A stretch of DNA of 64,000 nucleotides from Sorghum bicolor (Eukaryota > Streptophyta > Magnoliopsida > Poales > Poaceae), in assembly GCF_000003195.3 (NCBI RefSeq), contig NC_012872.2, positions 24,361,258-24,425,257 on the forward strand, given 5' to 3'. Shown one piece after another: positions 1-64,000 of this stretch. The translations under genes were made by a program, and so were the position numbers. Below the pieces are notes generated by a model, which saw only the letters and a program-made list of their open reading frames with translations, was not told where the DNA came from and made no database searches. Each line of letters starts with the position of its first letter. Positions within the stretch are counted from its first letter, which is position 1.

Positions 1-3000
1 CCGTTCCAAGCCACCTGAGCACCCCAGCAGCTCCGCCGTGAGCCCCGCCACCGATTGCGCCCCCAAACACACGCTCTACCCTACCGTAACCCCAACCCGA
101 GCTGTTTCCTTCCACAACTCCGGCCGAGCGCCGCCGCGAGCACGCCACCGTGGCCAGCGTCACTCCGCGCCTCTTCGCTGCTGATTCTTGCTTCGTTGAA
201 GTCACGGTGAGCTACCGATGCTCTTACGCCGCTTACCTTGCGCTCTACTCGCTTGGAACGACCGGTGTGTGCCCGGCCGAGGCGGCCACCCGCCATGCTC
301 GTAGCCGCAGGGGCTAGGATGGGGGAGAGCGAGTGTAAAGAAGGTCTGCAGGTGCGCAAGGGACCGGGGAAACTAGCGCGCCTCACTGCGGAAGTCGGGA
401 GCTCACCGGCGTTGAGCCTGAGCTCGCCGGAGCCGTGGCGGGAGGTAGGCGACGCTCCTGACGGGCGGGTCCCGCCCGTCAGTGTCCGCGTGAGGGAGAA
501 GGAGGGGCCGCAGCGCACGCGGTCCGCGCGGGAGAACTCGCGGGCCGTCTTGGGCCGGGTCCGAGCAGGCCGCCAGCACTGCACTGTGCACTTTTTCTTT
601 TTCCTTTTTGTTTAAAAATGTTTGATATTTGAAGTTAAATATTGAATTGTGTAGTGGTCCAAAAATAGTGAAACTTTTTGGATAGGTTCCAGGAAAGGTA
701 TAGAGCCTAGGAAAAATATTAGAACTTATTTCTCTGATAGTTTGCATGTCTATAAAAATTGGCTCTTTAATTAGTGAATAAAACTTCTAGGAATTTTAGT
801 AATTTATTAGGAGGTCCAAAAATCACCAAAAATTGTGGAGAGCCTCTGAGTGGTATTCCCTGGCTCCACACAAAATTTGGTGGCATTTGGATAATGTTTG
901 ATTAAAATATTAATAAACCCTTATTTAGCATTTAAATAATAATTCCAAAATAATTAAATAGTGATTATTTAGATCCTCATAATTAGGGTTGAGTGATTTT
1001 GGATTGTGTGATAACCTGAGGTCATTAACCCTAATGACCTTTGGCATTTAATTATTGTTTAGCCCTAATGCTTAATTACTGTCATTAGTAATTAATTAAG
1101 AGTTAATTAAGGTAAATAGGATTAATAATTAGTTAATTCAGGATAATTAGAAATTAAAAGGAGTTTTAATTTACTAATGCAATCTCTTGGGTAAAAACAG
1201 TAAATTGTTAAACAACTTTATTTAGTGACAATTCTGTATTGCATTAAAAAGGCAAATCGTACTTAATTCGGTCCATCTTGCATAATTGCCATACGCATAT
1301 CATAAGCATTCATCATTTCGCGTATAGTGTCCGTGACCGAAGGAGCGCCCGTTGAACCGAACCCCGAGGTCGGTGCTCCGTTCGAGGAAGTCGGATCCGA
1401 GACTTGGGAAGTCTCCGAGGGTCCCTCTCTGCCCTGCAACCAAGGCAAGCCCCGGATGCATTAACCCCTCCTTAGATGTTTTAAATCTTTTATCACTTAT
1501 GAATTGAAAATGCTGCATTATGTAGTTAAGAATTGGCTTAACCTACTTGTTGCATTTACTACCTTGATATCTATTATCCTGTCCTTGACACCTGTTTTAT
1601 TTTAAAACTGCGTAGCGATGCTTAACCCTGCTACTAGATAGGTTTTTAAACAAGAAAGTTTGAAGGGTTGTTGTGGGATGCACTTATGGTCAATGATGTT
1701 TTAACTTGAGACCGGTCGGTGGACTTGCTTTAAGAATGGAGTCTTAAAGTAGTGTCTCCAACTGTGTCGGTTAAGGACCGGTCCGTTGATGGCCTGCTGG
1801 GTTGAGAATTTATAGTACTAGCCACTTGCCTTCGGTAAGCCCGGTCTTATGATCCCTCGACGCGAACAGCTACTCGCGCACTGGGAGTGGAAAGATGGCG
1901 AGAGTAGTATGTACCCACCTTACGGATCTGAGATGACCGGAAAACATCTAGATCGGCTGTAGGATGGTGGAGTACTGTGCTCTCGGGTGCCGCGAACCTG
2001 GTCAGATTTGGGGAGAGCTTGATTTGGGTTGACATATGCAAGATTTGGTTCTACATATGTCGGGTGGTTAGGAACTCCAGCTGGATTGCTAAGCGATTCG
2101 AATCGTCGTTGCTCCCCGATTGGGAGACTCAATTCCTTCGACCCTCATCGTAGTTAAATATGCAACTAAGTGATAAAATGAGAAAGGGGAAAATGTCTTA
2201 TGAGGTTCGGATCCCAATTCCCGGACTCATAGCGACATGAAGCTATGGCCATCGATGAATAATACTTAATGATAGGACTAGGAACTCACGGATTCGTCTG
2301 TGGGGAACAACCAGTTAGACTATCCTCGAATTCCTCTGCCTCTGCGAGGGAGGAATTCGGGGTAAAACTTGAAAATAAGGATGCACTACTAGTAAGCTTT
2401 ACGCAAAACACTTTGGCTCCTTGCTCAGCCACCCCTTGTCTACCCTAAGCCTGCATCCCTAAATTCTCCTCTTTTCCCGTCGGATAAGTCTTGTTGAGTA
2501 CTCCCGTACTCAGGGTTTTATAACCCCTGTTGCAGGTGAAGCTCAGGAGCCGACTTGTTTCGGACCCTGTTGTGTGACCATCGTCGAGGTTGACGACGAA
2601 GAAGAATGAGCGCGACCCATGGGCAGGGTCTGTAAATTTGTTCTGTCTGTACTAAAGTCTCTGTTGCTCCGCTGGACCAGGCTTGTAATAACACTCTACT
2701 ATTTGGAAGAACTCCTTTTATAAATTAAGTTATGTAATACTTCCGCTGTTTCACTCTGAAAGGTTATTTTGGTCTTGTGTCGTTGAGTTACTGCTTTATC
2801 TTCGCAATGAATGATCCTGGTGTTAAGGTGGCCACTTGCTATCCTGTAAGGGCGAGAAGAAGCAGTTCTCGTTGTTTGACCATTACCAGTGGTCAGGACG
2901 AGCCAGCTTGGTACGCCACAGGTAACAGTGGAATGAGCGCCCAGCAATGCTCATCGGACTTCTAAAGTGGGAGGACTCCCGGCATCACCGTCAGAGGTCC

Positions 3001-3053
3001 TTAGGACAATGGCAGGTGTCGGTGGGCCCAAACACTTAGGAGGTTCTGCCACA
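1..3053 (+). repeat. Chromovirus LTR 1, 3' three quarters
   Basis: This aligns end to end with 20396-23449 of LTR 3. I found about four substitutions and one single-base indel, so the two are nearly identical. The left part (to about 590) is GC-rich and full of spurious ORFs on both strands; the rest is AT-rich. No credible gene is present. It ends GCCACA two bases before the primer site. It contains the conserved hairpin at 2495-2512. Confidence 0.93.
2495..2512 (+). promoter_or_regulatory. Conserved LTR hairpin TGAGTAC-loop-GTACTCA
   Basis: A perfect 7-bp inverted repeat with a 4-base loop, followed by a GGGTTT-rich block and TGTTGCAGGT. The same stem recurs in LTR 2 (12795-12812), in LTR 3 (22890-22907), and with a different six-base loop in the diverged solo LTR F (39080-39099). 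Keeping the stem while the loop changes suggests an RNA or DNA structure under selection. Its role (polyadenylation, leader structure, dimerisation) is unknown. Confidence 0.6.
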
Positions 3054-3055
3054 GC

Positions 3056-3067
3056 TGGTATCAGAGC
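3056..3067 (+). other. Primer binding site, initiator Met tRNA type
   Basis: TGGTATCAGAGC lies two bases after the LTR end. It matches the complement of the 3' end of plant initiator methionine tRNA used by most chromoviruses. The same site is at 13356-13367 in the second copy. Confidence 0.9.
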
Positions 3068-3290
3068 ATTCGTTGCTAAGATGACTGCTGAACCTTTTGA
3101 GAAACTTCAAAAATTCGTTTGGAACTAATATTATGAACCTGCCTATTTTGAGTCCAAGTGCTTAGTCCTAATCTACCCCTGTCTATAGGCTTTCTTAGAA
3201 TTTTTGAAGTGGTATGGAGGAGCAACCTATAGTATTGCCCTATGTTGTAAAAATTTAAGGTACTGTTGTTACGAATTGTTAGTAGGAATC

Positions 3291-3424
3291 GTAAGTTCGT
3301 GCATGCATCATGATGTATTAACTGGATAAGTTCCTTCCTCCTTGTTGGGTTGGGCGAATAGAATCAATCCTATTCTTGCTAACCTTTAAGGTCTCTCTTA
3401 CTAATCTAAACTTACCCTCTACAG
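3291..3424 (+). other. Candidate intron in the chromovirus leader
   Basis: A strong donor (ATC/GTAAGT at 3291), a plant-like branch site (TGCTAAC near 3378-3384) and a pyrimidine-rich acceptor (CCCTCTACAG ending at 3424) define a 134-nt intron. The acceptor lies one base before the ATG of the extra ORF at 3426. The same layout is at 13591-13724 in copy 2. This is read from consensus only; no transcript is available here. Confidence 0.55.
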
Positions 3425-3425
3425 G

Positions 3426-4079
3426 ATGGCTCGTCAGAAGCAGACCCCGCGTAAGCGGACCGGTCCAAAAGGAGTTCCCCGACATCAGCTAGCTCCACGC
3501 AGTGATCAAGCCAGTAGTAGTCGTTCACCGCCTCAGCAGGAGGTGGACAGGTTGTCCGCCGAGTTGACTGAGGTGATGAGAGAGAGAATGTACAACGTTA
3601 TGGAGATTGGCAAACTTAAAGCTCAACTGGCCAAAGAAAAACAAGCTACAGAAAATTGTGAAGCTATGTTGTCCCGGATGGTGGAGGAGCGGAATGCAGC
3701 CATTGCCCGAGAGGAAGAAGCTAGGAGCACCCATAGGCATGAGCTAACTAGGATGAACGCAAAGTTGGGCAAGGCAAAGTATCTTAAGGATTTGTATGTG
3801 AAGATGGCGGCCACGGTCACCGCACAACGGGACGTCGCGTGGCAACGAGAGGACCAGCTCCAGCTGGAGAAACTGGAGCTGGCACATCACTTGGATACAG
3901 TCAATGACTTGGCTATGCAGTATCGTGATATTGCATTTAATCTGTATCATCAACTCCACCCACCTCCCGGCGAAGGAGAAATGGATACAGATGGCGAGTT
4001 GGCAGACGGTGGAGAACCCGATCCAGGCCTCAGTGATGAAGAGGAGTCCGACCCCGATGACCACAACCCAGGGGGGTAA
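3426..4079 (+). CDS. Extra ORF upstream of gag with histone H3-like N-terminus, coiled coil and acidic tail
   Basis: A 217-residue protein of unknown function. Residues 1-30 are basic and begin MARQKQTPRKRTGPK, which lines up without gaps with the start of the histone H3 tail. Residues about 35-170 are rich in heptad-like Leu/Glu/Lys/Arg and probably form a coiled coil. Residues about 180-217 are strongly acidic (Glu/Asp/Gly) and end in a DEEESDPDD-type tail. The start is the first ATG after a candidate splice acceptor. It lies 265 bases before the gag ATG in another frame and is not part of gag-pol. I recall extra ORFs before gag in some rice chromoviruses of this clade, but not an H3-like tail. 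It is unchanged in copy 2 (13726-14379), where gag-pol has decayed. Confidence 0.8.
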   Translation: MARQKQTPRKRTGPKGVPRHQLAPRSDQASSSRSPPQQEVDRLSAELTEVMRERMYNVMEIGKLKAQLAKEKQATENCEAMLSRMVEERNAAIAREEEARSTHRHELTRMNAKLGKAKYLKDLYVKMAATVTAQRDVAWQREDQLQLEKLELAHHLDTVNDLAMQYRDIAFNLYHQLHPPPGEGEMDTDGELADGGEPDPGLSDEEESDPDDHNPGG

Positions 4080-4344
4080 TCAAGATGATGGCAATGACGA
4101 CCCGGGCTACAGCTCTGGCCACACCGATTAGTTCGGTGAAACCGGGGGCAACGTCGTTGTAGGGGTCTTAGTTTACCGTAGTGGGGTTCGGGTTTGTAAT
4201 ATAAGTTTTCTTTCGGTTTGAGAAGTTGAACCTGTTTACTCTTGGTGTGTTGAACTAATGTTTAATAAGTGAATGAAAGAATGTAAGATATGTTCTGTGT
4301 TATGAATTTTACGTGGTAACAGGTATCTACGATTCTTGTAACAG
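4080..4344 (+). other. Spacer between extra ORF and gag, with candidate splice acceptor at 4344
   Basis: This is noncoding and T-rich. It holds a possible branch site (GAACTAATG near 4252-4260), and TTGTAACAG ends exactly at 4344, directly abutting the gag ATG. A transcript spliced from the leader donor at 3291 to 4344 would skip the extra ORF and put gag-pol first. This is inferred from consensus sequence only. Confidence 0.45.
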
Positions 4345-7300
4345 ATGCCGATGCGTACTCGCGGATCCGATGGGGCTGGGACATCCCAGGGAGGGGATGA
4401 TATCCCCAACCCTCCACCTGCTCCACCTTCTTTGGCTGACGCCATTGCTGTCCTGCTAAGTGCCACAACTGACAACGCTCGCTTGCTGCGCGAGCTAGCA
4501 CAGCGTCAAACACACCCTGCTCCAAACTTCAGGGCACCGCGCAACGGGGACGGAGAGGCTCGGTATGTGGACTTCACCGAGACCAGGCCCCCGGTGTTCA
4601 CTAAGGCCGATGAGCCTTTAGAAGCGGATGACTGGCTCCGAACTATGGAGCATAAGTTCAGTTTGATTCAGTGTTCAGAAACTCAGAAACCCTTATTTGC
4701 AGCTCAGCAGCTTCGGGGAGCTGCAGGTGCATGGTGGGAGAACTTCTTAGCTATTCAAGCTCCCGGACACCAAGTCACTTGGACTGAATTTAGGGACGCG
4801 TTCCGCGCCCACTACATCCCCGAAGGGCTCATGGCCATGAAGGCCGAAGAGTTTCTCGCCTTGCTGCAAGGCGATAAAAGTGTTATGGAATACGTGGCAA
4901 GGTTTAATCATCTCTCTCAATATGCCACGGATCATGTGAACACTGACAGAAAGAGGAAAGCCTGTTTCATGCGTGGTCTAAATACTAAACTTCAGACCAT
5001 GATGACCACTTGCCAAAATGCTACTTTCTATGAGGCGGTAAATATTGCTATCGCCTCAGAGGAAAAGAATAGGAAACATAAGGAAGCCAAGAAGAAGGCT
5101 GCTTCCTCTTCTTTCTTTGGTCGCGGTCAAAAGCGCCAGAGGATCATTTATCATCCACAGGGCCACGGACGTTTCCAAACGCCGTTACCTTATCGTGGTC
5201 CTTTCTCCCCTCCACAGTACAGACCCGGGCAGCAGGTATATTCTCGACCTACTGCCATCGCTTTTGCACCACGCCAGCCGAACGCCCCGGGTGTTCGCCC
5301 TACTGCTCCGCCCAGCCACAATTACCCTTGCTTCAATTGTGGTAAACCTGGGCATTTCTCTAAAGAGTGCCCTTTTCCCCGTCAAACCAACCCTACCTTT
5401 CCAAGGCCACCTATGGGCCAACCCCAGCCGGGTCAGTTCAGAACTGGGGTTCAAAAAGGGCAACAGATACAAAAGGGTAGACCGGGAAAGAAGACAGGGC
5501 AAGTCTTCCATACTGAAGTGGAGACAATTCCAGAGGGTGAACCAGTGATGATGGGTACGTTTCCTGTTGCGAAGCATCCTGCTTTAATGCTCTTTGATTC
5601 TGGTGCATCCCATACATTTATCAATCGCACCTTTGTGTTAAAGCATGGCATACCTATTGGGGAAACACAAGATCATTTTTATATACAGTCGCCAGGAGGA
5701 CGGCTGATGTCTAAAGAAATGGTTCACCAAGTACCCATCGAATTTGGTGGGCACAATTTTCCTACTAGCATGATTGTTCTTAAGGACCAAGAAATTGATG
5801 TCATCTTAGGCATGAACTGGATGGCGCAACGAGGGGTTGTGCTAGACACTTTGCACCGAACCATTAAAATCCCATTGCCCAATGAGAATTCTTATTTGCT
5901 AATCCAATTAGTTACTCCCAAACGGACAATTGGGCAAGTTCATGCCGCAAATGTGTCTGAAGTTAAAGATATCCCGGTAGTTCGAGATTTCCCGGATGTA
6001 TTTCCTGAAGACTTACCAGGTCTGCCTCCGGACCGGGATGTACAATTCAGTATAGAATTGAAACCAGGAACGGCCCCAATATCTCGAAGGGCCTACAGAA
6101 TGGCACCGAAAGAGCTGGCTGAATTAAAAACCCAATTACAAGAGTTGTTGCAGAAGGGTTTTATTCAGCCCAGTTCTTCTCCATGGGGTTGCCCAGCCTT
6201 GTTTGTGAAGAAGAAAGATCAGACATTAAGGCTGTGTGTCGACTATCGTCCTCTAAATGAGGTGACGATTAAGAACAAGTACCCTTTGCCCCGCATTGAC
6301 TTATTGTTTGACCAGCTAGCTGGGGCCAAAGTGTTCTCAAAAATTGATTTGAGATCAGGGTACCACCAAATTAAAATTAGGCCGGAAGATGTGCCCAAGA
6401 CTGCTTTCACAACCCGCTACGGGCTGTATGAATACTTGGTGATGTCTTTTGGGTTGACTAACGCACCGGCCCATTTTATGTACCTGATGAACTCTGTCTT
6501 CATGCCAGAACTAGACAAATTTGTGGTCGTCTTCATCGATGACATCTTGATTTACTCCAAAACTAAGAAGGAACATGCTGAACACTTGAGAATCGTGCTG
6601 ACCCGTCTCAGGGAGCATCAGCTATATGCCAAGTTCAGCAAATGTGAGTTCTGGCTGGACAAAGTCCATTTCCTGGGTCATGTATTATCAGCGGAAGGAG
6701 TCGCTGTAGACCCAGGCAAGGTAGAAGATGTGTTGAATTGGAAACCCCCGACTACGGTACACGAGGTCCGTAGTTTTCTGGGCATGGCGGGATATTACCG
6801 TCGTTTCATCCCGGACTTTTCCAGAGTCGCCAAACCAATCACAACCTTGCTCAAAAGTCAAACAAAATTTGTTTGGTCACCCCAATGTGAGCAAGCCTTT
6901 CAAACTCTGAAAAGGTTGTTGACAACTGCACCTGTCCTAGCCCAGCCAGATATTGAAAAACCCTTTGATGTATATTGTGACGCATCAGGGATCGGGTTAG
7001 GCTGTGTGCTGATGCAGGAGGGTCGCGTAATTGCATATGCTTCCAGACAACTCAAACCTCATGAAGAGAATTACCCGACCCATGATCTCGAACTAGCCGC
7101 CGTAGTACATGCATTAAAGATCTGGCGTCATTATTTGTTGGGAAACACATGTCATCTATATACAGATCACAAAAGCTTGAAGTATATCTTTACTCAAGCT
7201 GAGCTTAATATGCGCCAGCGAAGGTGGCTAGAACTAATTAAAGATTACGACCTTGAGGTGCATTATCACCCTGGCAAGGCAAATGTAGTGGCGGATGCCC

Positions 7301-8877
7301 TCAGTCGTAAGGCTCACTGTAATTGTTTAACAGTGACGCCTAGGGATATAACTTTGTGCCAAGAGCTAGAGAACTTGGGAATAGAAATGATTTCCCAAGG
7401 AAGCCTTTCCAATCTAAAGATTGATTTCAATCTCGAGGCTCAAATCATAAAGGCACAAAAAGAAAACAAAGGCATGAGACATCTTAAAGAGAAGGTTTCT
7501 AATAGAGCACCCACAGACTTTAAGGTGGATGATGCGGGAGTAGTCTGGTTTAAGAACCGGTTAGTGGTTCCAAAGGTACCTGAGCTACGTCAGCAAATCC
7601 TGGATGAAGCTCATACCACGAGGTATTCCATTCATCCGGGAAGCAATAAGATGTATCAGGACCTGAAGCAAAGGTTTTGGTGGACAAAAATGAAGATAGA
7701 AATAGCTCGCTATGTGGCCCAATGTGACACCTGTCGAAAGGTCAAAGCCATTCATCTCAAATCCGCTGGGGAGTTGCAACCTTTGCCTATCCCCGCATGG
7801 AAATGGGATGACATAAGTATGGATTTCATAGTAGGATTGCCCAAGACGGCCAAGGGCTTTGATTCCATTTGGGTCATAGTAGATCGTCTCACCAAAACAG
7901 CACATTTTCTGCCGGTAAAGCTATTGTATCCTGCCTCCACCTATGCTAAGATTTATTTCGACCGTATTCTAAGTCTGCATGGGGTTCCAAAGACAATAGT
8001 GTCAGATAGAGGCACACAATTTGTCTCCCAGTTCTGGAAATGTTTACATGAGTCCCTGGGCACTAAGCTTTTATACAGCACAGCCTACCACCCTCAAACT
8101 GGTGGGCAAACTGAAAGGGTAAATCAAACCCTAGAAGATCTATTAAGATCTTGTGCCCTGAATTTTCCAGATAAGTGGGATGACTGCTTGCCTCTAGCAG
8201 AATTTTCCTACAATAATAGCTATCAAGAGAGTATCAAAATGGCTCCCTTTGAGGCACTGTATGGTCGCCGATGTCGAACTCCGTTACACTGGTCGGAACC
8301 TGGAGAAAGATGGTTCTTCGGAGTTGACTTAGTGAAAGAGACTGAAAACAAAGTGAAACAAATCCAAAATAACTTGAAAGTTGCTCAGTCCCGACAGAAA
8401 AGTTACGTTGATAAAAGACGTCGACCATTAAAGTTCGCCACAGGTGATCATGTGTATTTGAAAGTATCCCCAATGAAAGGAGTAAATCGTTTTGGTGTTA
8501 AAGGCAAGTTAGCGCCTCGTTACATTGGTCCATTTCCAATTATTGACCGATGTGGGCAAGTCGCTTACCGCCTTAAATTGCCCGAACGATTATCCGGGGT
8601 ACATAATGTGTTCCATGTGTCTCAACTGAAAAAGTGTCTTCGGGTACCAGATCGAGTTCAAGATATTGAAGATGTAAAGCTTGAACCAGATCTAACTTAT
8701 TCGGAATATCCTATCCGAGTACTGGATCAAAAAGCTAGAGTTACTCGAAGGACAACCACCAAATGGTATAAAGTACAATGGAGCCAGCACTCTGACGAGG
8801 AAGCCACCTGGGAATCTGAAGATTACTTGCTAGAGAATTTTCCTGAATTCCATGCTTCCCTTCAGGATAGCATATGA
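4345..8877 (+). CDS. gag-pol: Intact chromovirus gag-pol polyprotein
   Basis: One open frame of 1510 residues with no stop or frameshift. In order: the gag capsid region (about 95-250); a CCHC zinc knuckle (329-342, [14 protein letters not shown]) that binds RNA; an aspartic protease with a DSGAS active site (D418); a reverse transcriptase with FIDD catalytic residues (730-733); RNase H starting with D879; and an integrase with an HHCC zinc finger (HTTRYSIH...CDTC), catalytic D1160, D1221 and E1257 (D-35-E spacing). A C-terminal chromodomain spans about 1452-1500, with the first aromatic cage residue (Tyr of YPIRVLD) and the Trp of VQW present; the third cage position looks like His. The polyprotein should assemble virus-like particles, copy the RNA and insert the cDNA, with the chromodomain biasing target choice. 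Gag and pol are in one frame, as is usual in this clade. Confidence 0.95.
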
Positions 8878-9085
8878 TAACCAGAGAATGTACTCCAGTG
8901 AAGAAAAAGAGTTACCAAAGCCATGTACTTAATGTACCTAGATGCATATAATGAAGTATTTTTTTTTCCCAACTCCTTGCCTTGTGAAAAAGTTGAAGAT
9001 GAAAGAGTTTTGACAAATTTCCTTTTCCATTACTTACCCTAAGGTTTTAAATCTCGGGGACGAGATTTCTTTAAGGGGGAAGGGC
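8878..9085 (+). other. 3' untranslated region with hairpin (9049-9068) and polypurine tract (9073-9085)
   Basis: Between the gag-pol stop and the next LTR there is a perfect 8-bp stem, AAATCTCG-GGGA-CGAGATTT. A few bases later comes AAGGGGGAAGGGC, the plus-strand primer, directly before TGTAAC. The same hairpin and tract occur at 19346-19365 and 19370-19382. Confidence 0.85.
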
Positions 9086-12000
9086 TGTAACATCCCTGAT
9101 GTTACGGTTACAAAAAAACGGATCATGTCATCATAAGCATTGCAAAGCATAATTGTTAAAGCACCTTAGTATGCATCAACTTAAAATAAGTTTACTTTGA
9201 TTGCTTGAGCTTAGGGAAGTAGAGTGTGCTTTTGTGGTGTGTTGTTGCTTGTGTGGTTGCTAAAACCCTAGGGTGGAAGTTTTTCGAGAAGCAGGGGGGG
9301 AAACCCTGATTTCTGGATCCTAGATTTGTCCCCTTTTGCTTAAGTCAAAAACTAAGCAAAATTTGAGGTTGAGTTCAAAAGCAAAGTTGTAGCTCTTGGC
9401 AAGATGTACAACTTTGGTGTTTTGAGTTTTTGAAGTTTCAATACAAAATTCAAAGTAATTTTGAAAATACAGATTTCCAGAAAGTGTCCCCTTTTCCAAC
9501 TTAAATCCCCAATTCAAAATCCATTTGGAATTTTGAAAAGTGGTCAACATGAAAGTTGTAGAGCACAAAAAGTTGAGCAACTTTCATGTTGCGAGTTTTT
9601 CAAGTTGTTATGCAAAATCAAAAGTAATTTTGGAAATTCTGTTTTGCCCCAATTCAAAAATTTGGAATTTCTTTGATTTGAGTTTGATTTTCAAACTGTT
9701 TGGCAAAATTACCCTTGATCCATTGAGAATCAGCTTGGGACACCTAAATATGATTTGTAGCTTACAAAATTTGGCACAACTTTTGTTTTGGTGGAAATTT
9801 GACTTTAGTTCAAATTTTGGTCGGATTTCACAAAAAGACAAACTGAGTGGATGAGGCCGGCTACAGTGATCGGCAGGGGGGGGTGCTCTGCCGCCGGGGC
9901 AGAACCGCCTCCGCGCGCGACGCCACGCAGCTGGCCACGCAGCTGCTTGCTGCTGTGCTCCGTGTGGACATCCTCATCCGCATCGCAAGCGCCGTCGTGT
10001 GGATAAAGCCTCGGTCGGCCGGGACATTCTTTTCTTTTCCTTGAACTTCATCGCCGACGAGCTCCCTGCGCCTCTCCAATTCGCCTCACTCGCTGCCGTT
10101 CCAAGCCACCTGAGCACCCCAGCAGCTCCGCCGTGAGCCCCGCCACCGATTGCGCCCCCAAACACACGCTCTACCCTACCGTAACCCCAACCCGAGCTGT
10201 TTCCTTCCACAACTCCGGCCGAGCGCCGCCGCGAGCACGCCACCGTGGCCAGCGTCACTCCGCGCCTCTTCGCTGCTGATTCTTGCTTCGTTGAAGTCAC
10301 GGTGAGCTACCGATGCTCTTACGCCGCTTACCTTGCGCTCTACTCGCTTGGAACGACCGGTGTGTGCCCGGCCGAGGCGGCCACCCGCCATGCTCGTAGC
10401 CGCAGGGGCTAGGATGGGGGAGAGCGAGTGTAAAGAAGGTCTGCAGGTGCGCAAGGGACCGGGGAAACTAGCGCGCCTCACTGCGGAAGTCGGGAGCTCA
10501 CCGGCGTTGAGCCTGAGCTCGCCGGAGCCGTGGCCTTTTTAAATCCTGACGGGCGGGTCCCGCCCGTCAGTGTCCGCGTGAGGGAGAAGGAGGGGCCGCA
10601 GCGCACGCGGTCCGCGCGGGAGAACTCGCGGGCCGTCTTGGGCCGGGTCCGAGCAGGCCGCCAGCACTGCACAGTGCACTTTTTCTTTTTCCTTTTTGTT
10701 TAAAAATGTTTGATATTTGAAGTTAAATATTGAATTGTGTAGTGGTCCAAAAATAGTGAAACTTTTTGGATAGGTTCCAGGAAAGGTATAGAGCCTAGGA
10801 AAAATATTAGAACTTATTTCTCTGATAGTTTGCATGTCTATAAAAATTGGCTCTTTAATTAGTGAATAAAACTTCTAGGAATTTTAGTAATTTATTAGGA
10901 GGTCCAAAAATCACCAAAAATTGTGGAGAGCCTCTGAGTGGTATTCACTGGCTCCAGACAAAATTTGGTGGCATTTGGATAATGTTTGATTAAAATATTA
11001 ATAAACCCTTATTTAGCATTTAAATAATAATTCCAAAATAATTAAATAGTGATTATTTAGATCCTCATAATTAGGGTTGAGTGATTTTGGATTGTGTGAT
11101 AACCTGAGGTCATTAACCCTAATGACCTTTGGCATTTAATTATTGTTTAGCCCTAATGCTTAATTACTGTCATTAGTAATGCCAACCGTGCTTTCTACCA
11201 ACTCCGCCAACCCCAGACGGGAATATTGATTTAGATTTATAGCCGCACCTGAGCCCGCAACTGCTGCCTCTACTCCGCCTACTTCTTGTGCCGACTTCGC
11301 CAGCCTCGCGGGGTACCGATTTCCTCCTGCTTTGTGTGCGTGCCATTGACTCCTTTAATGGGTCGAAACCTACTTTGTTCTTTTTTTTCGTCTAATTAAG
11401 AGTTAATTAAGGTAAATAGGATTAATAATTAGTTAATTCAGGATAATTAGAAATTAAAAGGAGTTTTAATTTACTAATGCAATCTCTTGGGTAAAAACAG
11501 TAATTTGTTAAACAACTTTATTTAGTGACAATTCTGTATTGCATTAAAAAGGCAAATCGTACTTAATTCGGTCCATCTTGCATAATTGCCATACGCATAT
11601 CATAAGCATTCATCATTTCGCGTATAGTGTCCGTGACCGAAGGAGCGCCCGTTGAACCGAACCCCGAGGTCGGTGCTCCGTTCGAGGAAGTCGGATCCGA
11701 GACTTGGGAAGTCTCCGAGGGTCCCTCTCTGCCCTGCAACCAAGGCAAGCCCCGGATGCATTAACCCCTCCTTAGATGTTTTAAATCTTTTATCACTTAT
11801 GAATTGAAAATGCTGCATTATGTAGTTAAGAATTGGCTTAACCTACTTGTTGCATTTACTACCTTGATATCTATTATCCTGTCCTTGACACCTGTTTTAT
11901 TTTAAAACTGCGTAGCGATGCTTAACCCTGCTACTAGATAGGTTTTTAAACAAGAAAGTTTGAAGGGTTGTTGTGGGATGCACTTATGGTCAATGATGTT

Positions 12001-13353
12001 TTAACTTGAGACCGGTCGGTGGACTTGCTTTAAGAATGGAGTCTTAAAGTAGTGTCTCCAACTGTGTCGGTTAAGGACCGGTCCGTTGATGGCCTGCTGG
12101 GTTGAGAATTTATAGTACTAGCCACTTGCCTTCGGTAAGCCCGGTCTTATGATCCCTCGACGCGAACAGCTACTCGCGCACTGGGAGTGGAAAGATGGCG
12201 AGAGTAGTATGTACCCACCTTACGGATCTGAGATGACCGGAAAACATCTAGATCGGCTGTAGGATGGTGGAGTACTGTGCTCTCGGGTGCCGCGAACCTG
12301 GTCAGATTTGGGGAGAGCTTGATTTGGGTTGACATATGCAAGATTTGGTTCTACATATGTCGGGTGGTTAGGAACTCCAGCTGGATTGCTAAGCGATTCG
12401 AATCGTCGTTGCTCCCCGATTGGGAGACTCAATTCCTTCGACCCTCATCGTAGTTAAATATGCAACTAAGTGATAAAATGAGAAAGGGGAAAATGTCTTA
12501 TGAGGTTCGGATCCCAATTCCCGGACTCATAGCGACATGAAGCTATGGCCATCGATGAATAATACTTAATGATAGGACTAGGGACTCACGGATTCGTCTA
12601 TGGGGAACAACCAGTTAGACTATCCTCGAATTCCTCTGCCTCTGCGAGGGAGGAATTCGGGGTAAAACTTGAAAATAAGGATGCACTACTAGTAAGCTTT
12701 ACGCAAAACACTTTGGCTCCTTGCTCAGCCACCCCTTGTCTACCCTAAGCCTGCATCCCTAAATTCTCCTCTTTTCCCGTCGGATAAGTCTTGTTGAGTA
12801 CTCCCGTACTCAGGGTTTCAATACCCCTGTTGCAGGTGAAGCTCAGGAGCCGACTTGTTTCGGACCCTGTTGTGTGACCGTCGTCGAGGTTGACGACGAA
12901 GAAGAGTGAGCGCGACCCATGGGCAGGGTCTGTAAATTTGTTCTGTCTGTACTAAAGTCTCTGTTGCTCCGCTGGACCAGGCTTGTAATAACACTCTACA
13001 TTTGGAAGAACTCCTTTTATAAATTAAGTTATGTAATACTTCCGCTGTTTCACTCTGAAAGGTTATTTTGGACTTGTGTCGTTGAGTTACTGCTTTATCT
13101 TCGCAACGAATGATCCTGGTGTTAAGGTGGCCACTTGCTATCCTGTAAGGGCGAGAAGAAGCAGTTCTCGTTGTTTGACCATTACCAGTGGTCAGGACGA
13201 GCCAGCTTGGTACGCCACAGGTAACAGTGGAATGAGCGCCCAGCAATGCTCATCGGACTTCTAAAAGTGGGAGGACTCCCGGCATCACCGTCAGAGGTCC
13301 TTAGGACAATGGCAGGTGTCGGTGGGCCCAAACACTTAGGAGGTTCTGCCACA
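9086..13353 (+). repeat. Chromovirus LTR 2 (shared middle LTR, 4268 bp)
   Basis: It serves as 3' LTR of copy 1 and 5' LTR of copy 2: polypurine tract before it, primer site after it. It is about 200 bp longer than LTR 3 because of a 212-bp insert. At about 10533-10544 a block present in LTRs 1 and 3 is replaced by a short T/A-rich filler. Private substitutions (for example near 10945, 12583, 12602, 12820 and 13073) set it apart from LTRs 1 and 3. It has an AT-rich start with inverted repeats, a GC-rich block (about 9850-10675), then an AT-rich remainder. A weak TATAAAAA lies at 10839-10846; I cannot place the transcription start. Confidence 0.92.
11181..11392. other. 212-bp insert unique to the middle LTR
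   Basis: LTRs 1 and 3 read straight through GTAAT/TAATTAAG, while LTR 2 has 212 bases between these halves. No target duplication is visible, because removing the insert restores the other copies exactly. The insert is moderately GC-rich with a T-run near its right end. It has no LTR, terminal inverted repeat or ORF that I recognise. Its origin is unknown. Confidence 0.8.
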
Positions 13354-13725
13354 GCTGGTATCAGAGCATTCGTTGCTAAGATGACTGCTGAACCTTTTGA
13401 GAAACTTCAAAAATTCATTTGGAACTAATATTATGAACCTGCCTATTTTGAGTCCAAGTGCTTAGTCCTAATCTACCCCTGTCTATAGGCTTTCTTAGAA
13501 TTTTTGAAGTGGTATGGAGGAGCAACCTATAGTATTGCCCTATGTTGTAAAAATTTAAGGTACTGTTGTTACGAATTGTTAGTAGGAATCGTAAGTTCGT
13601 GCATGCATCATGATGTATTAACTGGATAAGTTCCTTCCTCCTTGTTGGGTTGGGCGAATAGAATCAATCCTATTCTTGCTAACCTTTAAGGTCTCTCTTA
13701 CTAATCTAAACTTACCCTCTACAGG
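13354..13725 (+). other. Leader of chromovirus copy 2
   Basis: Primer site at 13356-13367, candidate donor at 13591 and acceptor ending at 13724, almost identical to copy 1. There is no coding potential. Confidence 0.8.
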
Positions 13726-14379
13726 ATGGCTCGTCAGAAGCAGACCCCGCGTAAGCGGACCGGTCCAAAAGGAGTTCCCCGACATCAGCTAGCTCCACGC
13801 AGTGATCAAGCCAGTAGTAGTCGTTCACCGCCTCAGCAGGAGGTGGACAGGTTGTCCGCCGAGTTGACTGAGGTGATGAGAGAGAGAATGTACAACGTTA
13901 TGGAGATTGGCAAACTTAAAGCTCAACTGGCCAAAGAAAAACAAGCTACAGAAAATTGTGAAGCTATGTTGTCCCGGATGGTGGAGGAGCGGAATGCAGC
14001 CATTGCCCGAGAGGAAGAAGCTAGGAGCACCCATAGGCATGAGCTAACTAGGATGAACGCAAAGTTGGGCAAGGCAAAGTATCTTAAGGATTTGTATGTG
14101 AAGATGGCGGCCACGGTCACCGCACAACGGGACGTCGCGTGGCAACGAGAGGACCAGCTCCAGCTGGAGAAACTGGAGCTGGCACATCACTTGGATACAG
14201 TCAATGACTTGGCTATGCAGTATCGTGATATTGCATTTAATCTGTATCATCAACTCCACCCACCTCCCGGCGAAGGAGAAATGGATACAGATGGCGAGTT
14301 GGCAGACGGTGGAGAACCCGATCCAGGCCTCAGTGATGAAGAGGAGTCCGACCCCGATGACCACAACCCAGGGGGGTAA
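13726..14379 (+). CDS. Extra ORF with H3-like N-terminus, copy 2
   Basis: The 217-residue translation is identical to copy 1 (3426-4079), including the H3-like start and acidic end. The adjoining gag-pol of this copy has acquired two stops and several missense changes over a length seven times greater, so identity here may simply reflect short time rather than selection. The spacer to gag (14380-14644) differs from copy 1 by a few bases near 14444-14476 and keeps the acceptor ending at 14644. Confidence 0.8.
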   Translation: MARQKQTPRKRTGPKGVPRHQLAPRSDQASSSRSPPQQEVDRLSAELTEVMRERMYNVMEIGKLKAQLAKEKQATENCEAMLSRMVEERNAAIAREEEARSTHRHELTRMNAKLGKAKYLKDLYVKMAATVTAQRDVAWQREDQLQLEKLELAHHLDTVNDLAMQYRDIAFNLYHQLHPPPGEGEMDTDGELADGGEPDPGLSDEEESDPDDHNPGG

Positions 14380-14644
14380 TCAAGATGATGGCAATGACGA
14401 CCCGGGCTACAGCTCTGGCCACACCGATTAGTTCGGTGAAACCGAGGGCAACGTCGTAGTAGGAGTCCTAGCTTGCCGTAGTGGGGTTCGGGTTTGTAAT
14501 ATAAGTTTTCTTTCGGTTTGAGAAGTTGAACCTGTTTACTCTTGGTGTGTTGAACTAATGTTTAATAAGTGAATGAAAGAATGTAAGATATGTTCTGTGT
14601 TATGAATTTTACGTGGTAACAGGTATCTACGATTCTTGTAACAG

Positions 14645-17600
14645 ATGCCGATGCGTACTCGCGGATCCGATGGGGCTGGGACATCCCAGGGAGGGGATGA
14701 TATCCCCAACCCTCCACCTGCTCCACCTTCTTTGGCTGACGCCATTGCTGTCCTGCTAAGTGCCACAACTGACAACGCTCGCTTGCTGCGCGAGCTAGCA
14801 CAGCGTCAAACACACCCTGCTCCAAACTTCAGGGCACCGCGCAACGGGGACGGAGAGGCTCGGTATGTGGACTTCACCGAGACCAGGCCCCCGGTGTTCA
14901 CTAAGGCCGATGAGCCTTTAGAAGCGGATGACTGGCTCCGAACTATGGAGCATAAGTTCAGTTTGATTCAGTGTTCAGAAACTCAGAAACCCTTATTTGC
15001 AGCTCAGCAGCTTCGGGGAGCTGCAGGTGCATGGTGGGAGAACTTCTTAGCTATTCAAGCTCCCGGACACCAAGTCACTTGGACTGAATTTAGGGACGCG
15101 TTCCGCGCCCACTACATCCCCGAAGGGCTCATGGCCATGAAGGCCGAAGAGTTTCTCGCCTTGCAGCAAGGCGATAAAAGTGTTATGGAATACGTGGCAA
15201 GGTTTAATCATCTCTCTCAATATGCCACGGATCATGTGAACACTAATAGAAAGAGGAAAGCCTGTTTCATGCGTGGTCTAAATACTAAACTTCAGACCAT
15301 GATGACCACTTGCCAAAATGCTACTTTCTATGAGGCGGTAAATATTGCTATCGCCTCAGAGGAAAAGAATAGGAAACATAAGGAAGCCAAGAAGAAGGCT
15401 GCTTCCTCTTCTTTCTCTGGTCGCGGTCAAAAGCGCCAGAGGATCATTTATCATCCACAGGGCCACGGACGTTTCCAAACGCCGTTACCTTATCGTGGTC
15501 CTTTCTCCCCTCCACAGTACAGACCCGGGCAGCAGGTATATTCTCGACCTACTGCCATCGCTTTTGCACCACGCCAGCCGAACGCCCCGGGTGTTCGCCC
15601 TACTGCTCCGCCCAGCCACAATTACCCTTGCTTCAATTGTGGTAAACCTGGGCATTTCTCTAAAGAGTGCCCTTTTCCCCGTCAAACCAACCCTACCTTT
15701 CCAAGGCCACCTATGGGCCAACCCCAGCCGGGTCAGTTCAGAACTGGGGTTCAAAAAGGGCAACAGATACAAAAGGGTAGACCGGTAAAGAAGACAGGGC
15801 AAGTCTTCCATACTGAAGTGGAGACAATTCCAGAGGGTGAACCAGTGATGATGGGTACGTTTCCTGTTGCGAAGCATCCTGCTTTAATGCTCTTTGATTC
15901 TGGTGCATCCCATACATTTATCAATCGCACCTTTGTGTTAAAGCATGGCATACCTATTGGGGAAACACAAGATCATTTTTATATACAGTCGCCAGGAGGA
16001 CGGCTGATGTCTAAAGAAATGGTTCACCAAGTACCCATCGAATTTGGTGGGCACAATTTTCCTACTAGCATGATTGTTCTTAAGGACCAAGAAATTGATG
16101 TCATCTTAGGCATGAACTGGATGGCGCAACGAGGGGTTGTGCTAGACACTTTGCACCGAACCATTAAAATCCCATTGCCCAATGAGAATTCTTATTTGCT
16201 AATCCAATTAGTTACTCCCAAACGGACAATTGGGCAAGTTCATGCCGCAAATGTGTCTGAAGTTAAAGATATCCCGGTAGTTTGAGATTTCCCGGATGTA
16301 TTTCCTGAAGACTTACCAGGTCTGCCTCCGGACCGGGATGTACAATTCAGTATAGAATTGAAACCAGGAACGGCCCCAATATCTCGAAGGGCCTACAGAA
16401 TGGCACCGAAAGAGCTGGCTGAATTAAAAACCCAATTACAAGAGTTGTTGCAGAAGGGTTTTATTCAGCCCAGTTCTTCTCCATGGGGTTGCCCAGCCTT
16501 GTTTGTGAAGAAGAAAGATCAGACATTAAGGCTGTGTGTCGACTATCGTCCTCTAAATGAGGTGACGATTAAGAACAAGTACCCTTTGCCCCGCATTGAC
16601 TTATTGTTTGACCAGCTAGCTGGGGCCAAAGTGTTCTCAAAAATTGATGTGAGATCAGGGTACCACCAAATTAAAATTAGGCCGGAAGATGTGCCCAAGA
16701 CTGCTTTCACAACCCGCTACGGGCTGTATGAATACTTGGTGATGTCTTTTGGGTTGACTAACGCACCGGCCCATTTTATGTACCTGATGAACTCTGTCTT
16801 CATGCCAGAACTAGACAAATTTGTGGTCGTCTTCATCGATGACATCTTGATTTACTCCAAAACTAAGAAGGAACATGCTGAACACTTGAGAATCGTGCTG
16901 ACCCGTCTCAGGGAGCATCAGCTATATGCCAAGTTCAGCAAATGTGAGTTCTGGCTGGACAAAGTCCATTTCCTAGGTCATGTATTATCAGCGGAAGGAG
17001 TCGCTGTAGACCCAGGCAAGGTAGAAGATGTGTTGAATTGGAAACCCCCGACTACGGTACACGAGGTCCGTAGTTTTCTGGGCATGGCGGGATATTACCG
17101 TCGTTTCATCCCGGACTTTTCCAGAGTCGCCAAACCAATCACAACCTTGCTCAAAAGTCAAACAAAATTTGTTTGGTCACCCCAATGTGAGCAAGCTTTT
17201 CAGACTCTGAAAAGGTTGTTGACAACTGCACCTGTCTTAGCCCAGCCAGATATTGAAAAACCCTTTGATGTATATTGTGACGCATCAGGGATCGGGTTAG
17301 GCTGTGTGCTGATGTAGGAGGGTCGCGTAATTGCATATGCTTCCAGACAACTCAAACCTCATGAAGAGAATTACCCGACCCATGATCTCGAACTAGCCGC
17401 CGTAGTACATGCATTAAAGATCTGGCGTCATTATTTGTTGGGAAACACATGTCATCTATATACAGATCACAAAAGCTTGAAGTATATCTTTACTCAAGCT
17501 GAGCTTAATATGCGCCAGCGAAGGTGGCTAGAACTAATTAAAGATTACGACCTTGAGGTGCATTATCACCCTGGCAAGGCAAATGTAGTGGCGGATGCCC

Positions 17601-19177
17601 TCAGTCGTAAGGCTCACTGTAATTGTTTAACAGTGACGCCTAGGGATATAACTTTGTGCCAAGAGCTAGAGAACTTGGGAATAGAAATGATTTCCCAAGG
17701 AAGCCTTTCCAATCTAAAGATTGATTTCAATCTCGAGGCTCAAATCATAAAGGCACAAAAAGAAAACAACGGCATGAGACATCTTAAAGAGAAGGTTTCT
17801 AACAGAGCACCCACAGACTTTAAGGTGGATGATGCGGGAGTAGTCTGGTTTAAGAACCGGTTAGTGGTTCCAAAGGTACCTGAGCTACGTCAGCAAATCC
17901 TGGATGAAGCTCATACCACGAGGTATTCCATTCATCCGGGAAGCAATAAGATGTATCAGGACCTGAAGCAAAGGTTTTGGTGGACAAAAATGAAGATAGA
18001 AATAGCTCGCTATGTGGCCCAATGTGACACCTGTCGAAAGGTCAAAGCCATTCATCTCAAATCCGCTGGGAAGTTGCAACCTTTGCCTATCCCCGCATGG
18101 AAATGGGATGACATAAGTATGGATTTCATAGTAGGATTGCCCAAGACGGCCAAGGGCTTTGATTCCATTTGGGTCATAGTAGATCGTCTCACCAAAACAG
18201 CACATTTTCTGCCGGTAAAGCTATTGTATCCTGCCTCCACCTATGCTAAGATTTATTTCGACCGTATTCTAAGCCTGCATGGGGTGCCAAAGACAATAGT
18301 GTCAGATAGAGGCACACAATTTGTCTCCCAGTTCTGGAAATGTTTACATGAGTCCCTGGGCACTAAGCTTTTATACAGCACAGCCTACCACCCTCAAACT
18401 GGTGGGCAAACAGAAAGGGTAAATCAAACCCTAGAAGATCTATTAAGATCTTGTGCCCTGAATTTTCCAGATAAGTGGGATGACTGCTTGCCTCTAGCAG
18501 AATTTTCCTACAATAATAGCTATCAAGAGAGTATCAAAATGGCTCCCTTTGAGGCACTGTATGGTCGCCGATGTCGAACTCCGTTACACTGGTCGGAACC
18601 TGGAGAAAGATGGTTCTTCGGAGTTGACTTAGTGAAAGAGACTGAAAACAAAGTGAAACAAATCCAAAATAACTTGAAAGTTGCTCAGTCCCGACAGAAA
18701 AGTTACGTTGATAAAAGACGTCGACCATTAAAGTTCGCCAAAGGTGATCATGTGTATTTGAAAGTATCCCCAATGAAAGGAGTAAATCGTTTTGGTGTTA
18801 AAGGCAAGTTAGCGCCTCGTTACATTGGTCCATTTCCAATTATTGACCGATGTGGGCAAGTCGCTTACCGCCTTAAATTGCCCGAACGATTATCCGGGGT
18901 ACATAATGTGTTCCATGTGTCTCAACTGAAAAAGTGTCTTCGGGTACCAGATCGAGTTCAAGATATTGAAGATGTAAAGCTTGAACCAGATCTAACTTAT
19001 TCGGAATATCCTATCCGAGTACTGGATCAAAAAGCTAGAGTTACTCGAAGGACAACCACCAAATGGTATAAAGTACAATGGAGCCAGCACTCTGAGGAAG
19101 AAGCCACCTGGGAATCTGAAGATTACTTGCTAGAGAATTTTCCTGAATTCCATGCTTCCCTTCAGGATAGCATATGA
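14645..19177 (+). pseudogene. gag-pol: Chromovirus gag-pol copy 2, two in-frame stops
   Basis: It is colinear with the intact polyprotein of copy 1 and in the same frame throughout. TGA at 16283-16285 replaces an Arg codon (CGA) just before RT, and TAG at 17315-17317 replaces a Gln codon (CAG) in RNase H. Both are C-to-T changes, typical of deamination of methylated cytosine in silenced transposons. Gag, zinc knuckle and protease remain open (14645-16285), as do RT (to 17317) and the rest of RNase H, integrase and chromodomain (to 19177). It probably makes only truncated gag-protease, if anything. Confidence 0.94.
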
Positions 19178-19382
19178 TAATTAGAGAATGTACTCCAGTG
19201 AAGAAAAAGAGTTACCAAAGCCATGTACTTAATGTACCTAGATGCATATAATGAAGTATTTTTCCCCAACTCCTTGCCTTGTGAAAAAGTTGAAGATGAA
19301 AGAGTTTTGACAAATTTCCTTTTCCATTACTTACCCTAAGGTTTTAAATCTCGGGGACGAGATTTCTTTAAGGGGGAAGGGC
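19178..19382 (+). other. 3' untranslated region of copy 2 with hairpin and polypurine tract
   Basis: Hairpin AAATCTCG/CGAGATTT at 19346-19365 and polypurine tract at 19370-19382, as in copy 1. The T-run near 19259 is shorter than in copy 1. Confidence 0.85.
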
Positions 19383-22300
19383 TGTAACATCCCTGATGTT
19401 ACGGTTACAAAAAAAAACGGATCATGTCATCATAAGCATTGCAAAGCATAATTGTTAAAGCACCTTAGTATGCATCAACTTAAAATAAGTTTACTTTGAT
19501 TGCTTGAGCTTAGGGAAGTAGAGTGTGCTTTTGTGGTGTGTTGTTGCTTGTGTGGTTGCTAAAACCCTAGGGTGGAAGTTTTCCGAGAAGCAGGGGGGAA
19601 AACCCTGATTTCTGGATCCTAGATTTGTCCCCTTTTGCTTAAGTCAAAAACTAAGCAAAATTTGAGGTTGAGTTCAAAAGCAAAGTTGTAGCTCTTGGCA
19701 AGATGTACAACTTTGGTGTTTTGAGTTTTTGAAGTTTCAATACAAAATTCAAAGTAATTTTGAAAATACAGATTTCCAGAAAGTGTCCCCTTTTCCAACT
19801 TAAATCCCCAATTCAAAATCCATTTGGAATTTTGAAAAGTGGTCAACATGAAAGTTGTAGAGCACAAAAAGTTGAGCAACTTTCATGTTGCGAGTTTTTC
19901 AAGTTGTTATGCAAAATCAAAAGTAATTTTGGAAATTCTGTTTTGCCCCAATTCAAAAATTTGGAATTTCTTTGATTTGAGTTTGATTTTCAAACTATTT
20001 GGCAAAATTACCCTTGATCCATTGAGAATCAGCTTGGGACACCTAAATATGATTTGTAGCTTACAAAATTTGGCACAACTTTTGTTCTGGTGGAAATTTG
20101 ACTTTAGTTCAAATTTTGGTCGGATTTCACAAAAAGACAAACTGAGTGGATGAGGCCGGCTACAGTGATCGGCAGGGGGGGGGTGCTCTGCCGCCGGGGC
20201 AGAACCGCCTCCGCGCGCGACGCCACGCAGCTGGCCACGCAGCTGCTTGCTGCTGTGCTCCGTGTGGACATCCTCATCCGCATCGCAAGCGCCGTCGTGT
20301 GGATAAAGCCTCGGTCGGCCGGGACATTCTTTTCTTTTCCTTGAACTTCATCGCCGACGAGCTCCCTGCGCCTCTCCAATTCGCCTCACTCGCTGCCGTT
20401 CCAAGCCACCTGAGCACCCCAGCAGCTCCGCCGTGAGCCCCGCCACCGATTGCGCCCCCAAACACACGCTCTACCCTACCGTAACCCCAACCCGAGCTGT
20501 TTCCTTCCACAACTCCGGCCGAGCGCCGCCGCGAGCACGCCACCGTGGCCAGCGTCACTCCGCGCCTCTTCGCTGCTGATTCTTGCTTCGTTGAAGTCAC
20601 GGTGAGCTACCGATGCTCTTACGCCGCTTACCTTGCGCTCTACTCGCTTGGAACGACCGGTGTGTGCCCGGCCGAGGCGGCCACCCGCCATGCTCGTAGC
20701 CGCAGGGGCTAGGATGGGGGAGAGCGAGTGTAAAGAAGGTCTGCAGGTGCGCAAGGGACCGGGGAAACTAGCGCGCCTCACTGCGGAAGTCGGGAGCTCA
20801 CCGGCGTTGAGCCTGAGCTCGCCGGAGCCGTGGCGGGAGGTAGGCGACGCTCCTGACGGGCGGGTCCCGCCCGTCAGTGTCCGCGTGAGGGAGAAGGAGG
20901 GGCCGCAGCGCACGCGGTCCGCGCGGGAGAACTCGCGGGCCGTCTTGGGCCGGGTCCGAGCAGGCCGCCAGCACTGCACAGTGCACTTTTTCTTTTTCCT
21001 TTTTGTTTAAAAATGTTTGATATTTGAAGTTAAATATTGAATTGTGTAGTGGTCCAAAAATAGTGAAACTTTTTGGATAGGTTCCAGGAAAGGTATAGAG
21101 CCTAGGAAAAATATTAGAACTTATTTCTCTGATAGTTTGCATGTCTATAAAAATTGGCTCTTTAATTAGTGAATAAAACTTCTAGGAATTTTAGTAATTT
21201 ATTAGGAGGTCCAAAAATCACCAAAAATTGTGGAGAGCCTCTGAGTGGTATTCCCTGGCTCCACACAAAATTTGGTGGCATTTGGATAATGTTTGATTAA
21301 AATATTAATAAACCCTTATTTAGCATTTAAATAATAATTCCAAAATAATTAAATAGTGATTATTTAGATCCTCATAATTAGGGTTGAGTGATTTTGGATT
21401 GTGTGATAACCTGAGGTCATTAACCCTAATGACCTTTGGCATTTAATTATTGTTTAGCCCTAATGCTTAATTACTGTCATTAGTAATTAATTAAGAGTTA
21501 ATTAAGGTAAATAGGATTAATAATTAGTTAATTCAGGATAATTAGAAATTAAAAGGAGTTTTAATTTACTAATGCAATCTCTTGGGTAAAAACAGTAAAT
21601 TGTTAAACAACTTTATTTAGTGACAATTCTGTATTGCATTAAAAAGGCAAATCGTACTTAATTCGGTCCATCTTGCATAATTGCCATACGCATATCATAA
21701 GCATTCATCATTTCGCGTATAGTGTCCGTGACCGAAGGAGCGCCCGTTGAACCGAACCCCGAGGTCGGTGCTCCGTTCGAGGAAGTCGGATCCGAGACTT
21801 GGGAAGTCTCCGAGGGTCCCTCTCTGCCCTGCAACCAAGGCAAGCCCCGGATGCATTAACCCCTCCTTAGATGTTTTAAATCTTTTATCACTTATGAATT
21901 GAAAATGCTGCATTATGTAGTTAAGAATTGGGTTAACCTACTTGTTGCATTTACTACCTTGATATCTATTATCCTGTCCTTGACACCTGTTTTATTTTAA
22001 AACTGCGTAGCGATGCTTAACCCTGCTACTAGATAGGTTTTTAAACAAGAAAGTTTGAAGGGTTGTTGTGGGATGCACTTATGGTCAATGATGTTTTAAC
22101 TTGAGACCGGTCGGTGGACTTGCTTTAAGAATGGAGTCTTAAAGTAGTGTCTCCAACTGTGTCGGTTAAGGACCGGTCCGTTGATGGCCTGCTGGGTTGA
22201 GAATTTATAGTACTAGCCACTTGCCTTCGGTAAGCCCGGTCTTATGATCCCTCGACGCGAACAGCTACTCGCGCACTGGGAGTGGAAAGATGGCGAGAGT

Positions 22301-23449
22301 AGTATGTACCCACCTTACGGATCTGAGATGACCGGAAAACATCTAGATCGGCTGTAGGATGGTGGAGTACTGTGCTCTCGGGTGCCGCGAACCTGGTCAG
22401 ATTTGGGGAGAGCTTGATTTGGGTTGACATATGCAAGATTTGGTTCTACATATGTCGGGTGGTTAGGAACTCCAGCTGGATTGCTAAGCGATTCGAATCG
22501 TCGTTGCTCCCCGATTGGGAGACTCAATTCCTTCGACCCTCATCGTAGTTAAATATGCAACTAAGTGATAAAATGAGAAAGGGGAAAATGTCTTATGAGG
22601 TTCGGATCCCAATTCCCGGACTCATAGCGACATGAAGCTATGGCCATCGATGAATAATACTTAATGATAGGACTAGGAACTCACGGATTCGTCTGTGGGG
22701 AACAACCAGTTAGACTATCCTCGAATTCCTCTGCCTCTGCGAGGGAGGAATTCGGGGTAAAACTTGAAAATAAGGATGCACTACTAGTAAGCTTTACGCA
22801 AAACACTTTGGCTCCTTGCTCAGCCACCCCTTGTCTACCCTAAGCCTGCATCCCTAAATTCTCCTCTTTTCCCGTCGGATAAGTCTTGTTGAGTACTCCC
22901 GTACTCAGGGTTTTATAACCCCTGTTGCAGGTGAAGCTCAGGAGCCGACTTGTTTCGGACCCTGTTGTGTGACCGTCGTCGAGGTTGACGACGAAGAAGA
23001 ATGAGCGCGACCCATGGGCAGGGTCTGTAAATTTGTTCTGTCTGTACTAAAGTCTCTGTTGCTCCGCTGGACCAGGCTTGTAATAACACTCTACTATTTG
23101 GAAGAACTCCTTTTATAAATTAAGTTATGTAATACTTCCGCTGTTTCACTCTGAAAGGTTATTTTGGTCTTGTGTCGTTGAGTTACTGCTTTATCTTCGC
23201 AACGAATGATCCTGGTGTTAAGGTGGCCACTTGCTATCCTGTAAGGGCGAGAAGAAGCAGTTCTCGTTGTTTGACCATTACCAGTGGTCAGGACGAGCCA
23301 GCTTGGTACGCCACAGGTAACAGTGGAATGAGCGCCCAGCAATGCTCATCGGACTTCTAAAAGTGGGAGGACTCCCGGCATCACCGTCAGAGGTCCTTAG
23401 GACAATGGCAGGTGTCGGTGGGCCCAAACACTTAGGAGGTTCTGCCACA
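19383..23449 (+). repeat. Chromovirus LTR 3 (complete, 4067 bp)
   Basis: Starts TGTAACATCCC and ends GCCACA, where the sequence switches abruptly to the RT gene of element D. It lacks the 212-bp insert of LTR 2 and matches LTR 1 far better than LTR 2. The first 750 bases carry inverted repeats such as CATGAAAGTTG/CAACTTTCATG (19848-19888). A GC-rich block spans about 20150-20985. ORFs on both strands in that block are compositional and not convincing genes. Confidence 0.94.
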
Positions 23450-26329
23450 GATTCGAGCCGGTTCCAAGCCAGTGAAGCAACGGTTGCGCCGATTCGACGA
23501 GGAGAAGCACAAGATCATTGGCGAGGAGGTCCACAAGCTTTTGACGGCCGGATTCATCAAGGAGGTTCATCATCCCAACTGGTTAGCGAACCCTGTATTA
23601 GTTAAGAAAAAGATTGGGAAAATGAGGATGTGTGTCGATTATACAAGTCTAAATAAAGCATGTCCGAAAGTTCCCTTTCCATTACCACGTATTGACCAGA
23701 TTGTCGATTCTACTGCGGGATGTGAAACCCTTTCTTTCCTCGATGCATATTCTGGTTACCATCAAATAAAAATGAAAGAGTCCGACCAGCTCGCGACCTC
23801 TTTCATCACGCCTTTTGGGATGTATTGCTACGTAACCATGCCGTTTGGGCTTTGAAACACGTTAGCCACGTACCAACGTTGCATGCTCCACGTATTTGGC
23901 GAACACATAGGGTCGACAGTCGAGGCCTACGTCGACGACATTGTCGTCAAATCAAAGCAGCGAGGGGACCTGATCCAGGACCTCGAGATCGCTTTTAGCT
24001 GCTTACGCACCAACCAGATCAAGCTCAATCCCGAGAAATGCATCTTTGGTGTGCCTCGAGGCATGCTCTTGGGTTACAATGTATCCCAGCGCGGCATCGA
24101 GGCCAACCCCGAGAAAGTCTCGGCCATCACGAGAATGGGGCCGATCCGGGACATCAAGGGTGTACAAAGAGTCACGGGATGCCTGGCGGCTCTGAGCCGT
24201 TTCATCTCGAGACTAGGGAAAAGGCGTTACCACTGTACCGACTTCTGAAGAAGGTCGAGCGCTTTTCTTGGACCCCCAAGGCTGAGGAAGCTCTCGAAAA
24301 ACTGAAGAAAACACTGACCTCAGCACCGGTCTTGGTCCCGCCTCAACCTGCAGAACCACTGCTCCTTTACATTGCGTCGACGACCCAGGTCGTCAGTGCA
24401 GCGGTGGTGGTCGAGAGGCAGGAGGAGGGGCATGCGCTGCCAGTCCAGAGGCCAGTCTATTTCGTCAGCGAAGTGCTTTCGGAGACCAAGGTACGTTACC
24501 CCCAAATCCAGAAGCTGATCTACGCTGTAATCCTCGCCCGCCGCAAGCTGCAGCACTACTTCCTCGGCCACCCCATCACGGTGGTCTCGTCTTTCCCTTT
24601 GGGCGAGATAATCCAGAGCAAGGAGGCCACGGGAAGAATAGCTAAATGGTCAGTCGAACTCATGAGTGAGACTCTCACTTACGCGCCTCGCAAGGCCATC
24701 AAATCACAAGCCCTGGTGGACTTCATCACGGAATGGACAGACTCCCAGCTCCCCCCGACCCAGGTCCAGGCGGAACTGTGGACGATGTATTTCGACGGGT
24801 CACTCATGAAAACGGGGGCCGGGGCTGGCCTGTTGTTCATCTCACCCTTGGGCGTCCATATGAGGTATGTCATCAGGATTCACTTTGCCGCATCCAACAA
24901 TGTCGCAGAATACGAGGCCCTCGTCAACGGTCTCAAGATTGCCATCGAGCTAGGAGTCTGACGCCTCGACGTCCGAGGTGACTCCCAACTCGTCATCGAC
25001 CAGGTGATGAAGACTTCGAGCTGCCACGACCCGAAAATGGAGGCGTACTGCAAAGAAGTCCGTCGACTCGAGGACAAGTTCCATGGCCTCGAGCTCGTCC
25101 ACATCGCCCGACGCTACAACGAAGCAGCTGACGAACTCGCCAAAATCGCATCGACCCGAGGCACGGTACCACCTGACACGCTCTCGAGAGATCTCCACGA
25201 ACCATCCGTCGACTTGGGCTCGGGGGCTGGCGTCGATGCCGCTCCCGCCCAGCCAATCGACACCATCTACACGCTGCTGATGGCAGCAGAGGTGATGGAG
25301 GTGGAACAGCGACCCGGTCGACCGTTCGACTGGCGCACACCGTTCCTCGACTGCCTAATCCGCTGCGAGCTGCCAGAAGATCGATCCGAGGCCCGCCGTA
25401 TCGCTCGACGAGCCAAGTCATACGTGATTTACGGCGAAGGCAATGAGCTATACCGACGAAGCCCGACGGGGGTCTTGCAGCGTTGCATCACTGTGGAAGA
25501 AGGCCGGAAACTACTCGAGGACCTACACTCGGGGGCTTGTGGCCACCATGCTGCTCTACGGACCCTCGTATGGACCGCTTTCCGACAAGGTTTCGACTAG
25601 CCGACGGCCGTAGCAGATGCCATCGAGCTCGTACGCTCATGTCATGGATGCCAGTTTTACGCCAAACAGACGCATCTTCCCGCCCACATTCTTCAGATGA
25701 TCCCCATCACGTGGCCATTTGCGGTGTGGGGACTCGACTTAGTGGGGCCCTTGCAAAAAGTGAAAGGAGGGTACACCCATTTGCTGGTGGCCATCGACAA
25801 ATTCTCCAAATGGATCGAGGCTCGACCCATCACCAACATCCGCTTCGAGCAAGCCGTCCTTTTCTTCACCGACATCATACATCGATTCGGAATCCCTAAC
25901 GTGATCATCACCGACAACGGCACCCAGTTCACCGGCAAAAAGTTCTTGGACTTCTGCGATCAGCATCACATCCGTGTGAACTGGTCCGCGGTGACTCACC
26001 CTCGAACTAACGGCCAGGTTGAGCGTGCCAACGGCATGATCTTGCAGGGGCTCAAACCAAGGATCTACAATCGCCTAAAGAAATTCGGCAAGAAGTGGGT
26101 CGACGAACTTTCCTCGGTCTTATGGAGTTTGAGGACGACGCCAAGCCGGGCCACCAAATACACCCCGTTCTTCATGGTCTATGGCTCTGAGGCCGTGCTC
26201 CCAACGGACCTCGAGTATGGATCTCCTCGACTCAAGGCATACAACGATCAGTCGAATAAGGAAGCTCAAGAGAATGCTGTCGACCAGCTTGAGGAGGCTC
26301 GAGACATGGCCCTCCTCAACTCTGCCAGA
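23450..26329 (+). pseudogene. pol: Element D pol: RT, RNase H, archaeal RNase H, integrase (broken)
   Basis: It opens in the RT thumb-side region (VKQRLRRF...), with catalytic YVDD at 23928-23939. TGA at 23853-23855 interrupts the fingers/palm just before NA-ATYQR. A frameshift near 24215 moves to the RNase H frame (24238-24961). The Tat-type second RNase H begins with FDGS near 24791 and is broken by TGA at 24959-24961 (Arg codon). The next stretch runs to TAG at 25598-25600, where a conserved Trp (GF-WPT) is expected. The integrase then continues (catalytic D in WGLDLVGP, ITDNGTQF, NGQVERANG) until element E interrupts it at 26329. Most stops look like C-to-T or G-to-A changes, as in methylated silent DNA. 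Confidence 0.9.
26325..26329. repeat. Target site duplication CCAGA of element E (left copy)
   Basis: CCAGA at 26325-26329 repeats exactly at 33960-33964. Deleting E with one copy joins the integrase frame of D (...NSAR/YQQKLRRY), which confirms the insertion boundaries. Confidence 0.95.
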
Positions 26330-27349
26330 TGTTGACACTTGCTAACACCACTTGAATACTAGGTTGTCATCCCCAGCATGGCACTAGAGTGTACTATGGT
26401 ATTTATACGCACACAGATAATCCGCAAGCGCACGGATACCGTTGAAGCTTTTACCCGGTTAAAGGTTTTATCGTATCCACAGGGAAACGAGAGAACCAAC
26501 TACGCTCTAACTTAACCAAGATAGATAGATAGGTGTAAATAGGAAAGATGATAGAATCGAATAAGAACAATATTAAAGGTAAGATAACAGTGAGTGATAA
26601 TATGGGAATAGAGAATAGAGCAATTCTAGTATATGGGTGATGGTAGCAGAATAGAGAGGATAACTATGGTTTCTCTACTTCAAAGGGGTATGTCTATGTC
26701 TGGGACGAACCACGTGATAAGAGTACACCACAAAGGATGCTTATCCATAGGCCGACCTCTCCTCTAATCCTCCTTCGCTCTCCATCTCGCTACTATCTAG
26801 ATCTACTCTAGTTTAGAGAAGAGAGGAGAGCTCTCATCTCTAAACCCTAGCTTTTGCTCTGTCTATGAATAATGAATAATGATCAAGGGGTGTGTCTCCT
26901 CCAGGGGCCAGGGGGTCTGGTTTTATAGTCCCCTCAAGTGAACCTGGGCCGTCGGATCAAACCGACATTGATTGAACGGTTATTCTTGATCCTTTAGGTC
27001 GGTGGAGCATAATCCGCGAGATTGAGCGTGATTGGCCGAAAAAGGTGGGCGGGCGCCCTAAGGACTTGGGCGGGCGCCCTGTCCCTGACTCCGTTCGGTC
27101 TCCGCTTCCTTCCCATGGCTTCTGGAGTCTTCTAGATGTAAGATAATTGCGCGGCACGTTGATATCTCTATGTAATCCCGACGTGTGGGCCTTTCTTCCT
27201 TATTTCCTGATAACCCCCTGCAGAAATAGACAAACACCAAAACTCGTGGAATTCTGTCAGATAAAACCCTAAGTCTTGATGTTGATTTCATTTGGATCCT
27301 TTTCTTTGTTTATTTGATAGTTAAATTTGATACTTAAGGACCGTCAACA
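26330..27349 (-). repeat. Element E 3' LTR (1020 bp, internal deletion)
   Basis: Nearly identical to the other LTR (32616-33959) but missing 322 bp between two AGGCCGA repeats (joined at 26749-26755). It contains two GGGCGGGCGCCCT direct repeats near 27047-27081. No gene is seen. Confidence 0.93.
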
Positions 27350-30300
27350 AACTCCCCCAAGCTTACCTCTTGCTCGTCCCTGAGTAAGAATAGACTCAGC
27401 TATGGATCATAAGTTGTTGCAATATCTTTAAAAATTGACGGTACACATGCTTTTAAATGAGGTCTCATCTCTGAGTTAGAGTAAACTGTCAAGACTTAAA
27501 ACTTACTTACTTTACATTTCACCATGGGACTTGTAACTGTCACTTCTGTCTTGAGTGGTTAAAAGATAGAACAGTCCAGTCAAGTGTCATGTCGCTTATT
27601 CTTGATCAGCTATAGCTCTGGAGTTTTTGCAGATTTTCAAATAAAACTCAGAGATTCCTTTGTATGACTCTCTCATATCTCTCTTTTGTGGTATTTCTGG
27701 ATCCTTACCAAGGCAGTAATGGTATATGCCTTCTCTCAAAATATGTGGTATTTGTGGTATAAGGGATAGTGACATTGTCTTCTCTCTCACCCTACTCTAA
27801 TAAGGCTTTAATATCTGGAGCTCATAGGTGGGAGATAAAATATACATACTTACAAGACATTTATTATATAGTCAAACCATGGATCCAAAGAAACAAATCA
27901 ATAAGCCAAATCAAGATGTGCATGTGTGGCGAATGAATAGTGTATGGTGATGATGGTGATAACAATGGTGAAAGTCTAATTCTACTTTTGCTCTTTTGAG
28001 GGGATACATACCTTTCTTGCTTTTTGAAACTTTATGAGGAGAATGAGATGCTCTTATTTTTCTTTTCTCTCAGATGGGTATCCTATACCCGTAATTCTAC
28101 TGTCGGACACTTGTCCATTTTTACCTCTCGTCTCACTCTTTTTCTTTTCTTTCGAGGTTCCGGGCACTTGCCCCTTTTTATTTCCTCGTTTATTATTTTT
28201 TTTCTTTTTTTTCTCTTTTTTTTTTAGAGCACTCATCTCCTGAAATAATGTAGCAAGTGGTAGTAACCAAAATAACTGGAGCATTTATTTCACAGGGAAT
28301 AACAGGGATAGGAAAATGTTTTTGGCTATTCTCTCCTAGATTAGGAGTAGAATGATTTTGGGTGAAACTGGAGATGGAAATGGATGGATATATGTGGATG
28401 GTACTTCCGGAGTAGAAGTAGTATATATGAGTGAATGTGTAAGTGAATCTTGATTTAACCACATGACAAGCTCCTAAGGGTCTACACAGCTTGACCACAC
28501 TCAATGCTCATAAGCCGTAAATAATAAATGTGTGGCTCAAAGTCTAGCAAGCATGTATATATGGCTGTGGTAGGAATTTAAACTTTCATCATACAGGAAC
28601 TCATCATGCAATATTTTAAAGATTTTTTCAAAGATAAAATTCTCCAGAATTCTAGCATCTCTAGGAATAGGTAAACAGCAGCTCAACCTTCCCATATCAT
28701 ATCCGTTAACAACTTAGATTTCAGATCAAGTTTTCATCCCACAAGTTTAGATCTAGACCAAGCTTTCAATTATAACAGTTATGTCTAAACTTGAGAGAGA
28801 ACTTCAAATTTGCAAATTAGGCAGAGCAACTATTCATCATATCCATGCTAGAGTTTTATTATTAAAATTTAGATTAGCATAGCCACTTTATTTATTTATT
28901 AAACACACTAAGCAAAAGATATATATAAGCACAAAATCTTTATTTAGTTTTTCATAGTTTATGTATTTTAATATTCTAATATAATATAAGTATAAAGATA
29001 GGTAGAAATACTTAGCGAGATAAATAGGGTTGCTCTCCCCCAAGCTGAATTTTGACGTAATTTCTCTTGATGTAGCTAGTAGGTGGCAGAGGTGTATTTG
29101 AAAGGCAGCAGCATTCTGACAGCGATTAGAATGTCCTTCGTCTGCTAGTCTTCTTGATTCTTAAATTCTGTGGAGCTCAAATAGACAACAATGCTTGTGG
29201 AACTAATTAAGTGTTAGCATAAATATCTAGCCTTCGTCACGTTGAGCTTCCTCAATAAATATTACTCCCTGTTTTTATATTTTTATTTTATAAAGTAAAA
29301 AAGAAATATTTATTTTATTTTTATGCCACCACAGTGAAGGTACTTATGGGTTTTATGCCACTCATATACTCACATGGGGCTTAGTATTTTTTAACATTTT
29401 TATTTTCTTTTCAAGATAGCATGATTAACTAATAATCTATTTAAGGAAAGTAAATAATTAAATGGAAAAGGAAATGCAGAAAGGATAAATATGGATAACT
29501 ACCAATCTTACCTTTCAGCGAGGGTTTAATGTTTTAAGTCTTCTTGTCAAGACTTCTCATCGTGTTCATTCTTCAGGTGCGTCATTTGATTCAGGTGCGG
29601 ACCTTGACGTCTGCACCTTTTAATACGGTGTCACCCATGTTCTTCGTTTGCCCAGCAGTTCAAAGTGCGGTATTGGCAGTATCCTGCTCAGTGTGTTTGT
29701 ACTCGTAGATGCAGGTCCTTCACTTGGTAGAGTTTGAGAGTTATAAAACTCCTCCGTGGTTTGCTCGAAGTGTACCTGCTCATAGAGACAAGGCAGAGAT
29801 CAAGTGCATGGGTCCTGTTGGTGGAAAACACCAACAGAACCTAAAGTGTATTTGTTCTTCTCTAACCTTATGCATAGTGAGCAAGACAAAGTTGATGGAT
29901 GATAAGTTCATGAGTGTAGCACTTATAACATTTGTCAGATCAGATCGCTCAACCTTATGGAAACATAATCTATCTATGTATATGTCTTTTTCTTTATATC
30001 TCTCAATGATTGAATGTGTAACATTTTAGCTCATATGATTAGGAGTGTGGGATCATGGAGGTAGTACTAAGAACAAGGATTAAAAGACTAAACATGTTTA
30101 ATCAGTTGGGTTGGTTAATCTAGAGTTGTAAATCATACACGTTTGTCTCTTTTATTTATATGAACGCCAGAACCAAGGAGAAGCTTATAAAAGTGATAGT
30201 CAAGTACCTTAAGATGTTACCTTGCTTGAAGAGTGGTGGTACAGTATCATCTTATGGAAGCTTTCCTTTCTTAGCGGTTGTGCATCGTGTTTGTGGCACC

Positions 30301-31090
30301 CTCCATGGATCATCTCTTTATGATGAATGAGCTATGTCCTTCTCGTGCAAATTGTTAAACTTCATGTGTCACTCTCTTCGTCTCTGATGTGAGTTTATCT
30401 CAGGACTTCCCAAATCGATATTGAAAGTTTTTCTGCAGGGGTTAGTCCGACAAAATATACCAATATCTACTCAAGCAGTTTTTTTAGTTCAATAACCAAA
30501 CTAGAGTCCATGTCTAATCAGATTAAGGAAGGCTATTTAACCTAATCACCATGCTTAATTTAAATGCCAATGGAAGTATGGCGAGTACTTCCAAACCAAC
30601 ACTTGCTAGTAAATAGACAAAGGTAGCATGACAGTGTTTATAGAGATCTACTCAAGTGGAGATGAAGTAGTGTGATTAGTATTTAACAAATTGAGCATGT
30701 CTCAAAGGTAGGGACAACCAGCATAGCAACATGGCAAAGGATGTTTTTATGTAAAGTACTCCCCCAAGCTTGAATTTTGCAAAATTCAAGTTTGGATGAA
30801 TTTAATTCAATGTTGTATGATGATTGGTTGGACATACCTTGTGCTTATCATTCATCCGATCTTCTTGCTCCAATCTTAGAAAGGTTAGTGACAAGAATAC
30901 CCGAAGGAATATTTTTTTTTACAATTATCCTTATATGCTCAATACACATGGTAATGTTGCAAATAATTAAAGGCTCATGTTACGATCTGATCAATGCTTA
31001 TTTTAAGACACTAAGCTTGTCCTTGGGAAACCATCAGTTTATGTTGGCGAAGTGGTTTCCCCTCCGACGCCAACCTATATCTAGATCAAC
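27350..31090 (-). other. Element E noncoding internal region
   Basis: This is AT-rich sequence without a credible ORF. It begins at its left edge with the polypurine tract (27350-27363 as read on plus) and includes long T/C runs at about 28040-28230. The small ORFs (for example 29709-30029) resemble nothing known to me and are probably chance. Confidence 0.7.
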
Positions 31091-32460
31091 TCAACGAGAT
31101 CTGCAATATTTATTATAGACATATGCATTGACAACCGCCCTTTTAAAGTTTTTATAAATAGAAAGGAAGAGGGGGTTGGAGATCTCAAGTGTGGTGATGT
31201 CAGAGAGACCAATAGATTGGGAAGATGTTGCATATGAGCATGGAGTAAACGAAGTGGCTATGAAATAAATTCCATGCTCATTAATGTTATCTTCGTCTCT
31301 AATCTGAATGTTCAGAGTTTCTCCTGGATTGGTCTCACCTATGTCCTCTTCTGTAGTTGGATGAATCTCATCTTCAAAGGGAGTCAAGAACTCACCATTT
31401 GAAATTGAGCCAAAGTCAGAACCCATTAAGGCTTCTTCCTTATCCATCCATTTTACACATTCTAGCCATTTAGAACTTGTGATCAGGAAAGGGGAGGTGT
31501 TAGAATTTTCAATATGTCTTAGCTCTCCTTCACTTGATATGTCATCTTCGACTTCTTTATAACAGGAATGAGGACATTCTCTAAGAGAAACATTATTGCA
31601 ATGATTTGAATTATCCCTGCTTGAAGGTCTCCTATAGAACCAGAAGTCTAAACCATCAACATCTAAAAGATTTAAGGTCGGAATTCCTTCCTCCCTTGGA
31701 GAATTTTGGGGTATTGATGGTTTAGGATCGATAGCTAAAGTTTGGGATTGAAGTGGTTGTAATCTGGCTATCGAAACTTCTTCTTCTTATCTAGGAATTG
31801 GTTCTTTCTCTTTCTCAGGGATATAAAAGCTAGGAGACTTTCCGCTCATTAAATCAATCAAATTCCAAGCTTCACTAGCGGATAGGTGGTGGAAAGATCC
31901 TCCAGAGGCCGCATGAAGGGTTTCTTATTTTTCCTACTAAGGCCCTCAAAAAAGTGAATTAGAAGAACTTCTTCTGGAATAGAAAGTTTTGGGCCAGTGA
32001 GAGTAAGGTTAATAAAGCGGTCCCATGATTTGCCAAGAGATTCTTCTTCCAGTTGTCTAAAAGAAAGAATCTCATGCCGAAGTTCCACCACTTTGGAGAT
32101 TGGAAGATATTTAGAAAGAAAACTACTATATAACTCCTTCCAATCTCCATGAACACTCCCTACTTTGAGTTTATACCAATGTCTAGCTTTTCCCGTTAAA
32201 GAGAACGGAAAGAGCTTCCATTTAAGGGTCTCATCGGACATGCCTTCTATGCGAAGGAGGTCACAGACTCGATAAAACTCTCTTAGGTGTGTGTATGGGT
32301 TTTCCTCACCTTTTCCTGAGAAAGGTTGTTTTTGAATAAATTCTATGTATTCGGGGTCTATCTCAAAACTAGATGCTATGATAGGCTTTGAAGATTTTGG
32401 TGGTTCGAGATGTGTGCCCATAGGTCTGTGAAATTCATAGATAGACATGTTTGAATTCAT
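31091..32460 (-). pseudogene. gag: Element E gag-like gene, frameshifted
   Basis: The N-terminal 200 residues (32460 down to 31858) begin MNSNMSIYEFHRP and include a retrotransposon gag core (FSLTGKARHWYK, WDRFINLTL, HFFEGL), typical of Athila-type capsids. Near 31880 the frame is lost. A second frame continues (ASEAWNLIDLMSGK), meets a TAA near 31787, and reopens to 31091 as an acidic, Ser/Glu-rich tail. Such a protein would be packaged with partner-element enzymes. The start is set by the ATG 130 bases inside the primer site, also present in element A. Confidence 0.8.
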
Positions 32461-32589
32461 AATAGACCAGAGATCAAGGATTAGATAAGAAGAAAGAATA
32501 GCAGAGATGAGGCAAAGGATAAAAGGAATTTTTTTTATTTATTTTTTATAAAATGATTAAACTAGTTCGTAGTCAACTCAGCAACCGTT

Positions 32590-32607
32590 TCCCCGGCAAC
32601 GGCGCCA
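32590..32607 (-). other. Element E primer binding site, tRNA-Asp type
   Basis: Read on minus, TGGCGCCGTTGCCGGGGA begins 8 bases inside the LTR end. It is the usual primer site of Athila-like elements and fixes E's orientation. Confidence 0.88.
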
Positions 32608-32615
32608 AAAATGCT

Positions 32616-33959
32616 TGTTGACACTTGCTAACACCACTTGAATACTAGGTTGCCATCCCCAGCATGGCACTAGAGTGTACTATGGTATTTATACGCACAC
32701 AGATAATCCGCAAGCGCACGGATACCGTTGAAGCTTTTACCCGGTTAAAGGTTTTATCGTATCCACAGGGGAAACGGGAGAACCAACTACGCTCTTAACT
32801 TAACCAAGATAGATAGATAGGTGTAAATAGGAAAGATGATAGAATCAAATAAGAACAATATTAAAGGTAAGATAACAGTGAGTGATAATATGGGAATAGA
32901 GAATAGAGCAATTCTAGTATATGGGTGATGGTAGCAGAATAGAGAGGATAACTATGGTTTCTCTACTTCAAAGGGGTATGTCTATGTCTGGGACGAACCA
33001 CGTGATAAGAGTACACCACAAAGGATGCTTATCCATAGGCCGATAAACCCTACCCGTCCTGCTAACGAGAGGTGGACTACAGGGGACCAACGTAACTGTC
33101 ACCTACGCGGCCTACCACACGATCCAGCTAGTCAGGGGATATCCACAAGTAATCTTGGTCTAAGCACCACGCTTACACCTATACTACAACTCTAACCTAT
33201 AGGGTCCTATAGATTAGAAGTACTCAAAAGAGTTGTGAACCAGAACATACATGATTAGTAATTGCATAATGAATTAGAAGTAGATTACCAGAGTCATCCC
33301 ATGAGCAAGGTTGATTAGAGCTTGATCACGGCAAAGTACAACCGGAGGAAGAACCGACAGGCCGACCTCTCCTCTAATCCTCCTTCGCTCTCCATCTCGC
33401 TACTATCTAGATCTACTCTAGTTTAGAGAAGAGAGGAGAGCTCTCATCTCTAAACCCTAGCTTTTGCTCTGTCTATGAATAATGAATAATGATCAAGGGG
33501 TGTGTCTCCTCCAGGGGCCAGGGGGTCTGGTTTTATAGTCCCCTCAAGTGAACCTGGGCCGTCGGATCAAACCGACATTGATTGAACGGTTATTCTTGAT
33601 CCTTTAGGTCGGTGGAGCATAATCCGCGAGATTGAGCGTGATTGGCCGAAAAAGGTGGGCGGGCGCCCTAAGGACTTGGGCGGGCGCCCTGTCCCTGACT
33701 CCGTTCGGTCTCCGCTTCCTTCCCATGGCTTCTGGAGTCTTCTAGATGTAAGATAATTGCGCGGCACGTTGATATCTCTATGTAATCCCGACGTGTGGGC
33801 CTTTCTTCCTTATTTCCTGATAACCCCCTGCAGAAATAGACAAACACCAAAACTCGTGGAATTCTGTCAGATAAAACCCTAAGTCTTGATGTTGATTTCA
33901 TTTGGATCCTTTTCTTTGTTTATTTGATAGTTAAATTTGATACTTAAGGACCGTCAACA
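32616..33959 (-). repeat. Element E 5' LTR (1344 bp, full length)
   Basis: Matches the LTR of element A (49383-50722, 1340 bp) in reverse orientation and the 3' LTR of E apart from its deletion. It contains 33044-33358, which is missing from the other LTR, and the paired GGGCGGGCGCCCT repeats near 33657-33691. Confidence 0.94.
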
Positions 33960-34200
33960 CCAGATACCAGCAGAAACTTCGACGCTACCACGACAAACAT
34001 GTACGTAAGAGGGACTTAAATGTGGGCGGCCTTGTTCTACGATGACGGCAGAGCAATCAAGGACGCCACAAGCTGACCCCGCCATGGGAAGGCCCGTACG
34101 TGGTGGCCGAGGTCTTGAAGCCAGGAACGTACAAGCTAGCGGACGAGAAGTGGGCAGTCTTCACCAACGCATGGAACAGCTGCGTCGATTCTACCCCTAG
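33960..34200 (+). pseudogene. pol: Element D pol, C-terminal end of integrase
   Basis: It continues directly from 26329 after E: YQQKLRRYHDKHV, then LNVGGLVLR, a TGA (about 34041, from CGA), KLTPPWEGPYVV, and after a small frameshift EQLRRFYP with the true TAG stop at 34198-34200. This is the usual end of Tat integrases. From 34201 to 34353 the sequence is noncoding D spacer. Confidence 0.85.
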
Positions 34201-34353
34201 AAGTTCAAAACTTACGTTCCAACGTACATTTTGTACCAAGACTCTGTAAACGAATGCATGAATAAATGAAGTCTTTCCCTCGAGCAACTTCTTTTTGTAC
34301 CGAGGATTTACAAGTCATAATCTCGACGTTAGAAGGGGGCGCCAACTATGAGC

Positions 34354-37300
34354 TGTAACACCCCAAGTGTTTGTTTTGCGTTTTGGCACTTACATTTCAT
34401 GAGCATAAGCATCACTTGTTCATATATGATAGTATGAAACATACTTTGATGTTGTGACAAGTGAATGCTTGATGATCCTGCATAATAAAGCTTGTGGTTG
34501 CTGATGGTGCTTCTTTCATGTGTATCATCTCCATCTCTACCTAGGTTGATCACTCAAAAAGTTTCGTGAAGTTTGGATTCAAAAGGTCAAATGAAAGGAT
34601 AAGTTACATGATTGTTGGAATGACCTTATTAAGTGAACGGAACCTTGGGTTACTAACCTAATCTTGCAACCCTGACCAAATGACTCTAGATGAACTCTAC
34701 AACAAAGGTCATGAAGGGTTCATGTTGAGCTTGTGCCAAGAAAATGCTTTATTTGCTCTAAAATCCTAGTTTGAGCTTTATCAAGTTGCTGCTTTGACCA
34801 AAGTGAAAGTTTGACTTTGGTACCAGTTATGAGGTTGGACATTAAATAAAAGTTGTAGTTTTGCTTCTGTAGAACAAACATTATTCAAAGGTCAAGAGCT
34901 AGTTTGGTACCTATCCTAGTCAAATTAAGCTCACAAGATTCAATGCAGTGCTGTTTTGGAACCCCAGAAATTTTGGCTAAGTCCTCAAGGTGTTCAGTTT
35001 TGGGTATCCATGTTGGGAGCTTTGTATCTTCCAGCCCAATCTGAATCAGTACAAGGTCCTTTAGTAAAAGTTGTAGTATAGTTTGTATACTATAAACTTT
35101 GTTAAAGTGCCCAAGTCTGAATCATCATCTAAGCATGCCAAATAATGGTCACAAGTTTGAATCTGTTATAGTTTCCAGCAGTTAGAATTTCTAAGTCTGG
35201 AATTTCAGTTCGTCATGTTGGCATCCCGCGTTCTCCTAATTCTTATGTACAACTTGTTTGGGTACCAAAATAAAAGTTGGAGCATATGTTGTGGGCAAGA
35301 GCATATCAAAAGATGACACCAGTTGGACTTCGTTTTGGTCATCAATTTTGAGTTTTGCTAATCTTTATCAATTCATTGACACTCAAGGATTGACATCATG
35401 TTATCTCTTAATCTGTTATTCTAATGGCTTTGCACTCTTAATCAAAGTTGGAGAGCAGGCCGAGCTTGGCAAACTTCGTTTTTGGCCCATGTCCAAATTC
35501 GGCCCAGAAATGGTCCAAATTCGCGTCCCACTCTGTGTACTCCGACGCGCGCCACGTGTTCGGTGAAATGTCGCCGTGGCGACCATGCGGAGCAGCAGCG
35601 CATCACCCTTCCTGCCGTGTGTCCAGGCGCCCTCGCCCCTCCAAATGTGGACGCCGAGGTCCACTCGCCCCTCTGCTCGCTCCCAGACGCTCTCTCGGCC
35701 TTCTCCCGCGCCTTAACGCCGGCGAACGGCCGCACCCCGCCATGGCCGTCGCGGAGCTCCGAGCGCCGCTGCCGTTCTTGCTGCTGCGCTCTCTCTCCAT
35801 GTCGACCAAGCGCGTCATCGTCATCTCCAGCTCGGGCCGCCCCACCTGCGCCCCTTTCCTAGCCGCTGCGGCCGGCAGGAATGCCCACCGTCGGAGGTGT
35901 CTTGGGCATGGCCGCCGGCGCACGTGGTCGGATCTCCTCGAGCCATCTCAGGCAGAGCCACGGTGACCGGTGGATGCGCCTGGTGATGGGGGTGCTTCCC
36001 CACCACTCCATCGCCACCGACGAGGCTGCGACTGGCCGGAACAGGGAGCTCCGGCGAGCTCCTCTGTTTTCCTCGCGACCAAGGACCTCGGGGACAAATT
36101 CGACAAAAGCCAGGGGGTGTTCTGCAGAACTCATGACTCAGATGAATAGTGCTTCGAGGACCTATTTGTTTTGGAGAAATGCTGGAACTTTGAAAATCTA
36201 TATAAAATCATAGACAAATCGTAAAATAGCAAATGTAGACTTTTTGGAATCCTTATGAAATTCTCTATGCAGTAGATCTATAATATGCCATGTTTTAGGT
36301 TAAAGTTTCAGCAGTGGAAAATGATTTATGCAGCTAGGTTTTTAATACTAGTTGAGTTTGTCTATTTTTATAACTGCTGCTGTAGAGCTCCAAATGAAGT
36401 GAAATTTTTGTGGCCTGCTATCCTTGTGATGCTTGATGCATGGTAAAAGTTTCATGATGTTTGGTTGCAGTATGGTTGCGTTATTGATTTAACTTGCATA
36501 GGGCTTGATAAATGGTTTATAATTGTAAATTAAAATATAAAAATGGAAAATGTTGTTCCACTACCATTCTGTGATATTGTTGTCTCATGTTGATATATAT
36601 TATGGTCATGTGTTTGAAGAAAATGTGAGTTTTAGATTTATCTTTCTCTCACATGGTTAATTGCAATAGCAATTTGTCTTTTTCATAGAGACTGCTATGT
36701 TTGTTAAAATACAATGAAATTTGTATAAAAGTCTATTTATAGTATGTAGAGGCTACTGTAATTTTGGTGGTATTTACTGTGTACTTTTTGTATATGTTCT
36801 TTAATTCACCTTATTATACAAATAAATTAAGAAATGCATTAAATAAATTTATTTGGTTGTGACCACTATGTTTTCTGGTGTTCTTTAACTATGTGTAAAC
36901 TGTTGGTAACAATGGTTTTGCTCAAATGCATGTTTGAAACATAAGTTAATAATTAATTGTTTGCAATTGTTGTTTCTGGACAGTTTGTGGAACTGTTTGG
37001 ATTACAATATGTAAATGGTGTTTTCTGGGAATCTTGTTTATAGCAAAGTTGTAGATAGTTCACCTATCTAGCTTCTGTTAAAATTTGGTATTATTTGGCC
37101 TTGTGGTTTGTGAGTTATGTCTGTTCAAAGTTGGATTCCAGAAATGGCTGCTCTCTGTTTGTCAGGGACAGATTCTGGAACTTTATAATTTCGAGCAGCT
37201 TAAGTTGAGAATCATGTTTTGATGTCTAAAGATGAAATATAGATAATTTATTAAGCTTTCCAGAATGTCTTCTTGCATGTCTTGTGGAGTTGTGTAACTC

Positions 37301-39546
37301 CAGTTATGCTTGCTTGAAGTGCCTATCAGTTTTCTGTCTTTATTTGTACCCTACTGTTTGGGGACAACATGAGCAGTTTTAATTGTGCAACTAATTCCAT
37401 AGTATAAATTATGTTTGCTGTGAAACTTGTCTATACAAAAGTTGTAGATAACTCTTTCATCTAGCTTTTTTTAGAGTTTCATATCATTTGGACAAATGGT
37501 TTGTGAGTTATAAGGGTATTAAGTTTATCTGTCAAAATGCTTGTTCTCTGGAATTCCTGGACCAGATTCTGTAAATATGCATGTTTGACTTAGTTAACTT
37601 ACTAATCATGCTAAGATGATTAAATATGAATTGTATACAATTTTATAAGATTTCCATAATGTCTTGTTGCATGAATTTTGGATCTGTAGAACTCTGGTTA
37701 TGATTTATTTACTCAACTGTTGCGTGTATGTCCAGAATTGCTAGGATTGCATCAATGCTTGATTAACTTACATTGTGTGTGGTTTTAAGTGACTCATGTC
37801 TTGGTGGTGTCAATTAGTGTTATGTGATCCTATGAACATGTGTTCATGCACTTGCATCTTGCATGTCATCTAGGTACGCTAGATGAACCACGTGAAGGAC
37901 GTGATGGTGGATCATCCCGAAGATGGAATGATTAAGCAAGTGTTATGATCTTAGATGTCACCAAGACGGAGCAAGCTAACTAATCTGACTCGGTGTCACA
38001 TTCCAGGCAAGCCCCGGAGCATTATAAGCCTCCTACTTTTTGAAAGTGAATGAGTATATATTTGTTATATATGTATTGTTGCATTAAGTATAGGAGTTGG
38101 ATGAAACCCTTGCTGCATATATATACCCTTCCTTGTCCAGTATATATATAACCTGAATCCTAATTAGTTAGGATCACGTCTCTGCTTAGCCATGCTTAGC
38201 TCGGTAGAAGCCAGGTGATTTCCTGTCACCTGCAGGATATAGGTGGATTCCAGATCACGGTTGGCTATATTTGCTATCGTGGAAAAGAACCATGTGTTAA
38301 TAATATGAAAGGAGACCGGGCGGGATGATGATAGTGAAACAACAAGGCATGGAGGTCTTGGGTGTGGATCTATCCCCGTCTGTGTCGGTTAAGGACCGAT
38401 CGTTGTACGTCCTCTTGTCATGTTGAACGCATGCCTAACACTTAGTTGGCCGGATAACTCGTTCCGACCGCGAAGCCTAGTAGTATGACTCAGGCCGGAA
38501 GACCGGCAAGTATAAAGTGCGCACTACCGGAGGAAGTGCGGTGTGCGGGGGACCATTGGCGTAAGTCCAAAGGCAGGTGAGTTAAAATTCCTGACCTCCC
38601 TGGTAGAGTGGTAGCCCTGGGAGTGCGGCGCTGATCGGAGCCGCGATTCCTGAGTCGTACCAAAGGTGACCTGTTGGCTCTCCGACGGGGGATGCTTGGG
38701 TGAGTGTTAGGAATACCCCTCCAGCTGGATAGGAATCGATTCGAATCGCCGTCTCTCCCGGATAGTGAGAACTTGACAGAGCAGCGGCAAACGTAGCATT
38801 CACTAAATAACTTAATGGTTCTATGATGATGATGATGATCACGGCCTTAATAAACCTGATATGGTTATTATTGATTGATATTAATCAAGTGATTGCTTAG
38901 TACAGGTGCTAATCTAGTTAATAGGTTAATGAGAATTAAATGGATGCTAAATAAGAAAGGTTTAACTATTTATACTTAAGCTTTTTATGCAAAATGTTGT
39001 CCAACAAGCTCCACTTATATATCAGCCTTGCATACTCCTTGGTGTCATTTATTTCTGGTTTATGACGGGTAAGTCTAGCTGAGTACATTCTCGTACTCAG
39101 GGTTTATTCCCACTTGTTGCAGGTTGTGATGTATCATAGCTACTGCAAGATTTGGATGACTCCTGCTTTAGGGAAGGAGTAAGATCATGGGCATGATCCT
39201 TCCTACTTACCTCATCTATGATGCTTTTGTTGGAATGGACCATGGTACTGGCAAGTATTTGAAATAAAAGTGATATTGGTTTCAAATTACTTTGCTTCCG
39301 CTATTTGTAAACCTGAGTTGTAATAACCTTATCGAACTCCGATGTATTTGAACTACTTGCGAAATGTATGTAACGTGTGACTTGTTATGTTGAATCACTA
39401 CGATCTTGGCTTGTATGTTGGTTGGTTTGAAATCCCTCGTGATTTTGTTGGACTACCGGAGTTATATGGGCTCAAGTATGATAAATTGATCGCTTCGGTG
39501 ATTGTTTTTGTACTTGTGCTCTTATAATTTGGACGGTTCCGTGACA
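34354..39546 (+). mobile_element. Element F: solo LTR (about 5.2 kb) of a second Tekay-like family
   Basis: Starts TGTAACACCCC and ends GTTCCGTGACA. TGAGC (34349-34353) before it and TGACC (39547-39551) after it look like a target duplication with one mismatch. There is no primer site, ORF of gag or pol, or second LTR, so it is a solo LTR left by LTR-LTR recombination. Blocks shared in the same order with the chromovirus LTR confirm kinship: GCAAGCCCCGGA (38009), GTGTCGGTTAAGGACCG (38382), and the hairpin region 39070-39120. It has a GC-rich block (about 35515-36090) with spurious ORFs, then AT-rich sequence. No gene is present. Confidence 0.8.
37020..37720 (+). repeat. Diverged tandem duplication inside LTR F, period about 395 bp
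   Basis: 37041-37320 and 37436-37715 share AAAGTTGTAGATA..., CATCTAGCTT/CTATCTAGCTT, GGTTTGTGAGTTAT, the word ATTCTG, and ...TTTCCA(G/T)AATGTCTT(C/G)TTGCATG in the same order, roughly 70% alike by eye. Confidence 0.6.
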
Positions 39547-39956
39547 TGACCCATCATAGTCAACACCCCCTCGGGGGCTACCAGGGGGACGACCCCCCCC
39601 CCCAAGCGTCGAAAAAGCCAAGAAATTTCCTCTTCTTACTTAGTAAACCTTGCACGATTCGAGTAGCTAAGGCGCCTTGAGCCCCTCAAAGGCCGAGGGA
39701 CAACGAGCCTGAGAACTCCTACGCCCCCGGGCTACGGAAACTCTACTCACTTCCTTACCCTTGAGGTGATCGAGGTTGTTTTTGACGAAAGAACGAACAA
39801 GGAATACAAACGTAGGCGCAAAGAGAAATAAAAGAACCTCGAGCGGAAAGACAAATCAACACTTAGCAATTACAAAAAGATACTGTATCATTTAAAAAGC
39901 ATATTGACAAAGTATTATACAAGGGGCCCCAGGCACCCTACGCAGGCTCGCAGGCC
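39547..39956 (+). other. Element D noncoding segment after solo LTR F
   Basis: It has a GC-rich start (CCCTCGGGGGCTACC), a C-run at 39594-39603, then AT-richer sequence. It would be the 3' untranslated region of the antisense gene. No ORF is seen. Confidence 0.6.
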
Positions 39957-42900
39957 TCAGTCCATGGCACGATCCTCACCGCCCCCGCCTGCGCCCAAGC
40001 CAGTCTCAGGAGGAAGCACCTCAGGCTCAAAAAGCTTAGCCAGCCTTTCCCTAGGAGCCTCCGCGTCGTCGATCAAGGCGTGGAGCCTCTCTTCGTTCTC
40101 CGCGTCGGTCTTGGAGATGTCGGTGACGAAGCCGTGGGACACCACCTCCATGTCATAGGAGAAGCCCGAGCAGACAACTGCCATAGCCCGCTTCACCCCG
40201 ATGTGGAGGGTGTCCCGCACTCGGTCTCTCAGCGTCGCGCCTAAGTAGCACAGCTGGTCGACCAGTGCGTCGCCTCGAGCTCCCTCCCTCAACTCGTCCA
40301 TAGGCTCGACCTCCCAAGAGGTCGAGAGGTCGCTTATCGCCGTCCACACACGACGGTTCAAAGCAACCTCCGCCTCGAGCTGGGCCTTAGCATTACGGGC
40401 CTCGACTTGGGCGGCTAGGAGTTCGTCCTTAAGCCCTGCAAACGCCAATACAAGAAACTTTAGGAAAAACCGAGCACACCTCGAAAAAGAAATCCGACAA
40501 AGGAAACGTACCGTGGACGCTCTCCTCTAGGGCCGTGTTTTCGCTGACTAATCTGGTGTTGGCCCTCTCGATCTCTCTGTTGGAACAGGCCAGCTCGGTG
40601 TTGGCGACGCGGAGATCCTCGATCACCTTGCCAGCCTGAGCAATGGCCCCACTCTTCTCCAACAGTTCTCGCTTCAGACGTTCGACGTCGTCAGAAAGCC
40701 TGCGGGATTGAGCCCGCTCCGCCTCGAGATCTTCGAGGGCCTTCCTCTTGGCTTCCTCCGCGGCACTCCTGGCGATCTCGCCGTTCACATGCTCCACCTT
40801 CATCTTCTGGAAGGACTCTCGAAGGGAGTCCAGGTCGGTCTTGAGAAGGCCCTTCTCCTTGTCCAGGTCCGCAATAACGCTCTTGTAGCACAGGGCCTCC
40901 TCCCAGGCTCTGGATGCAGCCTCCTCGACCGTCAGAGCCCGCTCCCGCAGTAGCGTCATCTCCTCCTCCGCCTTCTTTGAGGCCTCTCGAGCCTCCACCA
41001 AGGCAGCCTCCCTCGCCTTCTTCTCCTCCTCGAGCGCTATGAGGTCTTTATAAGCCTTGAGGAGTTTCTCCTGCGACTCGAGGAGCTGATCCTTGAGGAC
41101 GGGGAGCTGCTCCCAACCGCCTCGCGTGGCGTGGATGAAGCTCGACTTGATGCGGGAGGTCTCTTTCATATCCTGTGAGCCGGCGGACGAACGGTTAGAG
41201 TGCAAAACCAAAAGGCTCCATGGAGATCAAAGATCGAAAGACACTTACAAAATAAGCAGGCCCGAGCCCGTTGTTGATGATGTCCGACAGGAGCCCCACC
41301 ACGTGCTTCATCTAGAGGCGGAGCTCCTCGACATGTTCCCACTTCTCGGCCTCCTTCTTGTCGTCGAGGAAGATGTTGGGCTCCGACGGATCGGTGGAAG
41401 CCCGGATACGAATCCGATCGGGGCACCAGTTCTCCATCTCCCAATCAGCCCGCGCCTTGACACCGCGAATAAGGTTCTCGACGGTTTCGAGGGAGCCCCC
41501 GTGGCGCAAGAACAGGTCGACGAGGCATGGGAACCGCCCTTCGTCATCCACCGTCTTCCAGGTACCGTCCTTGCTTCCCGACGACTCGATCTCATCCTCC
41601 TCCGAGGGAAAACGGTCCTCCCACGCCCGACGCTCCCGGAGGAACCCTGGCGCGATCCCGTCCATGCCGGAGATCGTCCTCTTGATCTCAGACTCGGGGT
41701 CGGTGGGGGTGCGCATCATACAGGCGAGCGCCACCACTCCGTTCGCTCGCCCCGACTCTGCTCGGATCGCGGCAGGGGCTCCCGGGAGGAGCCACGCTGG
41801 GGTGGGAGGGCCGTACACCGGCAAATTTTCCCCCTGATCGCCGGGCTCTTGCAGCGCCGGCGGCACCGATTGGGCTGGACCTTGAGGCAGGGGCTCGAGC
41901 GGCCTTTCCTCTTGGCCCCTTGCTCCTGCTGCAGTTGCTGTTGCTGCTGCTGTTGCTGCCCCTCGGGCATCTGCTGCTCCTGCTGGTGCTGCTCCTCCTG
42001 CTGATGGTGCTACTGCTGCAGCTCCTGTGGCGGCCGCGTCGCCTCGAGCTCCCGCTCCTCCACCTCTTTCTCTTTCTCCTTCTGCTCCTCGAGGGCTCGA
42101 AGGCTAGCAGGCCAGGGAGTCCGTCCTAAGATGAGAGAGGTCGACACCTCCTCCTCCATAGGTTGGGCGTCCCTAGAAGCCTCGTTACCACCCGACGTGT
42201 CGCTGATGGTGATGGGATCCGCCTCGACCCCCAGACGGGGAGGCTTGGGGGCTCCTTCCTGCCCCTGAGTTAGGGGCGCCTCGTCACGCGTCGATACCGT
42301 CGGAGTAGGCTCAGGACGAGACGGAGCACTCCCAGCATAGCCGGAGGTTGAGAGTCGGAGGAGCCTGCGAAATAAAGAGTAAAGGTCGGTCACTGTAATA
42401 ACCGACGCAAGAACGGCACAAAACCCATAAACAAACTACAAACCTGACTCCTTGGAGGCTGCTCCTACCTTGAGCCTCTTCGCCATTGAAGGCTGGGCCT
42501 GCTCGAGCGTCCGCTTTAGCCTACAAAGAAAGCAACAAGCTTGAAAAGACCGATATGCGAAGAAATGTAGAGGAATAGGAGAACGAAAGTCACAATAATG
42601 AAGAGCTTACCCCACGGGAAGAACAGCTCGCCTCCCAGCGCCCCGACCGGTGGGCCTCGAGCCACCTCGTGCTAAGGCTCCAGGCCCCTCGAGGGCAGGC
42701 ACTGGCCTTGGCGCAACAGCTCCCGCTTGAAGAGCACCGGGGCTGGCGCTCCTGCGGTCGGCCTCTCCCTTCTCGGAGGCCGCGGCCCGACCGCGAGTCA
42801 GAGGCCCCGTCGCCTGGAGCCTAGCATGGCCACTCCCCCTGGGCGCAAGGGGAGGGCGCAGCGCAACCTGACTGACCGTAGGCGCAGGGGGCGTGACGGC

Positions 42901-44277
42901 CCGCGGGCGGTGGGATCCGCTCGGGCCCTCCATCGGAGTCTCCGTCCGGGGGACGTCGACGTCACCTTGAGGCGGGCCCTCGAGGATCCGGTCAAGACGT
43001 GACGCCATCCCCTCGGAGTCGTCGCTGCCCTTGTCATCATCGTCGTCGTCACTGGGGGATTCTTCCTCAGGCTCCCCCCTCTGCCTGGATTTGGCTCGAC
43101 ACGCCTCCAATGCTTGGCGATCGAGGTTCTTTTTCTTCTCCCCTTTCTTTGCGGAGTCCTTGGCGGACTTCAGCTTCTCAGCGGACTGGCGCCGCCTGTC
43201 ACGATCAACCTCATCCTCCCTCACAGGGGGCCTCGAGGACCGGACATCAATACGTCCCTGCCAGAATAAAGGAAAGTAAAAAAAAAGAGAAGGGGGGATC
43301 GAGGAAAATCCAGAATCGGAGCTATGTGCGAAAAGAGGACATACCAAGTCGATCGAGCCTTCGTCAGGCCTCATGGGGAAGCCGTTGACGTGCTTCGATT
43401 TGAAGTCGCCAGCGATGGCCGCCCTAACTCGAGCGGCGGTCTCCTCGTCTGCCAGAGCCTCGTTGGACATCCGGCAAGCCTCAAGATCCCGGGACAAGAC
43501 GCCCGGCCCCATCTCGTCCATCCTCAACGGCCGAGACATCAAAGGGAGGACCCTTCGACGATGGACGACCGAGAGGACGAGAGCGGCGGACAGGCCCTCC
43601 AGGCGTAGCTTCTTCATGGCGTCGAGGAGGGGGTCGAGCCGCGACTGGTGCTCTTGGACGACGCCGTACGTCCAGTTGTCCGAGCGCTCTGTAATCAGAC
43701 GGCCCGTGTAAGCGGGGAAGAGACCATCGTCGTTCCTCAAGTAGAACCACTGGGAGTCCCACCCAGCGTGGTTCGACGACAGCCCCACCGGGATATACTC
43801 GCGCGGCCTCTCCGTCTTCTTCGTCTTCAGCACCAGGTTAAGGCACCCGGCCCGCACGTGCTTCCTCACGCCAGTGGTTCCGGTGGGGGCGTTGAAAAGC
43901 TCGCCCCTGTAGAGGTAGAGCCATAGATCCCAGTGGGGCATCATCCCCAGATAGCCCTCACACACCGCGGCGAAGACCGCCGCGACGGTGATGGCGTTTG
44001 GGGAGAAATGCTGGAGCTCCACCCCATAGTGGAAGCAGAGGGCCCGCATGAAGCGGCTCGGGGGAGCGCCCAGGCCGTGGCGGTGGAACTTGGCGAACGA
44101 CACCACGTAGCCCTCGGGCGGCTGGGGCTCCCTGTGACTCGCCGGCGGCGCGATCCACTCTGGCGATGACAGTGAGGTGCGGCGGCGCAAGAGTCCCTCA
44201 CTCTCCAGCTCTAGCAACCGGCGCTCCGTCATCGACGACGGGCGCCAGTCGTTGGCGGCGACGAGTCTCACAGGCAT
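39957..44277 (-). pseudogene. Element D antisense gene (putative gypsy-type transposon domain plus coiled coil)
   Basis: Read on minus from ATG 44277 (MPVRLVAAND). An in-frame ATG at 44355 also exists. Exon 1 (43345-44277) holds the domain I know as putative gypsy type transposon (Pfam Transposase_28): YVVSFAKFH, PPSRFMRALCFHYGVEL, CEGYLGMMPHWDLWLYL, WFYLRND. A GT-AG intron (43258-43344) leads in phase to exon 2 (42611-43257), a basic then acidic and Pro-rich linker. Exon 3 (42469-42520 or longer) and Q-rich and acidic segments follow (about 41312-42370), broken by TAGs near 42010 and 41312. A 260-residue coiled coil (40429-41190) and a final exon (39957-40440) end the gene. Exact splice sites after exon 2 are uncertain. 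The role of these antisense genes is unknown; they are a known habit of Tat elements. Confidence 0.75.
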
Positions 44278-44411
44278 TTTGGTTGGAAGGACGATGGAAC
44301 CGCTGCCGCTCGAGGGGGTGCACGCGCGCGTGAGGCAGCGAGAGAGCAAAGGCAACGAGAGGATGAAAGCGAGAAGGCGGAAGGAGGAAGAATGGTGGCG
44401 GCGCCACGACG

Positions 44412-44419
44412 TATTTATA
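44412..44419 (-). promoter_or_regulatory. TATA box of the element D antisense gene
   Basis: TATAAATA on the minus strand, 57 bases before the upstream ATG (44355) and about 135 before ATG 44277, in otherwise GC-rich sequence. The B antisense gene has the same arrangement. Confidence 0.6.
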
Positions 44420-45201
44420 GGCAGCAGTCCGCCAACGGACAGATCCGAGAAATAAGGTAACTCCCTCCCTTAAATGTGCCACCTAACCGTCTCTTTCCCC
44501 ACATAGGCGGGGCGCTCCGAATTCCACGACAAAGCAGTGTCGTAACGTCACCCACCTAAAAAGGCGCGCCCAACGGGCAGAAAGGCGAACCGTCACGGCC
44601 ACTTCCTTCCCTGGTAAGCCAAGGGGCGTACCCGCGAAAGTCTCGAGAGGTCGATGGCTGGCCTGCCAAAAGGGTTCGACAGCCGATCTCGAGCGCCAGA
44701 GTCAGGGATCCCCAGCGAGCGGTCGAAGATCGAGGCCCGCCTCGAGGACTCGCTGGCGATATCCAATGTAGGGTCGAGATAGTCTAGAGGAATCCCCCCG
44801 ACGGGAGGCATCGAGCCGCCGGACTCTATCGAATGAGACTGGTATCCCCGACCACGTCGATCCCGCTTTATGAGAACGCCTCCGGGCTACAGCTGACCCC
44901 CTCGAAAGGGGCACAGGTTCTCACTTGGACTACCCGCTAGGAACTCAATCTGGGTAGGAGACGCTCGCTCTATCGAGAGTACGTCGAAACCCCCGGGCAA
45001 AACGAGCCCATCGGAACCTTCCACCACTGGTGTCGAAAGCGCTTCTGCGAATTAGACAATATAACCCTCGAAGAAGTCAAAAACTCCTCCGAGGGCTCGG
45101 GGGCTACCCCCGCGGGGTCGCTCGCGCGCCCCCACGGAAATTCGACCGCAAACAAAGCCTCCACTCGAGCGCTAGCGCTCAAATGGAGGCTCGGGGGCTA
45201 C
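44420..45201 (+). other. Element D 3' noncoding region and polypurine tract
   Basis: GC-rich sequence between the antisense promoter and the LTR with no credible ORF. It ends with GGCTCGGGGGCTAC (45188-45201) directly before TGTCGAGG, which is the polypurine tract position. A similar CTCGGGGGCTAC block near 45095-45106 suggests a local duplication. Confidence 0.7.
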
Positions 45202-46235
45202 TGTCGAGGGTATCAGTAAGGGGTACCCTCACCGATGCGCGTTATGAGATTTCCCGTATGCTGGTCGAGGCCCTCAATTCGACGCTCTGGTCATACGTGC
45301 GCGCTGCCGTCGACGACCGCAACCTCGAAGACGGAAATAGCGTCGAGCGAATCGATCGGGGGTCGAGCGCTAGTTACCGTCGAATACGGAAACAGGGTCA
45401 TACGAACCGGGAGGCTTCGAGCGCAAGGACGCCGCCCGCCGCCTGACGCGCGCACGCGAGCCGGGGCATTAAATGCGCCTGACGCTTCCTCACCTAACAC
45501 ACAGGTCACGGGAGGCGTGATAGGGAACAGGCATCCGTCCCATCGACCTTTTTGCAGCCTTCCCACCGAACGACCCAGGGCATGTCAGGACGCGGGAAAC
45601 AAGGATGGAACGTCTAATCGGGACCCCCTCGAGACATTCAAGGTCAGCGCTCCGGATATCGCCACGTTACACGGCGTCCAACCCTCGACCGAATAGGGCT
45701 CCTTCCTAGGGACGAGTGGAACGTCAACCTATAACAACACAAGCACCCCGCCGGATCTGCCGCTCTACCTACGAGCACGCGATCGTAAAACCAACGCAAG
45801 ACGGCGCACAGAGCAGAATGCAGGGGCACGCGTAATCATCACCAGGCTGTGAAGACGGGGCAGCTCGAAGCCATGCTGGTACGGAAGGCTCGAGTGGGTC
45901 AGCGCTCCATGCTGCTATCGACCCCTACTTTGACATCTATACATGTACCCTGAGTCACTCCTTGGAACTATAAAAGGAGGGACTCAGGAATAGAACGACA
46001 ACAACACTACGCCCATACGCAGTAGAACACACACACTCCACACCACGCCTGTATTCACCCCTATACAAGCACTTAGGTGCAAGATAATACAAACCTCCCT
46101 CCCCCGCTGGACGTAGGGCCTTCTCTTGCCCGAACCAGGATAAATCTTTGTGTCTTCTTGCATCACCATCTGGAAAAGGGAGCACGCATACAAATTTACT
46201 CGTTGGTGTGACCCCCCGTGGGGAAAACACCGACA
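45202..46235 (+). repeat. Element D LTR (1034 bp), flanked by polypurine tract and primer site
   Basis: Starts TGTCGAGGGT and ends ACACCGACA. On its left lies the polypurine tract of D; on its right, after two bases, the TGGCGCGCCAGGTAGGGG primer site and a gag start. One LTR therefore serves two internal regions. It contains a TATA box at 45969. Confidence 0.85.
45969..45976 (+). promoter_or_regulatory. TATA box of element D LTR
   Basis: TATAAAAG in the context GGAACTATAAAAGGAGGGA, about 260 bases before the LTR end, a normal position for the U3/R boundary. Confidence 0.75.
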
Positions 46236-46437
46236 GTTGGCGCGCCAGGTAGGGGTCCTGCGTGTTTTTCGTCGGTTTCCCACTCCTTTCCAGATGGCAG
46301 CTCTTGCCTCGCCGATTCCACGCTCCACGGTGATTTGGTTTGGGAGTCTCGAGTTCATGTCTACGGGCTCCGGCTACGACATGATCTTGCTCTCAGTCAA
46401 AGGACCGGGAGGAGCCCGTGTCGCACCAGCTCGGTGA
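46236..46437 (+). pseudogene. gag: Primer site and truncated gag start of a second D-family internal region
   Basis: The primer site at 46238-46255 is followed by a leader and ATG 46294 (MAALASPIPRS...), an open stretch of 47 codons to 46437. There the sequence changes to an Athila-like LTR relic. Only the first few percent of gag survive. Confidence 0.65.
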
Positions 46438-46740
46438 CAAAGCAAGTGACTGTGTGACGAGTTCCTCATTAGTAATCATGTTATTGCAAGTTTATCTCTA
46501 GTTTATGCCTTGATAGATTTTAACCTTGTTTTCACTTTTGTCGTTCTCTTAAGAAAAATATAAATAACGATACCCGGAATACTTTCAGGGTGAAATGCTA
46601 CAATGAGGTATTTTATCTGTGCGCTTGTGGATAGAATAGATTATTTTCTAGAGAGCCTCCATATTCATAAATACCTTTGTATACTCTGGCACCATGCTGG
46701 GGATGACAACCTAGTATCCAAGTGGTGTTACTAAGTGTCA
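46438..46740 (+). repeat. Relic 3' end of an Athila-like LTR
   Basis: The last 100 bases (CACCATGCTGGGGATGACAACCTAG..., AAGTGTCAACA) match the end of LTR A (50622-50722) with about 85% identity, and the rest is more diverged. The left boundary is unclear. It is a truncated or solo LTR of a sister family. Confidence 0.7.
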
Positions 46741-48649
46741 ACAGGTAGCTCAACTTCAACCAAACGCCGACACAATATATATTGATCTATCGGCTTGGGT
46801 CCCAGCTCTGTTTATTACCAGTTTTACAAACATGGGTGGGAAGAATGGAAGGAGCATCTATTCAGGGTATCGGATCATACATACCGCAGTATGATCGACT
46901 CCGATTACGAAGTCCCCGATAACATTGTAAGTTCTTCACCGATACCTTAATTCCTGTATTATTTCTTAACCTCATCGGCAACTTACTTACTCTTATTTCA
47001 ACAGGCCAGTGACCAAGCACCAACGGTGAGCAGAAGCGGGAGGCCGATTGAGCTCCTCCAATTAGGCCCAATTTCTTTAGTCGGCTATAATGCACCGAGT
47101 CTAGCAACTCTTATGCATCGCAATGTACGCTTCAAAAAGACGACCACCAAATGGTCGAAAACATCTCCATCGGTCGCTGCTGCTACTCTAGCAGAGGCTT
47201 TTAAGGTAAACTCTTAATTTTCTTTGCTTACACCGATTTTATCCCGTACTCATATCATCCTTTCAGGGCACATCGGCTTCAATAGGAACTTCATCGGTAA
47301 TTTTCATTTTTCATTAAAACTTCACCAGTACCTCTTCTTATATCCAACTCATAAAATTTTATTTTCTGTAGCAGCAGACTGGTAAATCAGCAAGAACCAA
47401 GAGTGCTCAAACATCGGGTGCCGATGCCCCCCAGCCCAGTCAAGCTCCAGCCAAGAGAAAGGGTCCCAAAAGCACCAAGACCCAGCCGAATTGCCACAAG
47501 ACAGCACCATCCTCTCCACCTCGTCCAGTATCTCCGATCCAAGTAGCATCATCTCCTTCTCCATCAAAACCCTAGATGCAAGAAGTACCTTCTCCTCCTC
47601 AACCAGTACCCCAGCCGCAAGAAGCACCAGCCGATGTTTCTGAACAGATTGTCGATCCGGCTGATCTGGGCACATCATCGGCCGTCCCCCATAATAGACA
47701 ATCACCATGCCCCCTCAAGGTAAAGTACTAATCACAGAGTTATTACCGATGAGTTTATCTTATATGCTATAATCATCCTTGTAATTTTTTAGCTGAAGTC
47801 ATTCCATCGGCAATCCCAGCCGTTCAAGCCCTAATACCAGCTGCATCTCTATGTCAGAGACAGGAAATTGCCTCAAGCAAGTAAGTTATCCAATTTTTCA
47901 GATTTTGTACTATCAACAGTTAATCTTGAATAACTTATCTTCTCCCTTTTCTAGGAGCAAGATTCCCCAGATAGCCTATTCTCCTTTGCTATCGACATCT
48001 CCGATGATGAGGGTGAAGAAGCAAGCTCTTCTTAGGCAGTTGGAATTTCATTGGCAGAGATTAAGGCCAAATTGGAAAACTTATTAGCTCTGTTACACCA
48101 AGACACTGCTCAGCTAGTAGATGATTCTGGCCCGGCCAAAGTTATATTCAAGACCCTCCGTGGTCAAATTCCAGCCGATGCAGAAGAAGCTCTCTTCCAA
48201 GCTACCCATCTAGAAAGTTGCCAACTTCGGTATCAAAAGCCTAACCAGCGCCTTGCTGATAGAGCTGCTCATGCCCGGCTTATAGAGGAGATGCTGCAAG
48301 TAAAGCGTGCTACTGATGAGAAACACAAAAGCATTGGCATTCTGCAATCCTCAGGGGATGAGCTGAAACAAAATATCTCCACTCTATCGGCAAAAAGAGA
48401 AGCCCTGCTGGCTAAACTTAAGCATGTGGAAGAGGCCTTGACTCAAGCTCAGCAAGAAGAAAGTCAGCTGCCTGATGCGCTTAAAACTCTTCAGCAAGAG
48501 AGAGACATCCAAGCCCGTAAAGCACTGTAGATGGAGAAGAAGCTGAAGCCAGTGGAGGGTTCTGCTGATGAAGACACTCGAGAAATAGAAGAGGCCAACC
48601 AGATCCGTCTGCGCACCATACAGCCATCCAAGCTCTGCTGAATCTATGA
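46741..48649 (+). pseudogene. Element C antisense-gene remnant (end of exon 2 to exon 6)
   Basis: It aligns with the B antisense gene. The end of exon 2 (AQLQPNAD..., to 46929) is followed by donor GTAAGT; exon 3 starts about 47005 (VSRSGRPIELLQLGPIS) and ends TTTAAG/GTAAAC at 47208. An extra short exon may lie near 47268-47298. Exon 4 (QTGKSARTKS..., from about 47374), exon 5 and exon 6 (from 47955) follow. It is broken by TAG in exon 4 (near 47573), TAG near 48033 and TAG at 48528-48530, plus small frameshifts. The last exon encodes the coiled coil (LAEIKAKLENLLALLHQD...). Confidence 0.8.
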
Positions 48650-48798
48650 ACTCTTTATCGGCAACTTGATTAGTTTTGCTTTCAGAAACTTTAATCATTT
48701 TGGTCTAGCCGATAGGATTGTTATCGGCACTTAAACACTATGCTCGGCTCCAGATACATTTTATCCAGCCGATAGGATTATTATCGGCATTTGAACTT

Positions 48799-49382
48799 CT
48801 ATGCATCAACCCAGATAATAGGATAATATATCTTTAAATATTTTCCATTTAACTCTCTAGGAAACTCAACTCCTTCGAGAGTTTCTAAAATATAAGCATT
48901 GCCTGGAGCAGATCGATTTATCCGATAAGGACCCTCCCAATTTGGAGACCATTTTCCAAACATTGAACTCTTAGTCCCAATCGGTAGAATTAACTTCCAC
49001 ACCAAATCTCCATCGGCAAACTCTTTGGCTTTTACTTTCTTATCATACCATTTAGCAACTCTCTTTTTATTTTCTTCTATGCAAATTAAAGCTCCCAACC
49101 AATGCCCTGCTAAATCATCCAACTCATCTTTCATCAGAGTAGCATAGTCATCGGCATTTAGCTGATCGTGAGAAAAAATCCGACGAGAACCAGTTTTAAT
49201 TTCCCATGGTAACACCGCATCATGTCCATACACCAATTGACAGGGCGATACTTTGGTTGAACCATGACACGCCATCTGATACGACCATAAGGCTTCATTT
49301 CACAATGCATGCCTCCTCTTAGGACTTTCTTCAATCTTCCATTTAATTAGCTTAATATCCCTTTGTTAGAAGCTTCGGCCTA
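48799..49382 (-). pseudogene. pol: Element C integrase C-terminus
   Basis: The minus-strand frame from 49275 to 48799 (MACHGSTKVSPCQLVYGHDAV... to IWVDA) is about 88% identical to the end of B pol. Upstream, a one-base deletion and a TGA (LL-N to L-stop-N) break the frame before the junction with LTR A at 49382. Confidence 0.88.
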
Positions 49383-50722
49383 TGTTGACAGTCCTTAAGT
49401 AATAAATATAGCCATCAAATAAATAAAGAAAAGGATCCAAATGCAACCAACACCCAGACTTAGGGTTTTATTTGACAGAATTCCACGAGTTTTGGTGTTT
49501 GTCTATTTATGCAGGGGGTTATCAGGAAATACGGAAGAAAGGCCCATACGTCGAGATTACATAGAGATATCAACATGCCGCGCAATTATCTTACATCTAG
49601 AAGACTCCAGAAGCCACATGAAGGAAGCGGAGGCCGAACGGGGCCTGGCCCTGGGCGCCCGCCCAAGTAACCAGGGTGCCCGCCCCCCTGAAGAGTCCAA
49701 TGAGAACTCTCTTTCGGGACTAATCTCCACCGACCTAAAGGATCAAGAATAACCGTTCAATCAATGTCGGTTTGATCCGACGGCCCAGATTCACTTGAGG
49801 GGACTATATAACCAGACCCCTGGCCCCTGGAGGAGGCAACCCCTTGATCCCTATTCATTATTCATAGACAAAGCAAAAGCTAGGGTTTGGAGATGAGAGC
49901 TCTCCTCTCTTCTCTAAACTAGAGTAGATCTAGATAGTAGCGAGATGGAGAGCGAAGGAGGATTAGAGGAGAGGCCGGCCTGTTGGTTCTTCCTCCGGTT
50001 GTACTTCGTCATGATCAAGCTCTAATCAAGCTTGCTCATGGGATGACTCTGGTAATCTATTTCTAATTCATTATGCAATTACTAATCATGTATGTTCTGG
50101 TTCACAACTCTTTTGAGTACTTTAATCTATAGGACGCTATAGGTGAGAGTTGTAGTATAGCTGTAAGCATGGTGCTTAGACCTAGATTACTTGTGGATAT
50201 CCCCTGTCTAGCCGGATCGTGTGGTAGGCCGCGTATGTGACAGCTATGTTGGTCCTCTGTAGTCCACCTCCCGTTAGTAGGACTGGTAGGGTTTATCGGC
50301 CTATGGATAAGCATCCTTTGTGGTGTATTCTTATCACGTGGTTCGTCCCAGACATAGACATACCACTTTGAAGTAGAGAAACCATAGTTATCCTCTCTAT
50401 TCTGCTACCATCGCCCATATACTATATTGCTCTACTCTCTATTCCCATATTATCACCCATTGTTATCTTACCTTTAATATTGTTCTTATTCAATTCTACC
50501 ATCTTTCCTATTTACACCTATCTACCTATCTAGGTTAAGTTACAGTGTAAATCAGTTCTCCCGTTTCCCTGTGGATACGATAAAACCTTTAACCGGGTAA
50601 AAGCTACAACGGTATCCGTGCGCTTGCGGATTTATCTATGTGCGTATAAATACCATAGTACACTCTAGTGCCATGCTGGGGATGACAACCTAGTATTCAA
50701 GTGGTGTTAGCAAGTGTCAACA
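49383..50722 (+). repeat. Element A 5' LTR (1340 bp)
   Basis: Starts TGTTGACAGTCC and ends AAGTGTCAACA. It matches the full-length E LTR in reverse. TATATAA lies at about 49804-49810 in the context GGGGACTATATAACC. It contains no gene. Confidence 0.93.
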
Positions 50723-50911
50723 AGCATTTTTGGCGCCGTTCTCGGGGAAACGGTTGCTGAGTTGACTACAAACTAGCTTAATCATTTTCTAAAAAAATAA
50801 AAATATATATATATACTTTTCCTTTTATCTTTTGCCTTATCTCTGCTATTCTTTCTTCTTATCTAATCCTTGATCTCTGGTCTATCATGAATTCAAACAT
50901 GTCTATCTATG
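50723..50911 (+). pseudogene. gag: Element A primer site, leader and first gag codons
   Basis: The primer site TGGCGCCGTTCTCGGGGA (50731-50748) differs at two bases from the tRNA-Asp type seen in E. The leader carries a TA repeat (50809-50818). ATG 50887 starts MNSNMSIY, cut by B after CTATG (50907-50911). Confidence 0.88.
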
Positions 50912-51606
50912 TGTTGACACCGTTTTTGGGCACGTGTCTAGGATGGCAGGATAAGGTGGCAGTACGATGTTTACAAAGTGGGTTGCCGATGAGGATGGTT
51001 GCCGATGAGGGAGAAGTTGAACGTGACTAAGTCCACAGGCAGTAATATGGTGCCGATGGCTAGATAAGAAACTCTGCCGATGACTATGGCAAAGGGTCTG
51101 CCGATGATGCAAAGAGGGAGTCCGGAAGCTGCCGGTCGTTATGTGGAGGAGTTTCGGTTTGTCACGAGGGATAGTTTTGTTATTTCCTTAATTATTTGCA
51201 TCGTTTTGTATACGGATTCCGTGTAATTTGGAATTCGAATTCTAATCGTGTCTGGTTGTAGCACTTTGAGCAGGGTATAAATATAGACCCTAGGGCCTTG
51301 TAATAAAAATCAATCAATGAATCAAACACACATTTTTACTCATATTCCAGCATTTACTTTTCGACGACTTCGTCATACTTTTTCCTTTTGTTACGAGTTC
51401 TTAGGAATTCGTCGACTTAAGCTCGGCGTGTTCTCAAGTTCCGCGTGAGTTCCTCTTAGCCGTGACATCCGGGCGCATCGCTGTTGTCAGGACTAAAGTA
51501 TTCGAGTTATCACCTTTGCCGATAGCAAGGTCAAATCGGCTGGCACGCCTTAACGTTTGAATCGGGTATTAGCCCTTTGTGTTTGCAGATCAGTTTTGCA
51601 TCAACA
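50912..51606 (+). repeat. Element B 5' LTR (695 bp)
   Basis: Starts TGTTGACACCGTTTTTGGG and ends GCATCAACA. Its U3 holds five TGCCGATG words in about 120 bases (50993-51105). The TATA box is at 51276 and an AATAAA at 51302-51307. Confidence 0.94.
51276..51285 (+). promoter_or_regulatory. TATA box of element B LTR
   Basis: TATAAATATA in the context CAGGGTATAAATATAGACCC, about 330 bases before the LTR end. It is also present in the solo LTR near 63611-63620. Confidence 0.75.
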
Positions 51607-51613
51607 CATCTTT

Positions 51614-51631
51614 TGGCACGCCCGGTGGGAC
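51614..51631 (+). other. Element B primer binding site
   Basis: TGGCACGCCCGGTGGGAC, seven bases after the LTR end and ending like other primer sites that begin TGG. I do not assign the tRNA. Confidence 0.7.
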
Positions 51632-51653
51632 AGGATTCAAGATCAAGATCAAC

Positions 51654-54600
51654 ATGTCGATCTCTGACCTCGATCAAGAGAACGTCATCCCCGTGACGGA
51701 GGCCAACCTCAAGGATGAGCAGAAGCAAGCTATTGCCCAAGCCATGGAAGAGTTCAAGCAGCAATGCCTGAGGTCTTTCAGCATAAACAGGAGCGGCGAA
51801 GTGGTCCAGAAAGATGCACTGCCGGCACCACGGTAGGTTACCTTTGACGCCAATCCTGGCAAGCTTCAAGATATGGTTGACAATGCCATCAATCGAGCGT
51901 TGATTAACCAAGCTGGTGTACTGTCTAATACGGTTTTCAATGCCGTGGCAAGAACTTTCAAGGAAGGACAAATCCCACCAGATTATGTGGGCCCGTCCCA
52001 TCATCAGCCAATGGCACCAGAGGTCACGGCTCCATCGGCTGCCTTGACGACTGCAAGTGCACAATCTGCCGTCCCTCCAAGTACATCGGGGACTACTGGT
52101 GCACTATTTATGCCGATGACAACCAACCCACAAATTTCAGTTGGGCAGCATAAACTGACAACAGATATGTTGGCATCGACAATGTCAGGGTTGACTCTTC
52201 CTCCCAACTGGTGGGGTTACGGTATGCCTCCAGAGTTGACACCGGGAACATCACAAATAACTGACATGAGGGGCAAAACTCCTATGACATCGGCACCTCC
52301 CAATGCGCCGGTGAACCAGAGTCCTCGGTATACCACAACTACTACTGCAAGGCCTCACACTGGAAATCCTCAAGATTCAATGTTCCAGATGCCCAACGCA
52401 TCGGCAGAGTCAATGCTGATGCAACAGAGGTCTATGGCCTAGTCGGGGTATGTCAATTCAACGACGGTACCCAATTACCAATCATCGGCAGCACCTATGC
52501 CGATGAACGCTAATAATGGATGGCTTGGACAGCAAGCCTTTCCACAATCGCCCCAGCAGAGTTACCAGACTACAGGGTTCCAGCAAGGGCAGGTCTATCC
52601 CGGGTTCCAAGGTCAGGGGATTCCCAACCAGCCAATGAATTTTGGACAGCAACTCGGAGGACAGCCAATCGGTGGACAGCAGTTTGGTGGTCCGCAGATT
52701 GGAGGACAGGTGATCAATACAATGTTCCGTGCAGATCACGTCCCGAACAGACACGTGGAGGTTCGCCACCAAGTGCCAGATCCGCAGCCGCCTCATCGGC
52801 AAGATGCCGATGCATATTGGGCCGATAAGATTGCTGAAGTAATGAGGGAACAATTTGGGATAAAACCCAAAGTCAACACTTATTCTTATCGGACACCGTA
52901 TCCTCCCGCGTATGATTTGATCCCGCTTCCACATCGGTACAAGGTACCGGATTTTACAAAGTTTTCCGGGCAGGACGACACGTCAACCATGGAGCATGTC
53001 AACAGGTTCATCATTCAATGTGGAGAGGCTGGTAACAGGGACGAATTGAGGGTTCGTCTATTTTCATCATCATTGTCTGGATCGGCCTTTACTTGGTTCA
53101 TATCATTACCTCCCAACTCACTAATTACTTGGGCCGATCTAGAGAAGCAATTCCACAAATACTTCTTCTCGGGGGTTCATGAGAAGAAGATCACCGACTT
53201 GGTCAAGTTGAGGCAACGTAATGATGAGTCGGTTGAGGGTTTTGTGCAGATGATATGAGAGGTCAAGAATAAATGCTATAGCTTGGTTCTGGATGATCGG
53301 CAGCTAGCCGATTTGGCTTTCCAGGGTTTGTTGCCACATATCAGGGATAAGTATGCCTCTCAGGAGTTCGAAAGTTTAAGTCATTTGGTGCAGAGGATTT
53401 CTGATCAAGACATCAAGCCTTTCGAGCCTAAAAGAGCATGGAATAGGAAAGTGTCATTTGTCGATGAAGCAACAAGCTCAGATTCTGATGAAGAACCAGT
53501 AATCGGCTTGGCAGAGTGGGTAAAAAACAAGAAGCCGATGTCTTGTCCTTTTGGGCAGAAGGAACCAGAGAAGTTTGCTTTTGACACCGCTAAGGCTGAT
53601 AGGATATTTGACTTTCTACTTCAGGAAGGTCAGATCAAACTGTCACCTAACCATGTGATCCCATCGGCAGAAGAGTTGAAGAGGATGAGATATTGCAAGT
53701 GGCATAATGCAACTTCCCATGACACCAACGAGTGCAAAGTATTCAGACAGCAGCTGCAATCGGCTATAGAGTCAGGGAGAATCAAGTTTGACAGTTCCAA
53801 AGCCCAGAAGCCGATGAAGATAGACCAACATCCTTTCCCGACAAACATGTTGGATGCTAAGGGGAAGGCTAAGGTCTTAACATCGGAGACAGCTGAGAAG
53901 AGTGCATCGGTAGATCCTCAGCATCAAGTTACTACTGCCGATGCAAGAAGTAAGGGCTTGGTCCAGGAAGGAACTAGCTCAGGAAGGCCTCCTCGGTCTG
54001 GTATCGTCATAACTCATAGAAGGCCTCGAGAAAAATGGCAACAACGGGAAGATCGGTATCGGCGCCAGCAGGAAGATTATCGACGGGAAGAAGAAAGACG
54101 CCGACAGGAGTGGAATCGGCACAGGGATCATTGGAATTGTCCATTCTTCATCCATTGTTGGGAGGAAAATATCAAGCTTCCTACTGTCAGAGACTGCCCT
54201 GAGTGCAACGGTTATGTTCGGTACGATGGGATCGATCGGCATTATCATGATGATGAACGGCGATTTAATGGGCCGATCAGAGGAAGGGTGTCAGTTCATG
54301 ACCGGCTGGGGTGCAGATTTAGTGGGCACGACAGACTTAGTGACCGTGTCCAGTATTTTCCCAGGAACCAAGAAGAGCTCGAGGAAATGGCTGATGCGCG
54401 GGTTCCCGATGAATTCATATTTTGCAGGGATGCTAACACGCATCGTATGGAGTCAAGGGAGAACCGACGCCCGATGGCAAGGCAAAGGCCACTTCCTCCA
54501 TGGTGCCCTGGAGGATTAACCAAGACACATAAAAGGAGATTGCAACGTGAAAGGCAAGAAGAGCTAAACAAGGGAGAGAACTCTGGAAGTCGGCAGCCGT

Positions 54601-55301
54601 CAGACACTAAGAGGGAAGGTCCATCGGCAGGCGTCAACATGGTCTTCATGTTGCCGATGGAGTTTCTTGCACCAGCCAGTGATGATGAGTTGGAATTTTC
54701 TGATCAGATAGCTCAGTTGGCTCTGGATCCGATGACGGCTATCTTTGAGAAACCTGCCGATGACGAGAGGCAGCATCTTAAAGTTCTGTTCCTCAAAGGA
54801 AGGGTTGATGGGCAGCCAATGACCAAGATCCTAGTTGATGGTGGAGCTGCTATTAATATTATGCCGTATGCAGTATATCGGAAGCTTGGGAAAGGGGATC
54901 AAGATTTGACCAAGACCGATATGATGCTCAAAGACTTTGAAGGAAACGTGTCTCCAGTCAAGGGGGCGATATGTGCAGAGTTGACCATCGGCAGCAAAAC
55001 CTTGCTGACAACTTTTTTCGTGATCAGCGGAAAAGGTGCTTACAACTTATTATTGGGAAGAGATTGGATTCATGCCAATTGTTGTATCCCATCTACAATG
55101 CATCAATGCTTGGTTCAGTGGGTAGGTGACAAGATTGAGATTGTCCCAGGAGATTCTTCTTATGTTATCGCATCAGCAGAAGCAGATACTTACGAAAGGA
55201 CCAGGTGCATTTCAGGAGAAGTTTGGGAGAAAGATTTTCTCAAAGTTGCCGATTATGAGATTCCACCGATCCAAGCAGTCGGTTCTGACGACGGTTTTTA
55301 A
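51654..55301 (+). pseudogene. gag: Element B gag-protease, three in-frame stops
   Basis: One reading frame from ATG 51654 (MSISDLDQEN) to TAA 55299-55301, interrupted only by TAG 51834-51836, TAG 52440-52442 and TGA 53256-53258; no frameshift. It includes a Pro/Gln/Gly-rich region with an intact ORF 52497-53258, then the capsid core (FTKFSGQDDTSTMEHVNRF, GSAFTWFISLP, KYFF), a zinc-binding-like CKWHNATSHDTNECKVF segment, a long charged Arg-rich region, and a protease with ILVDGGAAINIMPY (Asp-Gly-Gly-Ala active site, usual for Tat). The stops look like C-to-T changes in CAG, CAG and CGA. The last codon overlaps the pol start (TAATG). Confidence 0.88.
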
Positions 55302-58300
55302 TGGATAGATTCGCCGATGATGGAAAATTAGGCCAGGGATTCACATCGGCCGATGATTTGGTAGAAGTAGATATAGGTAGTGGTGATAAGCCTAGGCCTA
55401 CTTTTATTAGTGCTAAATTAGATCCTGAGAGTAAGCAACAATTGACTAGTTTGTTAAAGGAATATAAAGATTGCTTTGCTTGGGATTATACCGAGATGCC
55501 TGGTTTAGACCGATCAATTGTTGAACATCGGTTACCCATCAAGTCTGGATTTCGGCCACATCAGCAACCAGCCCGCCGATGTAATCCTAACATTCTACCT
55601 GATATTAAGGCCGAAATCACCAAACTTATTGAAGCTAAGTTTATTCGGCAGTGTCGGTATGCCGAGTGGATTTCCAATGTTGTTCCGGTTTACAAGAAGA
55701 ACAGGAAGCTTCGGGTGTGCATTGATTTCAGGAATCTCAATAAAGCTACGCCGATGGATGGATACCCAATGCCTGTCGCCGATCTACTGGTTGATGCTGC
55801 GGCTGGTCATCAGGTCATCAGCTTCATGGATGGTAATGCAGGTAACAATCAAATATTCATGGCGGAGGAGGATATTCCAAAAACCGCATTCAGGTGTCCT
55901 GGTCATGTTGGGCTATTTGAATGGATAGTCATGACTTTTGGGTTGAAGAATGCTGGTGCTACCTATCAAAGGGCTATGAATTTTATATTTCATGAGTTCA
56001 TCGGCAAGCTCGTGGAGATTTATATTGATGATGTGGTGGTTAAGTCTGGAGATTTCTCAAAGCATCTTGCCGATTTACCAAAAGTGTTAGAGTGCACAAG
56101 GAAGCATGGATTGAAGATGAATCCCAACAAGTGTGCATTAGGTGTATCGGCAGGGCAGTTTCTTGGTTTCATGGTACATCAGAGAGGTATTGAAATTAGT
56201 CGAAGATCTATTGTTGCCATCAATAAAATAGTGGCCCCTACCAACAAAACCGAGCTCCAATCCTTGATCGGCAAGGTAAATTTTATCAGGAGATTTATAT
56301 CGAATTTGTCTGGTAGGATTCGTGCTTTCAGTCCTCTTCTTAAATTGAAAGCCGATCAAGAGTTTATTTGGGGAGAAGAACAACAGTTGGCTCTGGATGA
56401 GATCAAGAAGTATCTAGTAAATCCTCCAGTTCTAGTTCCACCTCAACAAGGGAAGCCCTTCAGATTGTATTTATCTACCGATGGATCGGTTATCGGTTCA
56501 GCTTTAGTTCAAGAATTTGAAGGGAAAGAAAGGGTAATTTATTATTTGAGTAGGAGGTTGATTGATGCTGAAACCAGGTATTCGGCCATTGAGAAACTAT
56601 GCTTATGCTTATATTTTTCATGTATCAAGCTGAGACATTACCTGTTATCGGCCGAATGCACTGTTGTTTGCAAAGATGACGTGGTCCGATACATGCTATC
56701 TATGCCGATTATGAGTGGTAGGATCGGTAAATGGATTTTAGCGCTGTCGGAGTTCGATTTGCGTTACGAATCGGCTAAGGCAGTCAAAGGGCAGATTATG
56801 GCCGATTTTGTGACTCAACATTGCGGTCTAGTGGAAACCTTGGAAATTGTACCCTGGACGCTCTTCTTTGATGGATCTACCTGTGACCGGGGGGCAGGAA
56901 TCGGCATTGTATTAGTTTCCCCTAAGGGGAGGAAGTATGAGTTTTCCTTGCCGATTGTTGCCACATCAACAAATAATCAGGCTGAGTATCAGGCTCTGAT
57001 CAAGGGATTGGAGTTGTCAAGAGAAGTTCATGCTGATGCTGTTGAAATATTCGGGGATTCTATGTTGGTTATAAATCAATTGGCCGGAAGCTATGAATGC
57101 CGAAGTGAAGTTCTCATAACTTATTTCGAGAGAAGTATGCAACTGTTAAAGGAATTCAAGGATTTCCGATTGGAGCATGTTCCCCGATTGCATAACGAAG
57201 ACGCTAATCGGTTAGCTCAGCATGCCTCGGGATATCAGCCAATGATTAATGCGACATCGGCAGTCGGTGTCGGTGATTGGAGGAATGAAATTATTGATTA
57301 TCTAAAAGATCCATCCAAAAAAGTTGAAAGACGGGTTCGATTTCAAGCAACCAAGTATGTGCTCCTTGAAAATGAATTGTATTATCGAACTATCGACGAA
57401 ATTCTTCTCCGATGCTTGGGTGATGATGAAGCTAGAAGTTTGATGGGGGAAATCCATGAAGGAGTGTGTGGAGCGCATCAGTCAGCTTTTAAGATGAAGT
57501 GGATGATTCGAAAGAATGGATATTTTTGGCCAACCATACTTGAAGATTGTTTTAAATATTTCAAGGGATGTCAAGGTTGTCAAAAGTTTGGTAATATCCA
57601 GAGAGCACCCGCATCGGCTATGAATCCTATAATAAAGCCTTGGCCGTTCCGGGGATGGGCCATCGATCTGATCGGCCAGATTTATCCACCATCTAGCAAA
57701 GGGCATAAGTTCATTCTAGTTGCCACTGACTATTTCACTAAGTGGGTTGAAGCTATTCCTTTGAAGAAAGTCACATCGGCCAATATGATTGATTTTGTGA
57801 AGGAGCATATTATTTACCGATTTGGGATTCCCCAAACGATTACTACCGATCAGGGCGCCATGTTCACATCGGGGGAGTTCGATGAATTCGCAATCGGTAT
57901 GGGAATTAAAGTGTTGAATTCTTCTCCTTATTATGCTCAAGCCAATGGGCAGGCCGAAGCGTCTAACAAAGGAATTATCAAGCTTATTAAACGAAAGATT
58001 GAAGAAAATCCTAAGCGGTGGCATACATTGTTAAATGAAGCATTGTGGTCTTATCGGATGGCTTGTCATGGATCGACCAAAGTATCACCCTATCAATTGG
58101 TGTATGGACATGATGCAGTGTTGCCTTGGGAAATTAAGGCTGGATCTAGGCAATTATCTTTTCAAGATCAATTAACTTCCGATGGTTATGCCACTTTGAT
58201 GACCGATGAATTGGACGATCTAGCAGGGCATCGGTTAAAAGCTTTAATGAGTATAGAAGAAAATAAGAAGAGAGTTGCTAGATGGTATGATAAGAAAGTG

Positions 58301-58534
58301 AAGGCTAAAGAGTTTGCCGATGGGGATTTGGTATGGAAATTAATTTTACCAATTGGGACCAAAAGTTCGAAGTTTGGAAAGTGGTCTCCTAATTGGGATG
58401 GTCCTTATCGGATAAGTCGATCGGCTCCTGGTAATGCCTACATTCTAGAAACCCTCGAAGGAATTGAATTTCCCAGAGCATTAAACGGCAAATATTTAAA
58501 GAAGTACTACCCCAGTATATGGGTCGATGCATAG
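55301..58534 (+). CDS. pol: Intact Tat pol: RT, RNase H, archaeal-type RNase H, integrase
   Basis: 1077 residues, uninterrupted. RT has fingers/palm VCIDFRNLNKATP and catalytic YIDD (241-244). The first RNase H (about 390-480, STDGSVIGSALVQ) is the usual but weakened gypsy domain. A second, archaeal-type RNase H (about 520-640) starts FFDGS (D524), with NQAEYQ, FGDSML and NEDANRLA supplying the acidic set, a Tat hallmark. The integrase has an HHCC finger (HEGVCGAHQ...CQGCQ), D789, D850 and E886 (D-35-E), and ends WVDA. The ATG overlaps the gag-pro stop as TAATG in a different frame, so translation may need reinitiation or an independent mRNA. It should still encode working enzymes, unlike the damaged gag. 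Confidence 0.92.
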   Translation: MDRFADDGKLGQGFTSADDLVEVDIGSGDKPRPTFISAKLDPESKQQLTSLLKEYKDCFAWDYTEMPGLDRSIVEHRLPIKSGFRPHQQPARRCNPNILPDIKAEITKLIEAKFIRQCRYAEWISNVVPVYKKNRKLRVCIDFRNLNKATPMDGYPMPVADLLVDAAAGHQVISFMDGNAGNNQIFMAEEDIPKTAFRCPGHVGLFEWIVMTFGLKNAGATYQRAMNFIFHEFIGKLVEIYIDDVVVKSGDFSKHLADLPKVLECTRKHGLKMNPNKCALGVSAGQFLGFMVHQRGIEISRRSIVAINKIVAPTNKTELQSLIGKVNFIRRFISNLSGRIRAFSPLLKLKADQEFIWGEEQQLALDEIKKYLVNPPVLVPPQQGKPFRLYLSTDGSVIGSALVQEFEGKERVIYYLSRRLIDAETRYSAIEKLCLCLYFSCIKLRHYLLSAECTVVCKDDVVRYMLSMPIMSGRIGKWILALSEFDLRYESAKAVKGQIMADFVTQHCGLVETLEIVPWTLFFDGSTCDRGAGIGIVLVSPKGRKYEFSLPIVATSTNNQAEYQALIKGLELSREVHADAVEIFGDSMLVINQLAGSYECRSEVLITYFERSMQLLKEFKDFRLEHVPRLHNEDANRLAQHASGYQPMINATSAVGVGDWRNEIIDYLKDPSKKVERRVRFQATKYVLLENELYYRTIDEILLRCLGDDEARSLMGEIHEGVCGAHQSAFKMKWMIRKNGYFWPTILEDCFKYFKGCQGCQKFGNIQRAPASAMNPIIKPWPFRGWAIDLIGQIYPPSSKGHKFILVATDYFTKWVEAIPLKKVTSANMIDFVKEHIIYRFGIPQTITTDQGAMFTSGEFDEFAIGMGIKVLNSSPYYAQANGQAEASNKGIIKLIKRKIEENPKRWHTLLNEALWSYRMACHGSTKVSPYQLVYGHDAVLPWEIKAGSRQLSFQDQLTSDGYATLMTDELDDLAGHRLKALMSIEENKKRVARWYDKKVKAKEFADGDLVWKLILPIGTKSSKFGKWSPNWDGPYRISRSAPGNAYILETLEGIEFPRALNGKYLKKYYPSIWVDA

Positions 58535-58687
58535 AAGTTTAGGTGCCGATAACACTCCTATCGGCTGGATCCAAATGCTTGGGGACAAGACTTGGTGTTT
58601 CAAAAGTTTAGGTGCCGAAAACAGTCCTATCAGCTAGACTAAAAGCTGAGGAAGCAGGAAAGCGCAGATACAATGCCGATGGAAACT

Positions 58688-61600
58688 CTATGTGTTAAGC
58701 AGCGTCTGGATTGCCGATATAGCGCGTAGCCGAATTTGGTTGGCTGCTTCTATCTCCTTGATGTCATCATCGGCAGAACCTTCTATCGGCTTCAGCTTCT
58801 TGTTCAGTTGAAGTGCCTTGCGACCATGAGCATTTCGCTCGTGCTCAAGAAGCCCGATGGTCTCTGGCAATTGGCTCTCTTCCTATTGGGCTTGGGACAG
58901 AGCGTTCTCTACTTCCTTGAGCTCCGCCAACAGGGATTCTTTTCTTGCCGATAGATCGGATATCTTCTGCTTCAGCGCGTCTCCAGAAGATCTCAGGATA
59001 CTGATGTTCTTGTGCTTCTCATCGGTCAAAAGCTTCTCTTTCCTCATTTCATCGGAGAGTTGAGTCTGAGCGGCTCTATCGGCAAGCCGCCGAGAAGCTC
59101 TTTGGTACTGCAGCTGGCGACTCTCCAGATGAGCGGCTTGGAACAGGATTTCTTCAACATCGGCTGGGATTTGGCCTCTGAGAGTTCTGAACAGGGTCTT
59201 GGTAGGGTCGGAATCATCAACCAATTGCGCTTTGTCCTGGTGAAGGAGAGCTAACAATTCTTCCAGCCTGACCCTGATCTCTGCCAATGTGATGCCGACC
59301 GTCCGAGAAGAGCTTGCTTCTTCACCTTCTTCTTCAGAGAGATCGATGGCGAAGGAGAACAGGCTATCGGGAGAATCTTGTTCCTGGGAGGGAAAGCAAA
59401 ATTAGCTCATACTCAGAGAATCGGCAAATAGTGCTAACGGTAAACGGTGACTTACTTGCTTCAAGGCGATCTCTTGTCTTTGACTGAGAAGTGCTGACGG
59501 AGCTGCAGGCTGATCGGCCAAAGATGCCGATGGAGCTACAGGTTGATCGGCTGAGATTGCCGATGGAACGATATCAACTGAAAGAAGACAAAAGGAGTTA
59601 TGAGACTAAATAAGAATAAATTCATCGGTAGCGATATTGTTAAAGTATGTTACCTGGAGGAGGGACAACGGTTGTCTGAATTGGGAGAACTGCCGATGGT
59701 ATAACTGGACCCACCGGGCCAGTTGTTTGTTCACCCATGTCAGCTGATGTATCTTCTGTTTGAGATCCTTCCTGTTGGGGTTCTTCTATCTGTGGTGCTT
59801 CCTGCATAGGTGGGGGAGATGGTGCTTGCTGTGGCTGGGCTTCTGGAGAAGAAGGAGAAGACTCCACCGGAATTGGAGATACCGGAGGAGGAGGGGGAGT
59901 TGCTACCTTCTGGCGCTTTGTTCCAGTCTTAGCACCCATGGTGCCCTTTCTCTTGGGTTGGCTAGACTGGGGGGCATCGGTACTCTCACACCTGGCTTTC
60001 GCCGATGCGCCGGTTTGCTGCAATAATGAACAAGAGTTTATAAGCATAAATATAGCCGATATAAAGATAGTCAGCATAAAGGAAAAGATTTGACAAATTG
60101 CCTTGAAAGCCCGCGCAAGAGTGGGAGCAGCAACCGTTGGTGATGTCTGGGTTCTTCTGGTGGTGACTTTCCTGAGGCGTACACCCCGATGCACGATGGA
60201 AGCTAGAGTGGGAGCATTGTGGCCGATTGAGGAAATCGGGCCTGATGGAAACAAGTCGATCGGCCTGCCACTCCTGCTAACCAATGGAGGAATATTGTCA
60301 ACCTGCAAAAGGAATACAAGGGTAAGCTACCGATGGAGGTAATATTGAGAAAATGAAACGTTGGTTTGAGTTACTTACAGTGTCATCGGGAACTTCGTAT
60401 TCGGAGTCAATCATGCCGCGGTATGAAAGTGCCGATCTGCAGAATAGATGCTCTTTCCATTCTGCCCACCATAACTTGTATGCCTGAGTGATAAAAGCAG
60501 CCGGAACCCATTCTGACAGATCTACATCTATATCGGCGTTTGGTGGTAGTTGGGCTGCTCGAGTCCACTCAAGAAGGTTGTTGATAGTTTCTCTGGGTTT
60601 TATCACATCGGCATAAGAAAGTGCAATCGGCAACTGGCCGAAAGCTAACTGGCGAGCTAATGCCGATGGATTGTAAAATTCGTAAGTTTGAGGGGAGGTT
60701 TTTGTGCTACCAAAGAAATTCACTGGAATGATTCTGGGAGTCACAATTGCCATCATCACCTCATTGTCCCTGTCGAGAGCTTCATCAAATGGATTGAAGG
60801 TCAGAGGGAGCATCCTATCTGGGTCATCATAAGCCAACCATGGTCGTTCGTCTCTGATCAAACCCTCATACAGAGTCTGGAAGAATCGGCCGATCTGATC
60901 TGGATTACCCCCTGAACCAGGCAGAACTATGACAGCTTCGCCAAAGTTCAAGGGGGCGCGTGTTGCCGATTCCTCTTCACCCAATACATGGTTTTCAGCT
61001 ATATCTCTTGGGAAACGCTGTGTGAACAGGTTGAAGTTGAGACGTTTGTGCAGATGCAGATTGAGCCACATGTTGACAAACCACCAGGGGCCTCCCAAGT
61101 TGCCAGTGGATTGGCCGAGCAGAAGTTTCTGGGCTACTTGATGGAGAAGGTGGTAAGCAGCGCCAAGCAAGTATCGGCCGAGAGGGAATCGGCCACCGTT
61201 AGCCAGTCTTTCTGCTGCCGATAGGTAGACAGAAGTCGGTCCTGCCGATCGACCACAGAATACAAACTTGTCCAGCCACATGTTCAGAAAGGTGGTTTGT
61301 TCCTTTATGGTGACAGATCCTTTCCCACGGTACTTCTGAATGTACCCCGACCAACCGCCGATAGTGCGAGTCTCCACTTTGGCACTAGGGGCAGTATCAA
61401 AAAAGTGGGTGCTATCGGCAGAAGATATATCTAGACCAGTAAGCATGGCTACATCGGCAAGAGTAGGAGAAGCAGGGCCGTGGCTAAAGGCAAAAGCATT
61501 GAGGGTGTCTGACCAAAAGTAGGATGCAGCTATCAGCAGTGACTCGTTCCTATGCATATCGGCAATGGACAATCTAATGCATTGGGCTAGATTCCTTTCA

Positions 61601-61984
61601 CCCCACTGAACTTCATTAGAGTTGCTGACCCTTAAGAACCAGTCTTTCCACCCTACAGTTGGGCTGGGCCAAGAGCGGAAGGTGTCCTTCCACAGATCTA
61701 AGGAAAAATTTTCGGCTCTGAAGGGGATCCTGTTGGTTTCTGCGTTGATAAGGTCAGTTGGATCTGGGTCCCCTAGAGGGCCGAGGCATTGAAGGTGTGG
61801 TTGATCGGTGGGGATGACAATTTTGTTGGACAATTCCTAGTGATTTTGGGCGTAAAAAGAAATACAAAGAGGAAAGAAAAGGAAGATGTTCAGTAAAATG
61901 AATTGCGAGTGAACAGGGATATGAAGAAAAATACAGAAGACGGGGTGGAGATTTGACCTCAGGGACGACGAACCCGACGGCCAT
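58688..61984 (-). CDS. Element B antisense gene: plant mobile domain plus coiled coil, six exons
   Basis: On minus, ATG 61984 (MAVGFVVPE). Exons by consensus and frame: 61958-61984, 60379-61836, 60102-60302, 59654-60017, 59456-59577, and 59383 down to 58688. All joins keep frame. All introns are GT-AG except a GC donor after exon 3 (AAG/GCAATT), where relic C has GT. Exon 2 carries a plant-mobile-domain-like region (TLADVAMLTGLDI near residue 135; GPWWFVNMWLNLHL). Exons 3-5 are Pro/Ser-rich with a basic QPKRKG stretch (possible nuclear signal). Exon 6 is a coiled coil. A TAG at 58883-58885 (CAG or CAA in the family) removes the last 66 residues. Downstream of pol and antisense to it; function unknown. 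Antisense ORFs are known in Tat elements. Confidence 0.75.
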
Positions 61985-62133
61985 CTTGCTGCGAAGGAAG
62001 CGTGCGAAGGCGCCGGAGTTGGTGAAGAGGGGTACTTGTCGGAGACCTTAGGAGTTTTTGGTGGCGCCGCCGCTGGAAAAGTAAAGTTGGGTAGTAGAAT
62101 GGTGTGATGGGGAAGGAGTACCCAAGAAGGAAC

Positions 62134-62141
62134 TATTTATA
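62134..62141 (-). promoter_or_regulatory. TATA box of the element B antisense gene
   Basis: TATAAATA on minus (context CCTATAAATAGTTCC), 150 bases before ATG 61984. It matches the antisense promoter arrangement in D. Confidence 0.65.
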
Positions 62142-62624
62142 GGACAAACTGGGCAAGGGCAAATCCGACTTATCTCTTTGTCGCATCCGAGAAATCCGAG
62201 GGTACTCAGGTGGATATGGTAACTGTTCGCACGGTAATCCAGGGATTGTGCAGGTGATTTGACGGGAAGCGGTCATTATCTGAAGATATTTTACTGTGCG
62301 AGATCTCCTGGTCGGTCCATCGGCAATATTCTATAACGGTCATATTGCCGATGGGCGGATAGAGGGGAAGTAACCGTTTGTGCGAATATCCTGGTCAGAA
62401 CATCGGCAGATCTTTGTAACGGTATTGTTGCCGATGTACGACTGAGAAAAATGCCCGTTTAGGAAGTTGGGGATTTCGAGGAATCTGCGGAGGAATAGGA
62501 TCAGAGTTGTTCAGATTGAGGTTGTCGGTTACCAGATTAGGAGCATTAATTGTGGGAAAAGGCATCATTACTGCAGAGAATTTCGGAGCATTAATAGTTT
62601 TATACTCCGAAACTGGGGGGCATG
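62142..62624 (+). other. Element B 3' noncoding region and polypurine tract
   Basis: It contains near-repeated modules at 62310-62350 and 62395-62440 (CATCGGCA...TAACGGT...TTGCCGATG) and ends AACTGGGGGGCATG directly before the truncated 3' LTR. It would be upstream regulatory DNA of the antisense gene. Confidence 0.7.
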
Positions 62625-62632
62625 TGTTGACA

Positions 62633-63246
62633 CCTATGGATAAGCATCCTTTGTGGTGTATTCTTATCACGTGGTTCATCCCAGACATAGACATACCACT
62701 TTGAAGTAGAGAAACCATAGTTATCCTCTCTATTCTGCTACCATCGCCCATATACTATATTGCTCTACTCTCTATTCCCATATTATCACCCATTGTTATC
62801 TTACCTTTAATATTGTTCTTATTCAATTCTACCATCTTTCCTATTTACACCTATCTACCTATCTAGGTTAAGTTACAGTGTAAATCAGTTCTCCCGTTTC
62901 CCTGTGGATACGATAAAACCTTTAACCGGGTAAAAGCTACAACGGTATCCGTGCGCTTGCGGATTTATCTATGTGCGTATAAATACCATAGTACACTCTA
63001 GTGCCATGCTGGGGATGACAACCTAGTATTCAAGTGGTGTTAGCAAGTGTCAACAAGCATTTTTGGCGCCGTTCTCGGGGAAACGGTTGCTGAGTTGACT
63101 ACAAACTAGCTTAATCATTTTCTAAAAAAATAAATATATATATATATATACTTTTCCTTTTATCTTTTGCCTTATCTCTGCTATTCTTTCTTCTTATCTA
63201 ATCCTTGATCTCTGGTCTATCATGAATTCAAACATGTCTATCTATG
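62633..63246 (+). repeat. Duplicated segment of element A
   Basis: It repeats 50300-50911 (end of LTR A, primer site, leader, gag start, CTATG) with a 2-bp difference in a TA repeat. Its left junction sits in the B 3' LTR with a two-base CC overlap (62633-62634); its right end runs into the solo B LTR exactly as at 50911/50912. Confidence 0.93.
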
Positions 63247-63941
63247 TGTTGACACCGTTTTTGGGCACGTGTCTAGGATGGCAGGATAAGGTGGCAGTAC
63301 GATGTTTACAAAGTGGGTTGCCGATGAGGATGGTTGCCGATGAGGGAGAAGTTGAACGTGACTAAGTCCACAGGCAGTAATATGGTGCCGATGGCTAGAT
63401 AAGAAAGTCTGCCGATGACTATGGCAAAGGGTCTGCCGATGATGCAAAGAGGGAGTCCGGAAGCTGCCGGTCGTTATGTGGAGGAGTTTCGGTTTGTCAC
63501 GAGGGATAGTTTTGTTATTTCCTTAATTATTTGCATCGTTTTGTATACGGATTCCGTGTAATTTGGAATTCGAATTCTAATCGTGTCTGGTTGTAGCACT
63601 TTGAGCAGGGTATAAATATAGACCCTAGGGCCTTGTAATAAAAATCAATCAATGAATCAAACACACATTTTTACTCATATTCCAGCATTTACTTTTCGAC
63701 GACTTCGTCATACTTTTTCCTTTTGTTACGAGTTCTTAGGAATTCGTCGACTTAAGCTCGGCGTGTTCTCAAGTTCCGCGTGAGTACCTCTTAGCCGTGA
63801 CATCCGGGCGCATCGCTGTTGTCAGGACTAAAGTATTCGAGTTATCACCTTTGCCGATAGCAAGGTCAAATCGGCTGGCTCGCCTTAACGTTTGAATCGG
63901 GTATTAGCCCTTTGTGTTTGCAGATCAGTTTTGCATCAACA
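63247..63941 (+). repeat. Element B LTR, solo copy (695 bp)
   Basis: Same ends and length as 50912-51606 with about three substitutions. It is flanked by CTATG at 63242-63246 and 63942-63946, the same target as B. No internal B sequence follows; A gag resumes. Confidence 0.93.
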
Positions 63942-64000
63942 CTATGAATTCCATAGACCTACGGGCACACATCTCGAACCACCAAAATCTTCAAAACCTA
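63942..64000 (+). pseudogene. gag: Element A gag, continuation after the B insertion
   Basis: CTATG then AATTCCATAGACC continues the frame MNSNMSIY/EFHRPTGTHLEP begun at 50887, matching E gag (EFHRPMGTHLEP). It runs off the window. Confidence 0.88.

Follow-up and report, generated by a model that had tools for sequence, protein, structure and literature searches.

Plants silence retrotransposons through H3K9 methylation and the proteins that read it, and yet abundant chromoviruses escape for long enough to spread. The window, the whole 64-kb stretch of DNA analysed, contains an element with an extra open reading frame, ORF0, located 5' of gag-pol. The original prediction, made from the DNA letters, held that the N-terminus of the ORF0 protein mimics the tail of histone H3. 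Can such a tail be distinguished from a chance basic N-terminus, and what might it do for the element?

Histone mimicry is known in viruses, as short motifs (PMC10208167), and no description was found of a long H3 tail on a retrotransposon ORF0. A literature search for 'ARTKQTARKSTG' together with 'retrotransposon' returned no paper. In the titles and abstract beginnings of the listed papers on histone mimics and transposons, no prior report of an H3-like tail on a transposon was found, and an earlier notice is possible. The word 'histone' was absent from the main text of two studies of comparable ORFs (PMC3485330, PMC11728184) and of a review (PMC7264820), and occurred once, about chromodomains, in a survey of plant LTR elements (PMC6317226).

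The element and the arrangement of ORF0

A single Ty3/gypsy element, arrayed in tandem as LTR-internal-LTR-internal-LTR and repeating every ~10.3 kb, occupied positions 1–23449 of the window (Table 1), as would be expected from recombination between LTRs. The compared LTR stretches were 98.5–99.8% identical and the two internal regions 99.4% identical; the copies are probably young because of this near identity. No substitution separated the two copies of ORF0 over their 654 bases. An insertion of 212 bases in LTR 2 (11181–11392) was absent from LTR 1 and LTR 3. The primer binding site was presumably of the tRNA-Met type.

Table 1. Positions of the element's features in the window
Feature	Position	Strand	Remarks
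LTR 1, truncated by window start	1..3053	+	99.8% identical to 20396-23450; ends ...CCACA
Primer binding site TGGTATCAGAGC	3056..3067	+	Sequence
ORF0 copy 1	3426..4079	+	217 aa, stop ends at 4079; extra ORF 5' of gag-pol
H3-tail-like N-terminus of ORF0, Met + 25 residues	3426..3503	+	H3 1-23 register, one-residue insertion
One long predicted helix, ORF0 residues 36-177	3531..3956	+	AlphaFold2
Acidic C-terminus of ORF0	3957..4076	+	40 residues: 15 D/E, zero K/R
gag-pol ORF copy 1, 1510 aa, uninterrupted	4345..8877	+	Pfam domains
Chromodomain, pol residues 1459-1501	8719..8847	+	PF00385 E 9e-6
LTR 2, TGTAACATCC...CCACA, 4268 bases	9086..13353	+	212-base insertion at 11181-11392
ORF0 copy 2	13726..14379	+	654 bases, identical to copy 1
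LTR 3, 4067 bases	19383..23449	+	Complete

The gag-pol ORF of copy 2 was interrupted. That of copy 1 contained, in order, the Pfam domains gag, zinc knuckle, protease, RT, RNase H, integrase, and chromodomain. The chromodomain, which had been predicted at the end of pol, was found there by PF00385 and had weak chromodomain matches in the PDB (best E 0.007). It contained the sequence EEATWESE and the W, corresponding to the type II pattern EEXTWEXE with W45 retained. Type II chromodomains are recognized by the EEXTWEXE motif, the retention of W45, and the loss of Y24 and Y48 (PMC3350952). As judged by domain order and the type II chromodomain, the element is a Tekay-type (Tekay/Del) chromovirus.

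An ORF0 likewise situated between the 5' LTR and gag-pol, in elements with LTRs of ~3 kb or more, was reported for RIRE3, RIRE8, Retrosat2, and FRetro3 of rice (PMC3485330). The layout of the Retrosat2/RIRE3/RIRE8 group was matched here in the place of ORF0 and the length of the LTRs (4268 and 4067 bases), and the rice-group ORF0 evolves faster than pol (PMC3485330), as ORF0 does here. The LTRs of Retrosat2 and RIRE8 have the ends TGTCACACCC ... GGGCGTGACA (PMC3485330), whereas the ends here were TGTAACATCC ... TCTGCCACA and thus did not coincide, with 8 of 10 positions identical at the 5' end. ORF0s of this kind were reported only from grasses, with an origin given as unknown and with modelling that pointed to hydrolases, acyltransferases, or transporters (PMC3485330). 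The restriction to grasses makes a grass the likely host of the present element. The mean Ka of 0.26 and Ks of 1.65 in the Retrosat2 group (PMC3485330) indicate that these ORF0s are under constraint. The present ORF0 is likely to be a homologue of the RIRE3/Retrosat2 ORF0s. Additional 5' ORFs of Tekay elements from sunflower and grasses share the same place, helices, disorder, and predicted nuclear localization; the sunflower protein, of 400 aa, has no amino-acid similarity to the grass ones (PMC11728184).

The ATG of ORF0 (...CTCTACAG/GATGG; 3395–3428) and that of gag-pol (...TTGTAACAG/ATGCC; 4310–4347) were each located directly 3' of a splice-acceptor-like CAG site, and these two sites ranked 10th and 13th of 51 by pyrimidine content alone. 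Seven ATGs were present in the leader 5' of ORF0 and eight between ORF0 and gag-pol. The arrangement is suggestive only: alternative splicing may choose whether ORF0 or gag-pol is translated.

Elsewhere in the window, a plant mobile domain (PF10536) was found in a 419-aa ORF at 60298–61557 on the minus strand, close to Ty3/gypsy protease and pol ORFs at 53538–58534. A 556-aa ORF at 42607–44277, also on the minus strand, contained Transposase_28 (PF04195, putative gypsy-type transposon). A second repeat was present in both orientations at 26330–27349, 32436–33959, 49383–50911, and 62633–63942 with 90–100% identity, one pair of copies being identical over 601 bases, which suggests a recently active family.

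Match of the ORF0 tail to H3 and its conservation

The ORF0 protein began with M-ARQKQTPRKRTGPKGVPRHQLAPR (start as read, MARQKQTPRKRTGPKGVPRHQLAPRSDQ). On recounting, 10 of the 14 residues after Met were identical to H3 1–14 without a gap, as originally stated, and the PRxQLA match after a one-residue insertion agreed with H3 at five of six positions. Overall, 15 of 20 compared positions were identical, a count that omits H3 A15 and the inserted residue.

When the first 40 residues of ORF0 were searched with phmmer against the PDB (177,635 distinct sequences), the best match was H3, and all of the best 60 of 105 matches were of H3 type. The E value of this lone sequence was only 0.02, modest by itself, and the match had been selected by the earlier reader out of a whole window; both points would suit a chance resemblance of a basic N-terminus. 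However, a profile of 12 ORF0 tails, hand-picked for diversity from 49 distinct tails, matched H3 at E 1.6e-7, and all of the best 60 of its 199 PDB matches were again of H3 type. In the comparison with shuffled sequences that the original prediction had proposed, the H3 match of the tail stood above every composition shuffle: the local alignment score was 65, against a mean of 22.1 and a maximum of 48 in 20,000 composition shuffles (Gumbel P 2.7e-6). None of 300,000 tail shuffles equalled the 10 in-register identities (best 8), and neither did any of 300,000 stricter shuffles confined to the 14 residues (best 9).

Homologues of ORF0 were collected by a protein search (61 at E<=0.01) and by a 17-sequence profile (335, the comparisons using those among 120 listed), and the relatives compared were 132 distinct proteins, or 133 with the window's own. 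The H3 register, the presence of which in related ORF0s had been set as a test, was in place in 55 of the 132; with the window's own, 56 of 133 proteins were tailed in register, and their tails comprised 49 distinct sequences. Tailed proteins matched the motif at no fewer than 16 of 26 positions and untailed proteins at no more than 5, and because of this clean split the counts are independent of the threshold. Among the 77 of 132 homologues that were tail-less, 66 began beyond reference position 27, that is, downstream of the tail, four began inside the tail and kept part of the remainder, and five began at its end. The other two, P0086 and P0126, had unrelated residues at the tail's place, which counts against the mimic. 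The predicted start of a tail-less protein may reflect a frameshift, a contig edge, or a true loss. Since most untailed relatives start past the tail, the H3 register is general among the relatives that could show it. The tail Met was internal to the predicted protein in P0047, P0123, and P0127.

Some relatives were nearer to H3 than the window's ORF0, for example MARTKKTPRKSTGPKGVPRHQLAP. The tails of P0080 (ARTKKTPRKSTGPKGVPRHQLAP) and P0055 (ARTKITARKSTGPHGVPRHQLAP) were identical to H3 at 16 of 20 positions, and those of P0127 and P0049 started with ARTKQ, as H3 does. When 18 ORF0s hand-picked from the 56 tailed ones were aligned, the mean pairwise identity (153 pairs) was 0.77 for the tail, in contrast with 0.38 for the body. 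The tail mean was still 0.74 in the 126 pairs with a body identity below 0.45, and in only three of the 153 pairs was the tail not better conserved than the body. The best other non-overlapping stretch of 26 columns had an identity of 0.49. In these alignments the tail is shown to be the most conserved part of ORF0, even where the bodies share ~30% identity.

A chance match was rejected on the basis of this contrast between tail and body, the conservation of the resemblance in relatives, where it was often stronger, the profile E value, and the shuffles, and such a match is scarcely credible. At the level of sequence, the H3 resemblance of the tail is confirmed as more than chance and proves stronger than originally described, and the retention of an H3-tail mimic by this retrotransposon family is well supported.

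The individual positions differed widely in their conservation among the 49 distinct tails. Position 1 was A in 42, G in five, V in one, and T in one. Methionine aminopeptidase accepts A, G, V, and T after Met, and because such a small residue followed Met in all 49 tails, the predicted removal of Met and exposure of a free H3-like end are plausible. Residues K4 (48), T6 (47), R8 (43), and K9 (48) were kept in most tails, T3 was found in 40, and position 2 was R in 19, K in 21, and H in five. Position 5, with Q in 10, was the freest of the first 12. Position 7 was A in 24, P in 24, and T in one, followed by S10 in 36, T11 in 37, and G12 in 44. G13 was replaced by P in 47, and the K14 position was divided between K and H, with 24 tails each. 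In the second half, GV stood for A15, P16 (48), R17 (39), Q19 (45), L20 (48), and A21 (47) were kept, and K18 was replaced by H in 48, T22 by P in 41, and K23 by R in 42, with K in two. Thus, the K4 and K9 lysines of H3 were near-invariant, the K18 and K23 lysines were almost always replaced, and K14 was present in half of the tails. We take K4 and K9 to be methylation sites of H3, and K14, K18, and K23 to be acetylation sites.

The original concern that A7P and S10R could weaken K9-type recognition applied to the window's ORF0, which has P7 and R10, but not to the family as a whole, in which A7 (24/49) and S10 (36/49) were common. The window's element is accordingly among the less H3-like members at these two positions. 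Some single departures from R (to H, C, or Q) may stem from methylated CpG sites that decayed after a copy had died. Scans of viral contigs and genome contigs confirmed no DNA of ORF0 relatives, and a region search with the P0127 tail gave one candidate, P0127 itself.

Predicted structure of ORF0

The AlphaFold2 model of ORF0, based on 22 aligned sequences, had a mean pLDDT of 80.6 and a pTM of 0.40. The predicted helix comprised 142 residues with pLDDT values of 95–98 over most of its length. Residues 1–40 were of low confidence (mean pLDDT 43–74 per block of ten), the tail containing a helix of at most three residues, and the acidic end was also of low confidence. The ends were opposite in charge, with nine K/R and one D/E in residues 1–35 versus no K/R and 15 D/E in the last 40. 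In the model, the helix would keep the tail far away from the acidic end.

The remainder of ORF0 was unlike histones, as had been claimed: no Pfam histone domain was found at E values up to 1, the model was one continuous helix, and a histone fold elsewhere in ORF0 was rejected on both grounds. Residues 1–23 of H3 share a common register with ORF0, whereas the histone fold is replaced by one helix and an acidic end. A coiled-coil oligomer was dropped: the hydrophobic period of the helix peaked at 3.50, a peak whose power was equalled in 423 of 2000 shuffles. A Pfam match to chorismate mutase (E 0.0015, under the family cut-off) was regarded as a helix artefact.

The C-terminus of ORF0 was 17 residues shorter than that of the homologue P0001, apparently through a frameshift near the 3' end of ORF0, as read by eye. 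A loose pattern that we take to be SUMO-interaction-like was present in the last 60 residues of 66 of 132 relatives (LVYFSDEDE, LVMIDESD), a count that may include chance matches. The C-termini of P0052, P0059, and P0080 were examples, P0059 ending with VINISDDEE and VIYISDD; the window's ORF0 and P0001 had no match.

Possible origin, partners, and function of the tail

The tail was most likely derived from a host H3 gene, because the match extends over the two halves of the tail and is broken only by one small insertion. The 5' end of the gene would have been captured and then fused to an unrelated helical protein, making ORF0 a chromovirus accessory protein that presents an imitation of H3's free N-terminus (H3 1–23) at the tip of a long helical rod. 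The mimic may have been retained because host proteins that grip the K4/K9 segment of H3 also grip ORF0. We give an even chance to the proposal that the tail engages host proteins reading or writing H3 K4/K9.

The best-fitting candidates would be the K4me0 and K9me2 readers AGDP1/ADCP1 and SHH1, together with the K9-writing SUVH enzymes. AGD12 of AGDP1 uses A1, R2, K4me0, A7, R8, and K9me2 of H3, with no specific contact to T3, Q5, T6, or S10, while the side chains of R2, T3, T6, and R8 stabilize the shape of the bound peptide (PMC6208443). SHH1 also holds K4me0 and K9me2 in two pockets (PMC6208443), and AGD34 of ADCP1 contacts R2, K4, and K9me2 but not A7, R8, or S10 (PMC6318295). The conservation footprint of ORF0 resembles that of these plant readers. 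Against the fit, P7 in half of the tails would clash with A7-using readers, including AGD12 of AGDP1, and R2 was K in 21 and H in five of 49 tails. Furthermore, the segment GVPRHQLAPRN was conserved to the same degree as the K4/K9 segment, and binding by a K4/K9 reader would not by itself account for this.

In the main rival explanation, the tail acts as a nuclear import signal of the H3 type that borrows the importins of H3 and carries ORF0, and perhaps the pre-integration complex, into the nucleus. Residues 1–28 of H3 suffice to bring a reporter into the nucleus and bind many importins (PMC12933015), and Kap-beta2 binds H3 11–19 continuously (PMC5677370), a segment that the family conserves. 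The nine K/R within the first 35 residues of ORF0 and the predicted nuclear location of proteins from 5' extra ORFs in other Tekay elements (PMC11728184) point in the same direction. However, a signal based on charge alone would not need T6, G12, P16, L20, and A21, and the lysines held by Kap123, K14 and K23 (PMC5677370), were kept in only 24 and two of 49 tails. A two-lysine Kap123 signal as the conserved constraint was rejected for this mismatch with the lysines actually kept, although the effect of K14R in yeast was no more than minor (PMC5677370) and R may therefore serve in place of lysine. We regard the import signal as rather unlikely.

The conservation of the second half, GVPRHQLAPRN, past the reader footprint would also suit a basic tail for RNA or DNA binding or for Gag docking, in which case the H3 likeness would be left over from capture or would arise by coincidence from the basic composition. 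The basic character and the low predicted order of the tail are in keeping with such a role. However, shuffles of the same composition fell short of the H3 match, the conserved T, G, P, Q, L, and A positions do not set charge, and the basic H3 positions 14 and 18 were H in 24 and 48 of 49 tails, respectively. Such a role is unlikely.

The original prediction also proposed ORF0 as a ligand of the element's own integrase chromodomain, and methylated ORF0 docked there could regulate or target integration. Both partners are encoded by the same element. However, A7P, present in half of the tails, is expected to disturb the pairing of H3 with chromodomains. When the chromodomain was aligned with Clr4, with the methyl-lysine cage positions that we assume for Clr4, H occupied the third cage position and the first was ambiguous. 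In type II chromodomains, such as those of Tekay elements, the first aromatic of the cage is missing and usually the third as well, and reportedly no partner had been identified for them (PMC3350952, PMC6317226). An Arabidopsis type II chromodomain co-localized with TFL2 (PMC3350952), so some chromatin ligand for this type should exist. With the cage incomplete, the element's own chromodomain was set aside as a partner and is very unlikely.

For engagement of host H3 readers and writers, the preferred mechanism is that H3K9 enzymes of the plant itself would methylate the K9-equivalent of ORF0. The methylated, non-nucleosomal ORF0 could then titrate or redirect the K4me0/K9me2 silencing machinery during replication of the element. 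That the tail was captured from H3 and kept as a soluble epigenetic decoy against silencing is possible, and we propose it tentatively. Disarming of the H3K9 pathway has a precedent, since the geminivirus protein TrAP inhibits the K9 writer KYP (PMC4606454). TrAP, like the proposed decoy, is an element-encoded counter to plant H3K9 methylation; it binds the catalytic domain of KYP (SUVH4), and its abstract makes no mention of H3 mimicry (PMC4606454). Viral H3-tail mimics, namely influenza NS1 (ARSK), SARS-CoV-2 ORF8 (ARKS), HDV antigen, and adenovirus protein VII, likewise show short H3-like motifs on proteins that are foreign to the host and encounter its chromatin factors (PMC10208167). These mimics extend over 4–5 residues (PMC10208167), whereas that of ORF0 extends over ~22 residues from the N-terminus and is carried by a plant retrotransposon.

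For the Tekay extra ORFs, which had no established function in the parts of the literature examined, the conserved H3 tail provides a direct, testable function. The position-wise record of kept and lost H3 residues amounts to a natural mutagenesis of H3 recognition in plants. If the decoy reading is true, the ORF0 tail would be, to our knowledge, the first case of a transposable element that mimics a histone tail.
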